Shown: piece by piece, positions 1-64,000 of the stretch
Layout of the letters: every line of letters starts with the position of its first letter
How positions within the stretch are numbered: position 1 is the first letter of the stretch
From: Dethiobacter sp.
GTDB taxonomy: Bacteria; Bacillota; Dethiobacteria; Dethiobacterales; Dethiobacteraceae
Direction of reading: 5' to 3'
Length of the DNA stretch: 64,000 bases
Assembly (NCBI GenBank): GCA_020725465.1
Contig: DYEY01000018.1
Coordinates: 1-64,000, forward strand
Notes under the pieces: generated by a model
Seen by the model: the letters and a program-made list of their open reading frames with translations, nothing else
Database searches by the model: none
Told to the model about the DNA's origin: nothing
Program-made: the position numbers and the translations under genes

Positions 1-21
1 AATCGCCGGAACTTCGGCCGC

Positions 22-135
22 GTTTCAGTCCCCTATTCATCGGGGATTTTTCTGTAACTGAAAATCATTAACGCGCTGGGAACCAACAGCATACAAGTTT
101 CAGTCCCCTATTCATCGGGGATTTTTCTGTAACTG
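22..135. CRISPR. End of a CRISPR array: two repeats and one spacer
   Basis: Two identical 39-nt repeats lie at 22-60 and 97-135. Each starts GTTTCAGTCCCC, has a CCCC/GGGG stem, and ends TCTGTAACTG. They are separated by a 36-nt unique spacer (61-96). The first 21 bases look like the end of another spacer, so the array continues off the left edge. Both repeats are followed by A, so the true unit could be 40 nt. The array sits 121 bp from the end of csa1, the last gene of the adaptation module. No degenerate repeat is visible here, so the sequence does not show whether this is the leader end or the trailer end. Confidence 0.9.
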
Positions 136-256
136 ACCGACAAAGCAAGGCAAAAGGTCCATAAACACTGCATTTGTTAAATGCTTAGCACAATGGGAAG
201 TTTGAAAATTTTCGAAGATATATTTTTTGTTTAGAAAGTGGGGATATCTGCGAAAA
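136..256. other. AT-rich spacer between CRISPR array and csa1
   Basis: This AT-rich stretch contains no gene. It could be the array leader, which would place new spacers next to position 135, or simply the downstream flank of both array and cas operon. I see no convincing promoter pair. Direction of the array is therefore unresolved. Confidence 0.4.
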
Positions 257-1168
257 TCAACTGCAGTGAGCGAAGTATGGGCAGTCTTCGGCGCAGCTGG
301 GTGATATTCCTGGATCAATTTCATCATAGACCATCCTCATTTTTTCATCACGTTCTTCTATAAACCATTGTCGGAGTTCATCATTAATAATATGAAAGTC
401 TTTATGGATGTGCATACGGTTGTTTTTAAACTCACAGTAAACTATACAACCTATATTTATAGGATACTCATAAATGGCTTCCATTACAAGAGCATAACCG
501 GTGGTGGTGAGACGGTGAAAATTTTGAGGGGCGCCAAATTTTAAGTCCAGTAGCATGGGTTCAGAGTATACGAAAGCGTCAGCGCTTAAATTTGGGCTTA
601 AGCCAAGAAACGTGCCGTCCAACTTTTGTTCAAGAACAAAAGGCACTACCTGTGCAGCCAGGGAATCTTCTCCAATGTAAGGTTGGCGGGATAGGATATC
701 ATGAAGCCGGGAGGAAATAAGGTAATGTTTATAGTTATAAAGCTGCTCTGTATATGAAAGAATTTCCGGAATGCTATCTTTAAGGGCTTCAGCACGGGTG
801 AGATATTCCTGTCGAATACCAGCAAGCTCTGCAATAATTTTTCCCGGCTCTGAGGGTCCGTAGTGGTAGATTAGTTTCTTAGTACAGATGAGAATGGATA
901 CCACCAGTTTATGAAAAAGAGAACCCAGCTGCATAGCCTTATTTGGCACAGCCTTTTTCTTTTCCACACGGTTTAGGAAAACGTCCCGCCCACTTTGGCA
1001 ATACTTCCCGGCAATTTGGTAAAGTGGCAGACGCACATCATATATTGGCTCAAGGGGCGGTTGATGCCAGCTCCAACCACGCAGTTCTTCTGCCACACCA
1101 ATTTCACGGGACTTGGGAAGAAGCCCTTTTAGTAATTTTTTTCTTTCATCTTCATTCATAAAATACAT
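257..1168 (-). CDS. csa1: Csa1/Cas4-1 family RecB-like nuclease of CRISPR adaptation
   Basis: Predicted 303 aa. It belongs to the Cas4-like Csa1 family (PD-(D/E)XK, RecB-type), which trims prespacers and helps select PAM and orientation with Cas1-Cas2. The N-terminal signature around YCQSGRDVF, a nuclease core with GSLFHKLV and LLDLKFG (the D-x-K catalytic pair), and a C-terminal cysteine cluster CAEDCPYFAHC fit an iron-sulfur nuclease. I chose ATG at 1168 because it follows a GGAG site that overlaps the cas4 stop; an upstream in-frame start at 1237 would sit inside cas4. It is the last gene of cas1-cas2-cas4-csa1. Having both Csa1 and a canonical Cas4 resembles archaeal loci with two Cas4 proteins. 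Confidence 0.85.
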   Translation of the reverse strand: MYFMNEDERKKLLKGLLPKSREIGVAEELRGWSWHQPPLEPIYDVRLPLYQIAGKYCQSGRDVFLNRVEKKKAVPNKAMQLGSLFHKLVVSILICTKKLIYHYGPSEPGKIIAELAGIRQEYLTRAEALKDSIPEILSYTEQLYNYKHYLISSRLHDILSRQPYIGEDSLAAQVVPFVLEQKLDGTFLGLSPNLSADAFVYSEPMLLDLKFGAPQNFHRLTTTGYALVMEAIYEYPINIGCIVYCEFKNNRMHIHKDFHIINDELRQWFIEERDEKMRMVYDEIDPGISPSCAEDCPYFAHCS

Positions 1169-1172
1169 TTTA

Positions 1173-1751
1173 TCACTCCAAATCGGCACAATAATTGCGA
1201 AATTCACAATCTGTGCACCGTTGCTTCGAACGGACATAGCCTGGTATTTTTTCGCTTTTTGCTATGGCACGGATAGCATTGAGTGTTTTTTTGATATGGT
1301 CCCTCATGCTGGCAGTGATTTCCACCATAACAGCAGATTTGGCTGGAATAAGGTAAATAAAGCCATACCGAACAGGCCTGTGGTATTTTTCTTCCAGTAG
1401 CATGGCATATGCTGCCAGTTGGTATTTCTGATGGAGCCCCTTTTTGTTGATGCTGTGCTTAAAATCGACGGGATATACTTCGCCTTTGGAGGTGGTTATC
1501 ATCATATCCAGAATACCGTGAAGCCCAAGGCGTTCAGATTCCAGCAAAACCTGGAAAGTGCGTTCGCCCTCCAGAACACCATAGGCTTTAAACCCTCTCC
1601 TCTTTTCCAGTCTCTGGATTTCCATATGCTCTATTGCGCCGTATTGCATTTTACGGGTAACACGGCGGGGTACTGGCATAGCGTAGTAGTAATAAAGAAT
1701 GCGGGGGCAATATATATATTGTTTTATATCTGAAACACGTAAAGAAATCAT
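1173..1751 (-). CDS. cas4: Cas4 exonuclease of CRISPR adaptation
   Basis: 192 aa, normal Cas4 length. Cas4 is an iron-sulfur PD-(D/E)XK nuclease that processes prespacer ends before Cas1-Cas2 integration. Visible signatures are an early cysteine (YIYCPRILYYYY), the catalytic GILDMMI and VYPVDFKHS segments (D...D-x-K), the QLAAYAMLLEE helix, and three C-terminal cysteines (RCTDCEFRNYC) that with the first cysteine would hold the cluster. The ATG overlaps the cas2 stop as ATGA, indicating translational coupling. csa1 follows 4 bp after the stop. Confidence 0.95.
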   Translation of the reverse strand: MISLRVSDIKQYIYCPRILYYYYAMPVPRRVTRKMQYGAIEHMEIQRLEKRRGFKAYGVLEGERTFQVLLESERLGLHGILDMMITTSKGEVYPVDFKHSINKKGLHQKYQLAAYAMLLEEKYHRPVRYGFIYLIPAKSAVMVEITASMRDHIKKTLNAIRAIAKSEKIPGYVRSKQRCTDCEFRNYCADLE

Positions 1752-2017
1752 TTTTCTGATTCTTCTTTAGAGCTTTGATTTATAATCTCGGTGCGTAATC
1801 TCAGATCTTTGTCGCAGAAAGGGTAAATCTGGATGTTGCCCTTTTTCCTGCCCAGAGTACGGCGTAGACGTTGGTGCAATTCCTCTCGGCGGTTATGGTT
1901 GATATCGCCCAAGAAGGCACTGTATTGTATACGCTCCAGTCCATAATCTTTACAGGCTTCGCCAATCCTGTTCCTGATCTTGTCGTCGGGAATATCAAAA
2001 ATAACCAAGGTTTTCAT
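1748..2017 (-). CDS. cas2: Cas2, structural partner of the Cas1 integrase
   Basis: 89 aa from the ATG at 2017, which overlaps the cas1 stop as TAATG. The family usually begins MKTLVIxDIPDD, as here, so this start is preferred over the ATG two codons upstream. Cas2 forms the dimer bridging two Cas1 dimers during spacer integration. The beta1 strand with FDIPDD carries the conserved aspartate, and the ferredoxin-like fold pattern is complete to about residue 80. It is translationally coupled to cas1 and cas4. Confidence 0.95.
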   Translation of the reverse strand: MKTLVIFDIPDDKIRNRIGEACKDYGLERIQYSAFLGDINHNRREELHQRLRRTLGRKKGNIQIYPFCDKDLRLRTEIINQSSKEESEK

Positions 2018-3024
2018 TACCATCCCCCCACGAAGGGCCGGTACTTACCTTCACCCCGTACATAAGAAGCAATGTTCCTGGCCTGCCGTTGTATAATCGT
2101 GGAGAGGCGACATTTCTTGCCATCAAAATTTTCAGTGGAATCAATTCTCTGCAGGACTTTGTCCGCAAGTAACTTCCTTGTCTCCGCTGAAAGCTTACCA
2201 TCCTCCATATCCGGCTTATATCCTTTACTGAACATGGCAATTACTGTCCTATCCACTACGGGTTGCCGGAATTCTTCAATCAGGTCAAGTACCAGTGAAG
2301 GCTTGCCCGGCCTGTCCACATGCATAAAACCGGCAAAAGGCTCAAGTCCGGCAAGAGTAATGGCACTCCAAACCTGGGAATAAAGAATGCCATATCCGTA
2401 ATTTAGCATAGCATTAAAAGAATCTGAGGCTCCTCTGTGTTCCCGGCCGGGAAACTCCGTCTTCCCCTCCAGAAGCATCGCGACTTGGTCCCAGTAAATA
2501 GCGGAAGCCCTGCCTTCCACAGAAAGGAACTGACCTCTGAGTTCATCAATATTTGCTCCGTGGAATTTGTCCAGCTCGCCCAGAATTCCCTCCATTTTTT
2601 TAACGGCAGCCATAATTTGCTCATAAGTATCTCTTTTGGCTTCCTTGCGGTGTTTGGAAAAATACTTCAGCGTATTAACCTGGTTTTTTATCTTTCCGGT
2701 GACAAAAGCCTTGGCCAAAGTCACCCCTCTTTGGTCCAGATAAGCCATAAGCTGCTCACGTCTGGTCTGAACGGTGGCCGACAGATGAGGAGAGGTGATT
2801 TTGGCGTACGGGTAACCAGAGCCAGAAAGAAAATTAATCTGAACACCATGTTCAACGCACATACGAATAACATCACTGGACAAAGAAGCGCCAGAGGTGG
2901 ATACTGTAACCTGCGTAAGATCAAAAAAGGGTATTTCCTGGACCACTTTGCCGTTTTCCTTAACTACAAGACGTTCGCTCTTCTTGCCCAGGAAAGAGCC
3001 GTAATTGTTGATAACGAGGTTCAT
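2017..3024 (-). CDS. cas1: Cas1 CRISPR integrase
   Basis: 335 aa. Metal-dependent integrase that inserts prespacers into the array as a Cas1-Cas2 complex. The likely metal ligands are E170 (SVEGRAS), H235 (GFMHVDR) and E250 (DLIEEFR), placed as in active Cas1 proteins. I chose ATG at 3024, which lies 8 nt after GGGAG; a TTG two codons earlier is too close to that site. It is the first gene of the adaptation module, separated from cas3 by 151 bp holding a perfect inverted repeat, so it probably has its own promoter. Confidence 0.96.
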   Translation of the reverse strand: MNLVINNYGSFLGKKSERLVVKENGKVVQEIPFFDLTQVTVSTSGASLSSDVIRMCVEHGVQINFLSGSGYPYAKITSPHLSATVQTRREQLMAYLDQRGVTLAKAFVTGKIKNQVNTLKYFSKHRKEAKRDTYEQIMAAVKKMEGILGELDKFHGANIDELRGQFLSVEGRASAIYWDQVAMLLEGKTEFPGREHRGASDSFNAMLNYGYGILYSQVWSAITLAGLEPFAGFMHVDRPGKPSLVLDLIEEFRQPVVDRTVIAMFSKGYKPDMEDGKLSAETRKLLADKVLQRIDSTENFDGKKCRLSTIIQRQARNIASYVRGEGKYRPFVGGW

Positions 3025-3036
3025 AAACAAAACTCC

Positions 3037-3121
3037 CTTAAGTGGGTTTGTATTTATTAATCGGATATATTTTGCAATTATTTAGACTTTGTAACAATAA
3101 TGTTATTATTTCCCACTTAAG
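3037..3121 (-). promoter_or_regulatory. Inverted repeat in the cas1 leader region
   Basis: CTTAAGTGGG at 3037-3046 and its exact complement CCCACTTAAG at 3112-3121 flank an AT-rich 65-nt segment. Read on the minus strand, the distal arm runs straight into the AAGGGAG Shine-Dalgarno site of cas1. Base pairing in RNA could mask that site, or the arms could be two half-sites for a DNA-binding repressor. The AT-rich interior probably also contains the cas1 promoter. Confidence 0.5.
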
Positions 3122-3175
3122 TTTTTTATGATTCTCTTCGCAGTTTAGAAAAATAGCCCGCAAATTTTAAGACTG

Positions 3176-5473
3176 CTAAATATCCAAATTTAATATGTCT
3201 TTATTTAGTTGCAGACCATTTGTTTTATCGTAAGGAACTTCTGCCAGCCATATATTTTCAGCTCTTTTCAATCTGTTTTCTCTGAGGAGACGCATAAACT
3301 GACTTTGGCTGATAGAAACCAGTAATTCAGGAGCTAATAAAGGATCTTGTTTTAATGCCTTCTTGTAATCATCTTCCAGTGCCACTGGCAATACTTCTCT
3401 TCCTTCAAACATTTTTTCAAATAAATCTTCAAGCCGGTCATCACTTTCAAAGGGAAATAACCCAGAAAGCACCATGCGTTTGAACTCATTTGCAGCCTTA
3501 CTGACTTCAGAATACCACCAGTCGCCAATATCTCCACTATAGACAGCATCAAGCATACTCTGAATCTTATCCTCAGCTATTGGCATTTCGTTAAAGACAT
3601 GAAGCTCCTCAATGGCACGCTCTACAAAAAAACTTCTGTATACCGGGCTTTTTTCGGGAATTTTTTTTGATATGATTACCTCTCTTAGGGCATGCCTCCT
3701 GCCGCGGTTAACTCTGCCAAATCGCTGTAGCAAAGCTTCTATAGGAGCCGGGTCGGAGTAAAGAACATCAAAATCAACGTCAAGGCTGACTTCAACTACC
3801 TGAGTTGCCACCAACACAAAAGGCGTTCTTTGCATTAATGCAGTCGCTGCTTTATTTAACAACTTTTGTTCCTTTTCGAACCGGTGCCGCGGGCAAAACT
3901 TGCCATGTAGTAACTCTATGCAGACTTTTTGACCAATCAATGGCTCCAATCGAGCAATAATTTCCTGGGCCCTGGCCACCGTAGTGGCAACCACCAGCAC
4001 AGAAAGGCCTTTTTCCACCTGCTCAGTTATCTCTTTCGCTATTTCAGGTGAAGTAAGTTCATGGTCAGTTAGGCGTAATCTGTGGCGACGGAACATGTCG
4101 TAGCTTTCTTTTGTAGCAGTAACAACCGTCTTGCAATGAAGCAACTCTTTAATAAGATTGAGCAGAACTGTTGGCAGGGTCGCCGACATTATCAATACAT
4201 TAACGTTCATGTCTTCAACAAAGTGTTGCAGCGTGGCCAGAATCATGCCCAGTCGGTGCGGTTCATAGGCATGTATTTCATCAAAAACCATTTTGGCTCC
4301 GAAACAATCCGTCCACATTGCCTCATGTCCCTTTAGTTGGAAAGCACCTCTTAAAAGCTGATAAGGAGTTAAAACCCGAATCGGTGAGACATGCAAACGG
4401 CCTAAATTTACCTCACGCATCGATAATGCCCTGGCATCAGCAGGAAGGTATTCTCTGTCAAGCAATTGGCGATACAAAGCTATTAAAGCGCGGGAGTGCT
4501 GAAGAACCACATTTTCATGCCCGAATCTTGCACCTATTCTTGCCCTCATGGCGTTTAAGCTTGCCTGGTAAGGTAGTACATAAAACAATGGCGATTTCTC
4601 ACGCCCACCACAGGCATTGCGTGCTGCCCAAAGCAAAGCGGCCTCTGTTTTACCGCTCCCGGTTGGCGCTGTAAGCACACAGCTACCGTAAACTTCCAGC
4701 ATACGTTTCTGATGCATAAAAGCAGGATTCCAGGCTCCATCAGGGGCAGGAAGATTTAATAATGTTGCCGTTGCCGCAGGGTCTTGCAAAAGAGGCATAT
4801 CCTTGAACTCTTCCCAGGCAGAGCCAGCATGATCAGCCATAATTACCAGGCCCCGCAAGAAGCGGGCAGCCATTACTGGTGGCGAATTGAATGTGTCGTT
4901 TTTAATTTTTTTATTTAGCTGCAAAAATTCATTTAGAGCTTTTCTGGCAGCAAGAACGAACTCCTTTTTCCGGTCAGGCCCAGGAAATGACGTAAAGTTT
5001 TTTAATCTTTTCCTATCCACCAAAGAACAGGAGAAAGCCAGTGGCATTAATACAGTTTCAGCCAACATCGTAGCCGTTTTGAAAAAATCCTCATCTAAGA
5101 GATCTGAAAGCTTTTCAAGAGCATCAGGTAATGGGGGATACAACCACGGGGATGGGCCGGGATATTCTTTGTCTATATCTGAAATATCCTTATGATGGGA
5201 CAACACCGCCGATGCAATCCAGGGGAGGTCTTCGTCAATAACGAAAAAAGGCAAAAACCCAGCTGAAAAAATCTCATGCCGATAAGAAAACCTGGGCCCT
5301 TCTTTAAGCATGTTCTGAAAACCCTGAATGCATTTACCCGAATCGTGAAATATTACTGCCATCGCAACAAGATGCCAAAAATTTTCCATATTTACCTGAC
5401 TACTTATCAACGGCATGCGCTGCCTCAGTTGCTCTATGTTTCGTAAAACCCTTTCTGTATGATCTGCCAGCAA
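3176..5473 (-). CDS. cas3: Cas3 helicase-nuclease (HD fused to SF2 helicase), type I
   Basis: 765 aa from the TTG at 5473. Cas3 is recruited by Cascade to unwind and degrade target DNA. The N-terminal HD nuclease domain has HTERV at residues 5-9 and FHDSGK with H43-D44. The helicase has Walker A APTGSGKTEAALL near residue 270, the DEIH box (FDEIHAYEP), motif III SATLP, and motif VI QRFGRVNR. The start is uncertain: translating upstream in frame gives KIFAKSGRSGQKELLADHT, which matches the conserved Cas3 N-terminus, yet the open frame back to the stop offers only ATA codons (5515, 5509) and the TTG. The gene follows cas5 by 48 bp and ends the effector operon. Confidence 0.93.
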   Translation of the reverse strand: MLADHTERVLRNIEQLRQRMPLISSQVNMENFWHLVAMAVIFHDSGKCIQGFQNMLKEGPRFSYRHEIFSAGFLPFFVIDEDLPWIASAVLSHHKDISDIDKEYPGPSPWLYPPLPDALEKLSDLLDEDFFKTATMLAETVLMPLAFSCSLVDRKRLKNFTSFPGPDRKKEFVLAARKALNEFLQLNKKIKNDTFNSPPVMAARFLRGLVIMADHAGSAWEEFKDMPLLQDPAATATLLNLPAPDGAWNPAFMHQKRMLEVYGSCVLTAPTGSGKTEAALLWAARNACGGREKSPLFYVLPYQASLNAMRARIGARFGHENVVLQHSRALIALYRQLLDREYLPADARALSMREVNLGRLHVSPIRVLTPYQLLRGAFQLKGHEAMWTDCFGAKMVFDEIHAYEPHRLGMILATLQHFVEDMNVNVLIMSATLPTVLLNLIKELLHCKTVVTATKESYDMFRRHRLRLTDHELTSPEIAKEITEQVEKGLSVLVVATTVARAQEIIARLEPLIGQKVCIELLHGKFCPRHRFEKEQKLLNKAATALMQRTPFVLVATQVVEVSLDVDFDVLYSDPAPIEALLQRFGRVNRGRRHALREVIISKKIPEKSPVYRSFFVERAIEELHVFNEMPIAEDKIQSMLDAVYSGDIGDWWYSEVSKAANEFKRMVLSGLFPFESDDRLEDLFEKMFEGREVLPVALEDDYKKALKQDPLLAPELLVSISQSQFMRLLRENRLKRAENIWLAEVPYDKTNGLQLNKDILNLDI

Positions 5474-5521
5474 CTCTTTTTGCCCCGAGCGCCCGCTTTT
5501 GGCAAATATTTTATTCAGAGC

Positions 5522-6295
5522 TCATATTACCTCCCCTTGAAAAGAGTGGAGGACAACGCCCCTGAACACTCCTTCAATTTCAGGAGAACCAGGATCAACC
5601 AGCCATTTTCTGGGCATCCCTATTTCCAGCATCCGGGGAAGTGAACCTGAAACATTTCCTGCAAATATTCGCTCATGTAATATTACGTAACGCTCAAACG
5701 TTGGCTCCCTCTCAGGAGGAGGCGTGATGAAACGCGGCATAAGTGCAGTAACTCCCTGGGCTGTGAACTTTCTGTACGAAAAAGGAAGCAAAGTATGTTC
5801 CAGGTATGTCCCATCAGATTCCGTCAGCTCAATTTCTTCTACTCCCGATATTTTTGCCAAGTCCTGAGAACGACCAAGGTTAACACAAAATACCGGTTCC
5901 CTGAAAGCTTCCCCCAGCTCAGCTGGTGCCAGGTAAAGTGTCATTTGGCAGTTGTAAAGGAAATCACGCAAGTGCGGCTGTACGATACCAGCAATAGAGA
6001 CTCTGTGTTTTTCTCCGTTAGATATAAAAAAGTTGTCTCTTTTTGCATCAGGTCTTTTTGCATCAGGTATTGATACAATGTGCTGGTATTCCAGGTCACT
6101 GCCTTTGGCCTCAAAACAGAAGTTATAAGCAAACCTGATGCCGGAAGGATCTAACCATTCACCGACGGCACTGGCTATATGGCCGTAAACGGTCGAAGGG
6201 GGCGGCATATCAAAAGTGATCTGCCGGCCGATCAGAAAGTGTGGATAACGGAAAGAAACTACCGGAGCCTCAATAAAAATCTTTGCAGCTTTCAC
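5522..6295 (-). CDS. cas5t: Cas5 subunit of the type I-B (Tneap-type) Cascade
   Basis: 257 aa. Cas5 is the RAMP-fold subunit that holds the 5' handle of the crRNA. The N-terminal strand (EAPVVSFRYPHF) is followed by the family turn with PPPSTVYGHIASA near residues 31-43. The size fits Cas5t. The GTG start overlaps the cas7 stop as GTGA, so the two are translationally coupled. Neighbours cst1, cst2 and cas3 define the Tneap branch of subtype I-B. Confidence 0.9.
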   Translation of the reverse strand: MKAAKIFIEAPVVSFRYPHFLIGRQITFDMPPPSTVYGHIASAVGEWLDPSGIRFAYNFCFEAKGSDLEYQHIVSIPDAKRPDAKRDNFFISNGEKHRVSIAGIVQPHLRDFLYNCQMTLYLAPAELGEAFREPVFCVNLGRSQDLAKISGVEEIELTESDGTYLEHTLLPFSYRKFTAQGVTALMPRFITPPPEREPTFERYVILHERIFAGNVSGSLPRMLEIGMPRKWLVDPGSPEIEGVFRGVVLHSFQGEVI

Positions 6296-7356
6296 TCATA
6301 CCACCCGCGGTTGGCAACATCAGTCAAATCAATCGCCATCTGTTCTGCTAAAACCTTAGGATGGCCGAATTTTATTTTTGTCTTTAATTTACACGCTTCC
6401 ACCGCTTTTTCTGCTATTTCCCGTTCTTCATCTAGGAATCCGCGAGCCCAACCGAAGTAAATATTCGATAAAAAATCCTCTGCATAAACACTGGTTATTT
6501 CTGCAAAAGCTTCCTGGTTGAACTCGGTCCGGTGAGTTTTTGACGCCCTGAACATCCTGTAAAAAGGATGGTTGCCGTTCTTTGTCACTGCCAAAACCAA
6601 TAAAGCCGGTGTAAGGTCTGTGTAGTGCAGGGTCTGCTTTGCTCCTCCACTAATGTTGGCCAGAGCCTTTACAAGTGCCGACACCCTTTCACTGCGCTTA
6701 CTGAATGGCAACCGCCATGCTTTCTGTTTCCTTACCGTTATTTCCTCGCAGCCTTTTTTCTGTGCTTCCTCACGCCTGTATTTGTCAAAATTTTTATACC
6801 CTACACGCTCTGTATCAAAGAAAGTACCGGCACAGGTCAGGTCCAGTGATATGAGCCCTTGGAGGTGCGCCCGGTAGAACTCATGTTCATGGGGAACAGG
6901 ATCGCCATCCTGCCTGGACATAGTACCAAAATCACTTATAACTTGGGTAGGCGCAACAGAAACCAAGGTGCTTACACGGAAAGGGGAAACACGGGTTATT
7001 TCGCGGTCTTTTTCCAGTTGAGTAGCCTTTTCGTCCTTGCTTACCTCTTTTTTCTTAGAAGGAGCGCGCATATAACCGAATAAGTCATCATCACAATTAA
7101 TAACCGGATTCGCATCAGAATAGGCAATTTTACCTTCCCTGAAGACAGGAGCAGATATCCAATTTTCATAGTTTTCCAAAGTAGACCTAAGCCAATAGCG
7201 ATATGCTTGAGCGGAAACATAGGGGCGCCACCCATCCGGAGTGCGTATTTTTTTTACAGCAATTGCGTTATCGGTAGAAGCACTTGTATCCGCGCCTGCA
7301 TTGTTCAGCGCCGATGCAGGTGCATCGATAATCAACAGTCCCGTTACAAATGCCAT
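6292..7356 (-). CDS. cst2: Cas7 (Cst2/DevR family), backbone of type I-B Cascade
   Basis: 354 aa. Cas7 polymerises along the crRNA spacer. The N-terminus (GLLIIDAPASALNNAG), the RTPDGWRPYVSAQAYRYWLR segment (arginine-rich RNA-binding strand and helix), and the variable acidic insertion near residues 90-125 match the Cst2/DevR-type Cas7 family. It lies 23 bp after cst1 and is coupled to cas5. No enzymatic residues are expected in this family. Confidence 0.9.
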   Translation of the reverse strand: MAFVTGLLIIDAPASALNNAGADTSASTDNAIAVKKIRTPDGWRPYVSAQAYRYWLRSTLENYENWISAPVFREGKIAYSDANPVINCDDDLFGYMRAPSKKKEVSKDEKATQLEKDREITRVSPFRVSTLVSVAPTQVISDFGTMSRQDGDPVPHEHEFYRAHLQGLISLDLTCAGTFFDTERVGYKNFDKYRREEAQKKGCEEITVRKQKAWRLPFSKRSERVSALVKALANISGGAKQTLHYTDLTPALLVLAVTKNGNHPFYRMFRASKTHRTEFNQEAFAEITSVYAEDFLSNIYFGWARGFLDEEREIAEKAVEACKLKTKIKFGHPKVLAEQMAIDLTDVANRGWYE

Positions 7357-7378
7357 AAATATTTAACCTCCCTAATTT

Positions 7379-8956
7379 TTATCCTGTTTCTTCCTGAGAA
7401 TTTTCCAGCAGCTCCCTGTTGTCTTCTTGGTTAAAGAAGCCACTGTTAAATAACTTTTCCACAATCCTGATAGAAATCAGGTCCCGCACAAGGCTCCAAT
7501 CAAACCTTGCCACAACATGTTCAGCCTCAAAAATATCAAGATATTCCTGCAAGCCAAACAGCAGGTTGTTATGATCCCTGGCTTGGTTTCTCTGGGCTTT
7601 TGTAAGAGCTCTTCTCATCTCCCATGGCTTCTCGGCAAATACTATACCGCGAAATAGGTTTTTGTCATTTTTGCTACTTATATGATCGGCAAGGCGGTCA
7701 GAAAAAAGCCTTACTTTTTCAATATATCGCTCATCCACCCCCATCACCTCCTTTAAAAAAATTTTAGTAAGCGGCCAGTTAACCAGTCCGTCCAGCAGCT
7801 TATTACCAGTTTCCGTCGTATTTTCACCTATTATCTGTAAAAAACGTACAGGCTTGCGCAAAAGGTGCTTTTTGATAAAAAGGGCAGCAGCATCTGCATC
7901 TAAAAAACCATTTTCATACACAGCAAAGAGGTCTGATAAAACGCTGTTACGAGACCTACCCGGACCGGCAGACACACTCTCTACTTTTTTTGTTTTCATA
8001 GATTTATCTATGGTGTCTGAGTCTTCTTTGGCCATGGGAGCCAACCAGCCTTTAGCGACGACTTTACTCCAATGCTCACCCAGTGGGGCTTGGCTAACAA
8101 TACTAAGAAACCTTGTAATCTGCGCCGGTATATGAAAAATGTTAAGTGACGGGCCCTGCCCGGAGTTGCTTAACCAATAGACTGTTATTGAAACAAATTG
8201 ATGAGCAAACTCTGCACTGCGAATGCGCAAAATCTCATTTAAATCTGCAGTAATAAGAGTTTTTGCCCCCTTCGCATCAGGATATTTTGGTCTCTTTTTT
8301 CCGGAGTCCCATGCCCCATGTTCTCTGTCCAAAGCGGGTGAAGGCCCGTCCCGTTCCGGCAGACAACCAGCTTTGGCCAGCCCGATAAGCCTGCGGTTAT
8401 CCCTGAGATAATGCCTGGCAAAGGCGAGTGTCACCTCAGGCAAGTCTGCATGAGCTACCAACAATTTCCCTTCCACACGCCTCCCTCCAAGCGGCAAAGC
8501 CTGCAGAGCCACCAAATAAGGGCCAGAAACAGAAAGAGCTTTCCTCCCTTCTGGGTAAAAATTAATCACATCCTCTCCTGTTAAAAGCGGCATTTGTCTT
8601 CTCTCAATAAAATGAGTGGCAGGCTGACCAGAAAAAACACAGCGATAAGCCTCGCTTGGTACTTCCCCGGCAAATCGATGCGCCCTCAAAACTTTATTCT
8701 CATATTCTCTCTTGGATTTTGCCGAAAACGAAGGATTGTCATAAGCATTCATGGTAAAAACACAAGAATTATAGCTGGTCATTATACCACTGAAATAATA
8801 ATCCGCCATTTCATCCGCTGCCTTATCCAAGTCTTCCAGAGTTAACTCATGGGGCGAATTTTTGCCCACCATTGCGCATAAAGTCGCTATTCCGACATCG
8901 ACCAGGGGATGGCCTGTCCATTCCAGCAACACTTTAGGAGAGACAGAACCAAACAT
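7379..8956 (-). CDS. cst1: Cst1/Cas8-type large subunit of type I-B Cascade
   Basis: 525 aa. In the Tneap-type operon this position encodes Cst1, the Cas8-like large subunit expected to recognise PAM and recruit Cas3. The N-terminus (LLEWTGHPLVDVGIATL) is characteristic of Cst1, and the rest is low-similarity alpha-helical sequence. I chose the ATG at 8956, 8 nt after AAAGGG; a GTG three codons earlier overlaps that site. It follows cas6 by 43 bp. Assignment rests on the N-terminal pattern, length and order between cas6 and cst2. Confidence 0.85.
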   Translation of the reverse strand: MFGSVSPKVLLEWTGHPLVDVGIATLCAMVGKNSPHELTLEDLDKAADEMADYYFSGIMTSYNSCVFTMNAYDNPSFSAKSKREYENKVLRAHRFAGEVPSEAYRCVFSGQPATHFIERRQMPLLTGEDVINFYPEGRKALSVSGPYLVALQALPLGGRRVEGKLLVAHADLPEVTLAFARHYLRDNRRLIGLAKAGCLPERDGPSPALDREHGAWDSGKKRPKYPDAKGAKTLITADLNEILRIRSAEFAHQFVSITVYWLSNSGQGPSLNIFHIPAQITRFLSIVSQAPLGEHWSKVVAKGWLAPMAKEDSDTIDKSMKTKKVESVSAGPGRSRNSVLSDLFAVYENGFLDADAAALFIKKHLLRKPVRFLQIIGENTTETGNKLLDGLVNWPLTKIFLKEVMGVDERYIEKVRLFSDRLADHISSKNDKNLFRGIVFAEKPWEMRRALTKAQRNQARDHNNLLFGLQEYLDIFEAEHVVARFDWSLVRDLISIRIVEKLFNSGFFNQEDNRELLENSQEETG

Positions 8957-8999
8957 TAATTTCACCCTTTCTTACCGGGAAATACCAGTGAAAACTTCT

Positions 9000-9950
9000 T
9001 TACTTTACAAACATACGATACTTGCCAAGCCCAAACACCGCGTTTTTGCCTACATGTACATGCTCGCCCACAGCCAGCCAGGGAAGGAATTCGCCGAGGT
9101 CGCCTTCGTAGGTGGCTGTGCCCACCAGGCCGCCCATGTTCATGCGCTGTTGCTGGCGGCGGGAGAAACGCTCCCAATCCTGCCAACGCGTGTTGTTTTC
9201 TGTAAGGGCAACCTGGCGCGAACGCGCCGCCAGGCCGGTGTAGTCAGCCTCGAGTTGCTCACCATGGTGGAAATAAGACAGTGCGGAGATGCGTCTCATC
9301 GCCTGGCGGAATAAGACATGGAATTCAGGGATGGGGGCAATACGGCCATCGTCCTTGAGCCTGAAAGGTGTTTCAAAGCGGACGGTAATTCTGGTAGCGC
9401 GTGCGGGCAGTATTTTGACAAGATCATTGCCTGAATATGTGAAGTCAGTGTTACTCACAGTATTAGTTTCACTGTTATATATGCTCTCTTCCCTGTCAAG
9501 ACCCGTGGCTGTAACAGCCAACAGGCTGAAAGGCCGGCGGCCTCGGCCAAGACCCGTTTCTCCCATTTCCCGGAACACCACGATAAAATATGGCAGGTAG
9601 CTGATGGCACGTCCAACCAGAATAAGGTGGAAGGATAAGGTTTCACCTGGGGCGTATTCGGTCTTTGTTTCCGGGGGAGGCTCGATAATGAACGGCCTCG
9701 GGATGCTTTCGTATTTGCTTAAGGCTTGAGAACCAGCAGGAGGAGATGTCTCAAATATATAGGCGTAGGGGCACTGTTCTTTTAGCAGGCAGGGGACGCA
9801 ATCATCCTGGCGCAGGGCACAGCAGATGCGCCGGAACACGTGGCCAAAACCACCACGAAAGGTCGAACCTTTGTACTGGGGCAGGGACAGCCCACGGGGA
9901 CCGGCAGAAATGGTTAACCGGTAGCGGGCTATTTTAAAATGCTCAAACAT
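9000..9950 (-). CDS. cas6: Cas6 pre-crRNA endoribonuclease
   Basis: 316 aa. Cas6 cleaves CRISPR repeats to yield mature crRNA. The N-terminal RAMP segment contains YKGSTFRGGFGHVFRR and a cysteine-rich stretch (CALRQDDCVPCLLKEQCPYA). The C-terminal RAMP domain ends with a glycine-rich loop (HVGKNAVFGLGKYRM), typical of the COG5551-type Cas6. The ATG follows AAAGGAG. It is the only Cas6 in the window and lies exactly between the type III and type I modules, 22 bp after the CARF-HEPN gene, so it probably supplies crRNAs to both effectors. Confidence 0.9.
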   Translation of the reverse strand: MFEHFKIARYRLTISAGPRGLSLPQYKGSTFRGGFGHVFRRICCALRQDDCVPCLLKEQCPYAYIFETSPPAGSQALSKYESIPRPFIIEPPPETKTEYAPGETLSFHLILVGRAISYLPYFIVVFREMGETGLGRGRRPFSLLAVTATGLDREESIYNSETNTVSNTDFTYSGNDLVKILPARATRITVRFETPFRLKDDGRIAPIPEFHVLFRQAMRRISALSYFHHGEQLEADYTGLAARSRQVALTENNTRWQDWERFSRRQQQRMNMGGLVGTATYEGDLGEFLPWLAVGEHVHVGKNAVFGLGKYRMFVK

Positions 9951-9971
9951 GTTAGCTCCTTTTGTGGAAAA

Positions 9972-11270
9972 TTATAAGGCTTGGAACAAAAACCCGCTTA
10001 ATTCATCCAGGGCTTTTTCACCAAAACAGTAATTATCCAGGTCCATTTCCGGGAAAAAGGCAGCTAAAATTTTCCGGGCCAGCTTTATTGCGGATTCGGC
10101 TTCTTCTCCGGTAACCGAACCCATACCATGTGCTGCGATGCTCTGGTTTCTTTGCTGGTTAAACTTTTTGATTTCTGTTTCCAAATCATATGGAACCGGG
10201 TCTTTTAAACCCTTCTGGTCTGCAATCTTTCGCCAGTCTGCCAGGCCAAGGAAAAGGGCTTGAGTTCTGACAGAATCTCTAACCCACTTGGGTTGCTTGC
10301 TAAGGCTTTCAGCAGTATTAACTTCCAGCTTCTGGTGGAAATATAAATTATAGCAGCCTTCGTGCAGGCGCCTGAACCTGGTGAGACAATCAACGAATTG
10401 GCCGTTGTTTTTCCGTCTGACAGCGTTATGATACAAATCCAGCAAGTTAATCTCCGTTTCTCTGGCGCCGCTCTTGACAATCTGCTTTAAAACATCTGTC
10501 TGGTTAGCCAGTCTGTAGTTTATTTCTTTAAACTCGGGGAACCGTTTCATTGCATCATGGATTTTTCTAATCAGTGTCAGTGCCATTTCATGTTGGAACA
10601 AATCCCAAAAAAGGTAAACCTGACAGAAATTTGCCATTATTTCGGCGAGGTAAGCCCTTCTGGGTAAGTATGTACCGGCTGCCAGCAGTTCCAGCTCGTC
10701 CTGCGCCCCCTTAAAAAGGTAAGCGCTGAAAAACCGGCGGGCTCTGGATATTTTGTTCTGTTCCTCTATAAATTCTGTTTCCACCAGTAAGCAGCGCTCA
10801 GTATTCCACCTGGGATCCCTAACCTGCCAAGCCCTGGCTTTGATACGGCCGCCATTTATCAGTAACAACCAGCAGGTTTGCATCTGCGGGGTGCCGGAGG
10901 AAAGGTTGATATGGTAATTATAGGTCTTATGACGGCTTGGCACCAAAGTATTTTGCAAAGATGCTATCTCACTTTCCAGCAGGTGGAGGATGCGGTTATG
11001 GTCAGTGGGATCCGGCAGGTTGAGAGGTCGCAAAAATACCTCGGCCTTCGGAAATATTTCTTTGATTACCACCCGTGTCTTCTCAGCGTTTTCTTCGGTA
11101 TGGGAAATATTGTCCAGAGGCTGTGCTCCCGTCGGGAAAAGGAAAAGTATATCCGGCTGCAGCTGGCGTGCCAGGGTGACAATTGACCCTTCCGTGCCTG
11201 TCTCTGCAGCAAAGGGGTCTCTGTTTCCCACAGCGCTTAACAGAACAGTAAACGTTTTCTTTTCAGTCAT
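9972..11270 (-). CDS. CARF-HEPN ribonuclease (TIGR02710-like, Csm6/Csx1 superfamily)
   Basis: 432 aa. Such proteins bind the cyclic oligoadenylate made by Cas10 through an N-terminal CARF domain and then cut RNA with a C-terminal HEPN domain. The CARF ligand-loop motif SGTPQM is at residues 125-130, preceded by a Rossmann-like pattern (LLSAVGNRDPF). The HEPN signature R-x6-H is visible as R374 and H381 (RNQSIAAHG). It follows csm4 with no gap (stop and ATG are 1 nt apart) and occupies the place of csm5-csm6 in canonical III-A operons. The family label is from memory; catalytic activity is inferred from the intact motifs. Confidence 0.85.
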   Translation of the reverse strand: MTEKKTFTVLLSAVGNRDPFAAETGTEGSIVTLARQLQPDILFLFPTGAQPLDNISHTEENAEKTRVVIKEIFPKAEVFLRPLNLPDPTDHNRILHLLESEIASLQNTLVPSRHKTYNYHINLSSGTPQMQTCWLLLINGGRIKARAWQVRDPRWNTERCLLVETEFIEEQNKISRARRFFSAYLFKGAQDELELLAAGTYLPRRAYLAEIMANFCQVYLFWDLFQHEMALTLIRKIHDAMKRFPEFKEINYRLANQTDVLKQIVKSGARETEINLLDLYHNAVRRKNNGQFVDCLTRFRRLHEGCYNLYFHQKLEVNTAESLSKQPKWVRDSVRTQALFLGLADWRKIADQKGLKDPVPYDLETEIKKFNQQRNQSIAAHGMGSVTGEEAESAIKLARKILAAFFPEMDLDNYCFGEKALDELSGFLFQAL

Positions 11271-11271
11271 T

Positions 11272-12210
11272 TTAACACCACGCCTGCTGTTTTTCAGGCA
11301 ATATGGCAGGTATTACCACAGCCATGCCGCATTGCACCGATTCAGGGAAGCCTGGGGCTATGTCGCCGACGATGCGGCCGATCCATTTTAATTCTCTTTG
11401 CGAGTAAAAGACAGAGCCTGGTTTTAGCATTAATAAAGGTTTTTTAAATGGGTTTGTGGTTTTTGATTTTTCTTCGCCCAGCTTCCCTCGTTTCACATCT
11501 ATTTTCATATATCCCCGGGCGGGATCGGCAGCTTTAGGAACAGCGTTTCCCAAAAGAATATACCCGTTAAAATTTTGGGGTGAGCTGAAGTTAAACTCAT
11601 CACAGTCAGATACACAAAAGGTACCTTTGCCGGTTGATGCCCTGGCGCCGATGCCGCCCTTGCCAAGATCTGCAAACAATTCCCGTAAACTGGACTGCCA
11701 ATCTTCACGGACAAAAGCATAAACGGTGATGCATTGTTGTGACTCGTTTAAAAAGGTTTCCTCCATGGCAAACAAACTGTGGGTATCACCGGTGGTGCCG
11801 GTAAGGCGGCTCACCTCGTTGTGCATTACTAACTCCGTAAAAAAAGGTGGCGGCAGCTCCTGTGGCATTGCCTGTTTCCCCAGCAGCCAGCAGTTAAAGT
11901 CTTCCGATGTCAACCATTCCGTCTTTTTAATTTTTTTGTACAAGCGCAACTGCTCCAGGGTTGGTTTTTCTGCCTGCCTTGCTGCTGGCAGAAACGGCTT
12001 TGGCAGTAAGTCTCCCGGAAAGCCAGAGGAAAGGACAAAACGGGGATAGCCGAGGCGGAATTCCCGGAGCAATTGGGCAAGCGCATCTTCTCCCGCGCGC
12101 CGGTAATAAGCCCAAAACAAAGCACCGGTAAGTGTGTCTGAAGACCAGCTTGTCCGGAACGAGCCGTCCGGCTTTAATCTGAGCCGGTACATCTTCATTT
12201 CTTTATTCAT
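11272..12210 (-). CDS. csm4: Csm4, Cas5-group subunit of the type III-A complex
   Basis: 312 aa from the ATG at 12210, overlapping the csm3 stop by 8 bp; an ATG at 12231 lies further inside csm3, and MYRLRL four codons downstream is also possible. Csm4 binds the 5' handle of the crRNA and contacts Cas10. The N-terminal strand YRLRLKPDG, the SDTLTGALFWAYY helix and LSSGFPGDLLPKPFLP match Csm4, as does the C-terminal RAMP segment with KKPLLMLKPGSVF and FPESVQCGMAVVIP. A glycine-rich loop (GKGGIGARASTGKG) lies near residue 190. The next gene is the CARF-HEPN effector, with no csm5 between. Confidence 0.9.
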   Translation of the reverse strand: MNKEMKMYRLRLKPDGSFRTSWSSDTLTGALFWAYYRRAGEDALAQLLREFRLGYPRFVLSSGFPGDLLPKPFLPAARQAEKPTLEQLRLYKKIKKTEWLTSEDFNCWLLGKQAMPQELPPPFFTELVMHNEVSRLTGTTGDTHSLFAMEETFLNESQQCITVYAFVREDWQSSLRELFADLGKGGIGARASTGKGTFCVSDCDEFNFSSPQNFNGYILLGNAVPKAADPARGYMKIDVKRGKLGEEKSKTTNPFKKPLLMLKPGSVFYSQRELKWIGRIVGDIAPGFPESVQCGMAVVIPAILPEKQQAWC

Positions 12211-12853
12211 CGAGGCTGAATGGTTTCCCATCGAGAGTCAGCTCCAAAAACTCTATCTTGCCATAACCCCTGGAACCGGAAGCACCCAGGTAATCCTGTG
12301 CCAGCAGCTTTAATCCCCGGCGAAGGAACCCAACCGCATCTTCTTCTCTGTCACCTTCAAAAAGCCTGATGGTCACGGAAAAGCGGAATTCGGTTCCTGC
12401 CGGCACCCGTTCAGTTGTCCTTAATCCGCCCTGGCCGGCCCTGCCCGTCTTTCTGTCGATCCAGTTTTCGTTTTTCAGTTCGCTGAAATGAAGGCCTTTT
12501 TCCTCCTGGGCCAGGCGCAGCTTCTCCTCGGACGACTCTGTAAGAGGGGCATCGCGAAAAATATAACGGGTAGGAGAAGGAGATTTCAGAGAGCCAAAAT
12601 ACAGGCAGACTTTACACGTACCGCAATTATGGGCTCTGCCTGAGGGATCCACGTTGCCGGTAGCCAGTTCCAGCAGGCTCCGTGTTTTGCCTTTCAGCGA
12701 CGAACCAGGGATATAAGGAAGGTCCGTGATTGGGTGGCGGAGAATGGGGCTGTCAATACCTCCAATATCAATGCTGTCCTTTGAGCCGCCGATGCGCAAA
12801 CCGCTATGGCAGCGAATCACCCCTTTTACCTCTTTAAAGCCTGAAAGTTTCAT
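12203..12853 (-). CDS. csm3: Csm3, Cas7-group backbone ribonuclease of type III-A
   Basis: 216 aa from the ATG at 12853, placed after GGAGG and overlapping the csm2 stop as ATGA. Csm3 forms the helical backbone and cleaves target RNA every 6 nt. The family signature LRIGGSKDSIDIGGIDSP includes the catalytic aspartate (D in SKDS). It is followed by RHPITDLPYIPGSSLKGK. A four-cysteine insertion (CGTCKVC) fits the zinc site seen in this family. The C-terminal YLGASGSRGYGKIEF is the glycine-rich loop. All elements for an active RNase appear intact. Confidence 0.94.
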   Translation of the reverse strand: MKLSGFKEVKGVIRCHSGLRIGGSKDSIDIGGIDSPILRHPITDLPYIPGSSLKGKTRSLLELATGNVDPSGRAHNCGTCKVCLYFGSLKSPSPTRYIFRDAPLTESSEEKLRLAQEEKGLHFSELKNENWIDRKTGRAGQGGLRTTERVPAGTEFRFSVTIRLFEGDREEDAVGFLRRGLKLLAQDYLGASGSRGYGKIEFLELTLDGKPFSLDE

Positions 12854-13839
12854 TTTTTCTGCCCTCCTTCGCTTAATCTGCCTTTGCCAAAGGCAATGAG
12901 GCACTGAAAATGCTCCACAAAGGCCTGGAAAGCCTCTTTACTTTGGCAGGCCAGGTTTACATTGCGAGCTATAAAGCCAATAAATTCCCCGGGCACTGTC
13001 TCACGGGCAGCGGCATAAGCTGCGTCCCGTTCAAACGCATACAAAGACGGCAGTATCCGACTAAATTCCGCACCTCCTTTCAGTTTGCCATCCAGCGCTC
13101 TCAATTTGTTATAAAATCGGCGCAGAGCCGTGTTGGTAAGGTTTCTGGCTGCAAAGGTTTCCACCAGAAGCTTCGGCCATTCAATCAGCACTTCCCGGCG
13201 GAGGTGGCCGGTGTTTGTAAAATATCCGCCAGACAGGTATCCTGCCGGCAAACCTCTCCCATCCAGCCAGTAACCGGCGGAAAAATTTTTATCGTTGCGG
13301 GCATAAGCAACAACGCTTTTATAGTGCTCCAGGAAGGAATTAAATGAATCTTCGTCTTTTTGGGCCAGCTCTAGGTTACGCCTGATAAATTCGCAAAACA
13401 CCGGCGGCACCATGTTGCGTGCCCTGGCATACTCAGCGGCCACCTGAAATGCGTTAAGCCTTACCCGGGCTTGTAAAAAATCGTTGGTCTGGGCTAAATT
13501 ATAAAGGATAGCCTGCAGTCTGTTGAGGAAGCTGCGCAAACGGGTTGCCGTCAGCCCTTGCGCACCCAGTACCTCAGCCACATGGCGCGCTTCGCTGCCA
13601 AAAATCTCCCGGCGCATAAGTCCTGCCGTGTCAAAATAACCTTCTCTCAGATAGCGGTCCGACAAGGACACTGCTTTACCTGCAGAGTCTGAGTATGTAT
13701 TATTACTTCTTTGCTTTTTGTTTATCATACTGCATTCCCGGCAACGGCGTGGTTCGCTGAACCCCCTGGCTTTAAATTCTCTTTGTTGGTCTTCAGTAAA
13801 TAAAAACGTTCTCTTGCACTGAATACAGGTAATTATCAC
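12850..13839 (-). CDS. csm2: Zinc-ribbon + tandem double Csm2 fusion (type III-A small subunit)
   Basis: 329 aa, against about 120-150 aa for ordinary Csm2. The GTG at 13839 follows GGAGG and overlaps the cas10 stop as GTGA; an upstream ATG at 13932 lies inside cas10. Residues 5-36 form a zinc ribbon with C5-x2-C8 and C33-x2-C36 around FLFTEDQQREFKARGF, closely resembling the PF13451 probable zinc-ribbon domain. Two copies of a Csm2 domain follow (about 64-180 and 202-318). They align without gaps over 117 positions with about 43 identities by my hand count, sharing GYF, RRE, LT-T-LR, YA-AR, VP and FIxRN elements. Csm2 is the helical small subunit that lines the crRNA-target duplex. Expressing two units as one chain would fix small-subunit stoichiometry. 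Confidence 0.88.
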   Translation of the reverse strand: MIITCIQCKRTFLFTEDQQREFKARGFSEPRRCRECSMINKKQRSNNTYSDSAGKAVSLSDRYLREGYFDTAGLMRREIFGSEARHVAEVLGAQGLTATRLRSFLNRLQAILYNLAQTNDFLQARVRLNAFQVAAEYARARNMVPPVFCEFIRRNLELAQKDEDSFNSFLEHYKSVVAYARNDKNFSAGYWLDGRGLPAGYLSGGYFTNTGHLRREVLIEWPKLLVETFAARNLTNTALRRFYNKLRALDGKLKGGAEFSRILPSLYAFERDAAYAAARETVPGEFIGFIARNVNLACQSKEAFQAFVEHFQCLIAFGKGRLSEGGQKK

Positions 13840-16199
13840 TTTTTTTCCCTCCTTGCCAACAGTGCATAGCGAGCCGTAAACCCAAGGTGGCGGATTGAGA
13901 TGCTTTTTATATCGGTCAGCTCCTGTACCCATCTGAATACCTTTTCAGTTGTCCCGTTTCTTTTCACATTGCGGTTTACGTTATAATTTAAGAGGGACAG
14001 GTATTTTAGACCCTCAATTTGGCCTTTCACTCTAAAGCGGTCATAAAGCCTGGCATATGTTAAGAGGCTCTGTACAAACTGGGAAGAAACAGTTTCCGTA
14101 TTAAGCCATTCGGCCAGTTGTCTGCCCTGTGCCGTCAGGACACCCAGGTCTTCCCATCCAATTGTTTCCCCCAGCAAACAACACTGGTTTTTGCCTTCAC
14201 CGTCCCTTTTAGGCGCTTTATGCTTGGCGGCCTCAAGATTTCTTTCGGCCATTTCAACGCCTAGTGCCACCGGGTAACCCGGCTTAACAACAGCTATACC
14301 AGCGGAAAGGTTGACGCCTGGATTATTACCGGTAAACCTTTTAAATGCAGCTCTGATTTCAGAGGAAAAATCAATTGTATTATCCCAGGGCCCCAGCGCC
14401 AGCAGGTCGTCTCCTCCTGCATATACAAGGTAAATATTAGGGAATCTTTCCCTGATCAGGCTGGTCAGCCAACCGGTGAAGAATGATTCCAGCATACGGC
14501 TTAAGGTAGCTGTCCGGGAAATAGTGTCCCGGCTAGCCAGCCCGATGCTGAACAGGGCGCCAAGGTCATCCACGTCCGCCTTAACAATGCCTATCATTTT
14601 TTTACCTGTGGCAAGAGCTGCCAGGCTGTCAAAGTCCTGCACAACACCATTGGCAACAGGAACGTAGCTTCCAAGACAAACCCGGCTTACGCTAAAATTT
14701 TTCCATTCGTCCAGGTTCCCTTCGCTGTCTACATGGACAGCTAAAACACCGTCCGAATTTTCAGGAACATTTTTTGAAAGTACCGCCCAGGTATCTCCCG
14801 GGAGAGGAATGGCTTTTTTGTCGTCAGGTTGTGCCAGGCAGTAAACGACAGCCTTTACTTCCGGCAGAATTGTCCCTAGAGTCAAGTCCTGCAAACAAAG
14901 GCTGCACAGCTTATCTTTCATGGCCATATCAGCAACAGGGAGCTTATTGCATGAGCGGCAATATCCGGAAGTGCCGACCATAGCTTTATCAAGGACAAAG
15001 GTGCTTTCTTTCCATTTTGATTCCGAATCAAACAGAATCTCATGCAGCGGGTTAAGTTTGGCGTAAGACAATTTCTCTCTGGCGCGGAGCACGATCTGTC
15101 CATAATTTTTTAGGTCTTCGCCGCAAAAAGTCACCGCAGAAAGGTTTAAAAACAGCTCTCCGCCAAATTTGCCAAGAAAGTCTTCTGCCATTTTGGTTTT
15201 TATAGATTTAAGATACTCAAAGGTTCCTACAGTGTTTGGCAGAATCAGATAGAAATTGCCTCCGGAATGAGATGCTATGTTTGCTGTGGTCAGACCAAGG
15301 TCATATACTATCTTCTGGGCCAGTCCGGAGGTAATCATGCTCAAATAGAAGGACCTGGCCCTCAGCCTTTTTGCTACTCCTCCTGTGCCTATATTGGCGA
15401 TACCGAAAATATATCTTTGAATTCCGGTCAAATCACCTGTCAGCAGGACAAACTTTTCTGTCCGGTCATTTAATATTGCCCGCTCCGAAAAATCTTCCGT
15501 TTCCTCATGGTACCTAAACATAGCGCCGGCAATGGCTGCAGTGGTACGCAAGTGGTCATAGAGTGAAACATCGGGCAGGGCTTCAAGCGTACTGGCTGGC
15601 AGGCACCAGCAATAATCTTCAAGACAGGCCAGCAGGTGGGAAAAGAATACCTGAAACGTAGGCCATTTTACTTTGCTTAGTTCTTTCATTCTGTTGCCGA
15701 AATTTTTTATATGGGCTGACATTTCCGCCGGGTTAACCTTTTCTTCAGTGTGTGGGAAAATGCTTTTAACAGAAAATTTACCTGGTTTATAATAAGAAAT
15801 CCCAGGCTTATTATTGTCAAAGGCAACCGAAGAAAAAACGGAAGCCTGTGCCCTGGTGCGGTAATAACCGCTTCCTTTTTCGCTGTCTCTTTCCGCTGCT
15901 GAATAATTGTCGGCGCGGCTTATCAGAAAGCAGATGTTTCTGAATTCAGGTGGCGCGTTATGCGCACGCAGGTGCTCAGGAAAGCTGCTGGATTCATGAT
16001 GCCTGGTTACAGCTGACTCCAGCATTTTTAAATCAACCCACGGGGAAAGGAAATCGCCCCAGGTTGCAATAAACTGTCCTGACAGCTCAGGGTGTTGCCC
16101 TTTCAGACTTAAAGAGCCAAAATCTCCTCTTTGCAAAACCTTGCCTATGTCGTGCAGCAGCGCACCGAGCAAAACCGTCTGGTATGTTTTAATATTCAA
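13836..16199 (-). CDS. cas10: Cas10/Csm1, large subunit of type III-A with HD and Palm domains
   Basis: 787 aa, normal for Csm1. On target RNA binding, Cas10 cuts ssDNA with its HD domain and makes cyclic oligoadenylates with its Palm domain. The HD pair is H16-D17 (LLHDIGK) with a second histidine pair in TRHHESS. A zinc finger CRSCNKL...LCSLC lies near residues 412-433. The cyclase motif GGDD is intact at 595-598 (YAGGDDLL). Both activities therefore look functional, in keeping with the downstream CARF-HEPN effector. It starts 18 bp after the WYL regulator and is coupled to csm2. Confidence 0.96.
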   Translation of the reverse strand: MNIKTYQTVLLGALLHDIGKVLQRGDFGSLSLKGQHPELSGQFIATWGDFLSPWVDLKMLESAVTRHHESSSFPEHLRAHNAPPEFRNICFLISRADNYSAAERDSEKGSGYYRTRAQASVFSSVAFDNNKPGISYYKPGKFSVKSIFPHTEEKVNPAEMSAHIKNFGNRMKELSKVKWPTFQVFFSHLLACLEDYCWCLPASTLEALPDVSLYDHLRTTAAIAGAMFRYHEETEDFSERAILNDRTEKFVLLTGDLTGIQRYIFGIANIGTGGVAKRLRARSFYLSMITSGLAQKIVYDLGLTTANIASHSGGNFYLILPNTVGTFEYLKSIKTKMAEDFLGKFGGELFLNLSAVTFCGEDLKNYGQIVLRAREKLSYAKLNPLHEILFDSESKWKESTFVLDKAMVGTSGYCRSCNKLPVADMAMKDKLCSLCLQDLTLGTILPEVKAVVYCLAQPDDKKAIPLPGDTWAVLSKNVPENSDGVLAVHVDSEGNLDEWKNFSVSRVCLGSYVPVANGVVQDFDSLAALATGKKMIGIVKADVDDLGALFSIGLASRDTISRTATLSRMLESFFTGWLTSLIRERFPNIYLVYAGGDDLLALGPWDNTIDFSSEIRAAFKRFTGNNPGVNLSAGIAVVKPGYPVALGVEMAERNLEAAKHKAPKRDGEGKNQCCLLGETIGWEDLGVLTAQGRQLAEWLNTETVSSQFVQSLLTYARLYDRFRVKGQIEGLKYLSLLNYNVNRNVKRNGTTEKVFRWVQELTDIKSISIRHLGFTARYALLARREKK

Positions 16200-16217
16200 A
16201 CCTGCATCACCCCTGCC

Positions 16218-17171
16218 TTACCTTTCATACCGCTCCAGGCCCGCCAACAGTTCCTTTTTTATTTCTGACCGCATTGATATCGGTTCCAGCACCTCCACTT
16301 TGCTGCCCCAGCTAAGGAGCCAGCTTCTGAACTCCGGGGTGTCAGAGGTGGTAAGCGAAACCAGAACAGAACCGTCTGGTTGCCGGCATACCCGCTGTGA
16401 GCTGTGATAGCTTGTTTCCAGAAATAAAAGGGAAGCAGGATGGTGAGCCAGAAGTTTTATTTCCTGTTCTTCCCCCCGCCATACGCGCCAGCTGCCACCC
16501 AGGTATTCCTTCAGGTCAAAACCAGGATCCCGGGTGAAATGCCCATGGTGTTTTTTTACGCTGTGAAAGCGGTTCACTTTAAAGCTGCGCATCTCTGCCC
16601 TGGTGTGACAGTAGGCCGCCAGGTAAAGGTCGCCATCGCTCCAAAAAAGGTCATATGGGTTAAGCAGTCTTTCCGTAACCTTGCCTGCGGTGTGGGAGTA
16701 GTACATCACATTTATGGTACGGTTATAGCGGATGCACTGATAAATTGTTTCAATCTGCTCTGCCCAGCAGGCATAGTCGCGGGCTTTTCTGCTAAGAAAG
16801 GTAAACCTTGATTCCAAACGAAGGAATTGCCGCTTTTCCTCAAGGGCAGGGATGGCAGATCTGATTTTGGCCAGTGCTTCACACAGATGTTCATACAACG
16901 GCAGACCTTCCTGCGAAAGCATGGACTGGCTGGCAGCAATCAAAGCCAGAGCTTCCCTGGCAGTAAAACTCAGTGGATGCAACATATGCCTGCGCACGCC
17001 GTTTTCGTCACTGGCACTGTTTAAAACAAAGCCGAGCCGCTTAAGGTCATTTAAATAACGGTATACAGAGCGTTCAGAGACACGCAGCTGTCCGGCCAGC
17101 TCGGCGGCGGTGGCAGCGGGATTGCGGGACAGGCTGTCGATAATATTAATGAGCTTCTCTGCTTTACTCAT
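16218..17171 (-). CDS. HTH-WYL transcriptional regulator heading the CRISPR operon
   Basis: 317 aa. The N-terminal winged helix (about residues 1-60, AAELAGQLRVSERSVYRYL) is a DeoR/HTH_11-type DNA-binding domain. The WYL domain spans roughly residues 135-225; a segment near NPYDLFWSDGDLYLAAYC is diagnostic. A C-terminal WCX-type extension follows. WYL proteins often regulate CRISPR, phage-defence or DNA-damage genes, and the WYL domain is thought to bind a nucleotide or nucleic-acid ligand. Only 18 bp separate it from cas10, so it is probably the first gene of the operon and autoregulatory. An inverted repeat sits just upstream (17195-17222). Confidence 0.88.
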   Translation of the reverse strand: MSKAEKLINIIDSLSRNPAATAAELAGQLRVSERSVYRYLNDLKRLGFVLNSASDENGVRRHMLHPLSFTAREALALIAASQSMLSQEGLPLYEHLCEALAKIRSAIPALEEKRQFLRLESRFTFLSRKARDYACWAEQIETIYQCIRYNRTINVMYYSHTAGKVTERLLNPYDLFWSDGDLYLAAYCHTRAEMRSFKVNRFHSVKKHHGHFTRDPGFDLKEYLGGSWRVWRGEEQEIKLLAHHPASLLFLETSYHSSQRVCRQPDGSVLVSLTTSDTPEFRSWLLSWGSKVEVLEPISMRSEIKKELLAGLERYER

Positions 17172-17194
17172 TAAACCACCACGTCATTAATATT

Positions 17195-17222
17195 TTAGCA
17201 CAGCAGGGAAAGCCTCTGCTAA
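17195..17222 (-). promoter_or_regulatory. Candidate operator/promoter of the WYL-csm-cas operon
   Basis: TTAGCA at 17195-17200 and TGCTAA at 17217-17222 form an inverted repeat with partly symmetrical interior (AGCAGG versus CCTCTGC). On the minus strand it includes a TAAAAT-like -10 and lies 23-50 bp upstream of the regulator start. This is where an autorepressor would bind. There is no independent support. Confidence 0.4.
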
Positions 17223-17376
17223 TGGTGAGTGACAGTTTCTGACACGGAACATATTTTCGCTTCCCGCATTACGTCATTCCTCTGCAAAAATTGCTTTATT
17301 ATTAATTCGCCATAATTTCTCTTTTTCCTCTTAATCTGGTAAAGTGTGAATGATCTTCCTGTGTTCGCTGCCATAA

Positions 17377-17402
17377 CCAAAAGGCGCCTGTTGAGGGCGC
17401 CT
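17377..17402 (-). terminator. Rho-independent terminator after the SLC13 transporter
   Basis: On the minus strand GGCGCC and GGCGCC (a self-complementary pair, 17383-17388 and 17396-17401) enclose a 7-nt loop and are followed by TTTTGG. It lies 60 bp downstream of the transporter stop and separates it from the WYL operon. Confidence 0.7.
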
Positions 17403-17462
17403 GAAGCAGGGGGTTTTCTGCCGTTTTTTATGATTTTTGTGCAAGGTGTTTCAGGAGTAATG

Positions 17463-18896
17463 TCAAAGCAAGCAAAGAAAGCGCCAGTACCAGACGGCGG
17501 GCAGTACAGCAAGCGCCACGGCAGCGAGGAAGCCCAGGCCGTAGATAACCAGGTGTTTTTCTTCCCAGCCTTTGTGTTCCAGCAGGTTGCCGGACATGAT
17601 GGCGAAAGGCGACATATAGCTGAAAAAAGTGAAGACCTGTACAATACCGTTAATGAAGCAGAGAACTATCGGGTGAATGCCGGCGGCGGCCAGGGCCGGG
17701 GCGAAAGCAAACAGGATGGCCATGCTGGGCAGGCCCCAGGGTACGTCGATAAAGCGCATTGCTAGCGACAGGGCCAGTATGAAGTAAATGAAAAGAGTGA
17801 CATTGCCGGCGAACTTCATTACCAGCGGCTGGATGGCTGCGCTCAGGACGGCGGTGGCGCCCACGGAATCAAGTACCCGGGTGATGGACATTATGGTGCC
17901 GAAGAAAAGCACCACCTCCCAGTTCACACCGGCAGAGATGCCTTTGGCATCCATGGTGCCGGTCAAAAAGAGCAGAAACAGGGTTAAAGAGGTAATGGCG
18001 GCTGCTTCCAGCCCGTGCAGGGGAGTGGTCAGATAGCCAAGAAAACAGAGGGAGAGTACGATGGAGGCGGAAATTTCCTGACCGGATACCGGGGGGAGAT
18101 CCAGTTCGGTATATTTAAGATTGTTTTTAAAGCGGTGCGGGCGAAAAATCAGGATCAGAAAGAAAAACATCAGGACGGTAATGATTGCCCAGGGCAGGAT
18201 CAGGGCACGGGTATAGCCGAACCAGTCCAAACCCGCTCTGAGGCCGGGCGGAAGGAAGCCCATGTTGATGGGGCCCACCAGGGAACCGGTGAGCCAGCCG
18301 TTACCGGGGATTATAACGGCAGTATAGGCGGAGAGGGTGATAAAAGCCGTCTCCCGGGAACGGTTTTTTAAGTTCAGGGTTTTGATGATGACCAGCACCA
18401 GGGGCATGACAATGGCGGTACGGACGGTCATGGAGGGAGTGAGCGCGGAGAAAATGATACCGATTACCATAAGGGCGAAAGCAGTGCCGGTGATACTGCC
18501 CTTGAACCGGTTTAAAAGGCTGACGGTAATGCGGTGGCCCAGGCCGGTTTCCCGGATAACATGGCCAAACAGAAAAGCCGGGACGATAATCCAGACAGCA
18601 GAGGTGGTATAGCCATAAAAGACGTCGCCGTAGGGGAGCTTCCCCGCCAGCAGCAGGCCGGTCATCAATACCCCGGCTACTCCCCGGGGCAGGCGTTCAG
18701 GGTACACAATCCAGGCGGCCAGGGTAAAACCGATACAGGCCAGGGCCCAGTGTCCCTGGCTGCCCAGACCGGTTACGGGGCGGAGAAAACAAAACGGCCC
18801 AAACAGGAGGGCGGCCGTTATTGCCAGGCAGAGCCATTTAAGCCTCTCCTTGCTTATTTGCTTTTTTAATACAGCTGTTGTCAGGCTATCCTTCAT
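17463..18896 (-). CDS. SLC13/DASS-family anion or dicarboxylate transporter
   Basis: 477 aa with about 11-12 hydrophobic segments. The DASS/SLC13 family moves dicarboxylates, citrate or sulfate with sodium. The typical tandem motifs of the fold are visible: FSALTPSMTVRTAIVMPL in the first half, and the GIHPIVLCFINGIVQVF / FFSYMSPFAIMSGN region in the second. The N-terminus is a short charged cytoplasmic tail followed by the first membrane helix near residue 22. It stands alone, flanked by terminators, between the CRISPR operon and a toxin-antitoxin pair. The substrate cannot be deduced from sequence. Confidence 0.8.
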   Translation of the reverse strand: MKDSLTTAVLKKQISKERLKWLCLAITAALLFGPFCFLRPVTGLGSQGHWALACIGFTLAAWIVYPERLPRGVAGVLMTGLLLAGKLPYGDVFYGYTTSAVWIIVPAFLFGHVIRETGLGHRITVSLLNRFKGSITGTAFALMVIGIIFSALTPSMTVRTAIVMPLVLVIIKTLNLKNRSRETAFITLSAYTAVIIPGNGWLTGSLVGPINMGFLPPGLRAGLDWFGYTRALILPWAIITVLMFFFLILIFRPHRFKNNLKYTELDLPPVSGQEISASIVLSLCFLGYLTTPLHGLEAAAITSLTLFLLFLTGTMDAKGISAGVNWEVVLFFGTIMSITRVLDSVGATAVLSAAIQPLVMKFAGNVTLFIYFILALSLAMRFIDVPWGLPSMAILFAFAPALAAAGIHPIVLCFINGIVQVFTFFSYMSPFAIMSGNLLEHKGWEEKHLVIYGLGFLAAVALAVLPAVWYWRFLCLL

Positions 18897-18967
18897 GGTA
18901 CACCTCCACCGGCAAAGGCTTAAAAGAATCTTCGCCGCCTGGCACGGATATCCTTTTTGAGAGTAAT

Positions 18968-18995
18968 ACCAAACCGCCCCGGGGGGCGGTTTGGT
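18968..18995 (-). terminator. Hairpin downstream of hepT
   Basis: A near-perfect palindrome, ACCAAACCGCC...GGCGGTTTGGT, begins just after the hepT stop. It can form an 11-bp stem on either strand. The following minus-strand sequence is only mildly T-rich, so termination strength is uncertain. Confidence 0.6.
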
Positions 18996-18996
18996 G

Positions 18997-19416
18997 TTAA
19001 AAGTTATTTTTGGCCACCGCTTTGATAAACAGCTTGAAATCGCTGAGGTTCTCCTGAAGGATCCGGTATACTTCCTCTTCGTTTACTTTATGGTAAAGAT
19101 GTACCACCCGGTTACGAAATTTTATCATGGTGACGAACAAGTCTTCTTCATGTTTTGTGAAGTAGCCGTGTTCCCGCAATATCCTGAAAGAATCGGCGCT
19201 TTTTTCGGGAATTCCCCACCGCCTGCGGGAAACTATGTGATTTGCCATATCAATCATGGCCTCAACACTGACCTGCAGCAGATGCTTTGCTGTTACAAAG
19301 TTGCGGAAGTCACCGGCAAACTCTTCATAGGACAGGTTTTTAAGATAGCCCAGCTTGGACAGGTTGTCTTCAATAAACTGAATTTTCTGCCGCAAAACTT
19401 CGTTATTCACCATCAA
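18997..19416 (-). CDS. hepT: HepT-like HEPN ribonuclease toxin (DUF86)
   Basis: 139 aa, all alpha-helical by composition. HepT toxins cleave RNA with an R-x4-H-x-Y motif, seen here as RNRVVHLY near residues 102-109. The partner antidote is the nucleotidyltransferase MntA, which AMPylates the tyrosine of that motif. The start overlaps the 3' end of mntA: TTG at 19416 or ATG at 19413, both after GGGAGG. Gene order antitoxin-toxin and overlap are typical. HepT-MntA pairs are often found near defence genes, as here beside a CRISPR locus. Confidence 0.9.
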   Translation of the reverse strand: MMVNNEVLRQKIQFIEDNLSKLGYLKNLSYEEFAGDFRNFVTAKHLLQVSVEAMIDMANHIVSRRRWGIPEKSADSFRILREHGYFTKHEEDLFVTMIKFRNRVVHLYHKVNEEEVYRILQENLSDFKLFIKAVAKNNF

Positions 19417-19834
19417 GGTACGCCTCCCTCAGAGATTGATCGTAATCCCTGTAAAACTTTCTGAGAGTGATGGCAAAGTCGTGATAATACTTGATTACCT
19501 GTTCTGTGAAATTACAGGTGGCAATATAATCTTTTTCATAGATAATTCTGCCTTCGCTAACGACCCTGAATTTTAGGGCAAGCGGTGCCTTGTTCAGATT
19601 AAGCAGGTCAACCCGGTCGGTATCAAGGGCAACGCACAGCCGGTTTAATAAAGCCGCTTCTTCCTGCAGGGACAAATCCTGGTCAAATAAAACAGCAAGA
19701 TCTATATCACTGAGCGGCGTCTGGTATTCTGTACCATAGGAGCCGAACAAAAAAACCGTCAACACATCGGGCATGGAATTAAAAACCCCGGAGAGGGCAG
19801 CTATCTTTTCGTCAAGTTTTAGCATCCCGGTCAT
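19403..19834 (-). CDS. mntA: MntA-like minimal nucleotidyltransferase antitoxin
   Basis: 143 aa. It carries the GS-x10-D-x-D signature of minimal nucleotidyltransferases (GSYGTEYQTPLSDIDLAV, about residues 31-48). In the HepT-MntA systems this enzyme neutralises the toxin by adding AMP groups to its active-site tyrosine. The ATG follows AGGAGG by 6 nt. A C-terminal helical extension (about residues 100-143) is normal. It overlaps hepT by 14 bp. Confidence 0.9.
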   Translation of the reverse strand: MTGMLKLDEKIAALSGVFNSMPDVLTVFLFGSYGTEYQTPLSDIDLAVLFDQDLSLQEEAALLNRLCVALDTDRVDLLNLNKAPLALKFRVVSEGRIIYEKDYIATCNFTEQVIKYYHDFAITLRKFYRDYDQSLREAYLDGE

Positions 19835-19938
19835 AGGCGCCTCCTGTTAAGCCGGCAGTCAATCGGGGTTAATCCTGGCACATGTATATAGTGGCTAAAA
19901 CAATTTTAGCAGGAAAATACAGGCAAGTCAAAAAGAAA

Positions 19939-19956
19939 GCGAGCCCGCAGGCTCGC
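19939..19956 (-). terminator. Rho-independent terminator after acr3
   Basis: On the minus strand GCGAGCC-tgcg-GGCTCGC is followed by TTTCTTTTT. It sits directly after the acr3 stop and before the mntA promoter region. Confidence 0.85.
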
Positions 19957-19961
19957 CATGT

Positions 19962-21032
19962 TTATTTCTGAGGGACCTTTTTATACATGGAGGGGAACCA
20001 GTCCCGGGTTCGCAGGCAGATGCGGACCAGGAACAGCATGACCGGCACCTCGATGAGCACGCCCACCACGGTGGAAAGGGCGGCACCGGAGGTGAGACCG
20101 AAAATGGTGACAGCGGTGGCGATGGCCACCTCAAAGTGGTTGCTGGCACCGATCATGGCACTGGGAGCGGCTTCTTCATAGGTGAGGCCCAGCAGCTTAG
20201 CAGCAATATAGGCGATAATAAAGATAAATACGGTCTGTATAAAGAGGGGCACCGCGATCATACCCACTACCAGGGGAAATTCAAGGATCACGCTACCCTG
20301 GAGCATGAAGAGGAATATAAGGGTCAAAAGAAGGGCAATAATGGAAATGGTGCCCATGTTTTTCAGGAAAGTACCTTCATACCAGTCCAGTCCACGGGAC
20401 CTGATCAGGCGGGTACGGCTGAAATAACCGGCAACAAGAGAAACACCGACGTAGAGCAGTACGCTGAGGAAGATGGTCATGAAGGGAACCACCATGTCGG
20501 CTACGCCCAGGAGGAAGTTGCCCAGCGGGGCATAAAGGACCAGCATGGTCAGGGAGTTGATGGCCACCATTACCAGGGTCAGGCCCATAAAACCGCGGGC
20601 CAGGTAACTCCATACCAGGACCATGGCGGTACAGGGGGCGATACCCAGCAGGATCATGCCGGCTATGTACTGCGAAGCCAATTCGGCATCAATGAAAGGC
20701 GCCCAGATGATGCGCATAAAAAGCCAGGCGAAAAAGAACATGGTAAACGGCTTGATGGCCCAGTTGACAATAAGGGTAAGCAATACAGGTTTTGGTGCCT
20801 TGACGGCGTTGACCACTTCACCAAAATCAATCTGTACCATAATGGGATACATCATGGCAAAGAGGAAAACGGCTACAGGAATGTTTACAGAAGCCACCGC
20901 CAGTGAATTCAGGAACCGGGCAGCAGCAGGAAAAGCGGCTCCTAGACCGATACCGGCCACAATGCAAAGAGCCACCCAAAGGGTAAGGTATTTATGAAAG
21001 AAACTCAGGCTGTATTCTTTTTGTGTATCCAT
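19962..21032 (-). CDS. acr3: Acr3-type arsenite efflux permease
   Basis: 356 aa with about 10 membrane helices. Acr3 (BASS superfamily) exports As(OH)3 or antimonite using proton-motive force. Family signatures are LLGIAPCTAMVLVWSYLARG, containing the essential cysteine in helix 4, and GASNHFEVAIATAVTIFG in helix 9. It follows a thioredoxin-like gene by 10 bp and probably forms a two-gene operon with it. No arsR or arsC is present nearby, which is unusual for an arsenic operon. Confidence 0.93.
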   Translation of the reverse strand: MDTQKEYSLSFFHKYLTLWVALCIVAGIGLGAAFPAAARFLNSLAVASVNIPVAVFLFAMMYPIMVQIDFGEVVNAVKAPKPVLLTLIVNWAIKPFTMFFFAWLFMRIIWAPFIDAELASQYIAGMILLGIAPCTAMVLVWSYLARGFMGLTLVMVAINSLTMLVLYAPLGNFLLGVADMVVPFMTIFLSVLLYVGVSLVAGYFSRTRLIRSRGLDWYEGTFLKNMGTISIIALLLTLIFLFMLQGSVILEFPLVVGMIAVPLFIQTVFIFIIAYIAAKLLGLTYEEAAPSAMIGASNHFEVAIATAVTIFGLTSGAALSTVVGVLIEVPVMLFLVRICLRTRDWFPSMYKKVPQK

Positions 21033-21041
21033 GATTCACCT

Positions 21042-21281
21042 CTAAAGTTCTTCTTTAATCCATTTTATTATTTCTTCCCGGCGGGGGATCCGGCCGTAGA
21101 CTTTAACCCTATCGTTGATAACCAGCCCCGGCGTACCCATTATATCGTACTCCATGATTTGGTTTAAATCAGTTACTTTTTCCACATCAGCGGCAACATC
21201 CAGTTCAGAAAGAGCGTTTATCACTGCCGACTCAAGCAGGTTGCAGTTCCTGCACCCCTTGCCCAGTACCTTAATTTTCAT
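21042..21281 (-). CDS. Small thioredoxin/glutaredoxin-like protein (MTH895/TM0996 type)
   Basis: 79 aa from the ATG at 21281, preceded by AAGGAGG. It has a redox motif C-x2-C (GKGCRNCNLLES) and the cis-proline loop MGTPGLVIND. This family of minimal thioredoxins is frequently encoded with arsenite permeases or PF03773 permeases. It could supply electrons for arsenate reduction or maintain permease thiols; this is inference. It begins the acr3 operon. Confidence 0.85.
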   Translation of the reverse strand: MKIKVLGKGCRNCNLLESAVINALSELDVAADVEKVTDLNQIMEYDIMGTPGLVINDRVKVYGRIPRREEIIKWIKEEL

Positions 21282-21305
21282 GGCAGGCCTCCTTAGCTGT
21301 GTGTT

Positions 21306-21325
21306 GTATGAGCATATTATCATAC
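21306..21325 (-). promoter_or_regulatory. Candidate operator of the thioredoxin-acr3 operon
   Basis: GTATGA (21306-21311) and TCATAC (21320-21325) form a perfect inverted repeat with an 8-bp AT-rich centre. It overlaps the expected transcription start of the promoter described at 21331-21366, a classical repressor position, possibly for an ArsR-type regulator encoded elsewhere. Confidence 0.45.
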
Positions 21326-21330
21326 GTTTA

Positions 21331-21366
21331 TATACTAGCATAATCTGTGAGCGGTGGCAACTAAAA
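21331..21366 (-). repeat. 36-bp direct repeat, copy 1 (promoter-like)
   Basis: This 36-nt sequence is identical to 23163-23198. On the minus strand it contains TTGCCA (21355-21360), a 17-bp spacer and TAGTAT (21332-21337), a good -35/-10 pair. Transcription from here would enter the thioredoxin-acr3 genes with a leader of about 45 nt. Confidence 0.75.
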
Positions 21367-21435
21367 AAAAACAACCAACCATATGCTTGGGCTGGAGCTT
21401 TTTATGACCATTCCGGCACTTTTTGCGGTAAAAAG

Positions 21436-21708
21436 TCAGCCTCCGGCAATGACAGGTATAACGGCAATGATATCCCCTTCCCGCACGGGGGTGTCGGCAC
21501 CCTGCAGCCTGCGGATGTTTTTGTTGTTTACAAATATGTTCAGGTACTTTTTAAGGCTGTCCGTTTCCCTGTCCCACAGTTGCTCAGCCAGGGCGGGATG
21601 GGTATGGTGGAGGTTAACAAAAACCTCGCGGATGGTGGAGCCAGCGGCGGGTATTTCCCTGGCACCATCGGCAAAGCGCCTTAGCGGCGTAGGCAGGTAA
21701 AGCGTCAC
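21436..21708 (-). CDS. MoaD/ThiS-like sulfur-carrier protein
   Basis: 90 aa from a GTG after AAGGAGG. The beta-grasp pattern ends in the diagnostic double glycine (VIPVIAGG), the residue pair adenylated and thiocarboxylated in MoaD, ThiS and related ubiquitin-like sulfur carriers. It could serve molybdopterin synthesis for the nearby molybdoenzyme, but no moaE or E1-like activator is adjacent. It lies 82 bp downstream of an unrelated zinc-ribbon membrane protein, probably in the same transcript. The 70-bp gap to copy 1 of the 36-bp repeat holds nothing else recognised. Confidence 0.8.
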   Translation of the reverse strand: MTLYLPTPLRRFADGAREIPAAGSTIREVFVNLHHTHPALAEQLWDRETDSLKKYLNIFVNNKNIRRLQGADTPVREGDIIAVIPVIAGG

Positions 21709-21789
21709 ACTTCTTCCTCCTTATCACCGGCGCCGCAGGCCGGTAAAATCCCGTTAAAGGAAAAGCTCCCGGCTGCAGTACTTTTTTCA

Positions 21790-22833
21790 CTAATTTTCCA
21801 TAAGGACAGAGCGGATTTTCCCCCTAAGGGAAGCCCAGGAAAACCAGATCAGGAAAGCTAAGCCCGTGTAAGAGACAAAGATAGCCATTAGCTCTGCACT
21901 GTCTAAATAGCTGAATTCAACGAAGCCGATCCAGGCGACCTGCAGGGCCAGGATGACGGCGCAGCCGATTACCACCCACCCGAAAAGGGGTACCAGCCAG
22001 ACGGTGGCCAGGGCAAACAATAACATGAGCAGTGGGAGAAATATATCCAGCTTAAAAGGGTAGGACGAAAGGGCAAAGACAGGCGCTGCCGCCAGGCTAA
22101 CCAGGAACGTGCGCCGCAGACCCCTGCCCAGGGGCTTTAGGCCCTGTACGGCAGCAGGAGCAACAGCGGGAGTGACTCTTACCCTGACATAAGCCGCTAC
22201 CTGCTCGTAATTTTGCGGCAGGCAGGCTACCAGCATCACCGGGCGCCAGCTGTGTCGCAGGGTAAGCATGAAGCGCCTCCCATCGTATGTAACGGAGCTT
22301 AGCTCCTGCCAGCGCGCCATTTCCTTTTCCCTGGCCACCGCCAGCATCCCGGCGCCGACCGCTCCGGGATGGCGCCCCAGGAGGCCGGCCAGGAGGGCCA
22401 GACGCCCTGCCGCCCTGGCCCTCTTGTCGATGGTTTCCCACAGTACTCCCTTTTCGTTTACAGTAAAGCGCACCGCCATGCGGTTACGGAAAAAAAACAG
22501 GACAACAAGCAAAAGCAGGAGCCCAAGGCCCAAGGCAGTCAGGAGGGAAATGAGCCAGATCACAGGTATACCGCTATAATCCCCTGACAGTGCCAGAATT
22601 AAGCTCAGGAGCAGAGCCATGAACAGGCCGGTGCCGCCCACAACAAAGGCCAGCTGCTTCAGGACCAGGGGGCTGGTTAGCAGGGATAACTCCGTTTCCC
22701 AGACAATCTCCTCTCCCGGCGCCACCGCAGCGGCTGAAGCAGCTGAATTATAAAGAGAATGACCGCAGCCCGGGCAGGAGCCCTGCGGCGGGGCGTCGCC
22801 CTGGCCGCTGCGCGATAACCCTCCACTGTCCAT
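21790..22833 (-). CDS. Zinc-ribbon membrane protein of unknown function
   Basis: 347 aa; I do not recognise the family. The N-terminus carries a half zinc ribbon (CPGCG near residue 20) followed by a flexible segment. Two hydrophobic helices follow at about residues 60-115, then a soluble stretch (about 120-230) with a PH-like alternating pattern (WETIDKRARAAG, SVTYDGRRFMLTL). The C-terminal 120 residues hold about four more helices. The middle part may be a YdbT/PH-type domain, but this is weak. The ATG follows GGGGGAG. A possible long leader with copy 2 of the 36-bp repeat lies upstream. Confidence 0.6.
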   Translation of the reverse strand: MDSGGLSRSGQGDAPPQGSCPGCGHSLYNSAASAAAVAPGEEIVWETELSLLTSPLVLKQLAFVVGGTGLFMALLLSLILALSGDYSGIPVIWLISLLTALGLGLLLLLVVLFFFRNRMAVRFTVNEKGVLWETIDKRARAAGRLALLAGLLGRHPGAVGAGMLAVAREKEMARWQELSSVTYDGRRFMLTLRHSWRPVMLVACLPQNYEQVAAYVRVRVTPAVAPAAVQGLKPLGRGLRRTFLVSLAAAPVFALSSYPFKLDIFLPLLMLLFALATVWLVPLFGWVVIGCAVILALQVAWIGFVEFSYLDSAELMAIFVSYTGLAFLIWFSWASLRGKIRSVLMEN

Positions 22834-23162
22834 CTCTGCTCTCCCCCTGTTACTGGAATAAGGTGCTATTCCGGCCGCCTTCGTCCATGCACCCAGATCT
22901 TCTTGCCAAATCAGCGCCTACGCCCCCAGCCGGATTATCCTGACCTACAGTTCCCTCTTTAAGATCTGGGTAAGTTTTAAAGAGCTATGTCACCCCCTGG
23001 GAACAAAAGTGCCCCGGCCCAGCAAAAAAAACCTTAGACTTAAGCCGGATCACAGAAAGGGAATTGCAAAAAAAGATTGCTCAAAAGCTGGATGCCATAG
23101 CGCGTTTCGTGAGCCGAGGTTGCATCGCCCTAAATTACTGCAGTTACTCCCGGGAACATTTT
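22834..23162 (-). other. Long leader with an 11-bp inverted repeat and no gene
   Basis: No open frame here looks real. Within it ACCCAGATCTT (22891-22901) and AAGATCTGGGT (22961-22971) are exact complements enclosing 59 nt, and GATGC/GCATC pairs bracket the segment near 23091-23126. If transcription starts at the promoter-like repeat at 23163-23198, this becomes a structured 5' untranslated region of about 320 nt. I could not match it to a known riboswitch. Confidence 0.4.
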
Positions 23163-23198
23163 TATACTAGCATAATCTGTGAGCGGTGGCAACTAAAA
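23163..23198 (-). repeat. 36-bp direct repeat, copy 2 (promoter-like, in a hairpin)
   Basis: Identical to 21331-21366, with the same TTGCCA-17-TAGTAT layout on the minus strand. Here it is also one arm of a hairpin: CTGTGAGC plus GGTGG (23177-23189) pairs with CCACC (23199-23203) and GCTCACAG (23210-23217), with one 6-nt bulge. The stop codon of the neighbouring truncated sensor gene lies in that bulge. Confidence 0.75.
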
Positions 23199-23206
23199 CC
23201 ACCCTT

Positions 23207-24190
23207 TCAGCTCACAGTGCAGTTTCGCCTGATCTGGCAGGCCACTTCAAACCAGACGATTGAACCGTGAAAATCACACTTCATTTCAGCGCGGATGTTA
23301 CCATCTGAATTCCGCACCAGATCACTGATGTCCGGCCAGTTGGAGAGGACCATATCGGCCAAAGAGCCCATATCTTTCTTAGTAACCTTCAGATAATTCT
23401 GTGCCGGTCCGTTGGCGTCCACAAGTTGGTTATGCCGGTCAAAAACCAATATTCCGTCAGGCAGGCTCTGATACAGGGTTCTCAGGGCAATGGGGACCAG
23501 GCTGAAAAGCTGAAATTTAAATAGCGCCAGAAAAAATAAGACTCCGCTTAAAGTCAGGGCGAAAGGCGCCAGGTCCAAAACCCAGGCACCCTGCCTGGTC
23601 TGGTAAATCAGATGCGCGGCCCAGGGAATAAGGGAAGCTGTTACTACCGCCGCAATCTGTCTATGATATATACGGGAAGAGTTAAGCCACATCTGTATGA
23701 AGAGAACATTACTGTAAACAGTGGCCAGACCCATATAAGCGACATAAACCCAGTACCAGGGTCCACGCGTAAAAGATATAACAGGGAAAGGTCCTGCAGT
23801 ATTAAGCTGGATGTTCCGGTAAAACAGCTCATGGCTCCCGGCGGACCAGACCAAAAACAGGGTGACAAAAGGGATAAAAAAGATTGCCGCCAACGTAAAC
23901 GCTGAAAGCCTGCGGCTTCTTCCAGTATAACTGAGGGCAAAAATAATAAGGAAGGCAGGAATCATGGAGATACCCAGGTATTCAATTTTTAAGTACAATA
24001 AAATATTCGGCAAAGAATACGAAGAAATTTCAAACGTGTACCCCAGGGCATAAACAGCACCCGCCAGGGAGAGAAGAGCAAAAGGCCTGGCTCCGGGGAT
24101 ATCATGACGCCGCCAGGCAAACAGGGCCAGCATTGACCCGATTCCGGCAGCGCAAAAAACAGGGACAGCAACGATATTGAGAGTCAACAC
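23207..24190 (-). pseudogene. Truncated 7TM-PAS sensor protein
   Basis: 327 aa from a GTG. Seven hydrophobic helices occupy about residues 5-225 and match the N-terminal 7TM sensor module of histidine kinases and GGDEF proteins (LEYLGISMIPAFLIIFALSYTG-like core). A PAS domain follows (SLPDGILVFDRHNQLVDANGPAQ, about 240-320). The reading frame ends right after VWFEVACQIRR, where a PAC segment and a kinase or cyclase domain would normally continue. The stop falls within a hairpin containing the 36-bp repeat. I therefore regard it as a broken gene, although a stand-alone sensor is possible. Confidence 0.6.
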
Positions 24191-24649
24191 TTACACCTCA
24201 CCGGGTTCATTTGCCTGTTACAAGTTAACACACATGATAAAAATATCGCCACGTTTGGTGTATACTTAAGGTAATCCAGTCCGCAGGGAGAAGAAATACG
24301 GAACCAGGGCGGCGTGCATTCCATAAAAAGCGGGGATTTATGAAAAGGCCCTCTGCCCGACAGGGCAGGGCCTGGGTGTTTTCGCAAAAAAATAGGCCGG
24401 GGGAATCCGGCCAAAACGTCGGCGGCTTGCCACAACCGCCTTGTCCTTGCGCCTCTTGCCGCATGACCCACACACGGCAAAAGTCCAGACTACTTTTGTG
24501 CTTCGACTTAATTCCCTAAAATCCTGCAGGACAGCTAAATTTAATAGCTATAATTTTCCACCTGGTATAAAGCTGTTTACGCAGCCGGCGTCACCGGCAG
24601 GCCAGCCAACTGGAAGGTTTTTCTTGTTCCGCCGGTGCGCGCCTCGAAT
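24191..24649 (-). other. Intergenic region with terminators downstream of tatC
   Basis: The region contains two strong hairpins on the minus strand. GGCCCTGCCC-tgtc-GGGCAGAGGGCC is followed by TTTT (about 24341-24372). GGCCGGATTCCCCCGGCC is followed by TATTTTTTT (about 24384-24412). Both would end the tatC transcript. The rest, about 24420-24640, holds a small GGCGG/CCGCC hairpin and no recognisable gene. Confidence 0.6.
24384..24412 (-). terminator. Rho-independent terminator after tatC
   Basis: Minus-strand GGCCGG...CCGGCC stem with a short loop followed by TATTTTTTT. It is the stronger of the two hairpins in the gap downstream of tatC. Confidence 0.75.
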
Positions 24650-25378
24650 TTATTTTGCCTCTTCCTTTTTCTGTTTGCGCTGGGTCAGGGCCACCAATAT
24701 GATGCCGATTTCATAAAGGACCAGAAGCGGCGCCGACATCATCAGCTGGGAAAAAACGTCAGGAGGGGTAATAATCGCTGCCACTATAACAATGACCAGC
24801 AGGGCGTATTTCCGGTTTTGGCGCAGGAATCCGGCCGACACCAGGTTGAGCTTGCCCAGGAAAAGGAAGACCAGCGGCAGTTGGAAGACAAAACCGAAGG
24901 CAAACAGAAAGTTGGTGGCAAAAGCCAGGTAATTGGAGATGGTAAACATGGGGGTCAGCCCTTCGGCGGCAAACTTCAGGAAAAAAGTAATGGCAAAGGG
25001 CAGTACGGTAAAATAAGCAAAAGCCACACCAAGGGTAAACAGCACAAACATGGCTATAACTGTGGGTATAATCACCCGCTTTTCCTTTTTATACAGGGCG
25101 GGAGAAATGAAAAGCACCAGCTGGGTGAAGATAAGCGGCATGGCAAAAGCAAAGCCGGCGATAAAAGCCATTCTGATATTGGCCATCAGCGCTTCCGGGG
25201 GAGTTACGTAAATCAGCTGCAGATCTCCACCTGGCCGGGTGATAAAATCACGCAGGCGGTCAACAAAGATAAAACTGACCACTGCAGCCACCAGGACACC
25301 GGCAGCGCAAATAACCAGACGGACCCTTAATTCCTCCAGGTGGTCAAACAAGTCCTGCCCGCTTTTCTTTTTCTTCAT
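24650..25378 (-). CDS. tatC: TatC twin-arginine translocase subunit
   Basis: 242 aa with six membrane helices. TatC is the receptor for twin-arginine signal peptides. Conserved N-terminal elements are present: FDHLEELRVRL in the cytoplasmic start and the periplasmic YVTPPEAL loop, plus FxxGFxFxLPL-like sequence in helix 4 (FAFGFVFQLPLVF). It lies downstream of a Tat-dependent molybdoenzyme and its partners, suggesting a dedicated translocase, although a terminator-like hairpin separates it from the ferredoxin gene. No tatA is visible in the window. Confidence 0.93.
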   Translation of the reverse strand: MKKKKSGQDLFDHLEELRVRLVICAAGVLVAAVVSFIFVDRLRDFITRPGGDLQLIYVTPPEALMANIRMAFIAGFAFAMPLIFTQLVLFISPALYKKEKRVIIPTVIAMFVLFTLGVAFAYFTVLPFAITFFLKFAAEGLTPMFTISNYLAFATNFLFAFGFVFQLPLVFLFLGKLNLVSAGFLRQNRKYALLVIVIVAAIITPPDVFSQLMMSAPLLVLYEIGIILVALTQRKQKKEEAK

Positions 25379-25523
25379 AGGTCATCACCTGTTATCCGTG
25401 AAGTTGAACCGGTTTAATTAACGGAACTATATTAATTTCGACTCTCTTAGTCTAACTCCTTTATTATGACTTCTTTTTTAAACTGTATCCGCTGCCTGCG
25501 CCACTTTGGGTTAAAAAGAGTTC

Positions 25524-25547
25524 GGACCGGGAGTTTTTGCCCGGTCC
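25524..25547 (-). terminator. Hairpin between the ferredoxin gene and tatC
   Basis: GGACCGGG and CCCGGTCC pair around an 8-nt loop; on the minus strand GAACTCTTTTT follows. It lies 12 bp after the ferredoxin stop and would reduce read-through into tatC. Confidence 0.7.
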
Positions 25548-25558
25548 GGAAATTGTCC

Positions 25559-26284
25559 CTATTTACCTTCTTTTGCTTCCACTTCTTTAACCCGTTCGCT
25601 GTATCTGGCCAGACCTGCCCCACCGATTGCCGCCGCTATCATCACGCCACTAAACGGAGACGCCAGCCAGTTCAGTGAGCTGACATCGAAACCGTCCGTC
25701 GGCAGCCCGAAGTCTTTTGGATCGCCGTCAATTATCAGCATCACGCCGGTGCTGTCCTTCCCGAACAGGGCAGCCTTTGTCCTGCCGGCGGCTTTCAGGG
25801 CTTTGACCCGGGCCTGGGCGTCAGCAATGAGCTTGTCACGCTCACCAAAGGCAATGGCACCGACCGGGCAGGCATCGGCACAATAGGTGGTTTTACCCCG
25901 GAGCACCTGTTTGTCGCAGAAGGTGCATTTTTCCGATTTGCGGCGTTTGTCGTCTATCTCCGGTGCGCCAAAGGGGCACGCCCGGACACACATGCCGCAG
26001 CCGATGCAGGTTTCAATATCAATATCCACCATGCCGCCGTTGCTGCCTTCCACCCTGAAAATGGCCTTGACGGGACAGGCGGGCAGGCACTTGGGCTCAA
26101 AGCAGTGCATACAGGCCTGCTTGCGGTAGGCCAGCCTGACATTGGGGAACGTTCCGGTCTGGTATTCCAGCATCCTGGTACGCAGAACACCAAAGGAGGC
26201 TTCTTCATAACGCCCTTTACAAGTAACCGTACAGGCGCTGCAACCAATGCACCTGGTCTGGTCTATAACCATCGCGTATTTCAT
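25559..26284 (-). CDS. Four-cluster ferredoxin subunit of a molybdopterin oxidoreductase (PsrB/PhsB-like)
   Basis: 241 aa. Four [4Fe-4S] motifs are visible: CIGCSACTVTC at residue 12, CMHCFEPKCLPACP near 52, CIGCGMCVRACP near 86, and CTFCDKQVL...CADACP near 115-133. This is the electron-transfer subunit of the DMSO-reductase family. Unlike most relatives it ends with a single membrane helix (about 205-225, SGVMIAAAIGGAGLA), and no NrfD/PsrC-type membrane subunit gene follows. The ATG follows AGGAGG. It starts 22 bp after the catalytic subunit. Confidence 0.9.
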   Translation of the reverse strand: MKYAMVIDQTRCIGCSACTVTCKGRYEEASFGVLRTRMLEYQTGTFPNVRLAYRKQACMHCFEPKCLPACPVKAIFRVEGSNGGMVDIDIETCIGCGMCVRACPFGAPEIDDKRRKSEKCTFCDKQVLRGKTTYCADACPVGAIAFGERDKLIADAQARVKALKAAGRTKAALFGKDSTGVMLIIDGDPKDFGLPTDGFDVSSLNWLASPFSGVMIAAAIGGAGLARYSERVKEVEAKEGK

Positions 26285-26305
26285 AATTATCTTCCCTCCT
26301 TATCC

Positions 26306-28573
26306 CTAGGCTTTGTATACCTTTACACACATATCGCTCATCAGACCGCTCAGGGTGGGGTCTTTCCGGTCAGCCAAGGCTTTGGCGCTCAGGTCATAAA
26401 CCAGGTCACCCTCGTTGCCTCCCACACCGTAGGCCAGGGGCAGGTCTTTGGACCAGTGGCCGAAGCCGTGCCAGACGCAGACGGTGTCGGGGCGGATGCC
26501 GGGAACCACGTGCGCCTTGACTTTAATCTTGTTGATTTTGGATTCGACCCAGACGTCATCGCCGTTCTTGATACCCAGGTCCGCGGCAGTGACAGTGTTT
26601 AAAATGACCGGGCATTCCGGCGCCACCTGCATCACCAGTTCGTTGTTATGGCTTTCCGACATCCTGTGCGCGGCATGGCGGGTAATTACCATGTAAAGCG
26701 GGTAATCCTTGGAGGGCTTTTCTTTCTTCTCCTTCCAGGCCGGGAAGGGATCAAAACCGTTGTCCTGCAGTTTCTTTGAATAAAGCTCTATTTTCTTGCT
26801 TTCGGTGCCGAACTCTTCCCTGCCGGTAAAGGGTTTGGGGTCACCAAGCAGGCCGTTCGGACTGGCCTTCAGCTGGTCCAGGGAATAACCGTTGGCTTTC
26901 AGCTGTTCGTCCATCAGCCTGATGCCGTTTACGCCGTCGGGGAAATAATCACCCAATCCCATGGCCTTGGCGATGCCGATGACGATGGAACCGAAGCCCT
27001 TGTAGTCGCCCAGTTTTTCAATGACCGGCGCAGAGTAGGCCACCTGCGGGTAATGGGCGTTATAAGTACGGTTAGACATGGCCTCCACTTCCATGAAGTG
27101 GGGCTCCGGAAAGACCACGTCGGCCATCTGGACAATTTCGGTCGGCATGATGTCAGCTACCGCAATAAACTCCAGTTTTTTCAGGGCTTCGACAAAGCGC
27201 GGCGCGTTGGGGAAACCGAGAACATTGTATTTCCTGACAAACAGACCTTTAAGAGGATAAGGCTTCCCGCTCAGGATAGCGTCAGCCAGTACCACGTTGC
27301 CATATTTGGCGGTGGAACCAAACAGCTTGTTCTTTTCACCGCCGTCAAACCGCCCTGCAGTGTTTTTGGGATACTCGGGCGGCGGGAAGACGGTATCGAG
27401 GTTGGGCAGCTTCATATTGCGCTCAAATATTACCCCGCCGGGGCGGTCAATGGCGCCCACCAGGGCGTTCAGGATAATGAAGCCGTAAGCCACTCGCCAG
27501 CCGTTGTCGTAGTTGGGGCCGCCGGCATCGCGCTTGTGGCTGGGGATAACAGCCGGCTTGGTAGTGGCGAATTCCCGGGCGATGCGGGTGATGGTGGCGG
27601 CATCCACATCGGTGATACCGGCCGCCCATTCGGCGGTATAGGATTTCACCGCTTTTTTCAGGTCTTCGATGCCTGTTGTATATTTCTCAACATAGTCCTT
27701 GTCGTACAGGTTTTCTTCGATGATGATATTGATCATGGCCAGGATGAAGGCCAGGTCAGTACCGGGCTTGATGGGAATCCACTCGTTGGCCATGGCACCG
27801 GTGGCGGTCAACAGCGGGTTCACCACCACCGCCTTGGCGCCTTTGGCCAGCGCATTTACATACTGGCGGGCAGCCATGTTCTTGCCCTTAGAGGGCTGGT
27901 CCCAGCCGAAGGAAAGGATGTATCTGGCGTTTTCCAGGTCGTGAGTCCAGGGGCGGGCGGTACCGCTGACCGTTACTCGCCACATGGCGTCGTGGGTAGT
28001 GTAGCAGGTATCGTGGTGCCGGCTCAGGTTGGGGGTACCCATAGCCTTGGCCCAGCGGACAGCAAAGTCCTGCGGGCGGCAGGCAACCACAATTGATTCC
28101 GGCCTGTACTTGGCTGACAGTTCTCTGAACCTGTCACCGGCCAATTTGAAGGCTTCTTCCCAGGAAATTTTGACAAAACCAGGGTCCACGCCGGGGCCTT
28201 TTTCCGGGTTGGTCCGCTTCATGGGGAATTTCAGGCGTTGCGGGTCATAAACCATCTTCCAGGCAGAATATCCCTTGACGCAGAGCTTGCCCCGTCCCAC
28301 CTGGTCGTCCGGGTTGCCCTTTATGGCCACAATTTTGCCGTCCACAATCTGCGCCTTCATGGCGCAGTTGGCGCTGCAGACGTTACAGAAGGTGTGCTTT
28401 TCGGTAACCACCGGTTCCGGCGGTAGTTCAGGTTCTTTCGGCGGTTCCGGCGGCGGGGGCGTGGTGGTCGTCTTTTGCTGACAACCTACCAGGAAGTGGC
28501 TGGCTGCTCCCACGGCGCCGGCCGCGGCTGCGGCCTTTAGGAACGACCTCCTGCTTAACTTTTTCTTGTCCAA
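26306..28573 (-). CDS. Tat-exported molybdopterin oxidoreductase, DMSO-reductase family (Psr/Phs/Arr-like)
   Basis: 755 aa from a TTG at 28573 (6 nt after GGGAGG), which places the twin-arginine signal SRRSFLK at residues 7-13. The signal ends in a lipobox-like LVGC (C31), followed by a proline/threonine-rich linker (35-54). One [4Fe-4S] site is C63, C66, C70 and C98. The likely molybdenum ligand is C190 in RHHDTCYTTHD. The C-terminal MPT-binding domain (about 630-755) is complete. The family includes polysulfide, thiosulfate, tetrathionate, selenate and arsenate reductases; the substrate cannot be fixed, though neighbouring YedE and TusA genes favour sulfur or selenium compounds. Its 5' end overlaps the chaperone gene by 146 bp. 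Confidence 0.9.
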   Translation of the reverse strand: MDKKKLSRRSFLKAAAAAGAVGAASHFLVGCQQKTTTTPPPPEPPKEPELPPEPVVTEKHTFCNVCSANCAMKAQIVDGKIVAIKGNPDDQVGRGKLCVKGYSAWKMVYDPQRLKFPMKRTNPEKGPGVDPGFVKISWEEAFKLAGDRFRELSAKYRPESIVVACRPQDFAVRWAKAMGTPNLSRHHDTCYTTHDAMWRVTVSGTARPWTHDLENARYILSFGWDQPSKGKNMAARQYVNALAKGAKAVVVNPLLTATGAMANEWIPIKPGTDLAFILAMINIIIEENLYDKDYVEKYTTGIEDLKKAVKSYTAEWAAGITDVDAATITRIAREFATTKPAVIPSHKRDAGGPNYDNGWRVAYGFIILNALVGAIDRPGGVIFERNMKLPNLDTVFPPPEYPKNTAGRFDGGEKNKLFGSTAKYGNVVLADAILSGKPYPLKGLFVRKYNVLGFPNAPRFVEALKKLEFIAVADIMPTEIVQMADVVFPEPHFMEVEAMSNRTYNAHYPQVAYSAPVIEKLGDYKGFGSIVIGIAKAMGLGDYFPDGVNGIRLMDEQLKANGYSLDQLKASPNGLLGDPKPFTGREEFGTESKKIELYSKKLQDNGFDPFPAWKEKKEKPSKDYPLYMVITRHAAHRMSESHNNELVMQVAPECPVILNTVTAADLGIKNGDDVWVESKINKIKVKAHVVPGIRPDTVCVWHGFGHWSKDLPLAYGVGGNEGDLVYDLSAKALADRKDPTLSGLMSDMCVKVYKA

Positions 28574-29261
28574 ATTTCTCCCTCCCAGTTTTCTTTTGAT
28601 TTGATTCCTGCGGCTTTTCTTCTCCAAAGGCCTGATTGTCAAGCGTCAGCAGCCCATCCAGGAGTTCTGACACCAGCCAGTAAAAGTCTTCACCGCAGCA
28701 CTTGCCCCGGATGTCGCAAGCCAGCTGATACGCCCACCTGTTCAGGTGTGCAATCAGGAATTCGCATTGAATGGCGAGCAGGTCCTGCCTGCTCCCCTTG
28801 CCTGCAGCGGCAGTCATATAGGCGAGACTGGACATAAATCCCAGCTCAACAGCAATATGGTCTTCCGGGTGCAGCTCCGCGGTGTCTTTTTCCAGGCCAA
28901 GATTGCGGTAGAACTGCCTCACCTTCTCCCAGGGTTTATCCATAAGCAGATTCTGATTGCCCAGATAAATCGACTCATAGGGGTGAACACCACCAGGGAG
29001 CAGGAACAGGCGCGCGTACGCTTTCTGTAATTCCAACTCCTGGTACGCATCAGCTTTCTGCCAGGCGGCAGTTACCGCTGCCAGTGCGGTACTTACCCGC
29101 GGAGCTTCCGGTAAATCCAGTCGGGCAAGATGTGAGGTCAGGATGGCCAGGTCCTCCGCATTCATAATTCTCTGCATTTTTTCCAGTGTAAAATGATCCC
29201 GGAAAGACGTAGACAGGAAGGCATATAAAAAGGCCCGCCCTCTACTGGTAAGCCAATCCAT
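28428..29261 (-). CDS. TorD/DmsD-like molybdoenzyme maturation chaperone
   Basis: 277 aa from the ATG at 29261; a TTG at 29288 is also possible. TorD-family proteins bind Tat signal peptides and the apo-molybdoenzyme until cofactor insertion. The all-helical body (about residues 1-200) contains YARLFLLPGGVHPYESIYLG and the ELHPEDHIAVELGFMSSLA signature (E-P-D-H box). The last 48 or so residues are low-complexity and basic, and are read from the same DNA that encodes the signal peptide of the downstream oxidoreductase in another frame. This tail is probably an extension rather than a domain. Confidence 0.85.
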   Translation of the reverse strand: MDWLTSRGRAFLYAFLSTSFRDHFTLEKMQRIMNAEDLAILTSHLARLDLPEAPRVSTALAAVTAAWQKADAYQELELQKAYARLFLLPGGVHPYESIYLGNQNLLMDKPWEKVRQFYRNLGLEKDTAELHPEDHIAVELGFMSSLAYMTAAAGKGSRQDLLAIQCEFLIAHLNRWAYQLACDIRGKCCGEDFYWLVSELLDGLLTLDNQAFGEEKPQESNQKKTGREKFGQEKVKQEVVPKGRSRGRRRGSSQPLPGRLSAKDDHHAPAAGTAERT

Positions 29262-29436
29262 GCTGTGGCACGAACCTCCAAAAGACAAGCAACCATCCCC
29301 TCTCTGTAAGTTGCAGCTGTTTTTCTGTTTTGGTTTTTGCTCTCACCTCGCCAAAGCTATATAGATACGGTAATGTGAATGTTCTCACCTGATAATTCGG
29401 ATAAAAAATCAGGTTCCCTGCCATGAAAAAAAGCAC

Positions 29437-29464
29437 AAAAAGGGAGCCCGCAGGCTCCCTTTTT
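29437..29464. terminator. Bidirectional terminator after the YedE gene
   Basis: AAAAAGGGAGCC-cgca-GGCTCCCTTTTT is a perfect palindromic stem with A and T runs on both sides. It lies between yedE (ending at 29638) and the chaperone operon. The rest of the 29289-29637 gap is AT-rich, probably carrying the chaperone promoter; I see no gene. Confidence 0.85.
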
Positions 29465-29637
29465 AAATTTCCCTATTTCCTAAGGGTTTTTAGAGATTGT
29501 TTATATAAAAGAAAGATATCCATATAATCAGACCTATAACTATTTTTTAGAATATTGCTTCCTCCCTGCGGCTACCCCTGTATAGCTATCAGAACAATAT
29601 ATGGCTATATTTTGACTGCATACCGCAGTGACCAGGA

Positions 29638-30810
29638 TTATTCCACTATAAAGCGTAATAAATATTTGCCGCCCAGATAGGCGCCCGGTAAAATCGCCAG
29701 GCCGAACAGCCAGCCGTGAAGCGACAGGGAGGCCGTACCGGAAAGGAGCGCCCCGATATTGCAGCCCATGGCAATTCTGGAGCTGTAACCCATAAGGAGT
29801 CCACCGGCCAGGGCTGACAGCACATATTTATAATTACGCGGGCGGCGCAGGCGGAACTCGCTCCGGCTGAGACTGGCGTAAAGTGAACCGGTTATCATGG
29901 CAAAAGACAGATAAATCAGCGGGTGCCTGAGAAATACCTGCTGCCCGAAGCCTTCAAGCAGGTTCGCCCTTTGAAAAAACTCCCAGGAAAAAGGCGACAG
30001 GCCTGCCATGCTGCTTAACCAGCCGCTGAAACTGGTAAGTCCTGATGTTATGCTCCAGGGGCGGCCCCAGGACCAGAAGAGAGCGGTATTGGCGGCGGCA
30101 AGGGCGGCCGCTCCCGCCGGGTACGTCCACTTGCGCCCGCCAGACATGGATTTTAGGTCAGGCTTTAAGGAAAAAGCGCCGCCGCCGAACCGGAGGGCCA
30201 GCAAATATAACGCGGCAAGGGCCAGGTATTGTAGTAGGTAGGCGCCGGTCCAGCCCAGGCTGCCGGGCAGGAAGACCGTTGGGGACCCGGCAATGGTAAA
30301 ACGGTACCAGAATCCCAGGTTCCAGGCGCCGGCCGCGGAGCCTGTCAGAATACCCAGGAACGTTACCCACTGCATGATATACCCTTCCCCCATGCGCACC
30401 AGGCATCCGGAAACGCAGCTGCCGGCAATGACCATACCAAACCCGAATAATATTCCTCCCACCAGGGTATGCAGCCCCACCGGGTATACCTTCCCCATTG
30501 TCGGCAGGTCAACGGCCCCAAGCAGCTGCAAAATGCCGAAACCCATGGTGGTCAGCGCTATCGCCAGAAGCACCGCCCGGGTTAAAGCGGTGTTTCTGAT
30601 CATGAAAATATCCCTGAAACCGGCGGCAAAGCAAAAAGCGGAGCGCTGCATTATATAACCAAACGCCAGCCCAAACAAGTAAGGAAGCGCCGCGTTTGCG
30701 TTGCAGGCCCGCACCAAGACGGCCGCACAGGCGGACAGTACCGCGACGGCCAGGGCAAGCCGTGGCTGATTTTTTTTCTTCCGGACAAGCGTTGTGACAG
30801 GTTGAGTCAT
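29638..30810 (-). CDS. yedE: YeeE/YedE-family sulfur-compound transporter
   Basis: 390 aa with about 10 membrane helices in two pseudo-repeats. YeeE/YedE proteins import thiosulfate, and some occur with selenium-metabolism genes. Characteristic cysteine motifs are visible: QRSAFCFAAGFRD (near residue 56), GSCVSGCLVRMGEG (near 131) and RIAMGCNIGALLSG (near 350). These cysteines pass the substrate through the membrane in characterised homologues. The gene is divergent from a LysR regulator, and a TusA-like protein, the usual partner, is encoded just beyond that regulator. Confidence 0.88.
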   Translation of the reverse strand: MTQPVTTLVRKKKNQPRLALAVAVLSACAAVLVRACNANAALPYLFGLAFGYIMQRSAFCFAAGFRDIFMIRNTALTRAVLLAIALTTMGFGILQLLGAVDLPTMGKVYPVGLHTLVGGILFGFGMVIAGSCVSGCLVRMGEGYIMQWVTFLGILTGSAAGAWNLGFWYRFTIAGSPTVFLPGSLGWTGAYLLQYLALAALYLLALRFGGGAFSLKPDLKSMSGGRKWTYPAGAAALAAANTALFWSWGRPWSITSGLTSFSGWLSSMAGLSPFSWEFFQRANLLEGFGQQVFLRHPLIYLSFAMITGSLYASLSRSEFRLRRPRNYKYVLSALAGGLLMGYSSRIAMGCNIGALLSGTASLSLHGWLFGLAILPGAYLGGKYLLRFIVE

Positions 30811-30852
30811 ATTGCTCCCTCTGACCGGTTTTTGAGAATTAAAGAAGGAAAT

Positions 30853-30883
30853 CCTTATTATAAGTATAATTATAGCTATAAGG
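30853..30883. promoter_or_regulatory. Divergent promoter/operator region between yedE and lysR
   Basis: CCTTAT (30853-30858) and ATAAGG (30878-30883) form an inverted repeat around an AT-rich centre holding TATAAT (30865-30870). The location in the yedE-lysR gap fits binding by the LysR regulator. Confidence 0.4.
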
Positions 30884-30925
30884 GCCTGTGAACCCGGTAC
30901 AAATCAGGAAAGGTGCGCAAAAAAC

Positions 30926-31852
30926 ATGGACCTGAGTTCATTAAAGGCATTTTGCACTGTGGTTGAGACGGGAAGCATATCCAAGGCCGCCAAAAAACTG
31001 TTCATCACCCAACCGGCGCTTAGTGTAAAGATACAGGGGCTGGAAAAGTATTATAAGGAACCACTGCTGGAGAGAACAAACAAGGGTATCAGACCCACGG
31101 AAACAGGGACCCTCGTTTACAGCCAGGGGCAAAAGGCTCTTACCATTCTGGAAAACATTGAACGGGAGATAGAGAGAAAGCGTAACCCGGTTAAAGAACT
31201 GGTGGTAAGCGCTGCCAGCACAATTGGCAATTACGCCCTTCCCTGCACTGTTTACGTTTTCAGTGAACGGTACCCTGACTACAAGATTTCACTGGACATC
31301 AGCAATTCACAGGGAGTAATTGACAAAATTCTAAACAGAACCGTGGAAATGGGACTGGTGGAAGGGCCGCTCAGCGAAACAGAGCAGGTCTCCCTGTCTC
31401 AGGAAGGCATAAAAACAAAGATTGTTGCCAGAAACGAACTGTTTTTGATTGTACCTTACAACGACCGCTTCAGGGAGAAAAAAACCATTTCCCTGGAAGA
31501 GGTTAAACAACTGCCCCTTATTGTAAGGGAGAAAGGATCCGGCATCAGAAAAACCCTGGAAGTAACCCTGGCTCAAAAAGGTTTCAGCCTGGATGACCTG
31601 AATGTTGTCATGGAGCTGAATACCATCAACTCGATAAAATCGGCGGTGGCGGCCAATAAAGGGGTTACTTTTCTGCCCAAAATGGCAATCCGCAAAGAAC
31701 TGCACTACAGGATGCTAAAAGCGCTGACGGTGGAAGGTATGATATTTCACCACGACTTTATCCTGCTTTACACCAGCAACAGCGAAACAGGACGCCCACC
31801 TTACAATGCTTTTTTAAAGTTCATCCAGTCCAAGGACCGCAATTTCTGCTAA
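30926..31852 (+). CDS. LysR-family transcriptional regulator
   Basis: 308 aa. The N-terminal winged helix-turn-helix (residues 1-60, SISKAAKKLFITQPALSVKIQGLEKYY-type pattern) is typical LysR. The effector domain from about residue 90 starts with ELVVSAASTIGNYALP, as in CysB/Cbl-like and selenium-metabolism-associated LysR proteins. It is transcribed divergently from yedE and convergently with a TusA-like gene, so it probably controls the sulfur or selenium transport genes. ATG at 30926 follows a GGAAAGG site. Confidence 0.88.
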   Translation: MDLSSLKAFCTVVETGSISKAAKKLFITQPALSVKIQGLEKYYKEPLLERTNKGIRPTETGTLVYSQGQKALTILENIEREIERKRNPVKELVVSAASTIGNYALPCTVYVFSERYPDYKISLDISNSQGVIDKILNRTVEMGLVEGPLSETEQVSLSQEGIKTKIVARNELFLIVPYNDRFREKKTISLEEVKQLPLIVREKGSGIRKTLEVTLAQKGFSLDDLNVVMELNTINSIKSAVAANKGVTFLPKMAIRKELHYRMLKALTVEGMIFHHDFILLYTSNSETGRPPYNAFLKFIQSKDRNFC

Positions 31853-32079
31853 ACGGTTTTTTCTATTATAATGCGCCAGATGCCTTCGTCTTCTTCCAGT
31901 ACTGTACAGAGATAACCGTACTTATCCTTAAAATGGCATGAAACACTGGCAATGGAACAGCTGTGGTCTGTTAACAGGACTACCCGGTCCCGCGGCTTCA
32001 GCTGTTTTAATTTCTTTTCCGCCCTGACAATCGGAATCGGGCACATCTCACCCAAAGCATCGATAAAATGGTCTGCCAC
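31849..32079 (-). CDS. TusA/SirA-family sulfur-carrier protein
   Basis: 76 aa from a GTG at 32079, giving the usual N-terminus VADHFIDALGEMCPIP; an upstream TTG at 32109 would add ten residues. The CPIP motif carries the persulfide-bearing cysteine. TusA-like proteins partner YeeE/YedE transporters to accept sulfur from imported thiosulfate, or take part in selenium metabolism. It overlaps the lysR 3' end by 4 bp on the opposite strand. Confidence 0.88.
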   Translation of the reverse strand: MADHFIDALGEMCPIPIVRAEKKLKQLKPRDRVVLLTDHSCSIASVSCHFKDKYGYLCTVLEEDEGIWRIIIEKTV

Positions 32080-32191
32080 CGGCCACACCCCGTTACAATA
32101 ACGTATCAATTATAGCCATTTAAAATAATCATGTTGCTTAATTCTGCACACGTCCCTGATATTCCTTCACCGTTCAGACCGCAAAGCCAAA

Positions 32192-33364
32192 TTACTGTCC
32201 CGCTATAAATCCGTAGATCAGACCGCTTAAGGTGGCCATAACTATCACCAGTGATACAAAAATAACAGTCTTTCTGGTTCCGATTATGCTGCGGATAACC
32301 AGCATGTTGGGCAGGCTGAGCGCGGGACCCGCCAAAAGCAGCGCCAGGGCCGGACCCTGGCCCATACCGGCGCCCAACAGGCCCTGCAGTATCGGTATTT
32401 CGGTCAGGGTGGCAAAATACATGAAGGCACCGGCCACCGCCGCCAGCAGGTTGGCCACCGGCGAATTGCCGCCGACAAGGCCGGCAACATACTTTGTGGG
32501 TATCAAACCGGCCTCCGTCCCTGGCCGGCCGAGCAGGAAGCCGGCGAACATTACCCCCACAAACAGGAGGGGAAGAATCTGTTCCGCAAAGCCAAGGCTG
32601 GAGGTTACCCAGGAAGACCGTTCCCACCGGTCGAACCACCGGATCAGGATTAATACCAGAGCTGCCAGCAAGGCCGCTGTCAGGTACCATTTTACGCTAA
32701 AGATTGCGGCAAAGAAGCCGATAGGTTCAGAAGGACGCCCCCAGGCAGCAAATATCAGGATTAAAACCAGAACAAGAAAGTAAATGGCATTTTGAACCGG
32801 GGTACGCTTCTCTTCAGGGGTGCCGGCGGTGGCAGTTGAACAGGGCCGGTTCTCCTCATCCTGCCGGCAGATAAAAGCCATAAGCAGGCCGATTACCGTG
32901 GCAAACAGTACGGCTCCCACCGCCCTGGCCACCCCCAGCTGCCAGCCCAGCACCCTGGCGGTCAAAATAATGGCCAGGATATTAATGGCCGGCCCGGAGT
33001 ACAGAAAAGCGGTAGCCGGTCCGATCCCGGCCCCCCGCTTGTAAATACCGGCGAAAAGCGGTAATACGGTGCAGGAGCAAACGGCCAGCAACGTCCCTGA
33101 CAAAGACGCCACGGTGTAGGAAACCCATTTTTTCGCCCCGCCGCCGAAATACCTGATCACCGCGGCCTGGGAGACAAAACTGCCGATGGCGCCGGCTATA
33201 AAAAAGGCCGGAATCAGACAAAAAAGCACATGCTCCCTGGCATACTCCTGCAACAGCAAAAATGACTCCAGGATAGCCCCCTGCAGCCGGGGATGGCCCA
33301 GGGGAGCAAAGTAAGCGGCCAAAAAAACGGCTAATATCGCCGCCAGCCTCTGCCATTGTTTCAC
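32192..33364 (-). CDS. PF03773 (ArsP_1/YraQ-type) permease
   Basis: 390 aa from a GTG at 33364 after GGAGG; the frame is open upstream to 33433. About 8-10 membrane helices in two halves. The first-half signature LLAVCSCTVLPLFAGIYKRGAG with paired cysteines, then ATAFLYSGPAINILAI, defines the family. A partial second copy lies near residues 300-350 (FMYFATLTEIPILQGLLGAGMG). Members export organoarsenicals, metals or are uncharacterised. With acr3 and thioredoxin 11 kb away, an arsenic or redox role is possible but unproven. A charged cytoplasmic loop lies near residue 180. Confidence 0.85.
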   Translation of the reverse strand: MKQWQRLAAILAVFLAAYFAPLGHPRLQGAILESFLLLQEYAREHVLFCLIPAFFIAGAIGSFVSQAAVIRYFGGGAKKWVSYTVASLSGTLLAVCSCTVLPLFAGIYKRGAGIGPATAFLYSGPAINILAIILTARVLGWQLGVARAVGAVLFATVIGLLMAFICRQDEENRPCSTATAGTPEEKRTPVQNAIYFLVLVLILIFAAWGRPSEPIGFFAAIFSVKWYLTAALLAALVLILIRWFDRWERSSWVTSSLGFAEQILPLLFVGVMFAGFLLGRPGTEAGLIPTKYVAGLVGGNSPVANLLAAVAGAFMYFATLTEIPILQGLLGAGMGQGPALALLLAGPALSLPNMLVIRSIIGTRKTVIFVSLVIVMATLSGLIYGFIAGQ

Positions 33365-33562
33365 GTTCAGACGCCTCCGGTATTTTATTTTTATATTATA
33401 ATTTACTGATATATTATCTCTCCGGATAAGCACCTGTCAACAGCGGATATTTTAATGTTGCCACTGGGAAACTGGGAAAGATTGCCCATAGCCAGATTTG
33501 GCGGATTATGTTAAAATATAAGGGAATTATAGGCAAAATTCGCCAAGCTTTCGCCAGAAAGG

Positions 33563-35212
33563 GTGATATTGTTGAAGAAAAACCTCCCCATCTTCCTCGT
33601 TCTCCTTCTTCTCCTCACCCTGGTGCCCGGTACAGGCCCGGTCGGGGCCAACACCCTTAAAACCGCCACCGTAAACGTCAGCGTCCTTAATGTCCGTTCC
33701 GGGCCCGGTCTCCAGCACACCCGCATAACCCAGGTAACCCTGGGTACGGTAATGCCGGTACTTTCCGAACAACCCGGCTGGGTGCAGGTTTCCCTTAGCA
33801 ACGGCCAGAAAGGCTGGGTTTCACAGGAATTTGTAACCATCAGGACCACGTTGCCGGACGGTCCTTACACCGCCCGAGTAACCGTCAGCATCCTCAATGT
33901 GCGAAGTGGTCCAGGCATCAACTTCAACCGCATCACCACCGTTGCCATGAACAGCCTGTTGTCGGTGCTGAACAAGCAGGGGGACTGGCTCCAGGTACAG
34001 CTTCCCTCCGGACAAACCGGCTGGGTGGCCGGCGAGTATACCGCGGCGGTCAACACCCACTCCACATCCCCTCCTCTCTCCACATTGCCGGTCAGCCCAA
34101 ATCCCGTACCAACACCGCCGCCTGCCACGGCACCACCGCCTGCGGCTACACCAACTGCTTCAGAAATGATCGCCTTAATAACCACTGATACCTTAAATGT
34201 ACGGAGCGGCCCCGGTGAAAACTTTGCACGCCTGGCAACAGTGTCCAGGGATGACAGGCTCCCGGTCATGCAGAACCAGGGAGATTGGCTGCAGGTAGTG
34301 CTTCCTTCCAATCAGACCGGCTGGATACTTGGTACATATACACTGCTTCTGTTAAACCTGCCTGAACCTCCCAAGCCCCCCACCCAGTCGTTGCCGTCGT
34401 CCGATACACAAAAGCTGGCAACCGTCACAGTAAGTGCCCTGAACGCGCGTACCGCTCCCGACACCTCTGCCCAGGTGCTGACCCTGCTGCCCCAGGGCAC
34501 AACTTTGCCGGTACTGGCGGAACAGGGTGACTGGTTCCAGGTCATCCTGCCCTCCGGCCAGACAGCCTGGATTGCCGGTTGGTTCACCACGGTTTCTACC
34601 CGGGAGGTACCTCCCTCCACTTCCAACCCAGGTGGGAGTATTCCCATGGGACCTTCGCCACTGGCGGGGAAAATTATCGTAATCGACCCAGGCCACGGCG
34701 GGAGCAACTCCGGCGCCACCGGTGTGACAGGGTTGGTTGAAAAGCACCTGGTCCTGGACGTTTCCCTGCGCCTGGCGGCCAAGCTGAGGCAGGCCGGCGC
34801 CACCGTGGTGATGACCCGCAGCGACGATTCCACCGTCTACCTGGCCCAGCGGGTAGCCATCGCCGAGGCGGCGCGTGCCCACGCCTTTGTCAGCATACAT
34901 GCCAACGCTCACCCGGACAGGAACGTCTCCGGCACCGAAACTTATTATTTCCGCGGCCGGGTCAACGACACCGAGAGTTACTACCTGGCGGCCCACCTGC
35001 AGAATGAACTGGTAAAGGCCCTTGGCCTGCGCAACATCGGCGTCAAACACGGCAACTTCCACGTTATCAGGGAAACCACCATGCCCGCCGCCCTGGTGGA
35101 GCTGGCCTTCCTCTCCAACCGTAACGACGAAGCGCTGATGTGGACAAGCCAGTTTCGTGAAAACTCGGCCCAGGCCATCTTCCGCGGCCTGGAACGCTTC
35201 TTCCAGTTCTAA
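33563..35212 (+). CDS. Secreted N-acetylmuramoyl-L-alanine amidase with four SH3 repeats
   Basis: 549 aa. A signal peptide (residues 1-29) is followed by four bacterial SH3 domains, each with an LN(V/A)R(S/T)(G/A)P core, at about 36-92, 103-160, 203-258 and 285-342. Proline-rich linkers separate them. The Amidase_3 domain spans about 365-548, with zinc ligands in DPGHGG, VEKHLVLD and SIHANAH, and the catalytic glutamate in LVELAFLSN. It cleaves the lactyl-peptide bond of peptidoglycan. GTG at 33563 is given, but TTG codons at 33569 or 33572 are better spaced from AAAGGG. Confidence 0.93.
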   Translation: MILLKKNLPIFLVLLLLLTLVPGTGPVGANTLKTATVNVSVLNVRSGPGLQHTRITQVTLGTVMPVLSEQPGWVQVSLSNGQKGWVSQEFVTIRTTLPDGPYTARVTVSILNVRSGPGINFNRITTVAMNSLLSVLNKQGDWLQVQLPSGQTGWVAGEYTAAVNTHSTSPPLSTLPVSPNPVPTPPPATAPPPAATPTASEMIALITTDTLNVRSGPGENFARLATVSRDDRLPVMQNQGDWLQVVLPSNQTGWILGTYTLLLLNLPEPPKPPTQSLPSSDTQKLATVTVSALNARTAPDTSAQVLTLLPQGTTLPVLAEQGDWFQVILPSGQTAWIAGWFTTVSTREVPPSTSNPGGSIPMGPSPLAGKIIVIDPGHGGSNSGATGVTGLVEKHLVLDVSLRLAAKLRQAGATVVMTRSDDSTVYLAQRVAIAEAARAHAFVSIHANAHPDRNVSGTETYYFRGRVNDTESYYLAAHLQNELVKALGLRNIGVKHGNFHVIRETTMPAALVELAFLSNRNDEALMWTSQFRENSAQAIFRGLERFFQF

Positions 35213-35265
35213 CCGGGAGCGTGCCAGGGGGACGGGGGAGGTGACACCCCGCCCGTGCCAGCAAC

Positions 35266-35295
35266 AGAGGCTGCGAGGGATATCCTCCAGCCTCT
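35266..35295. terminator. Hairpin between the amidase and dtd genes
   Basis: AGAGGCTG and CAGCCTCT pair across a 14-nt loop, followed on the plus strand by TTTACTTT. It can end the amidase transcript and, in the other direction, the convergent dtd operon, whose stop lies at its edge. Confidence 0.65.
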
Positions 35296-35748
35296 TTACT
35301 TTGCTCTCTGTTCGCTGTCTATTATTATGGTCACCGGCCCCCGGTTTACCAGCGACACGTCCATCATGGCGGCGAACCTGCCGGTGGCCACCGGGACGCC
35401 AAGCCCCGCCAGAGCAGAAACAAAGTGCCGGTAGAGCGCCTCAGCTTCTGCCGGCGGCGCCGCTTCGCTAAAACCGGGCCGCCTGCCCCTGCGGGTGTCG
35501 GAGTAAAGGGTAAACTGGGAAACCACCAGGGCAGCGCCCCCCACCTCAAGCAGCGAAAGGTTCATTTTGCCCTGTTCATCCTCAAAAACGCGCAAGTTTG
35601 CCGTTTTCTCCGCCAGGTACCGGGCGTCTTCCCCGGTGTCACCGTGCCGGACGCCGAGCAGAACCAGGAAGCCGCGCCCTATTTCGCCCACAGTATCGCC
35701 CTCCACCTTAACCGTGGCAGAGGAAACCCTCTGGATAACAACCCGCAC
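35296..35748 (-). CDS. dtd: D-aminoacyl-tRNA deacylase
   Basis: 150 aa, usual length. Dtd hydrolyses D-aminoacyl-tRNAs. The active-site motifs are present: [17 protein letters not shown] near residue 78 and the cis-GP loop NRGPVT near 137 (commonly NSGPVT or NGGPVT). It follows relA by 54 bp, the usual Firmicute order recJ-relA-dtd, and is last in the operon. Confidence 0.95.
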
Positions 35749-35802
35749 TTATGCCACCTGCCTCAAAAAAAGTGTGTCAACTCCTCCGTCCCTCCGGCAT
35801 AG

Positions 35803-37959
35803 CTAGCCGCTGATGCGGTGGACGTGAAAGACGTCGCGGACGCGGCTTATCCGGTGGATGACCTGTTCCAGGTGTTCCAGGTCGCGTACCAGCACCGTCA
35901 TCTGGATTAAGGAGCGGCGCTCCCGGGTGCTTTTGCCGTGCACCGCGGTAATGTTCACCTTGCATTCGGCCACGGCGTTCACCACGTCGGAAAGTATCTG
36001 CGGCCTGTCCAACCCGCTGACTTCTATTTCCACGGGGTAGGCCCCCTCCACCTCCGACTCCCACCCGGCCACCAGCAGGCGCTGCTGCTCCTTCCTGTTC
36101 AGCACATTGGGGCAATCGGCCCGGTGGATGGAAACACCGCGTCCCCGGGTAACCACTCCTACAATCCGGTCACCGGGGACCGGAGTGCAGCACTTGGCAA
36201 AGCGCAAAAGCAGGTTGTCCATACCTTCTATGCGTACGCCTTTTCCGGTCTTGCCCGCCGCTTTGTGTGTTTTGAACTCTTTTGGCGGTTCCGGTTCGGC
36301 CTGGCCGTATTTTTTACGGTACTCTTCCTTCAGCTTGGTTACCGCCTGCTGGGCAGAGATGCCGCCAAGGCCCACGGCCACGAAGAGGTCTTCTTCGGAA
36401 TGGATGTTAAACTTACGTCCCGCTTCCAACACCAGGGCCGGCTTCAGGTACAGGTGCGGCTCCAGTTCCTGTTTGCGCAGCTCTTTCTCCAGCAGCTCCC
36501 TGCCTTTGACCAGGTTCTCGTCACGCCGCTCTTTTTTGAACCAGGCCCTGATTTTGGCCCGGGCGCCGGAGCTCTTGACCATGTTGACCCAGTCGCGGCT
36601 GGGAGAGCCCTGCCTGGAAGTCATGATTTCAACGATATCCCCGGTCTGCAGCTGGTAATCCAGAGGAACCAGGCGGCCGTTGACCCGGGCGCCGATGCAG
36701 CGGTGGCCGATATCGGTGTGGATCTTGTAGGCAAAGTCCAGCGGGATGGAGCCGGCGGGCAGGTCCACCACATCGCCTTTGGGTGTGAACACAAACACCT
36801 CGTCGGTGAAGAGGTCAATCTTTACGTTCTCCATAAATTCGTGGGCGTCTTTGGAGTCCTGCTGGAACTCCAGTATCTGCCGGAGCCAGGCCAGCTTCCG
36901 GTCAAACTCTTCATCCTGTTTTTTGTCCTTCTCTTTGTAGCGCCAGTGGGCGGCGATGCCGTATTCCGCTGTTTTGTGCATCTCCCAGGTTCGGATCTGC
37001 ACTTCCAGCAGCTCATTTTTTCCCACCATCACCGTGGTATGCAGCGACTGGTACATATTGGGCTTGGGCATGGCAATATAATCCTTGAAACGACCCGGGA
37101 TTGGTTTCCACATGGTGTGGACGATGCCCAGGGCACCGTAACAATCTTTTAAGGACTCGGTAATGATGCGCACGGCAGTCAGGTCGTAGATTTCGTGGAA
37201 CTCTTTATTTTGTTCTTTCATTTTTTGCGAGATGCTGTAAAGGTGTTTGGGCCGGCCTGAGATGTGCGCTTCGATGCCCACCTCAGCCAATTTGTCCCGC
37301 AGCGAATCTATAATCTGCGTGATGAAGTCTTCCCGTTCCTGACGTTTTTTGGCCAGCTTGTCCACCAGGGCATAATAACGGTCCCGCTCCAGGTAACGGA
37401 AAGCCAAGTCTTCCAGCTCCCACTTTATCTTGTAAATACCGAGGCGGTGGGCCAGGGGAGCATAAATTTCCAGGGTTTCCTGGGAAATGGCCTGCTGCTT
37501 CAGAGAGGTGAGATATTTAAGGGTGCGCATGTTGTGCGTCCGGTCCGCCAGCTTAATAAGGAGGACCCGGATGTCCCTGGCCATGGCGATAAACATTTTG
37601 CGCAGGTTTTCCGCCTGGTGCTCCTCCCTGGATTTGTATTCCAGCTTGGAAAGCTTGGTGACGCCATCCACCATCATGGCGATTTCGTCACCGAAGTTTT
37701 CTCTGATCTGCCGGAGGGTGACGCTGGTATCCTCTACCACGTCGTGGAGCAATCCGGCCGCGATTGTTTCCAGGTCCAGCTCCAGATCAGCCAGTATTTT
37801 CCCCACGCCCAGGGGATGGGTGATATACAATTCGCCGGAGAAGCGCTTCTGCCCGACATGGGCAGCCAGGGCAAAATTATAGGCTTTTTCCAGCAGCTCC
37901 CAGTCGGGTTCCACGGGGTAATATGATTTGATTTGCTGTTTCAGTTCTTCCAGGTTCAT
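35803..37959 (-). CDS. relA: Bifunctional (p)ppGpp synthetase/hydrolase Rel
   Basis: 718 aa from the ATG at 37959; the longer open frame overlaps recJ and is not used. Domains in order: HD hydrolase (about 20-190, LLHDVVEDTSV with the HD and ED residues), synthetase (about 230-340, SGRPKHLYSISQKM, YDLTAVRII, EVQIRT), TGS (about 390-450), and ACT (about 645-715). Both activities look intact, as in Gram-positive long Rel proteins. It lies directly after recJ. Confidence 0.96.
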   Translation of the reverse strand: MNLEELKQQIKSYYPVEPDWELLEKAYNFALAAHVGQKRFSGELYITHPLGVGKILADLELDLETIAAGLLHDVVEDTSVTLRQIRENFGDEIAMMVDGVTKLSKLEYKSREEHQAENLRKMFIAMARDIRVLLIKLADRTHNMRTLKYLTSLKQQAISQETLEIYAPLAHRLGIYKIKWELEDLAFRYLERDRYYALVDKLAKKRQEREDFITQIIDSLRDKLAEVGIEAHISGRPKHLYSISQKMKEQNKEFHEIYDLTAVRIITESLKDCYGALGIVHTMWKPIPGRFKDYIAMPKPNMYQSLHTTVMVGKNELLEVQIRTWEMHKTAEYGIAAHWRYKEKDKKQDEEFDRKLAWLRQILEFQQDSKDAHEFMENVKIDLFTDEVFVFTPKGDVVDLPAGSIPLDFAYKIHTDIGHRCIGARVNGRLVPLDYQLQTGDIVEIMTSRQGSPSRDWVNMVKSSGARAKIRAWFKKERRDENLVKGRELLEKELRKQELEPHLYLKPALVLEAGRKFNIHSEEDLFVAVGLGGISAQQAVTKLKEEYRKKYGQAEPEPPKEFKTHKAAGKTGKGVRIEGMDNLLLRFAKCCTPVPGDRIVGVVTRGRGVSIHRADCPNVLNRKEQQRLLVAGWESEVEGAYPVEIEVSGLDRPQILSDVVNAVAECKVNITAVHGKSTRERRSLIQMTVLVRDLEHLEQVIHRISRVRDVFHVHRISG

Positions 37960-37960
37960 G

Positions 37961-40312
37961 CTATGCTGTTTCCTCCGGCGGGCTTGCCTGTTTTTGAAAA
38001 TATCCCCACAGCTCCACCGCGCTGGCTGTGAGCAAAAAATGTTGATACCAACGAAAACCGGACAGCAGTTTTTGCCCTTCCCCGAAGGTGCGCGAACCGG
38101 CAAGGCCGGAGGCGACCGGGTACCCGTTTCCGTCCAGCTCACGCAAAATCTGCCTGGCGCGCTCCAGGGCCTTCCCGGTGAGAGGAACGGCGAGACGGCT
38201 TTGCAGGTAGTCCGGAGAGGCCTGCGGGCATTCCCGGAGGCAGGCGGCCAGGCGGGCAACCAGATCCCCGTCCGGTATGCCGGCAGCAAAAATTTTTTCA
38301 TTTAGCTCCAGGTCGTCAGGGCCGTAAAGCAGGTGTACCGGCGGCAAACCGGTCCGAAAAGAGGCCAGCAGGTTTTCCACCGCCCCACGGTGGTACGGGA
38401 GCTGATAAAAGACCAGGGCGCCGTAATCGCCGCTGGGTCCCGGGCGGCCCAGGTGCGATATGGTGGCACCGGGCAGGCGCGAGGAGAGCGCGGCAGCCGC
38501 GGCTCTGGTATTGGTCCAGACCAGTACCCGCTTCCCGGCAGCCAGGCGCATGAGATAGCCGTCGCGGTTCCCCAGGCCGCGTCTGTCAATGACACCGGCC
38601 TGCTCCCCTTCATTTAGGCGGTGCAAATCCCTGATCTGCAGCGAAAGGGAGCTGCGCTCCTTCCAGACGTTTTCCCGCAGGATGAAAGCACAGCCGACCA
38701 CTTCACCGGGGGAGAGGGTGCCTTTGCCGTTATCGCCGGCACCGAAATAGATGGCGGAAGCTTCCCGGCTTCCCTGACGGAGCAAAAGCCGCAGGTGGTT
38801 GCCAAGATTGCCCACCAGCCGGGAAGATATCACCTCCACGCCCGTGGCCAGAAAAACCGGTTCCGGGTTGCCAGGTCCAAACGGCTCAAGCTGTCTGATT
38901 TCCTGCACCAGGTCCAGGGAAAGCTCCTCCAATTGGGCACAGGCCGTGGCTACCGGCGGTTTCCGTGTCGTCTCCCCGGTGCCTGCCAGGCTTTGGCAAA
39001 ACGCCTCCCGGAACTCTTCCAGCCGGGAAGGGTCCACGGTGACCCCGGCCGCTTCCCGGTGCCCGCCAAAGCGCAGCAGCCAGGGAGCGCACCGGTCCAG
39101 GCAGGAAAGCAGGTCGTACCCGTCCACGGAGCGCCCGGAGCCCCGCGCCTCTCCGCCGTACAGGGAGACCAGCACCACCGGGCGGGCCAGCTCCTCCGCC
39201 AGCCTGCCGGCGACAATCCCCACCACACCGGGATGCCAGTCTTCATGCCAGAGCACAAGGCCGGGGTCATGGCTGCGGCCTGCCGCCATCTCCCGGGCGG
39301 TTTCCAGGATAGCGGTTTCCGCCTGCTGGCGCCGGCGGTTGGCGCTGTCCAGCTCCGCCGCCAGGCGGTCCGCTTCCAGCGGGCAGCCGGTAAGCAACAG
39401 CTCCAGGGCGGGCCCGGCATGGCCCAGGCGTCCCGGCGCGTTCAGGCGTGGCACCAGCGCAAACGACGCCTGCCTGGCCGTGATTGCCGCGGAAAGGTCC
39501 AAGCCAGACCGGTTCGCCAGGGCAAGGAGGCCGGGCCGGGGCCGGCCGGCCAGCCTGTGCAGGCCGTGGCGGACAAGGATACGGTTTTCGCCGCTGAGGG
39601 GGACCACATCGGCCACTGTACCGAGGGCCACCAGGTCCAGGCAGTCGCCGCAGATATCGGGCGCGGGGTTTAACCGCTCCGCCAGCGCACGGACCAAGGT
39701 ATAAGCCACACCCACACCGGCCAGCTCTTTATCCGGATAAGCGCAGCCGGGCTGCCTGGGGTTGACAAAAGCCGCCGCCTCCCTTTTCCCGGGCAGTACC
39801 TGGTGGTGGTCGGTGACGATCAGGTCAAGGCCCAGTTCCCGGGCCCTGGCCATGGCCGCAAAGTCATTGCTGCCGCAATCCACTGTCACTACCAGGCTCC
39901 CGCCTGCCTGCGCAAATTCTTCCAGTATCCCCGCATGCAGACCGTAACCTTCCTCCAGGCGGGAGGGGAGGCGGTAAACCGGGTCAAGGCCAAGGCTGCG
40001 CAGCACCTGCACCAGCAGGGCGGTGGCAGTTATCCCGTCCGCGTCATAATCCCCGTAAACCAGCACGGTTTCACCCCGGCAGGCGGCGGCCGCCAGCCTG
40101 TCCACCGCCTCCGGTATGCCGCTCATGCTGAAAGGGTCAGCCAGGTGCCCGGTGGTGCCATGCAGAAACAGGGCAGCTGCCTCCGGTGTGTGGTATCCCA
40201 GCTCGACCAGCCGGCTGGCGGTAAGTCGATGGAGGCCAAGGACAGCAGTCAGCTTATGCACTTTGTCCGGGTCAAGGTCCGCCGTGATCCACCGCCAGTT
40301 ATTTGAGCCCAC
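37961..40312 (-). CDS. recJ: Single-stranded-DNA-specific exonuclease RecJ
   Basis: 783 aa from a GTG overlapping the upstream gene. The DHH phosphoesterase core has GDYDADGITATALL near residue 87, VTVDCGSND near 143 and TDHHQV near 166. The DHHA1 domain contains FGGHREAAG near 415. An OB-fold and a C-terminal Firmicute-specific extension follow to the end. RecJ degrades ssDNA 5' to 3' in recombination and mismatch repair. It ends 1 bp before the relA start. Confidence 0.95.
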   Translation of the reverse strand: MGSNNWRWITADLDPDKVHKLTAVLGLHRLTASRLVELGYHTPEAAALFLHGTTGHLADPFSMSGIPEAVDRLAAAACRGETVLVYGDYDADGITATALLVQVLRSLGLDPVYRLPSRLEEGYGLHAGILEEFAQAGGSLVVTVDCGSNDFAAMARARELGLDLIVTDHHQVLPGKREAAAFVNPRQPGCAYPDKELAGVGVAYTLVRALAERLNPAPDICGDCLDLVALGTVADVVPLSGENRILVRHGLHRLAGRPRPGLLALANRSGLDLSAAITARQASFALVPRLNAPGRLGHAGPALELLLTGCPLEADRLAAELDSANRRRQQAETAILETAREMAAGRSHDPGLVLWHEDWHPGVVGIVAGRLAEELARPVVLVSLYGGEARGSGRSVDGYDLLSCLDRCAPWLLRFGGHREAAGVTVDPSRLEEFREAFCQSLAGTGETTRKPPVATACAQLEELSLDLVQEIRQLEPFGPGNPEPVFLATGVEVISSRLVGNLGNHLRLLLRQGSREASAIYFGAGDNGKGTLSPGEVVGCAFILRENVWKERSSLSLQIRDLHRLNEGEQAGVIDRRGLGNRDGYLMRLAAGKRVLVWTNTRAAAAALSSRLPGATISHLGRPGPSGDYGALVFYQLPYHRGAVENLLASFRTGLPPVHLLYGPDDLELNEKIFAAGIPDGDLVARLAACLRECPQASPDYLQSRLAVPLTGKALERARQILRELDGNGYPVASGLAGSRTFGEGQKLLSGFRWYQHFLLTASAVELWGYFQKQASPPEETA

Positions 40313-40805
40313 TGTTGTTATGCTCCCCGTTGTCGCCGTTCATACTCTGCGTGCCTCCGTTTTCCGGAACTTCCATGGCCCGGTCCCCCCGCGCCATCTC
40401 CTCTTTTTCCTTTACCACCCGGGCACACTCTTCTTCTTTTTTCTTCAGCGCTTCCCGGTGCTCTTCTTCCCTGCGCCGCACCATTTCTTCGTACTCAGCC
40501 TGCAGGAAAGACAGGTCACCGGCCAGGGCGCTCTTCTCTGCCTTCAGCGCTTCAACTTCTTTGGCCAGCCGTTTGGACTTGTTTTTGTAATCCCAGACGG
40601 CAAAGCCGGTGGCTATCTGCTTCAGCAACCCAAGCAGGCCCACCGTAAGGGCACCAAAGATGGCCGAGCCCAGCACCAGGAGGGCAACTGAAGTTTCCGT
40701 CCGGCCGAAAAAATAATTAAGGCTGACGGTCTCTGTGTTCAGGAAGGCGAAAAAGGCGATAAGCATGCCGAAAAACAGGCCAAAAATAACTCCGATCTGC
40801 ATCAA
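40299..40805 (-). CDS. LapA-domain (DUF1049) membrane protein with coiled coil
   Basis: 168 aa. Two membrane helices (about 5-25 and 42-65) form the LapA domain, followed by a long charged coiled coil (about 75-140, rich in EEEHREALKKKEEE-type heptads) and a polar tail. Function unknown; LapA-like proteins in Gram-negatives work in lipopolysaccharide assembly, which cannot apply here. It overlaps recJ by 14 bp, and the two are probably cotranscribed. Confidence 0.75.
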   Translation of the reverse strand: MMQIGVIFGLFFGMLIAFFAFLNTETVSLNYFFGRTETSVALLVLGSAIFGALTVGLLGLLKQIATGFAVWDYKNKSKRLAKEVEALKAEKSALAGDLSFLQAEYEEMVRRREEEHREALKKKEEECARVVKEKEEMARGDRAMEVPENGGTQSMNGDNGEHNNSGLK

Positions 40806-40836
40806 TGTCCCTCCTCCCCGTTTTGGAAGGATTTCG

Positions 40837-41763
40837 TCATTCCCCCGCCAAACCCTTTTTTTCCGGATGGCAGGGATTGACGTGGATCAGGACCCCGGTC
40901 ACCTGCTCTTTTTCGCAAAGCAGGTGTTCCTTGACCCGGCGCGCCACGTCGTGCCCCTGCTCCACGGTGAGGCGCCCGTCCACGCCGATTTCCAGGTCCA
41001 CCAGGTAATGTGGCCCCGCCGCCCTGGCCCTGATTTCGTGGATTTCCAGCACTCCTTCCACCTCCAGCGCCAGGCCGGACAGCTCAGACAAAAGCGACTG
41101 GTCCGCCCGCGCGTCCATCAGCTCACTGGCCGCCTCCCCGGCCAGCCGCCACCCCATCCTGACAATAAAGGCAGAAACCAGAAGTCCTGCCAGCGGGTCC
41201 AGGTAAAAGAGCAACGGCCGGTTCAACGCCACGCCAGCCCGGGCGCCGGCTATGCCAAGCAGCGCCGCCACCGAAGAGAAGGCGTCGCTGCGGTGTTCGT
41301 AGGCATTGGCCACCAGGGCGCGGCATTCCTGTTCCCTTCCGATACGGTAGGTATAACGAAAGAGGATTTCCTTCACCACTACGGAAAGAAGAGCGGCAAA
41401 AAGAGCCGGAGCGCCCGGCGCCGGGCGTTCCGGCGTGAAAAGGGCCCGTGCCGACATAAAGCCGATGTTCAGCCCCGCCAGGATAACCAGGATGGCGACG
41501 ATCTTGCTGGCAATGGACTCGGCTTTGCCATGGCCGTAGGGGTGCTGCTCGTCGGCCGGCCGGCTGGCCATCCAGATGCCCGCCCAGACCACGGCGGAAG
41601 CTACGATATCGGAGGCGGAATGCAGGGCGTCGGCCAGCATGGCCACGCTGCCGGAAAATATGCCCGCCCCCCCTTTGACCAGTACCAGGGCTATGTTGAC
41701 CAGGACGCCGGTGCGGGCTCCCGCCATGCTGGTGTCAAAGCGGTGGTGTGAAACCACATCCAT
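40837..41763 (-). CDS. Cation diffusion facilitator (CDF) metal efflux protein
   Basis: 308 aa with six membrane helices and a C-terminal cytoplasmic metal-sensing domain (about 215-300). CDF zinc-site residues occur in helix 2 (ADALHSASDIVAS) and helix 5. PYGHGKAE in the loop is a family signature (HPYGHGK). CDF proteins export Zn, Mn, Fe, Co or Ni by proton antiport; the HxxxD-like residues do not fix which metal. It sits between secF and the LapA gene. Confidence 0.9.
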   Translation of the reverse strand: MDVVSHHRFDTSMAGARTGVLVNIALVLVKGGAGIFSGSVAMLADALHSASDIVASAVVWAGIWMASRPADEQHPYGHGKAESIASKIVAILVILAGLNIGFMSARALFTPERPAPGAPALFAALLSVVVKEILFRYTYRIGREQECRALVANAYEHRSDAFSSVAALLGIAGARAGVALNRPLLFYLDPLAGLLVSAFIVRMGWRLAGEAASELMDARADQSLLSELSGLALEVEGVLEIHEIRARAAGPHYLVDLEIGVDGRLTVEQGHDVARRVKEHLLCEKEQVTGVLIHVNPCHPEKKGLAGE

Positions 41764-41801
41764 CCCCCCTGGAAAATGATTCTCGTTATAAGGGAACAGC
41801 C

Positions 41802-41830
41802 TGAAGCCGTCGGCTTCAGGCTGTTTTCAC
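41802..41830 (-). terminator. Terminator hairpin overlapping the end of secF
   Basis: ACAGCCTGAAGCC-gac-GGCTTCAGGCTGT forms a 13-bp perfect stem on the minus strand. Its 5' arm contains the last codons and the TGA stop of secF. The following TCCCTTATAA is a weak T tract; on the opposite strand GTTTTCACC follows. Confidence 0.6.
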
Positions 41831-42727
41831 CCTGTGCTTGCGGTCCTGTGCCTCTTTCCAGTAGAGCCACAGGGGGCTGGCTATAAAGATGGAAGAATAG
41901 GTGCCTGTAATTACACCCACCAGCAGGGCGCTGATGAAGGGGCGCAGCGTGATGCCACCGAAGGCCAGCAGTGTTACCAGTACAAACAGCGTGGTGAGAG
42001 AGGTGTTCACCGAACGGCGGAGCGACCCCCTGATGCTGGTGTTGACAATTTCGGCCAGGGTCTGCCGGTGGCGGTTCTTCATGTTTTCCCTGATCCGGTC
42101 AAAGATAACGATGGTGTCGTTGATGGAATAGCCCAGAATGGTAAGGATGGCCGCCACGAAAGGGCTGTTGATTTCGATGCGGAACAGGGAGAAGAAGGCA
42201 AGCACGATTAAAGCGTCGTGGAGCAGTGCCACAATGGCGGTTAATGCATACCGGAACTCAAAGCGGATGGTGATATAGAGCACCATGCCCAGGCTGGCTA
42301 TCAGCAGGGCAAAGAAAGCCTGTCTTTGCAATTCACCGCCGATAACGGCACCCACACTTTCCACGCTCAGCAGGTCCAGGTCGGTGAGGTTGTAGCGCTC
42401 CCTGAAGGCGTTAAAGACCTGGTCCTGCTCCGCCGGAGTCAGCGCAGGCGTCTTTATCAACAGCTCCTGCTTCTCGCCCTCACCAAGGCCCTCCATGCCC
42501 ACCTTCTGCAACACCGCTCCCTCCAGCCCAAACGGTAAGAGCACCTCCCGGACCTCGCCCAGGGTAAACTCCTGTCCGATGTTCAGGAGCATATTGGTGC
42601 CGCCGGTGAAGTCAATCCCCAGGTTCAGGCCGTTGGTGGCCAGTGAGGCGGTGCCAACCAGGATGATAACCGCTGACAGGATAAGAGCGTATTTACGTAA
42701 AGCCACAAAGTCCAGTTTCTGGAACAT
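41816..42727 (-). CDS. secF: SecF protein-export membrane subunit
   Basis: 303 aa with six membrane helices and one large external loop. SecF works with SecD in proton-motive-force-driven release of secreted proteins. Signatures are GIDFTGGT near residue 38 and GYSINDTIVIFDRIREN near 200. The start overlaps the secD stop as TGATG, so it is translationally coupled. Confidence 0.96.
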   Translation of the reverse strand: MFQKLDFVALRKYALILSAVIILVGTASLATNGLNLGIDFTGGTNMLLNIGQEFTLGEVREVLLPFGLEGAVLQKVGMEGLGEGEKQELLIKTPALTPAEQDQVFNAFRERYNLTDLDLLSVESVGAVIGGELQRQAFFALLIASLGMVLYITIRFEFRYALTAIVALLHDALIVLAFFSLFRIEINSPFVAAILTILGYSINDTIVIFDRIRENMKNRHRQTLAEIVNTSIRGSLRRSVNTSLTTLFVLVTLLAFGGITLRPFISALLVGVITGTYSSIFIASPLWLYWKEAQDRKHRVKTA

Positions 42728-43926
42728 CAGGCTCTCACCTCCCCAGGGGTTTTAAGGAGGCCGGCGTGTACCGCCCGGCGCAGCAGGAAGCGGGTCAGGA
42801 TAATGGCAGTAAACATGCTCACCACGATACCCACCGCCAGCGTCACCGCAAAACCGCGGATGGGGCCGGTTCCGAAACGGAACAGGACGGCAGCGGCAAT
42901 CAGGGTGGTGACGTTGGCGTCCAGAATGGCGCGGAACGCGCGCTCAAAACCGGCATTGATGGCAGTCCTTATGGTCCTGCCGGTATTGAGCTCTTCCTTG
43001 ATGCGCTCAAAAATAATGACGTTGGCATCGACGGCCATGCCGACGGAAAGGATAAGGCCAGCGATACCGGGCAGGGTCAGCGTGGCGTTTATACCCACCA
43101 GGGCGCCGAAAACCATGGCGATATAAACTACCAGCGCCACGTTGGCCACCAGGCCAAAAAAGCGGTAGTAACCAAGCATAAACAGCAGCACCAGGATAAA
43201 GCCGGCAATGCCGGCCCGCACACTGCGCAACAGCGAATCCTGACCCAGCGAGGGGCCGATGGTGCGGGTTTCCAGCTCAATCAGTTCCACCGGCAGGGCG
43301 CCGGAACGGAGCATCAGCGCCAGGTCGCGGGCCTCTTCGGTGCTCATATTGCCGCGGATAATGGCGTTGCCGTCCCTGATCACATCCTCCACTACCGGGA
43401 GAGAAATAGGCTCGTCGTCAAGGTATATGCCGATTATCTGCCCGAGATACTTTTGGGTGGCCTCAGCAAACAGTCTGGTGCCTTCGGGGTTGAACTCCAG
43501 AGATACCGCCGGGCGGTTGCGGTCGTCGAAAGTGGCGCGGGCGTCTTTTAAGTCGCCTCCGGTCAGGATAACCTCACCATCGGGCCCGACAAAGGTAAGC
43601 ATGGCGGTGGTGCCGATAACTTCCCTGGCCCGGCGCTGGTCTTCGATACCGGCCAGCTCAATCCTGATCCGGTCGTCTCCCTCACGCTGGATTACCGGTT
43701 CGGTAACGCCCAAGGCATCAATGCGGTTACGGATAACAACCATTGCCCTTTCCATGGCGTCACCGCGGGCGTCCCCGGCGTCTTTTGCCTGCAGCAGGAC
43801 ATAAACGCCGCCCTGCAGGTCAAGGCCCAGGTTGATGTTTCGGCGGGCCTGGAAAAGGGCCGTAGCACTGGCACCAAGAAGCAGCAGGACTATCAGTAAA
43901 AAGGCAAGGAGCCGGTTGCTTTTCAT
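42727..43926 (-). CDS. secD: SecD protein-export membrane subunit
   Basis: 399 aa, shorter than enterobacterial SecD as usual in Firmicutes. The N-terminal helix is followed by GLDLQGGVYVLLQA, the P1 head domain (about 60-220) and five C-terminal helices with GMAVDANVIIFERIKEE. It forms a complex with SecF, encoded directly downstream. A terminator for the upstream gene lies 70 bp before its start, so secDF is probably its own transcription unit. Confidence 0.96.
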   Translation of the reverse strand: MKSNRLLAFLLIVLLLLGASATALFQARRNINLGLDLQGGVYVLLQAKDAGDARGDAMERAMVVIRNRIDALGVTEPVIQREGDDRIRIELAGIEDQRRAREVIGTTAMLTFVGPDGEVILTGGDLKDARATFDDRNRPAVSLEFNPEGTRLFAEATQKYLGQIIGIYLDDEPISLPVVEDVIRDGNAIIRGNMSTEEARDLALMLRSGALPVELIELETRTIGPSLGQDSLLRSVRAGIAGFILVLLFMLGYYRFFGLVANVALVVYIAMVFGALVGINATLTLPGIAGLILSVGMAVDANVIIFERIKEELNTGRTIRTAINAGFERAFRAILDANVTTLIAAAVLFRFGTGPIRGFAVTLAVGIVVSMFTAIILTRFLLRRAVHAGLLKTPGEVRA

Positions 43927-43989
43927 TTGCGGTTAAACCTCCTTACTCTGTTAAAACAGCCAAATTTATGCTTCAACAGATTGCAGACG

Positions 43990-44026
43990 AAAAAAAAGGG
44001 CGTCTTCCGGCAACCGGGTGACTGCC
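43990..44026 (-). terminator. Rho-independent terminator upstream of secD
   Basis: On the minus strand GGGC-a-GTC and CCGG pair with CCGG, GAC and GCCC, followed by eight Ts. It ends the aroB-side transcript after the P-loop protein gene. Confidence 0.8.
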
Positions 44027-44032
44027 CGTGTT

Positions 44033-44452
44033 TCAACGTTTATTATAAACTGTACCACCGGGCTTGTCAATTTGTAAGTTTTGCACGCATCCCGCCTTTT
44101 TCTGCTCCACCGCCGCCACCACCGTGGCCAGGACCTCCGTTACGGTCAGGTTGTCGGTGGGCAGATACAGGTGGGCGTGGGCGCGGGCGTGGGAGAGGCG
44201 CTGCCACTGGTCATTCAGGCGCTCCTGCCCCCAGTAAATCTCCCGGCGGCGGCGCGACGTTTCCAGGGTGCTGGAGAGACAGATCAGGAAGTCAGGGTTC
44301 TTACGCCTCCAGAGGCAGGGCGCTGTGGAGTGTTCCTGGGCAATGTTGACAGCATGGTAACCAAGGCTCCTCAGGCCTTCCACCAGGGTGGTCTTACCTG
44401 AAGTACAGTTGCCCACCACTCCTATTAAAAAACCGCTTCCCCTGTCCGTCAT
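44033..44452 (-). CDS. Small P-loop NTPase of unknown function
   Basis: 139 aa. A clear Walker A motif, GNCTSGKTTLV, lies near residues 14-24, in the context of a small kinase or AAA-type fold (LSSTLETSRRRREIYWGQER, and a possible LID region). It resembles short nucleotide-kinase-like ATPases, but no specific family was recognised. It follows the SpoIIE-type phosphatase by 10 bp, so the two are probably cotranscribed; a link in function is speculative. Confidence 0.65.
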   Translation of the reverse strand: MTDRGSGFLIGVVGNCTSGKTTLVEGLRSLGYHAVNIAQEHSTAPCLWRRKNPDFLICLSSTLETSRRRREIYWGQERLNDQWQRLSHARAHAHLYLPTDNLTVTEVLATVVAAVEQKKAGCVQNLQIDKPGGTVYNKR

Positions 44453-44462
44453 GTTACGCCTC

Positions 44463-45164
44463 CTAAACCGGGTAGGAGACCCGGAGCCTGCCGACGCCGC
44501 CGGTATCCCGGCTGTGGACGCCCAGCACCAGCACCGTCATGTCATCCCCGGCCCGGCCGTCGTCCAGTGCCAGCGCTGCCTCTAGCACCCGGTCGGCCAA
44601 TTCCCGGCCCCGCCAGGCGGGAACCTCTGGCAGGAGAGCGGCCACCTGGCCCAGGTCCAGCTGCCTGGCCCGGCTGCGCCCGGCATACAGGATACCGTCG
44701 GTGAAGGTAAGGACCAGCGTGTCATCCACCAGGGGTATTTCGTCCACCACCGGCTTCATGAACTGGTGGAAACCGATGGGCTCCACCGGGTCCGACAAAA
44801 CCCGGACCTGCCCCCCCTGCCGTACCAGCACCGGGCAGTTGCTGTTGCGGGAAATAACGATGGTGCGGCTCACCAGGTCGGTGGAAACAATGGTGAGGGT
44901 GCAGGACACCTTGCCATCACGCAGGGCGAACAGGAAATCATGGGTAGCGCGGGCCACCGCCCCGTCCCTGGTACCGTCGGCTATCAGCGCTGCCGCTTTG
45001 CTCACCACCAGGTTGCTGATGGCTTTGGCAGACCGGCCGCTGCCCTGGCCGTCGGCAATAATGACGGACAGGCCGCCCTTGGGGCGCTCCACCACTTCCG
45101 CCGAATCGCCGCTCATCCCGCAGGCATATTTGGGTATCTTGTTTACCGCCACTTCGACCTGCAT
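44463..45164 (-). CDS. SpoIIE/RsbU-type PP2C serine phosphatase domain protein
   Basis: 233 aa consisting of a single PPM/PP2C phosphatase domain. Metal-binding aspartates are in IADGQGSG (near residue 38), TFTDGILYAG (near 153) and GDDMTVLVLG (near 206). Stand-alone members dephosphorylate anti-sigma-factor antagonists such as RsbV or SpoIIAA. No partner-switch gene is visible in the window, so the target is unknown. It is 3 bp from aroB. Confidence 0.85.
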   Translation of the reverse strand: MQVEVAVNKIPKYACGMSGDSAEVVERPKGGLSVIIADGQGSGRSAKAISNLVVSKAAALIADGTRDGAVARATHDFLFALRDGKVSCTLTIVSTDLVSRTIVISRNSNCPVLVRQGGQVRVLSDPVEPIGFHQFMKPVVDEIPLVDDTLVLTFTDGILYAGRSRARQLDLGQVAALLPEVPAWRGRELADRVLEAALALDDGRAGDDMTVLVLGVHSRDTGGVGRLRVSYPV

Positions 45165-45167
45165 ATT

Positions 45168-46265
45168 TTACCACCCTTTCCCGAGGCGCCCTCCCAGGTA
45201 CTGCGCCAACACCCGGGCAGCCGTCTCCTCCAGGCTGTCAAAAATCCGGGCCTCGCCGGCCCTTACCGGCAGGATAAAAACACCGCGCCCGCCCTTCCTT
45301 TTTTTGTCATACCGCAGCGTCGCCAGCACCGTCCCGGAGTCAAGTCCCGGTGGCGGCGGCAACAGGCCGAGCCTGCCCAGCACGGCAAGAAGCCGGTCAG
45401 CCTCATCCCCTGGTAAAACACCTGCCTCCCGGGCAATCAGGGTGGCCAAAGCCATCCCTACCGCCACCGCCTCGCCGTGCAGGTAGTAAGCATAGCCGGT
45501 GGCTGCCTCCAGCGCGTGGCCCAGCGTATGGCCAAAGTTAAGCAAAGCCCGCTCGCCTGCCTCCCGCTCATCCCGGGCCACAATACCGGCCTTGAGGCGG
45601 CAGCAGGTTGCCACCACTTCGGCCAATACCGTATCGTCAGCCGCCATAAACCCTTCCCAGTTTTGCTCCAGGTAAGCGAGGAACGGTTCGCTCAAAGCAG
45701 CGCCGTATTTTACCACTTCGGCGGCACCGGCCCTGTATTCCCGCGGCGGCAGGGTGGCAAGGGCACCCAGGTCGGACAGCACCAGCACCGGTTGGTGAAA
45801 GGCGCCAATCAGGTTTTTGCCCAGCGGATGGTTTACCGCTACCTTGCCCCCCACCGCGCTGTCCACCTGCGCCAGCAGGGTGGTTGGGGCCTGCAGGAAC
45901 GCCACCCCGCGCATGTAGGTGGCCGCCACGAAACCGGCCAGGTCGCCCACCACGCCGCCTCCCAGGGCCGCCACCAGGTCGCCGCGGTCCAGTCCCGCCT
46001 GCAGGGCCGCGGTGTAAAGGGCCTCGGCCACAGCCAGCGTCTTGCTTTGTTCTCCCGGATTTACCACGTACGGCTTAACGTCCGGCCCGGCCGCCGCCAG
46101 GGCGCGGACCAGACCTTCGCCCCAATGGGGGTAAACATTGCTGTCGCTGACCAGCAAAACTCTGCGCGGCCTGACGGGGAGAGCTTCCGGCAATAACCGG
46201 AAGATGTCCCTGCCGATGATAATGGCATAGCCGCCCACGCCGGTGTCTACCCTTACCGTCTGCAC
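45168..46265 (-). CDS. aroB: 3-dehydroquinate synthase
   Basis: 365 aa from a GTG. AroB converts DAHP to 3-dehydroquinate in the shikimate pathway, using NAD and zinc. NAD-binding GGGVVGDLAGFVAATYMRG near residue 105 and the zinc-ligand region LNFGHTLGHALE near 247 are diagnostic. It lies 12 bp after aroC and forms part of the aroC-aroB cluster. Confidence 0.96.
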   Translation of the reverse strand: MQTVRVDTGVGGYAIIIGRDIFRLLPEALPVRPRRVLLVSDSNVYPHWGEGLVRALAAAGPDVKPYVVNPGEQSKTLAVAEALYTAALQAGLDRGDLVAALGGGVVGDLAGFVAATYMRGVAFLQAPTTLLAQVDSAVGGKVAVNHPLGKNLIGAFHQPVLVLSDLGALATLPPREYRAGAAEVVKYGAALSEPFLAYLEQNWEGFMAADDTVLAEVVATCCRLKAGIVARDEREAGERALLNFGHTLGHALEAATGYAYYLHGEAVAVGMALATLIAREAGVLPGDEADRLLAVLGRLGLLPPPPGLDSGTVLATLRYDKKRKGGRGVFILPVRAGEARIFDSLEETAARVLAQYLGGRLGKGW

Positions 46266-46277
46266 TGTCCCACCGCC

Positions 46278-47438
46278 TCAGCGCCCCTGCAGGCTGCAGA
46301 GGTATGAATCGAAGTTGGCCCGCATCTCAGTGACCGAGTCGCCGCCGAACTTTTCCCGGAGGGCGCAGGCCAGCTCCCAGGCCACCGCCGCCTCGGCCAC
46401 CACGGCGGCGGCCGGCACGGCGCAGACGTCAGAGCGCTCCACCGCAGCGGGGAGCTGCTCCCGGGTTTCCATGTCCACGCTTTGCAATGGCCTGTACAGG
46501 GTGGGGATGGGCTTCATGGCGGCGCGCAGCACCAGCGCTTCCCCGTTGGTGATGCCTCCCTCCAGGCCGCCGGCACGGTTGGTAAGGCGGTGGTAACGGC
46601 GCTGTGCGCTGTAGGCGATTTCGTCGTGCACCGCCGAACCGGGAAGCGCCGCCAGGGCAAAGCCGCCACCCACCTCCACCCCTTTGATGGCGGGTATACT
46701 CATCAGCGCAGCCGCCAGGCGGCCGTCCAGCCGCCGATCCCAGTGCACGTGGCTGCCCAGGCCCACCGGCACCCCAAAGGCCAGCACTTCCACCACTCCC
46801 CCCAGGGAGTCACCTTCCTCCCGGGCCCGGTCAATCTGCCGGATCATGGCCTCCGCTGCCGCCGCGTCGGCGCAGCGTACCGGCGAGGCTTCCGCCGCGG
46901 CGGCCAGGTCCGCCTGGTCGCCCTGCCAGGGGCGGGCGGACACCGGGCCCACCGCCACCACATGGCCGATCACGCTGATGCCAAAGGCAGCCAGCAATTG
47001 CCTGGCAACCGCTCCCACGGCGGTGCGGGCCGCCGTTTCCCGGGCGCTGGCCCGCTCCAGGACGTCCCGCAGGTCGCGGTGGCCGTACTTCAGTGCTCCG
47101 GGCAGGTCGGCATGGCCGGGACGCGGCCTGGTCAGCGCAGCCAGGCCTGCCGGTCTTTCCCCCACAGGAGCCATTTTATCCCGCCAGTTGTCAAAATCCC
47201 TGTTGCCGATAAGCAGAGCGAGCGGGCTGCCCAGGGTACGGCCGAAACGAAGGCCAGACAGCACCTGTACCCGGTCGCTCTCTATTTTCATGCGCCCACC
47301 CCTGCCCCAACCTCCCTGGCGGCGCGCCAGGTCCCGGTCGACAAGGGTGAGATCCAGGGTGAGGTCTGCAGGCAGTCCTTCAATTATAGCCACCAGGGCC
47401 GGGCCGTGCGATTCGCCGGCGGTAAGAAACCGCATCAT
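46278..47438 (-). CDS. aroC: Chorismate synthase
   Basis: 386 aa from ATG 47438 (8 nt after GGGAGG), overlapping the lgt stop as ATGA. AroC makes chorismate from EPSP with reduced FMN. Motifs GESHGPAL near residue 8, RPGHADLPG near 116 and [12 protein letters not shown] near 137 are typical. The frame extends upstream into lgt but that part is not coding. Length is normal. Confidence 0.96.
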
Positions 47439-48199
47439 AAGGAAAACCTCCCGGGCAGGCGGTCCGGCTGCCGGCGCCGCCGCAACCAGAGAGCGATGAG
47501 CCCGCCGTGAATCAGGATCAGGCTGATGACCTGGGCGAGGCGGAAATGGCCGATCATGGCGCTGTCGGTGCGCAGCCCCTCTATCCAGAAACGGCCGGCG
47601 GAATACCAGATCAGGTAGCGCAAAAAGATGCCTCCCCCGGTCCTGTCGCGCCCGCTCATATGGAGCAGGTAAAAGAAGACCGCAAAGTTCCACAGCGACT
47701 CGTAAAGAAAGGTGGGATGGCGCCAGGCGCCGGCAATATACATGGCCCAGGGCAGGGTGGTTTCTACCCCGAAAGCTTCCTGGTTGAAGTAGTTGCCCCA
47801 ACGTCCCACCGCCTGACCAAGGATCAGGCCGGGAGCGCAGAGGTCGGCCAGGCGCCAGAAGTCAAGCCTGTTTACGGCAGCAAAAATTACAGCCACCAAT
47901 ACAGCGGTTATTATGCCGCCGTGGATGGCCAGCCCCCCCTCCCGGAAGTGCAAAATGGAAATCAGGTCTCCCCTGAAGTCGGGCCAATGGCTGACCACGT
48001 AAGCGGCGCGGGTGCCGATGAGAGCCGCAGGCACCGCCCAAAGCAGGAAAGTAACCAGTGTGTCCGGGTCAATGTCATAATGGCGGGTGCGGCGCATGGT
48101 TACCAGGAAGCCAAGCAAAAGCCCGCCGGCCACCATGATACCGTACCAGTAGACCGGCAGGCCGAAAACCAGGAAAGCCACCGGGTTGATCTCGTTCAT
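47435..48199 (-). CDS. lgt: Prolipoprotein diacylglyceryl transferase
   Basis: 254 aa from ATG 48199. Seven membrane helices. Lgt attaches diacylglycerol to the lipobox cysteine of prolipoproteins. The family signature [13 protein letters not shown] lies near residue 137 and includes the catalytic-region arginine; HPTFLYES lies near 170. Overlap with ogt upstream and aroC downstream suggests one transcript. Confidence 0.94.
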
Positions 48200-48204
48200 G
48201 TCAG

Positions 48205-48684
48205 TTAATCCTTTCTCTGGCTGTTTTCCAGTACCAGCAGCTTCTCTTTCCACCCTACGGGACCGCTGTAGCCGCCCAGGCTCCCGTCGCCGCGCAGGAC
48301 ACGGTGGCAGGGAATAACAACCGGTGTCCGGTTTTTGGCCATAACCTGCCCCGCGGCACGGGCGCCACGGGGCGAGCCGGCCTGCTCCGCCAGCCAGCGG
48401 TAAGTCCTCTGCTCGCCGTAGGGGATGGCCAGGGTGGCCTGCAATACCCGCCGAAAAAACGGGGTGTAGCCGGTAAAGTCGATGGGCGCGGAAAAAACAA
48501 TTTTATGCCCGTCAAAATAATTGATCAGGTCATCCTGCAGCAGATGCAGCCAGGGTGGGTCAGCCCTGCCGGCCAGAGGGAACACCCCGGTGCGCTGGCC
48601 GGGCAGGTCCAGGCTGTACAGCCCCTCCGGCGTAAAAGCAACGGTAATCTTGCCGGCGGAGGTGCGAATTATACGTCTTTCCAA
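48205..48684 (-). CDS. ogt: Methylated-DNA--protein-cysteine methyltransferase
   Basis: 159 aa. The acceptor cysteine lies in the invariant PCHRV motif (near residue 127). A helix-turn-helix precedes it (YRWLAEQAGSPRGARAAGQVMAKN). It repairs O6-alkylguanine by a suicide transfer. It overlaps neither neighbour but is 20 bp from an Rrf2 regulator and 5 bp before lgt. Confidence 0.95.
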   Translation of the reverse strand: MERRIIRTSAGKITVAFTPEGLYSLDLPGQRTGVFPLAGRADPPWLHLLQDDLINYFDGHKIVFSAPIDFTGYTPFFRRVLQATLAIPYGEQRTYRWLAEQAGSPRGARAAGQVMAKNRTPVVIPCHRVLRGDGSLGGYSGPVGWKEKLLVLENSQRKD

Positions 48685-48703
48685 TCCAATCCTCCCCTAA
48701 AAC

Positions 48704-49153
48704 CTAAATATAAAACATATAGCCGCCATTTTGCAACTTGCGCTGTTCCTCGCAGATGTCCGCCAGGGTGTAATTATCCAGCACTTGGTTGATTTGTTCA
48801 CGGATATTGTTCCAGACCAGGTGCATTACACAGTGTTGCGCCCGCTCGCACTTCTCGGCTTCGATGCCGCCGGCCACACATTCGGTGGGTGAAACCGGGC
48901 CTTCCAGGACGCGGATGATATCCCCCAGGGTAATTTCCTCCGGCGACCGCGCCAGGCGGTAGCCTCCCTGGGCACCGCGGACACTGTGGATGAGACCTGC
49001 TTTCTTCAGGTTGGCAAAAAGATGCTCCAGGTATTTTTCCGAGATATTCTCCCGCTGGGCCACGCTTTTCAGCGTAATGGTGCCCTCCTGGCTGTGCATG
49101 GCCAAGTCAAACATGGCCCGCACACCGTACCGTCCTTTGGTGGAAAGCCGCAT
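48704..49153 (-). CDS. Rrf2/IscR-family transcriptional regulator
   Basis: 149 aa. The winged helix-turn-helix (residues 1-65, EGTITLKSVAQRENISEKYLEHLF-type pattern) is followed by three cysteines in CVAGGIEAEKCERAQHC (near residue 92), the position of the [2Fe-2S] ligands in IscR. It may sense iron-sulfur or cysteine status; CymR-type relatives lack these cysteines. No isc or suf genes are adjacent. Confidence 0.88.
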   Translation of the reverse strand: MRLSTKGRYGVRAMFDLAMHSQEGTITLKSVAQRENISEKYLEHLFANLKKAGLIHSVRGAQGGYRLARSPEEITLGDIIRVLEGPVSPTECVAGGIEAEKCERAQHCVMHLVWNNIREQINQVLDNYTLADICEEQRKLQNGGYMFYI

Positions 49154-49165
49154 ACTTTCCCCTCC

Positions 49166-49969
49166 TTACAGGATATTAAGAGGCAGCATGATTATTTCCC
49201 GGCGCTCAAACACCGCCACCTCGGTAAAACCGATTTTTTTAAGCAAAGCAACCGCCCGGTCCAGGCCCTCGCCCACCTCCCGCGGCCGGTGAGCGTCAGA
49301 GCCCAGGGCCACCGGCACCCGGTGAGCCAGGCACGCCGCCAGAAAAGCTTCTGACGGGTACTGTTCCTTAACAGGGGAGCGCCAGCCGGCGGTATTCAGC
49401 TCTATGCAGATGCCTTCACCGGCCAGGGTACGGCAGGTTCTTTTCACCAGGTGGGACCAGTCCTCCCGGGGGAAAAAACCGAACTTCTTCACCACATCCA
49501 GGTGCCCTACGATATCAAAGAGGCGGCTGGCAGCCAGTTTTTCCACCGTATGAAAATACCGCTCGTAAACCAGCCCCAGGTCCTTACCCGCATACTCTCC
49601 GGTATAACCGGGATGAGTAAAGTCCCACCCGTTCAGGTAGTGAATGGAGCCCAGGACGTAATCAAAGGGGTAGCGCACCAAAAGTTCCGCCGTAATTTTC
49701 TCCCTGCCGGGCAGGTAATCCATCTCCACGCCCGTCTTTACCGGCATGGAAGCCATACCTTTTATCCTGGCCACATCCGCCAGGTAGAGGGGCAACTCAC
49801 CCGCGTCCATGTTTACCTGATGGTCTGGCTGCACACCCAGAAGCTCAACGGGAAAATGGTCGGCAAAACCGATTTCCAGAAGTCTTTTTTTTTCCGCCTC
49901 GGCCAGGTATTCCTCCATGGTCCCCACCGCATGGCGGCAGCGGCTGGTATGGATATGGTAGTCAATCAT
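49166..49969 (-). CDS. hisK: PHP-type histidinol-phosphatase
   Basis: 267 aa. The PHP metal-binding motif [14 protein letters not shown] at the N-terminus, [10 protein letters not shown] near residue 111 and ALGSDAHRP near 235 fit HisK/HisJ phosphatases, which convert histidinol phosphate to histidinol. It overlaps the end of hisIE by 8 bp, so it belongs to the his operon. Confidence 0.9.
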
Positions 49970-50590
49970 TTTTTTCCTCTTTTCTCCTGCCGTGCCGGCG
50001 GGCCAGCCCGGCCAAAACCTCCGACAGCCCCACTTCCCGTTGCGCCAACAGCACCAGCAGGTGAAACAAAAGGTCGCCTGCTTCGTAAATCAGCTCGGAC
50101 CTGTCTGCGTTCTTGGCGGCAATAACCACCTCGCCGGCCTCCTCGGCGATCTTTTTCAGTATACGGTCCAGTCCCCGTTCAAAGAGTCCGGCAACGTAGG
50201 AGCCCTCAGGCCGCTCCACCTTGCGCGAGGCGATAATCTGTTCCAGCTCAGACAAAAAGTCCGCCTCCGGCAGGGGCTCTTTTTGTTGAAGGATACGGTA
50301 AAAACAGCCGGCCGCCCCGGTGTGGCAGGCCGGTCCCTGCTGCTCCACCCTTACCAGCAGGGCATCGCCGTCACAGTCAGCCGCCACGCTTATAACCTTC
50401 TGGGTATGCCCCGAGGTGGCTCCCTTGTGCCAGAGCTCACCGCGGCTACGGCTGTAAAACCAGGTCTCGCCCCGGGAAAGGGTCATCTCCAGCGCCTGCC
50501 GGTTCATGTAAGCCAGCATCAACACCCGCCTGCTGCAGGTGTCCTGGACAACGGCCGGAATCAGGCCGTCGCGGTCAAACTTAAGATCCG

Positions 50591-50594
<4 letters not shown>
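49962..50594 (-). CDS. hisIE: Bifunctional phosphoribosyl-AMP cyclohydrolase / phosphoribosyl-ATP pyrophosphatase
   Basis: 210 aa from a GTG at 50594 that overlaps the hisF stop as GTGA. HisI domain (about 1-110) with [17 protein letters not shown]-type signature and zinc cysteines ([16 protein letters not shown]). HisE domain (about 115-205) with [15 protein letters not shown]. The two activities open and hydrolyse phosphoribosyl-ATP early in histidine synthesis. Confidence 0.95.
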
Positions 50595-51352
<758 letters not shown>

Positions 51353-52087
51353 CTATTTTCCTCTCCCCTCCGCTGTTCTGATTGCCTCCGTCAGGTCAAT
51401 TTTCCCGGTATAGATGGCGCGGCCCACGATCACCGCACTGACACCGCAGGGCTCCAGGGCCTGCAGCGCCAAAATATCGGCGAGGGACGACACGCCGCCG
51501 GAAGCGATTATGTGCGCGTCCACCTGCTCAGCCATTTCCCGCAGCGCTGCCAGGTTAGGGCCGGTCAGGGCGCCGTCGCGGCTGATATCGGTGTACACTA
51601 TCTCCCTGACCCCAAAGCCGGTCACAGTCCGGGCCAGGTCCACCGCCCGCAAATCCGAGGTCTCCACCCAGCCGCGGATGGCCACCAAGCCCTGGCGGGC
51701 GTCAATTCCCACCATGATTCGCCCCGGGTAGCGTTCAGCGAGCCTGGCCACCAGGCCGGGCTCGGTCACCGCCGCCGTCCCGATGATAACCCGGTCCACG
51801 CCCCGCTCCAGCAGGTCGGCCGCCTCCGCCTCACCGCGGATACCGCCTCCCACCTGGACCGGGATAGCCAGGGATTTTACCAGCATCCCGATGATGGCGG
51901 CATTTTTCATGGTGCCGGAAAAAGCGCCGTCCAGGTCCACCACGTGCAGGCGCGTGGCCCCCGCTGCCTGAAACTGCAGGGCCGGTTCCAGCGGGTCGTT
52001 ATAATATACCGTCTCCCTGCCCGCTTCACCGTAAAGGAGGCGGACCGCCCTCCCGCCCCGGATATCCACCGCCGGTATTACCAGCAT
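51353..52087 (-). CDS. hisA: ProFAR isomerase
   Basis: 244 aa TIM barrel homologous to HisF. Begins VIPAVDIRGGRAVRL; VQVGGGIR and IASGGVSS are the phosphate loops. It isomerises phosphoribosylformimino-AICAR ribonucleotide. It overlaps the hisH end by 10 bp. Confidence 0.97.
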   Translation of the reverse strand: MLVIPAVDIRGGRAVRLLYGEAGRETVYYNDPLEPALQFQAAGATRLHVVDLDGAFSGTMKNAAIIGMLVKSLAIPVQVGGGIRGEAEAADLLERGVDRVIIGTAAVTEPGLVARLAERYPGRIMVGIDARQGLVAIRGWVETSDLRAVDLARTVTGFGVREIVYTDISRDGALTGPNLAALREMAEQVDAHIIASGGVSSLADILALQALEPCGVSAVIVGRAIYTGKIDLTEAIRTAEGRGK

Positions 52088-52689
52088 GACACCAGCCTCC
52101 CGAAATTGGCCAGGATTTTTAAGCCCAACCGGCTGCTTTTCTCGGGGTGGAACTGGATACCAAAAATGTTCCCCCTGCCCACCACCGCCGGGAAGGGCAC
52201 GCCGTATTCGGCCTCCGCCAGCACCACGGCGGAATCGGCGGGGCTGGCATGATATGAATGGACAAAGTACACGTAATCACCGTCTTTAATGCCGTCCAGG
52301 AGAGGGTGTCCCCGCTTTACCCGCAGCCTGTTCCAGCCGATCTGCGGTACCTTGAGACCGCTTCTGAACTGGACCACATCACCGTCAAGCAGGCCAAGAC
52401 CGGGGTGGTTTCCCATCTCTTCGCTCCGTTCAAACAGCATTTGCATGCCGACACAAATCCCAAGCAACGGCACTCCCCGCCCCACTGCCGCCAGGAGCCC
52501 GCCTACCAGCCCCGACGCATTCAGGTTGGCCATTACCCGCCCGAAAGCGCCCACACCGGGCAGCACCAGCCCGCTGGCTTCCGCCAGTACCCGCCGCTCC
52601 CCGCTCACCACCGCCCTGAATCCCGCTTCGGCAAAGCCGTTGCGCACGCTGGCCAGGTTCCCCACTCCATAATCAATGATCACTATCAT
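52078..52689 (-). CDS. hisH: Imidazole glycerol phosphate synthase, glutaminase subunit
   Basis: 203 aa class I glutamine amidotransferase. The catalytic cysteine is in LLGICVGMQML (near residue 80), with the histidine and glutamate in IQFHPEKS. Begins VIIDYGVGNLASV. It is the first gene after a 186-bp gap in the his operon, where a secondary promoter may lie. Confidence 0.96.
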   Translation of the reverse strand: MIVIIDYGVGNLASVRNGFAEAGFRAVVSGERRVLAEASGLVLPGVGAFGRVMANLNASGLVGGLLAAVGRGVPLLGICVGMQMLFERSEEMGNHPGLGLLDGDVVQFRSGLKVPQIGWNRLRVKRGHPLLDGIKDGDYVYFVHSYHASPADSAVVLAEAEYGVPFPAVVGRGNIFGIQFHPEKSSRLGLKILANFGRLVSCW

Positions 52690-52715
52690 CCGGTTTCTTC
52701 TCCCGTCTGCATATA

Positions 52716-52744
52716 ATTATACACTAATTCCTGCTATTTATCTA
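52716..52744 (-). promoter_or_regulatory. Possible internal his promoter before hisH
   Basis: On the minus strand TAGATA (52739-52744), a 17-bp spacer and TATAAT (52716-52721) precede hisH. The perfect -10 and the break in gene overlap suggest a secondary promoter for hisHAF-IE-hisK. Confidence 0.5.
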
Positions 52745-52829
52745 GGGATTTCATGAAGTCAGGATTCGTAAATCTGGCCTGCCGGCAAGGCCAGGGAAGC
52801 GTGTATGTCGGCAGAATCCCGGGAGATGC

Positions 52830-52869
52830 GGATGACAAAAGAGCTGTCTCCGTGTCATCCCCGTTTTTT
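52830..52869 (+). terminator. Hairpin between hisB and hisH
   Basis: GGATGACA (52830-52837) pairs with TGTCATCC (52853-52860), extended by an inner GAG/CTC pair. On the plus strand CCGTTTTTT follows, giving terminator form, although the his genes run the other way. On the minus strand there is no T run, so it may pause or stabilise the his transcript. The rest of 52690-52875 is non-coding. Confidence 0.5.
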
Positions 52870-52875
52870 CTGGTT

Positions 52876-53463
52876 TTAAAGGGTGCCTTTGGTGGAGGGG
52901 ATGCCGTCAACGCGGGGGTCGGGCCGGACCGCTTCTGCCAGAGCCCGGCCCAGGCCTTTGAAGGCGGCCTCGATGATATGGTGGGTATTGCCGCCCGCCT
53001 GCAGGCGCAGGTGCAGTGTAATTCTGGCGCGGGTGGCAAAAGCGCGCAGGAATTCCGCCACCAGTTCCGTTTCAAAGTTACCCAGCCGTTCTGCCGGCAG
53101 TGGCAGGTCCAGGCCGAGACAGGGCCGCCCCGAGATGTCCACCGCCGCCATCACCAAAACTTCGTCCATGGGCAAAAGCGACATGCCGTACCTGGTGATC
53201 CCCTTTTTGTCGCCCAGCGCCTGGTTAAAGGCGTCACCCAGTACCAGCCCCAAATCTTCCACCAGGTGGTGAGAGTCCACCTCCAGGTCGCCTTCTGCCC
53301 GAACCGTCAGGTCAAACAGGCCGTGGCGGGCCAACAGGGCCAGCATGTGTTCCAGAAAGGGCACTCCGGTGGCCAGGGCCACCCGGCCGGTGCCGTCCAG
53401 GTTGAGGCTAACCTGGATTTTGGTTTCTTTGGTTTCCCGTGCCAGCTCAGCTTTTCTTGCCAT
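52876..53463 (-). CDS. hisB: Imidazoleglycerol-phosphate dehydratase
   Basis: 195 aa, monofunctional. Metal-binding histidine motifs are present (VDSHHLVEDLGLVLG, THHIIEAAFK). The N-terminus ETKIQVSLNLDGTG and PFLEHMLALLARHG are typical. It overlaps hisD by 17 bp. Confidence 0.97.
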   Translation of the reverse strand: MARKAELARETKETKIQVSLNLDGTGRVALATGVPFLEHMLALLARHGLFDLTVRAEGDLEVDSHHLVEDLGLVLGDAFNQALGDKKGITRYGMSLLPMDEVLVMAAVDISGRPCLGLDLPLPAERLGNFETELVAEFLRAFATRARITLHLRLQAGGNTHHIIEAAFKGLGRALAEAVRPDPRVDGIPSTKGTL

Positions 53464-54736
53464 CAGGCTTCCTCCTTATGCTGACCGCGCGGCCGTGGGC
53501 TTCCAACCCTTCCACCGCGGCCAGCGCCTCAATATGGTCTGCCGCTGCCGCCAGCGCCGTTTCGGTATAATGGATCACGCTTATCTTTTTTACAAAGTCA
53601 TCAACATTCAGGGGCGAAGAAAAGCGGGCCGCGCCGCCGGTGGGCAGGACGTGGCTCGGGCCGGCCCAGTAATCCCCCACCGGCTCCGGGGTATACCCGC
53701 CCACAAAGACAGCGCCGGCGTTCTGGATACGGTCCAGCCAGGGCCAGGGGTCCGCCAGGTGCAGCTCCAGGTGTTCCGGGGCGATTTTGTTGACAATCTG
53801 TACCGCTGCTTCCAGGTCCGCCGCCAGCACCAGCGCTCCCTGGCTGCGCAGCGCTGCCCCGGCCGTCCTGCTCCTTTTGAGCGCTGCGCACTGCCTCTCC
53901 ACCTCAGCCGGCAGCTCCTGTATCAGGCGGCGGGAGGTGGTGACGCACCAGGCGGCGGCCAGGGCGTCGTGTTCGGCCTGGGCCAGCAGGTCGGCGGCTA
54001 TGAAATCGGCGCGGGCCGAGTCATCGGCCAGTACCAGCACTTCGCTGGGCCCGGCCAGCATGTCAATGCCCACTGTACCGGCCACTTCTTTTTTGGCCAG
54101 GGTAACATAGAGGTTGCCCGGACCCACTATCTTGTCCACCCGCGGTATGGTTTCGGTGCCATAAGCCAGGGCGGCCACCGCCTGCGCCCCGCCGCATCTG
54201 AATATCCGGACGGCGCCGGCCTTTTTGGCGGCAAACAGCACATACGGGTCCACACCGCCGTCCGGGCGCGGTGGCGTGGCCACCACCACTTCCTTAACAC
54301 CGGCCACCCCGGCCGGTATTACCGTCATCAGCACCGAGGAGGGGTAAGAGGCGCCGCCCCCCGGCACATAAGCGCCCACCCGGTCCAGGGGCCGCACCAG
54401 CTGCCCCAGCACTACCCCGCTGTCTTCCCGGCACATCAGTGATCCCCGCAGCTGGCGCCGGTGGAAAGCTGCGATGTTGTCCGCCGCCCGGGTTATGGCC
54501 TCACGCAGAGCCGGTGACACGGCGCTTTCAGCCGCCGCCATTTCTGCAGCGCTTACCTCCAGGGTGCCCAGGTCCGCCCCGTCAAAATGCCGGGTAAATT
54601 TTAGCACAGCTTGGTCGCCGCTGCGGCGGACTTCAGCGATAATCTCCCTCACTTTTGCCGTCTCCTCCGGATAACCGTCAAAACCGCGCCGCCAAAACTC
54701 CCGGAGAAAAGCTTCACCATCATATACTTTCAGCAT
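53447..54736 (-). CDS. hisD: Histidinol dehydrogenase
   Basis: 429 aa. Signature VDKIVGPGNLYVTLAKKEV near residue 230 and zinc/catalytic HVLPTGGAARFSS near 355. It oxidises histidinol to histidine in two NAD steps. It overlaps hisG by 17 bp and hisB by 17 bp. Confidence 0.97.
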   Translation of the reverse strand: MLKVYDGEAFLREFWRRGFDGYPEETAKVREIIAEVRRSGDQAVLKFTRHFDGADLGTLEVSAAEMAAAESAVSPALREAITRAADNIAAFHRRQLRGSLMCREDSGVVLGQLVRPLDRVGAYVPGGGASYPSSVLMTVIPAGVAGVKEVVVATPPRPDGGVDPYVLFAAKKAGAVRIFRCGGAQAVAALAYGTETIPRVDKIVGPGNLYVTLAKKEVAGTVGIDMLAGPSEVLVLADDSARADFIAADLLAQAEHDALAAAWCVTTSRRLIQELPAEVERQCAALKRSRTAGAALRSQGALVLAADLEAAVQIVNKIAPEHLELHLADPWPWLDRIQNAGAVFVGGYTPEPVGDYWAGPSHVLPTGGAARFSSPLNVDDFVKKISVIHYTETALAAAADHIEALAAVEGLEAHGRAVSIRRKPDGKKS

Positions 54737-55373
54737 TTTCTTTTTCCCCCTCCGCCGCCTGCTCCAAAAGCCCGGCCAGCCATGATACCCTTGCCCCTTT
54801 CATCTGGTAACTGCCCGGGTTGGCCACCAGCCGGGAGGTGATATGGGCCACCGTTTCCGCTTCCTCCAGGTTGTTTTCCTTCAGGGTCCTGCCGGTGGAA
54901 ACCAGGTCAACGATAACATCGGCAAGGCCAAGAAGCGGGGCCAGCTCCACCGAGCCGTGCAGTTTGATGACTTCAACCTGCCGCCCGGTCTGCTGGAAAT
55001 ACCGCTCGGTGCTGCGTGGAAACTTGGTGGCCACATAACCGCCGGTAAAAAGCCCGCTCCCTGTTTTTTTGGCCACCACCAAACGGCAGTGACCGATTTT
55101 CAGGTCCAGCAGCTCATAGATCTCCCTTTCCTGTTCCAGCAGCACATCTTTGCCCACAATGCCCATGTCCGCCACGCCGTATTCCACGTAGGTGGGTATG
55201 TCAGCCGGTTTGGCCATAATAAACCGCATGCCCACATCATCCAGGGAAAAAACCAGCTTACGCGTCTTTTCCCGCAGTTGTCCAAGGCCGATACCGGCCC
55301 GCTCCAACAGTTCCAGGGTGGGGGGCAGCATCCGCCCTTTGGCCAGCGCCATGGTCAGCCACTCTTTATTCAT
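54720..55373 (-). CDS. hisG: ATP phosphoribosyltransferase, short form
   Basis: 217 aa from ATG 55373, overlapping the hisZ end. This is the short HisG, lacking the regulatory ACT-like domain, so it needs HisZ. Signature VDLVSTGRTLKENNL near residue 150 binds PRPP. It catalyses the first step of histidine synthesis and, with HisZ, is feedback-inhibited by histidine in known systems. Confidence 0.96.
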   Translation of the reverse strand: MNKEWLTMALAKGRMLPPTLELLERAGIGLGQLREKTRKLVFSLDDVGMRFIMAKPADIPTYVEYGVADMGIVGKDVLLEQEREIYELLDLKIGHCRLVVAKKTGSGLFTGGYVATKFPRSTERYFQQTGRQVEVIKLHGSVELAPLLGLADVIVDLVSTGRTLKENNLEEAETVAHITSRLVANPGSYQMKGARVSWLAGLLEQAAEGEKENAESI

Positions 55374-56574
55374 TGCCCGTCCATCTCCCCCCGGCGGTAC
55401 AGTGAATGACTTCACCGGCACCCCTGTTTCGGGCTTCAGCCAGCGCCTCTTCCCGCGTCCGGGCCGCCACATCCAGGATAACCGGCCTGCCCTCCCGGCG
55501 CAGCCGCCGGGCTTCTGCCATGGCCCCCGCCCGGCCGCCCGCACTGTAGGAGACAAACACCAAAGCTTCCGTCACTCCGAAAACGCCGCGCCGCTCCAGC
55601 ACCGTCAGCAGGTGGTCCAGGTTGAGGCCGAAACCCACCGCCGGCAAATCCCGGCCAAAGAGGCCAAGCAGCCTGTCATAGCGGCCGCCGCCCAGTACGG
55701 GAAAACCAAGCCCCGCGGTATAGCCTTCAAAGACCATGCCGGTATAATAGTCCAGCGACCTGACCAAGCCCAGGTCAAAGGTGATAAAGCGGCTCACCCC
55801 GAATTCCTCCAGCATCAGCCAGGTTTCTTCCAGCCGATCCAGGGAGTCGCGCTCCGTGCCGGCGGACAGGAGCGCCGCCGCCTCGTCAAGAACTCCCCGG
55901 CCGCCGCGCAGCGCCGTGACGCCGAGAAGGCAGCGGCGGGAACGGTCTGACACGGCCAACGTGGCCACATACTCTTTCAGCGAGACAAAGTCTTTTCGGT
56001 TGAAATAAGCTTTGACCCTCTCGGCCGCTTCTTTTGTTACGCCGTGGGCACAAAGGAGGGTCTGCAGGAAACCCACATGACCCAGGCAGACTGTGAACTC
56101 TGAAAGTCCCGCCGCCAGCAGTGACTCCACCGCCAGTGCCACCACTTCGGCGTCAGCGGCGATACTGCCGCTGCCGATCAGCTCCACCCCTGCCTGGGCT
56201 ATTTCCCGCTGACGGCCCTGCTGGCCGGTGGCATACCGCCAGACGCTGCCGCCGTAACAGAGGCGAAGCGGCAAAGCTTCCCCGGCCAGGTGGGTGGCGG
56301 CCAGCCTGGCCAGGGGGAAAGTAAAATCGGGACGGAGCGCCATCGTCCGTCCCCTTTCGTCCGGGAACCGGTAGAGCTTTCCTTCCAGGTCGCCGTTCAT
56401 CTCCCCCGTAAAGGTGGAACTGTACTCAATGGCAGGGGTGGCTACTTCACGGTAGCCAAAGAGGCTGAATGTCTCCAGCACCCTGTTTTCCACCTGCCGC
56501 TTGCGCCCGGCTGTCCCCGGCAGCAGGTCCCTTACTCCGTCCGGCGTCATCAGACGCCTGTTCTTATCGCTCAC
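55366..56574 (-). CDS. hisZ: HisZ, regulatory subunit of ATP phosphoribosyltransferase
   Basis: 402 aa. HisRS-like class II fold: PDGVRDLLPGTAGRKR (motif 1 region), MALRPDFTFPLARLAAT (motif 2), and GGGRYDRLLGLFGRDLPAVGFG (motif 3). It lacks an anticodon-binding domain of full HisRS form and sits before short hisG, which together identify HisZ rather than HisS. It is the first gene of the his operon. Confidence 0.93.
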   Translation of the reverse strand: MSDKNRRLMTPDGVRDLLPGTAGRKRQVENRVLETFSLFGYREVATPAIEYSSTFTGEMNGDLEGKLYRFPDERGRTMALRPDFTFPLARLAATHLAGEALPLRLCYGGSVWRYATGQQGRQREIAQAGVELIGSGSIAADAEVVALAVESLLAAGLSEFTVCLGHVGFLQTLLCAHGVTKEAAERVKAYFNRKDFVSLKEYVATLAVSDRSRRCLLGVTALRGGRGVLDEAAALLSAGTERDSLDRLEETWLMLEEFGVSRFITFDLGLVRSLDYYTGMVFEGYTAGLGFPVLGGGRYDRLLGLFGRDLPAVGFGLNLDHLLTVLERRGVFGVTEALVFVSYSAGGRAGAMAEARRLRREGRPVILDVAARTREEALAEARNRGAGEVIHCTAGGRWTGNE

Positions 56575-56637
56575 TGGCTGCTCACCCTTTGCCTCATCAC
56601 TTTAATACGCTAAAGCAGTAAAGCGTTGACGTATCCT

Positions 56638-56666
56638 ATTCTAACATGGCCCCGCCGGGGTGTCAA
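56638..56666 (-). promoter_or_regulatory. Promoter of the his operon
   Basis: On the minus strand TTGACA (56661-56666), exactly 17 bp and TAGAAT (56638-56643). This is close to the sigma-A consensus, giving a leader of about 57 nt before hisZ. No T-box or long leader peptide is seen. Confidence 0.8.
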
Positions 56667-56709
56667 CAGCCAATTTGCCCGCAACCTCCGGTTTGCGCGG
56701 AGGTTTGCC

Positions 56710-56743
56710 AAAAAGGACCTCCCCGTTCGCGGTCTGCGGGAGG
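56710..56743 (-). terminator. Terminator-like hairpin after bshA
   Basis: On the minus strand CCTCCC and GGGGAGG enclose a loop and are followed by TCCTTTTT. It lies between bshA and the his promoter. Confidence 0.5.
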
Positions 56744-56748
56744 CGGCC

Positions 56749-57882
56749 TCAGGCGCCGGGGGTTTCTCCGAGGATTTCCCTGTAAAAGCTTTCGTACTGA
56801 GGCACGATCAGCGAGCTGTCGAAATGCTCCCTGGCCCGCAGGCGGGCTGCTTCTCCCATTTTTCGCAGTGCCGCTTCGTCACCAAGCAACTTTACAGCAT
56901 ACCGCGCCATGGTCTTTACGTCCCCCACCGGAGCCAGGAAGCCTGTTTCGCCGTGGCTTATCACCTCCGGCAGGCCGCCGGCGTCAGAGGAAATAACCGG
57001 CACACCGCAGGCCATTGCTTCCAGCGCTCCCAGGCCGAAGCTTTCTTTTTCCGAAGGCAGAAGAAACAGGTCGGCGGCGGAGAGGATAGGCAGCACGTTG
57101 TCCTGGGTGCCAAGAAAAATCACATCATCCCTGACCCCCAGTTTCCCGGCAGTCTCCGCCGCCTCCCGCCGCTGTACGCCGTCTCCCACCAAAAGCAGCT
57201 TGGCTGTAATTTCCCGCCGGACCCGGGCAAAGATTTCCACCACATCAGGTACCCGCTTAACCGGGCGGAAATTGGAAATATGGACCAAGACACGGCAGTC
57301 GCCTGGCGGACAGCCCACCACTTCCCGGGCATCGGCCTGCCGGAAGAACCGCGTGGTATTGACAAAGTTGTAAATGGTCCGTACCGGCCTGTCAACGGCA
57401 AAGACCCGGCGGGTTTCTTCGGAGAGGCTGCACGATACGGCGGTGACCCCATCGCTTTTTTCGATGCTGTAGCGGGTGATGCGCTTAAAAGAAGGGTCGC
57501 TGCCCACCAGGGTTATATCGGTGCCATGCAGAGTGGTGACAACTTTCAGGCGCCTGTCACCCAGGATTTCCCTGGCCATATGGGCACAAAAGGAGTGGGG
57601 GATGGCGTAATGGGCGTGTATGATATCCAGTTCTTCCCCCGCCGCCACTTCCGCCAGCCGGTTGATCAGGGCCAGGGTGTAGGGTGGGTACTTAAAGAGG
57701 GGATAAGCCAGCATGTCCACTTCGTGGTAAAAAACGTTGGGCTGAAAGCGGTCCAGGCGAAACGGCAGCTGGTAAGACATAAAATGGACCACGTGGCCCC
57801 GCTCCGCCAGTTCCTTGCCCAGTTCCGTGGCCACCACCCCGCTGCCGCCGTGGGAAGGGTAACAGACTATACCGATTCTCAT
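56749..57882 (-). CDS. bshA: N-acetyl-alpha-D-glucosaminyl L-malate synthase
   Basis: 377 aa GT4 glycosyltransferase. Begins MRIGIVCYPSHGGSGVVATELG, the BshA signature; nucleotide-sugar site EKESFGLGALEAMACGVPV near residue 278. It transfers GlcNAc from UDP-GlcNAc to L-malate, the first step of bacillithiol synthesis. It lies 1 bp from bshB1. Confidence 0.94.
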   Translation of the reverse strand: MRIGIVCYPSHGGSGVVATELGKELAERGHVVHFMSYQLPFRLDRFQPNVFYHEVDMLAYPLFKYPPYTLALINRLAEVAAGEELDIIHAHYAIPHSFCAHMAREILGDRRLKVVTTLHGTDITLVGSDPSFKRITRYSIEKSDGVTAVSCSLSEETRRVFAVDRPVRTIYNFVNTTRFFRQADAREVVGCPPGDCRVLVHISNFRPVKRVPDVVEIFARVRREITAKLLLVGDGVQRREAAETAGKLGVRDDVIFLGTQDNVLPILSAADLFLLPSEKESFGLGALEAMACGVPVISSDAGGLPEVISHGETGFLAPVGDVKTMARYAVKLLGDEAALRKMGEAARLRAREHFDSSLIVPQYESFYREILGETPGA

Positions 57883-57883
57883 C

Positions 57884-58636
57884 TTACCAGCCCCTCAGCG
57901 GCACCGGCATCTCCACCGGCATTTTGCGCTGCCAGCCGTTGATGGTGGTGATATCGTCCACCATCATCTTACGGTCCATGTACATACCTTCGGCATAAAA
58001 AGCCTGGATCAGGGAGCCCACATACTGGTCACGGCTCTGGATAAACCGGTTGAAGCGGGGGTTATTTACCAGGGTGCTCCAGTCGGTATCGGCAGGCACA
58101 CCGAACTGGCTCTGGTGTGCTGCGATGGCTCCCAGTTTCATTTCATAATACTCGCTGATATCCACTATAAAAGAAGGTTCTTCGAAGACCGACAGGAAGT
58201 ATTCCAGGTAAACCGGAGGCCGGTGGGGCTCACCGTCCGCCTCGTAACGGCCAAGGCCCGCCAGGTGGGCGCCCTCGCGCACCAGCCGGCTGGCTGCCTG
58301 GTGGTCCGGGTGCCGGTCTTTGCGGTAGGGAGCGATTACCACCTGGGGCCGGTAGCGTCTGATTATCTCTATCACAGGCCGCAGGCTTTCCGGATTAACC
58401 TGGAGCCTGGCGTCCGGCAGGCCCAGGCAATCGCGGGTGACCATGCCCATGATTTCCGCCGCAGCCAGCGCTTCTTTCCGGCGCGTTTCCGGCGTACCGC
58501 TGCTGGCCGCCTCGCCGGCGGTAAGGTCGACGATACCGCATCTGTAGCCTTTGTGGGCGTGCTTGATCAGCACGCCGCCGATACCGATTTCCACATCATC
58601 CGGGTGCGCCCCGAAAGCCAGAATGTCTAGGTGCAT
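57884..58636 (-). CDS. bshB1: GlcNAc-malate deacetylase of bacillithiol synthesis
   Basis: 250 aa LmbE-family enzyme. Zinc-binding AHPDDVEIGIGG near residue 10 and HPDHQAAS near 110. It removes the acetyl group from GlcNAc-malate. Position between bshC and bshA supports the BshB1 assignment over other LmbE proteins. Confidence 0.94.
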   Translation of the reverse strand: MHLDILAFGAHPDDVEIGIGGVLIKHAHKGYRCGIVDLTAGEAASSGTPETRRKEALAAAEIMGMVTRDCLGLPDARLQVNPESLRPVIEIIRRYRPQVVIAPYRKDRHPDHQAASRLVREGAHLAGLGRYEADGEPHRPPVYLEYFLSVFEEPSFIVDISEYYEMKLGAIAAHQSQFGVPADTDWSTLVNNPRFNRFIQSRDQYVGSLIQAFYAEGMYMDRKMMVDDITTINGWQRKMPVEMPVPLRGW

Positions 58637-58655
58637 TGTGTTCCCTCCATGCCGG

Positions 58656-60284
58656 TTACTGAGGTTTATAGTAAAACAGGTAATGGCCCGGTGCTTCCGG
58701 AAACTCGGACAGCAATTTTTGCCAAAAATCCGGCCCGTATTTTATCAAAAACGGAAACAGGTTCAGTGAGCGTTCCTGCAGCCGCCCGTGGGGGAGCAAT
58801 GACTGCTCCAGGGCGGAAAAATGGCTGACCACGGCATCATTTTTCCGGCGGGCCGCCTGCCTGGCCCTTTGTTCCAGATAATCCGTCTCCGCCAGGACCC
58901 GCAGCAGGTTCTTATCTGCAAGGCCGGCCAGCCCGCTGTCCAGGCGGGTCAGTTCGGCAGCGAGAAAGGCGTATTCCTCTTTTATCTTTCCTTTTAAAGA
59001 GGTAAACAGGCCGTCTATATCCACCGCGGTCTTCTCCCGGACAGCCCGCTCCAGGTGCCCTTCCAGGCCGCGGAAAATATCCCTGCCCGGGATGCCGTAG
59101 CGTTCCAGGTGACGGCCAAGCCGCGGTTCTACTATGGTCAGGCCGGCGCGCGGCCACAGGAGCGGCGGGGTAAGGCCGAACACTCCGTAGAGGGGCAGCA
59201 GCTGGGCAAAATAGGAAAGCTCTCCCGGTCCCGGTATGTAAGCCAGGGTGGGAAACAGGAAGTCCTGGGCAGGCGGGCGCAGCAGGACATTGGGGCTGAA
59301 CAGCCAGGGCTGCTCCCGGATTGCTTTCAGGATTTGTTCTCTTTCCAGTACCGTTGACCCGTCCCGGGTGCCGAAACAGCCGTCCTGCCGCAGCAGCGCA
59401 GTTCTCCTCTCACCCATGAACATAAGCAGGCTGGCTTCTTCTTCCCTTTCCACCTGCAGGTGGTAGCCGGCGGCGGTGATATCTCCTTCCCTGGCCAAAA
59501 GCGCTGCCGCGGTCTCTTTGTTCCGTTCCACCACCATCTCAAAAAAAGGTGAAAGCATCAACCGGCTTTCAGGAAGCAGCGGGTCAAACAGTACCAGCCC
59601 GGTTTCACCGAACAGCCCGGCCATGATACGCGCAAACCATTCCGCCGGTGATGCCGACGGGGCTGCGGTTTCCCGGAGCATTGCTAAAATATTATTTTTA
59701 AATTCAGTTGCCATTGTCCACTGGTCCAGTTTAGCCAGGACAGTGTTGACCGCTTTGGCAGCAAGGGAAAGCATACCCACCGGCTCTCCCTGGTGCGGCA
59801 GCTCAAGGCTTATTTTCTGCAGCCTGTTTTCCTTATCCACCAGCCAGAAGTGGTTGGCCTCGGCGAAGTCGTGGTCCTCGCCGGCTATCCAGAATACCGG
59901 CACCACCGGCCGTGCCAGCTCCGCCTCCAGCTTCCCGGCCAGCTTCACCGCGGTCAACGCCTTGTAAACAGTATAAAGCGGCCCGGTGCACAGGCCTGCC
60001 TGCTGCCCGGCGATAACGGCCACCGCCTCCCGGTCCGCCAGTTTTGCTATCCGGTCTTCAACCAGGGCGGTGCAACCAAGGCGCCGGTTATAATCCAGGA
60101 GCATGGCAACCAGGCGGCCGCGGTCGCCCCGGAAGGAAGATGCTACCCGGTCCGCCCGCTCCCGCCAGACCTCGCTGTGGGCGAAATGGCAGCCAAACAA
60201 AGACAGGGCCCCGTCCCGGGCCGCCAGGTAGTCACGGTAGAGCGCCGGCTGCAGGTCATCAGGCAGCGCAACGGTTTCCAGCAT
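58656..60284 (-). CDS. bshC: Bacillithiol synthase BshC
   Basis: 542 aa from ATG 60284 after AAGGAG. BshC adds cysteine to GlcN-malate, the last step. Signature segments are TVAVIAGQQAGLCTGPLYTVYK-like sequence near residue 85 and FWIAGEDHDFAEANH near 130. The C-terminus forms the coiled coil typical of the family. It is the first gene of bshC-bshB1-bshA. Confidence 0.95.
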   Translation of the reverse strand: MLETVALPDDLQPALYRDYLAARDGALSLFGCHFAHSEVWRERADRVASSFRGDRGRLVAMLLDYNRRLGCTALVEDRIAKLADREAVAVIAGQQAGLCTGPLYTVYKALTAVKLAGKLEAELARPVVPVFWIAGEDHDFAEANHFWLVDKENRLQKISLELPHQGEPVGMLSLAAKAVNTVLAKLDQWTMATEFKNNILAMLRETAAPSASPAEWFARIMAGLFGETGLVLFDPLLPESRLMLSPFFEMVVERNKETAAALLAREGDITAAGYHLQVEREEEASLLMFMGERRTALLRQDGCFGTRDGSTVLEREQILKAIREQPWLFSPNVLLRPPAQDFLFPTLAYIPGPGELSYFAQLLPLYGVFGLTPPLLWPRAGLTIVEPRLGRHLERYGIPGRDIFRGLEGHLERAVREKTAVDIDGLFTSLKGKIKEEYAFLAAELTRLDSGLAGLADKNLLRVLAETDYLEQRARQAARRKNDAVVSHFSALEQSLLPHGRLQERSLNLFPFLIKYGPDFWQKLLSEFPEAPGHYLFYYKPQ

Positions 60285-60368
60285 ATCTTTCTCCTTATGC
60301 CGCAATGTTCCCTGTTCTATTCCACAAACACTGCGGTTTTCCCTTTTGGAATTATTGGAGCAGGAGCG

Positions 60369-61667
60369 TTATTTTCTGATTTCAGCGGCTCCCAGTGCAC
60401 CCAGGGTGTTCAGAAAACCGGGGTAAGAAACGGCGATACAGTCCGGGTCGTCAAGAACAACCGGGCCGCAGGCACCCAGCGCCGCCACGCAAAGCGACAT
60501 GGCGACGCGGTGGTCGCCCCGGCTCTGCACGCTTCCGCCTTTAACCGCCTGCCCGCCCTCCACTGTGAAACCGTCAGGCAGCTCTTCTATTTTTACCCCC
60601 AGCCTGGCCAGCTCACGGGTCATAACCGCAATTCGGTCACTTTCCTTGACCCTCAGCTCGGCCGCATCGCGCACCACTGTTCGCCCCCCGGCAAAAGCGG
60701 CGGCCACTGCCAGGACGGGCAATTCGTCAATAAGGCGGGGGATAATGCCGCCGCTGATGTCCACACCGGTGAGGGGAGCGTACCGCACCCGCAGATCCGC
60801 CACCGGTTCCCCGCTCTCCTCCCGTTCATTCCGGACCTCTATGTCCGCCCCCATACTCAGAAGCACATCCAGCACCCCGGTACGGGTGGGGTTGACACCG
60901 ACGTTTTTAATCAGCAGGTCGGAGCCCGCTGTGATGCTGGCCGCCACCAGGAAAAAAGCGGCGGAGGAGATATCGCCCGGCACCAGGATACGGCGGCCCC
61001 GCAGGCGGCTGCCGCCGGTAACGCTTACCTTAAGGCCTTCCACGGCAACTTCGGCGCCGAAGGCGGAGAGCATCCGCTCCGTGTGGTCGCGGCTCTGCAC
61101 CGGTTCGGTCACCTCCGTCCGGCCGGAGGCAAACAGCCCGGCCAAAAGCAGCGCCGATTTGACCTGGGCGCTGGCCACCGGCGAGCGGTAAGACAGGGCT
61201 TTCAGTGCCCCTCCCTGCACGGTGAGCGGCAGGAACCGGCCGCCGGAACGCCCGGACAGGCGCGCACCCATCAAAGCGAGCGGTTCGGCGACCCTGGCCA
61301 TGGGACGGCGCCGCAGCGAAGCGTCCCCGGTGAGTACCGAATAAAACGGCTGGCCAGCCAACACCCCCAGCAACAGACGGGCGGTGGTGCCGGAATTACC
61401 GGCATCCAGAATATCCTCCGGTTCCCGCAGGCCGCCGGGGCCAACCCCTTCCACCGTTACCCGTTCGCCGTCAACCATGATACCGGTTCCCAGCTTGCGT
61501 AGGCAGTCCACGGTGGACAGGCAATCCTCCCCGGGCAAAAAGCCTTCAATCTCTGTCAGGCCCTCCGCCAGGGCGCCCAGGATGACGGCACGGTGCGAAA
61601 CGGACTTGTCGCCGGGCACGGTGATTTCACCGCACAGGGCGCCGCTGCCTGTAATGGCGAGACTCAA
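60369..61667 (-). CDS. aroA: EPSP synthase (3-phosphoshikimate 1-carboxyvinyltransferase)
   Basis: 432 aa. Signatures are [18 protein letters not shown] at residue 18, [15 protein letters not shown] near 87, RRRPMARV near 122 and RVKESDRI near 335. It condenses shikimate-3-phosphate with PEP. It follows tyrA by 3 bp in the aroF-tyrA-aroA group. Confidence 0.97.
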
Positions 61668-61670
61668 AAC

Positions 61671-62783
61671 TTATTCCCCCTCCCTTATTTCCACCCGGTA
61701 GCCCGCCCGGGTCAAAAGATTATAAGCGCGGTCCCGGGCCTCCACAGAAAGAAAGCCCAGGCGAATGGGGCCGCCCACCTCCTCACGGACGCGCAGGAGC
61801 TCAATTTCCGCAATGTTCACCCCGCCGGCGCCCAACCTGCCCGTTACCTCGCCGATAATGCCGGGCCTGTCCGGAATAAACACAAATAGGTTGAAGATGG
61901 AAGGTATGATGCCCTTACCGCGGGCCGGCACCTGCAGGCGGAACTCCCGGGCAGCCTGAAAGCGCGCGAGCAGTTCGGCGCCGTCGCCTGCGGCAATGGC
62001 TTCTTTTAGCGCCGCCAGCTCGCCTATATATTCATCCAACAGCCGGGTAATGTTTTCAACGTTGGTCAGGCAGATATCCCGCCACATTTCAGGGTTGGCC
62101 ATAGCCACCCGGGTGGTGTCACGGAACCCCCCGGCCGCCAGGGCCAGCAGCTCCTCCCGGGCTTCTTTCTTGCCGGCTGCCGCCCGCGCCAGGGCCGAGG
62201 CCGCCATGTGCGGCAGGTGAGAAATAACGGCAGCCAGGAAGTCGTGCCGCTCGGGCGTCATTACCACCGGCACGGCACCAAGTCCCGCCACCAGCTTTTT
62301 TAAGGCGCCAACAGCGGCCGGGTCGGTGCCATCGTCCGCCGTCAGAACATACAGGGCATTCTCAAAGAGGAATTCATCCAGGGCACCAACTCCGCCCTTA
62401 TCCGAACCGGCCATGGGATGGCCGCCCACAAATGAAACATGTGCCGGCAGCACCGCCCGGGCCCGGTCCATCATCACCTGCTTAGTGCTGCAAACATCGG
62501 TTACCAGGACACCCTCTCCCAGCAGGGGCGCCAGTTCCGCCAGCAGGCTGAGGGCGGCCTGTACCGGCGCGGCCAGTATCACCAGGTCTGTCCCGGCAAC
62601 CCCTTTCTTAAGAGAGACGGTGCCGTCGCTGACCGCTCCCAACTGCACCGCCGCCTCCAGCGTTTCCGGTGACGGGTCAACCCCGGTCACCCGGGCGGCC
62701 AGGCCGCGCACCAGCATGGCGCGGCCCAGCGACCCTCCGATCATCCCCGCTCCAACCACCGCAACATGATTAAACAGCGGCAA
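61671..62783 (-). CDS. tyrA: Prephenate dehydrogenase with C-terminal ACT domain
   Basis: 370 aa from a TTG preceded by GGGAGG. NAD-binding [14 protein letters not shown], the [10 protein letters not shown] active-site segment near residue 140, and an ACT regulatory domain (about 295-368, [15 protein letters not shown]). It forms 4-hydroxyphenylpyruvate for tyrosine, probably with feedback control. It overlaps aroF by 14 bp. Confidence 0.94.
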
Positions 62784-63807
62784 CTTTATGTCCTCCCAGC
62801 TGCCGGCCCATTGCTGAAGCCAGGCGCTTCAGATCGTCCATCAACAGGGTGAAGTTTTCCACCGTAAGAGACTGGGGACCGTCGGAGAGTGCCTCCTCCG
62901 GCCGGGGGTGAACCTCTATCATCAGCCCGTCAGCCCCCGCCGCCAGGGCGGCCTTGGCCATGGCCGGCACGTAACGCCAGTTGCCGGTACCGTGGCTCGG
63001 GTCAACCACCACCGGCAGGTGGCTCATTTGTTTCACCACCGCCACCGCACTCAAATCCAGGGTGTTCCGGGTGTAAGTTTCAAAAGTGCGCACTCCCCGC
63101 TCACAGAGAATCACCTGGTAGTTCCCGCCGGACATAATATATTCCGCTGCCATCAGCCACTCCTCAATGGTGGCGGACAGGCCCCGTTTCAGGAGTACCG
63201 GCTTGTGCAGGCGCCCCAGCTCACGCAGCAGGTAAAAGTTCTGCATATTGCGCGCGCCCACCTGAATAATATCGGCATATTCATTAATTAAATCAACGTT
63301 GTATTGGCTGGTGACCTCGGTCACCACCGGCAGTCCCGTTTTTTCCCGGGCCAGGGCCAGCATTTTCAGGCCGTCCTCCTCCAGGCCCTGAAAAGAATAC
63401 GGCGAAGTCCTGGGTTTAAAAGCCCCGCCCCGCAGGACATGGGCACCTGCTTTTTTTACCCCTTCCGCCGCTGTGAGCACCTGTTCCTCGCTTTCCACGG
63501 CGCAGGGACCCGCCATAATCATAACCTCATCCCCACCGATGCCAGCCGCCCCTACCTTAAAGACCGAGTCCTCCGGCTTAAACTCCCTGCTCACCAGCTT
63601 GAACGGCCGGGAAATGGGCACCATTTTTTCCACGAAAGGCAGGGCTTCCAGACCCATGGACATCACCAGTTTCCGGTCGCCGATGGCCCCGATAATAGTC
63701 CGCTGCTCGCCCACCGACAAATGGACGCCAAGCCCCACTTTTTTAAGCCTCTCCACCACCTGGTTTATCTCTTCTTCCCGTACACCGGGATTCATTACAA
63801 TAATCAC
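62770..63807 (-). CDS. aroF: DAHP synthase (AroF/type I beta with N-terminal regulatory domain)
   Basis: 345 aa from a GTG 8 nt after GGGAGG. An N-terminal ferredoxin-like domain (residues 1-70) is followed by the KDPS/DAHPS barrel: [14 protein letters not shown] near residue 96, [17 protein letters not shown] near 128, and [13 protein letters not shown] near 270. It starts the shikimate pathway and heads an operon under a T-box leader. Confidence 0.96.
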
Positions 63808-64000
63808 AAAAAATGCCTCCCTTTATTTTTTCTTTGCCCTTAGTCTTTAGTCTTTCCCTTTATACCCCGCCGGTTTTCCCCTATACGCATAGTCGCTCTC
63901 CAAAAGTCATCCCCCCATCATAGACCCTTTGCAAAAAAGTAAATCCGTCCCTCAGGGACGGATTTTTATCCGCGGTACCACCTTGATTGGCCAAAACAGG
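63808..64000 (-). promoter_or_regulatory. T-box riboswitch leader of the aroF operon (3' part)
   Basis: On the minus strand the T-box sequence AAGGTGGTACCGCGG lies at 63970-63984, overlapping the antiterminator, followed by the terminator hairpin at 63941-63965 and a T run. The stem I and specifier codon are off the right edge. The element senses uncharged tRNA; an aromatic amino acid tRNA is expected for this operon. The remaining bases to the aroF start, about 63809-63930, show no other feature. Confidence 0.93.
63934..63965 (-). terminator. T-box terminator hairpin
   Basis: AAATCCGTCCCTcagggacggattt on the plus strand (63941-63965) forms a 10-bp-plus stem; on the minus strand ACTTTTTT follows. 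Pairing of the T-box with tRNA would disrupt it and allow aroF transcription. Confidence 0.9.

Follow-up and report, generated by a model that had tools for sequence, protein, structure and literature searches.

A probably tethered two-subunit molybdoenzyme of Dethiobacter sp. at a locus without an NrfD-type subunit, and a possible RnfD-type electron donor

How a molybdoenzyme on the outer face of the membrane obtains electrons when no membrane quinol subunit is encoded beside it is the question raised by positions 25,559 to 28,573 of a 64,000-nt stretch of Dethiobacter sp. DNA (contig DYEY01000018.1; hereafter the window). An earlier note on this DNA had described a Tat signal ending in LVGC, a proline-rich tether, a ferredoxin subunit with its own C-terminal helix and no NrfD or PsrC gene. 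These observations are confirmed: the translation and the ORF positions bore out the coordinates, the signal, the tether and the helix. The core of the locus is as follows.

26306..28573, minus strand: catalytic subunit A, a 755-aa Mo-bisPGD enzyme with an N-terminal 4Fe-4S site and a TTG start
28481..28552, minus strand: Tat-lipoprotein signal of A (RRSFLK...FLVGC) ending at Cys31, from the translation
28400..28480, minus strand: Pro/Glu/Thr-rich tether of A, about residues 32-58, after Cys31, from the translation
28004..28006, minus strand: Cys190 of A, the putative Mo ligand, aligned to Cys173 of PSR and to the ArrA Cys
27527..27538, minus strand: HKRD motif of A, residues 346-349, with R348 aligned to R332 of PSR
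25559..26284, minus strand: subunit B, a 241-aa ferredoxin with four Cys clusters and without a signal peptide; matches to Pfam Fer4_11 and others
25607..25666, minus strand: C-terminal helix of B (residues 207-226), rich in Gly and Ala, with a basic tail after it
28428..29288, minus strand: TorD/NarJ-type chaperone gene (PF02613, 88.8 bits), which shares its last 146 nt with the start of A

Subunit A matched Pfam PF04879, PF00384 and PF01568, and its AF2 model (pLDDT 85.8) had PSR (2vpw_A) as the nearest solved structure. By eye, GGGAGG lies 7 nt 5' of the TTG of A (28573) and GGAGGG lies 9 nt 5' of the ATG of B (26284). The translated N-terminus of A (RRSFLKAAAAAGAVGAASHFLVGC, Cys31, next QQKTTTTPPPPEPPKEPELPPEP) has both the RR motif and the lipobox Cys of a Tat lipoprotein and scored 22.9 bits against Pfam TAT_signal (cut-off 22.7); model confidence is low at residues 12-50. 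The nearest structure to the model of B was FdnH (1kqf_B). B has no signal while its partner A has one, and B ends in a helix, as in C-tail Tat hitchhikers. This helix is of moderate hydrophobicity only (Kyte-Doolittle 1.56 for the 19-mer) and was modelled with low confidence. It is similar in the B of the window and in the Rnf-linked L040 and L046, and clearly less similar in L058, L059, L060, L081 and L085. From these features, a lipid-anchored, outward-facing AB enzyme without an NrfD-type subunit is very probable.

The earlier note had called for a phylogeny of the catalytic subunit among known families. Of 115 catalytic sequences extracted, 65 went into a first tree; those not used included L074, L083, L084 and the majority of L089-L131. 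In this tree, nine sequences including that of the window formed one clade, hereafter the focal clade, outside Arr. A second tree of 41 of the extracted sequences and PSR, with ArrA as outgroup, came from a quick search without bootstrap; PSR grouped with the PhsA-like sequences (SH-aLRT 100) and the focal sequences fell in another clade (SH-aLRT 99). The focal clade and an Rnf-linked clade were sisters in both trees (SH-aLRT 97 and 96, respectively), and branching among the Rnf group, the RnfAct group and L057/L061/L062 was weak in both. Psr/Phs membership was rejected on the PhsA model score (421.5 bits, cut-off 694), the separate clade and the missing PF03916 match. ArrA membership was also rejected, on a score of 209.7 bits (cut-off 1600) and separate grouping; the ArrA-like gene of the same genome, at 1182.9 bits, is likewise below that cut-off. 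Formate dehydrogenase was rejected on TIGR01591 (243 bits, cut-off 666) and TIGR01582 (125.6, cut-off 334.7), and the TtrA model gave 74.8 bits (cut-off 1750). The phylogeny thus places the enzyme outside the Psr/Phs group that holds the solved PSR and outside Arr.

The lipobox pattern occurred in eight of nine focal-clade members and in none of the 30 Rnf, RnfAct and PhsA-like rows; these rows are related and hence not independent, and the PhsA-like ones include L159, put by the trees in the outer HKRD-side clade. Elsewhere it was found in 1/10 ArrA rows, among which the gene of the window's own genome was entered twice (L047 and L163), and in 6/66 other rows; the match in L077, L078 and L092 resembles the Fe-S Cys rather than a lipobox. 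The tethered enzyme outside the membrane proposed by the earlier note is therefore supported as a trait conserved across a clade. In the alignment, HKRD was present in the focal, Rnf, RnfAct, L066/L057/L061/L062 and Hecatellales rows, and missing from L070, L071, L072, L077, eight PhsA-like rows, PSR and six ArrA rows. Since four outer rows have YKRG (L070, L072) or HKKT (L071, L077), HKRD marks only the inner part of the outer clade and was rejected as a mark of the whole. An ArrA-like active site, suggested by alignment of H186 and R166 near ArrA residues, was rejected too, because His186 occurs in 6/8 and Arg166 in 2/8 PhsA-like rows and neither is diagnostic.

Several known systems share parts of this architecture. 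PsrABC and PhsABC have a Cys-ligated Mo-bisPGD subunit, Tat export, a four-cluster ferredoxin and the nearest solved fold, whereas focal A belongs to a separate clade, carries HKRD and the lipobox, and lacks the NrfD subunit. ArrAB without ArrC is likewise a two-subunit Tat enzyme, and some ArrA have lipobox-like signals (the own C52 copy and L161), but focal A falls in another clade and has neither the RGRY nor the CAEA motif seen in the ArrA rows. A B subunit with a C-terminal helix and no signal also occurs in FdnGH(I), the FDH-N of E. coli, and in further C-tail Tat hitchhikers; FdnGH, however, works with the cytochrome b FdnI, and focal A is not a formate dehydrogenase. Passages of PMC10924467 describe C-tailed ferredoxins co-exported with Tat partners, one of them a Tat lipoprotein: the FeFe hydrogenase of Desulfotruncus and others, which combines a lipid-anchored catalytic subunit with a C-tailed hitchhiker ferredoxin but is a different enzyme whose module has a HybB-type quinol oxidase. 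ArrC is often missing from Arr enzymes, according to a passage of PMC2500031. Single features of the architecture are thus not unusual, and in this respect the earlier note went too far.

The window also encodes the following genes, which, like torD, the earlier note omitted.

24650..25378, minus strand: TatC (TIGR00945, 208 bits, cut-off 132.7)
29638..30810, minus strand: YedE-like S/Se transporter (PF04143, 192 bits)
30926..31852, plus strand: LysR regulator divergent from yedE (NF040786, 225 bits, below the cut-off of 250); 5/9 clade loci
31849..32109, minus strand: TusA-like sulfur carrier (PF01206); 4/9 clade loci
32192..33433, minus strand: ArsP-type permease (PF03773, 241 bits); 4/9 clade loci
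21042..21374, minus strand: ArsE/MTH895-type thioredoxin (TIGR00412, 95 bits, cut-off 62); 4/9 clade loci
19962..21032, minus strand: ACR3 arsenite efflux pump (TIGR00832, 371 bits, cut-off 282.8); 4/9 clade loci

Neighbourhood counts cover 84 loci, with L076 left out. YedE lay near five of nine focal-clade loci and none of the 75 others. Arsenic (ars) genes were near 5/9 focal, 0/8 sister and 13/75 other loci (Fisher 0.019, with kin loci treated as independent). Of the four focal loci with no ars gene, L014 and L042 lie on contigs that stop 233 and 349 nt past B, while those of L053 and L055 do not. With this context, we put the chance that AB is a reductase of sulfur, selenium or arsenic species at about even.

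PF03916 (NrfD/PsrC) had no match in the window's genome (2.91 Mb, 98.17% complete; DmsC (PF04976) and NrfD_2 models were outside the search), which agrees with the earlier note. A distant NrfD, whose co-purification would according to that note refute its reading, was rejected as well, as the PF03916 search found none in this or any other of 12 genomes (89-98% complete where stated), while the model was positive in 4/14 controls. MenD was over its cut-off in none of the 12 genomes, MqnA in one (G024), and cytochrome b561 was found in three; MenD and MqnA were both missing in seven of the eight focal-clade genomes searched. A membrane gene beside the genome's own DmsA-like enzyme (L048) was set aside as PTS EIIC-like.

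The sister clade sharpens the claim of an unusual route, in a genome that shows neither MenD nor MqnA. RnfC and RnfD lie within 10 kb of torD-A-B at seven of eight sister-clade loci (L074, the remaining one, breaks off within A) and at 3/3 loci of a further group, and at none of the nine focal-clade loci over the same distance, or as far as the contig reaches. The window's genome itself has a sister paralog (L040) with RnfC and RnfD upstream (508 and 282 bits, above cut-offs), beside which no RnfG, A, E or B was seen by eye. It also has a formate dehydrogenase adjoining RnfD and TatC (L049), as G041 has one adjoining RnfD, and an Rnf cluster (L134). An RnfD gene was found in 7/8 focal-clade genomes searched; G034 (90% complete) has the enzyme and no RnfD match. 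Both 4Fe-4S motifs were present in all six RnfC compared, and the A-T/S-P-L segment in all 11 RnfD, that of the genome's own Rnf cluster included. RnfD has an FMN facing outside and, on the cytoplasmic side, a riboflavin from which RnfC receives electrons, as described in a passage of PMC12174285. RnfC and RnfD of the Rnf complex are the proposed electron wire for focal AB, although here they are not encoded with the focal operon. The tree did not show whether RnfCD was ancestral; its loss in the focal clade was dropped as a reading, given the weak branching noted above and independent gains that fit equally well. Among the open-access papers searched, none joined RnfC, RnfD and molybdopterin with thiosulfate reductase or formate dehydrogenase, or RnfD with molybdopterin oxidoreductase. 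In two papers among the matches listed for "RnfCD", the term stood for rnfCDGEAB or rnfCDEAB.

An RnfD-type protein as donor to AB is a tentative proposal, to be weighed against other sources of electrons. The focal-clade loci with no RnfC or RnfD nearby, the lack of an RnfD match in G034 and the lower likeness of the B helix in L058, L059, L060, L081 and L085 count against it. By analogy with ArrAB of Shewanella, a NapC/NrfH-type or larger multihaem cytochrome might feed AB from quinol or extracellular electron transfer. A multihaem cluster of the window's genome contains two PF03264 loci (C70) and proteins with 12, 17, 12 and 6 CXXCH; ArrAB lacking ArrC uses CymA (a passage of PMC2500031), and CymA-like proteins are likely quinol oxidisers in Dethiobacter alkaliphilus (a passage of PMC10376724). 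However, PF03264 was found in only three of the eight focal-clade genomes searched (G000, G024 and G030), so a CymA-like protein cannot be the general donor, and the joint absence of MenD and MqnA also speaks against this rather improbable route. Slightly less probable still is conventional coupling to quinol, in which the enzyme would use salvaged menaquinone through a membrane subunit that is distant or has escaped recognition. UbiA-family genes were above cut-off in 7/8 focal-clade genomes, and the two MenA-like genes of the window's genome stayed below the TIGR00751 cut-off of 102.15 with 92 bits and, from a 240-aa fragment, 98.5 bits, and scored 122 and 110 bits on NF004751 (cut-off 264). 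One cytochrome b561 lies, by eye, beside a NiFe hydrogenase-like operon. These near-cut-off prenyltransferases, the b561 and the multihaem cytochromes leave room for quinone salvage. Nevertheless, PF03916 gave no match and b561 was rare among the 12 genomes, no polytopic gene lies between torD and B, and one comes next after B solely at the window's locus (TatC) among seven loci with more than 2 kb past B.

The earlier note had left open whether the enzyme is a reductase or an oxidase. As an oxidase, AB would draw on a donor outside the cell, for example arsenite or sulfur species, and pass the electrons inward via RnfD and RnfC to NAD+. The formate dehydrogenases beside RnfD in the window's genome and G041 most simply imply inward flow from formate. 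However, the family neighbours PSR, PhsA and ArrA are reductases, and the ACR3 and ArsR neighbours suggest that arsenite is an exported product and not a donor. Although Rnf runs in both directions, according to a passage of PMC12174285, we consider the oxidase reading unlikely, in contrast to the even chance given to the reductase.

We infer the export, lipidation, direction, substrate and donor of AB from sequence, as follows. A and B would fold with their cofactors in the cytoplasm, with TorD assisting maturation, and exit jointly via Tat with B as hitchhiker. A would then be lipidated at Cys31 and the helix of B inserted into the membrane, leaving AB on the outer face with the last Fe-S cluster of B near the membrane. 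A, with its Cys-ligated Mo, would most likely reduce extracellular sulfur, selenium or arsenic species. Electrons would pass from the NADH side through RnfC, the riboflavin and then the FMN of RnfD to B and A, with the RnfD-type donor in trans for the focal clade and in cis for the sister clade; multihaem cytochromes may serve as the source in some hosts. Taken whole, an outward AB reductase with an RnfD-type flavin donor in trans falls somewhat short of an even chance. A bolder version is doubtful: RnfC and RnfD would form a stand-alone quinone-free transmembrane module replacing NrfD/PsrC, and focal AB would plug into RnfD in trans via the B helix, reducing an extracellular chalcogen or arsenic compound, at the boldest thioarsenate. 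Thioarsenate chemistry is discussed in PMC6620896, in a passage that concerns other enzymes only, and thioarsenate was dropped as the substrate of AB.

The RnfC/RnfD genes adjoining the sister enzymes hint that such enzymes may be powered without quinone. Together with this link, the conserved NrfD-less clade and its hosts, which lack MenD and mostly MqnA, point to chemistry outside the cell driven by NADH or ferredoxin. If this is true, respiration-like chemistry would take place outside the cell, driven directly from NADH or ferredoxin and perhaps with Na+ or H+ coupling, and quinone-free anaerobic respiration would be testable in, for example, the sister-clade hosts with RnfCD in cis, Natronincola peptidivorans and Anoxynatronum buryatiense.

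The catalytic subunit A (755 aa) and the ferredoxin subunit B of the molybdoenzyme are encoded in the following gene array.

Gene array in the window
29638-30810, minus strand, yedE
28428-29288, minus strand, torD
26306-28573, minus strand, catalytic gene A, start codon TTG
25559-26284, minus strand, ferredoxin gene B
24650-25378, minus strand, tatC

A contains Mo-bisPGD domains (Pfam). As the earlier note had described, its translation begins with a Tat signal ending in LVGC (residue 31) and continues into a proline-rich segment. B lacks a signal, contains four cysteine clusters and ends in a Gly/Ala-rich helix and a basic tail. The membrane helix previously ascribed to B was found; it is only moderately hydrophobic (1.56 over 19 residues; 1.00-1.59 in the nine clade members) and of low confidence in the AF2 model. 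The closest structures were polysulfide reductase for A and, for the B model, FdnH, which is described as held in the membrane by its own C-terminal helix (PMC10924467). The last 146 nt of torD are shared with the start of A (28428-28573), and the window TorD has 286 aa versus 225-258 aa in eight clade relatives. Elsewhere in the window, an ORF at 23207-24190 encodes an N-terminal 7TM region of histidine-kinase type and a PAS domain, with no kinase domain found by Pfam before the ORF end. Two 40-nt direct repeats with a spacing of 75 lie at 22-136, adjoined by genes (about 257-16199) that look CRISPR-Cas-like by eye (Cas4, Cas1, Cas3, Cas10-like, WYL regulator).

The observed arrangement is real and kept across a clade. 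Six relatives with 53-67% identity came from the window's own class; together with L053, L056 and the window's sequence they form the focal clade (n = 9; SH-aLRT 99 in a quick search). All nine loci show the torD-A-B arrangement, and eight of nine members have the lipobox. None of the 30 rows in the Rnf-linked, Actinomycetota-type and PhsA-like groups shows it, and it recurs in a small number of rows from ArrA and from more distant sequences. The exception is L053, where Ser replaces the lipobox Cys; this locus (1776-4789), from a record labelled Desulfonatronovibrio, reads TGSKG at that position. L052, from a record named Desulfovibrio, has the layout of G051, which belongs to the window's class, as do contigs named Syntrophomonadaceae; the label of L052 is probably wrong.

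The phylogeny of A among Psr, Phs and Arr that had been proposed earlier was run, and A fell into neither the PSR/PhsA-like clade nor the ArrA clade. The solved polysulfide reductase (PSR) and PhsA-like proteins formed one clade (100), focal A another (99) and ArrA a further separate one (100). Scores against the curated PhsA model (421 bits, cut-off 694) and ArrA model (210 bits, cut-off 1600) were likewise below cut-off, and membership in Psr/Phs or ArrA was rejected. In the alignment, Cys190 of A coincides with the Cys that ligates Mo in PSR. Residues 346-349 form an HKRD motif, which is shared by the focal, Rnf-linked, Actinomycetota-type, L057, L061, L062, L066 and Hecatellales rows and absent from L070, L071, L072, L077, eight PhsA-like, PSR and six ArrA rows. 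Together, these scores, trees and residues assign A, as judged from sequence, to a sister family of Psr/Phs. Predicted electron partners vary within this family: NrfD (Hecatellales archaeon L075), cytochrome b561 (L062, L070, L072), RnfC with RnfD, or none seen.

The reported lack of an NrfD/PsrC gene extends genome-wide: PF03916 gave no match in the window's genome nor in 11 others (eight of these 12 carry the focal clade), with matches in 4 of 14 control genomes. The contigs of L042 and L014 end less than 350 nt after B; therefore, only the genome-wide search is informative there. The quinone-synthesis marker MenD was above cut-off in none of the 12 genomes, all of which gave weak matches below it, and in 7 of 14 controls; MqnA was found in one of the 12 (G024). 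UbiA-type genes were above cut-off in eight of the 12; the genomes of Natronincola, Tindallia and Anoxynatronum gave no match. The two in the window's genome are MenA-like, yet below the MenA cut-offs, making quinone salvage possible in this organism. NapC-type cytochromes and cytochrome b561 each occur in three of the 12 genomes (the window's own and G024 in both cases, with G030 and G034, respectively). The NapC-type genes of the window's genome lie within a multihaem cytochrome cluster (L171, G000 contig 70; 12, 17, 12 and 6 CXXCH motifs per protein).

The argument for a link to Rnf is drawn from a lipobox-less paralog in the same genome (L040, G000 contig 44, 54001-74000), with the order rnfC-rnfD-torD-A-B. 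The focal and Rnf-linked clades are sisters (support 97 and 96 in two trees), and RnfC and RnfD lie within 10 kb of A at seven of eight sister loci (the remaining one is truncated within A) and also at three loci labelled Actinomycetota-type. In Natronincola peptidivorans (L058, 13105-16185), a single protein downstream of A-B comprises an entire FeFe hydrogenase and RnfC; L085 resembles this fusion in protein length and Cys count. G041 (L046) carries a same-strand array of torD-A-B, FDH, rnfC and rnfD, an order that puts RnfCD closer to FDH and 7-8 kb off A, and this RnfCD may serve both. At L049 (6020-11679, G000 contig 9), RnfD lies upstream of an FDH-N-type alpha subunit whose gene contains an in-frame TGA, and a C-tailed ferredoxin and second TatC follow downstream; no FdnI-type gene was seen by eye in this stretch. 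RnfD of L060 and L081 has A-S-P-L instead of A-T-P-L, whose Thr is the covalent FMN site; Ser is odd there. The B helix is similar in the focal clade, L040 and L046, and less similar in the remaining Rnf-linked B.

In published structures, the FMN of RnfD faces outward and its riboflavin lies on the cytoplasmic side, adjoining RnfC (PMC12174285), a placement suggesting that RnfC and RnfD alone would form a wire across the membrane. Exported ferredoxin B could take the place of RnfG and receive electrons from RnfD. No rnf genes were found within 10 kb (or up to the contig end) at any of the nine focal loci, where such a wire would act in trans; RnfD is present in seven of eight focal-clade genomes searched. 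In the open-access literature examined, we found no report tying RnfC/RnfD to a molybdopterin oxidoreductase.

The gene neighbourhoods are mixed. At least one arsenic gene (ArsR, ArsE, ArsP, ArsC or ACR3) is near 5/9 focal, 0/8 sister and 13/75 other loci (all others), and ACR3 is near 4/9 focal versus 4/52 distant loci. B is followed co-directionally by a complete arsenic set at L054 and L063 and by ArsR and ACR3 at L056. YedE is near five of nine focal versus none of 75 other loci; selenium has been linked to YedE, to a LysR subfamily and to YedF-type proteins (PMC5322559), and uptake of sulfur species and thiosulfate also to YeeE/YedE transporters and TusA (PMC11582611). These neighbourhoods suggest a sulfur, selenium or arsenic species as substrate. 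Plain arsenate respiration may already be served by a separate ArrAB-like pair in the same genome (L047, 6666-9954, G000 contig 52; 1183 bits). The Tat signal of this pair is lipobox-like (MVSAGC), and the genes adjoining the pair showed no anchor.

Parts of this design have precedents. C-tailed Tat hitchhikers are known, in one case paired with a Tat lipoprotein (PMC10924467), and a two-subunit Arr (PMC2500031) matches the enzyme in subunit number. Dethiobacter alkaliphilus is reported to have no molybdopterin-containing complexes that would reduce sulfur or thiosulfate (PMC10376724); by contrast, the focal enzyme is present in L056, a MAG labelled Dethiobacter. The observation of the earlier note holds, and it is a conserved trait: no NrfD-type quinol subunit was found. 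A quinone-free electron supply is only plausible. The focal enzyme is, by prediction, a lipid-tethered, anchor-less member of the Psr/Phs sister family.
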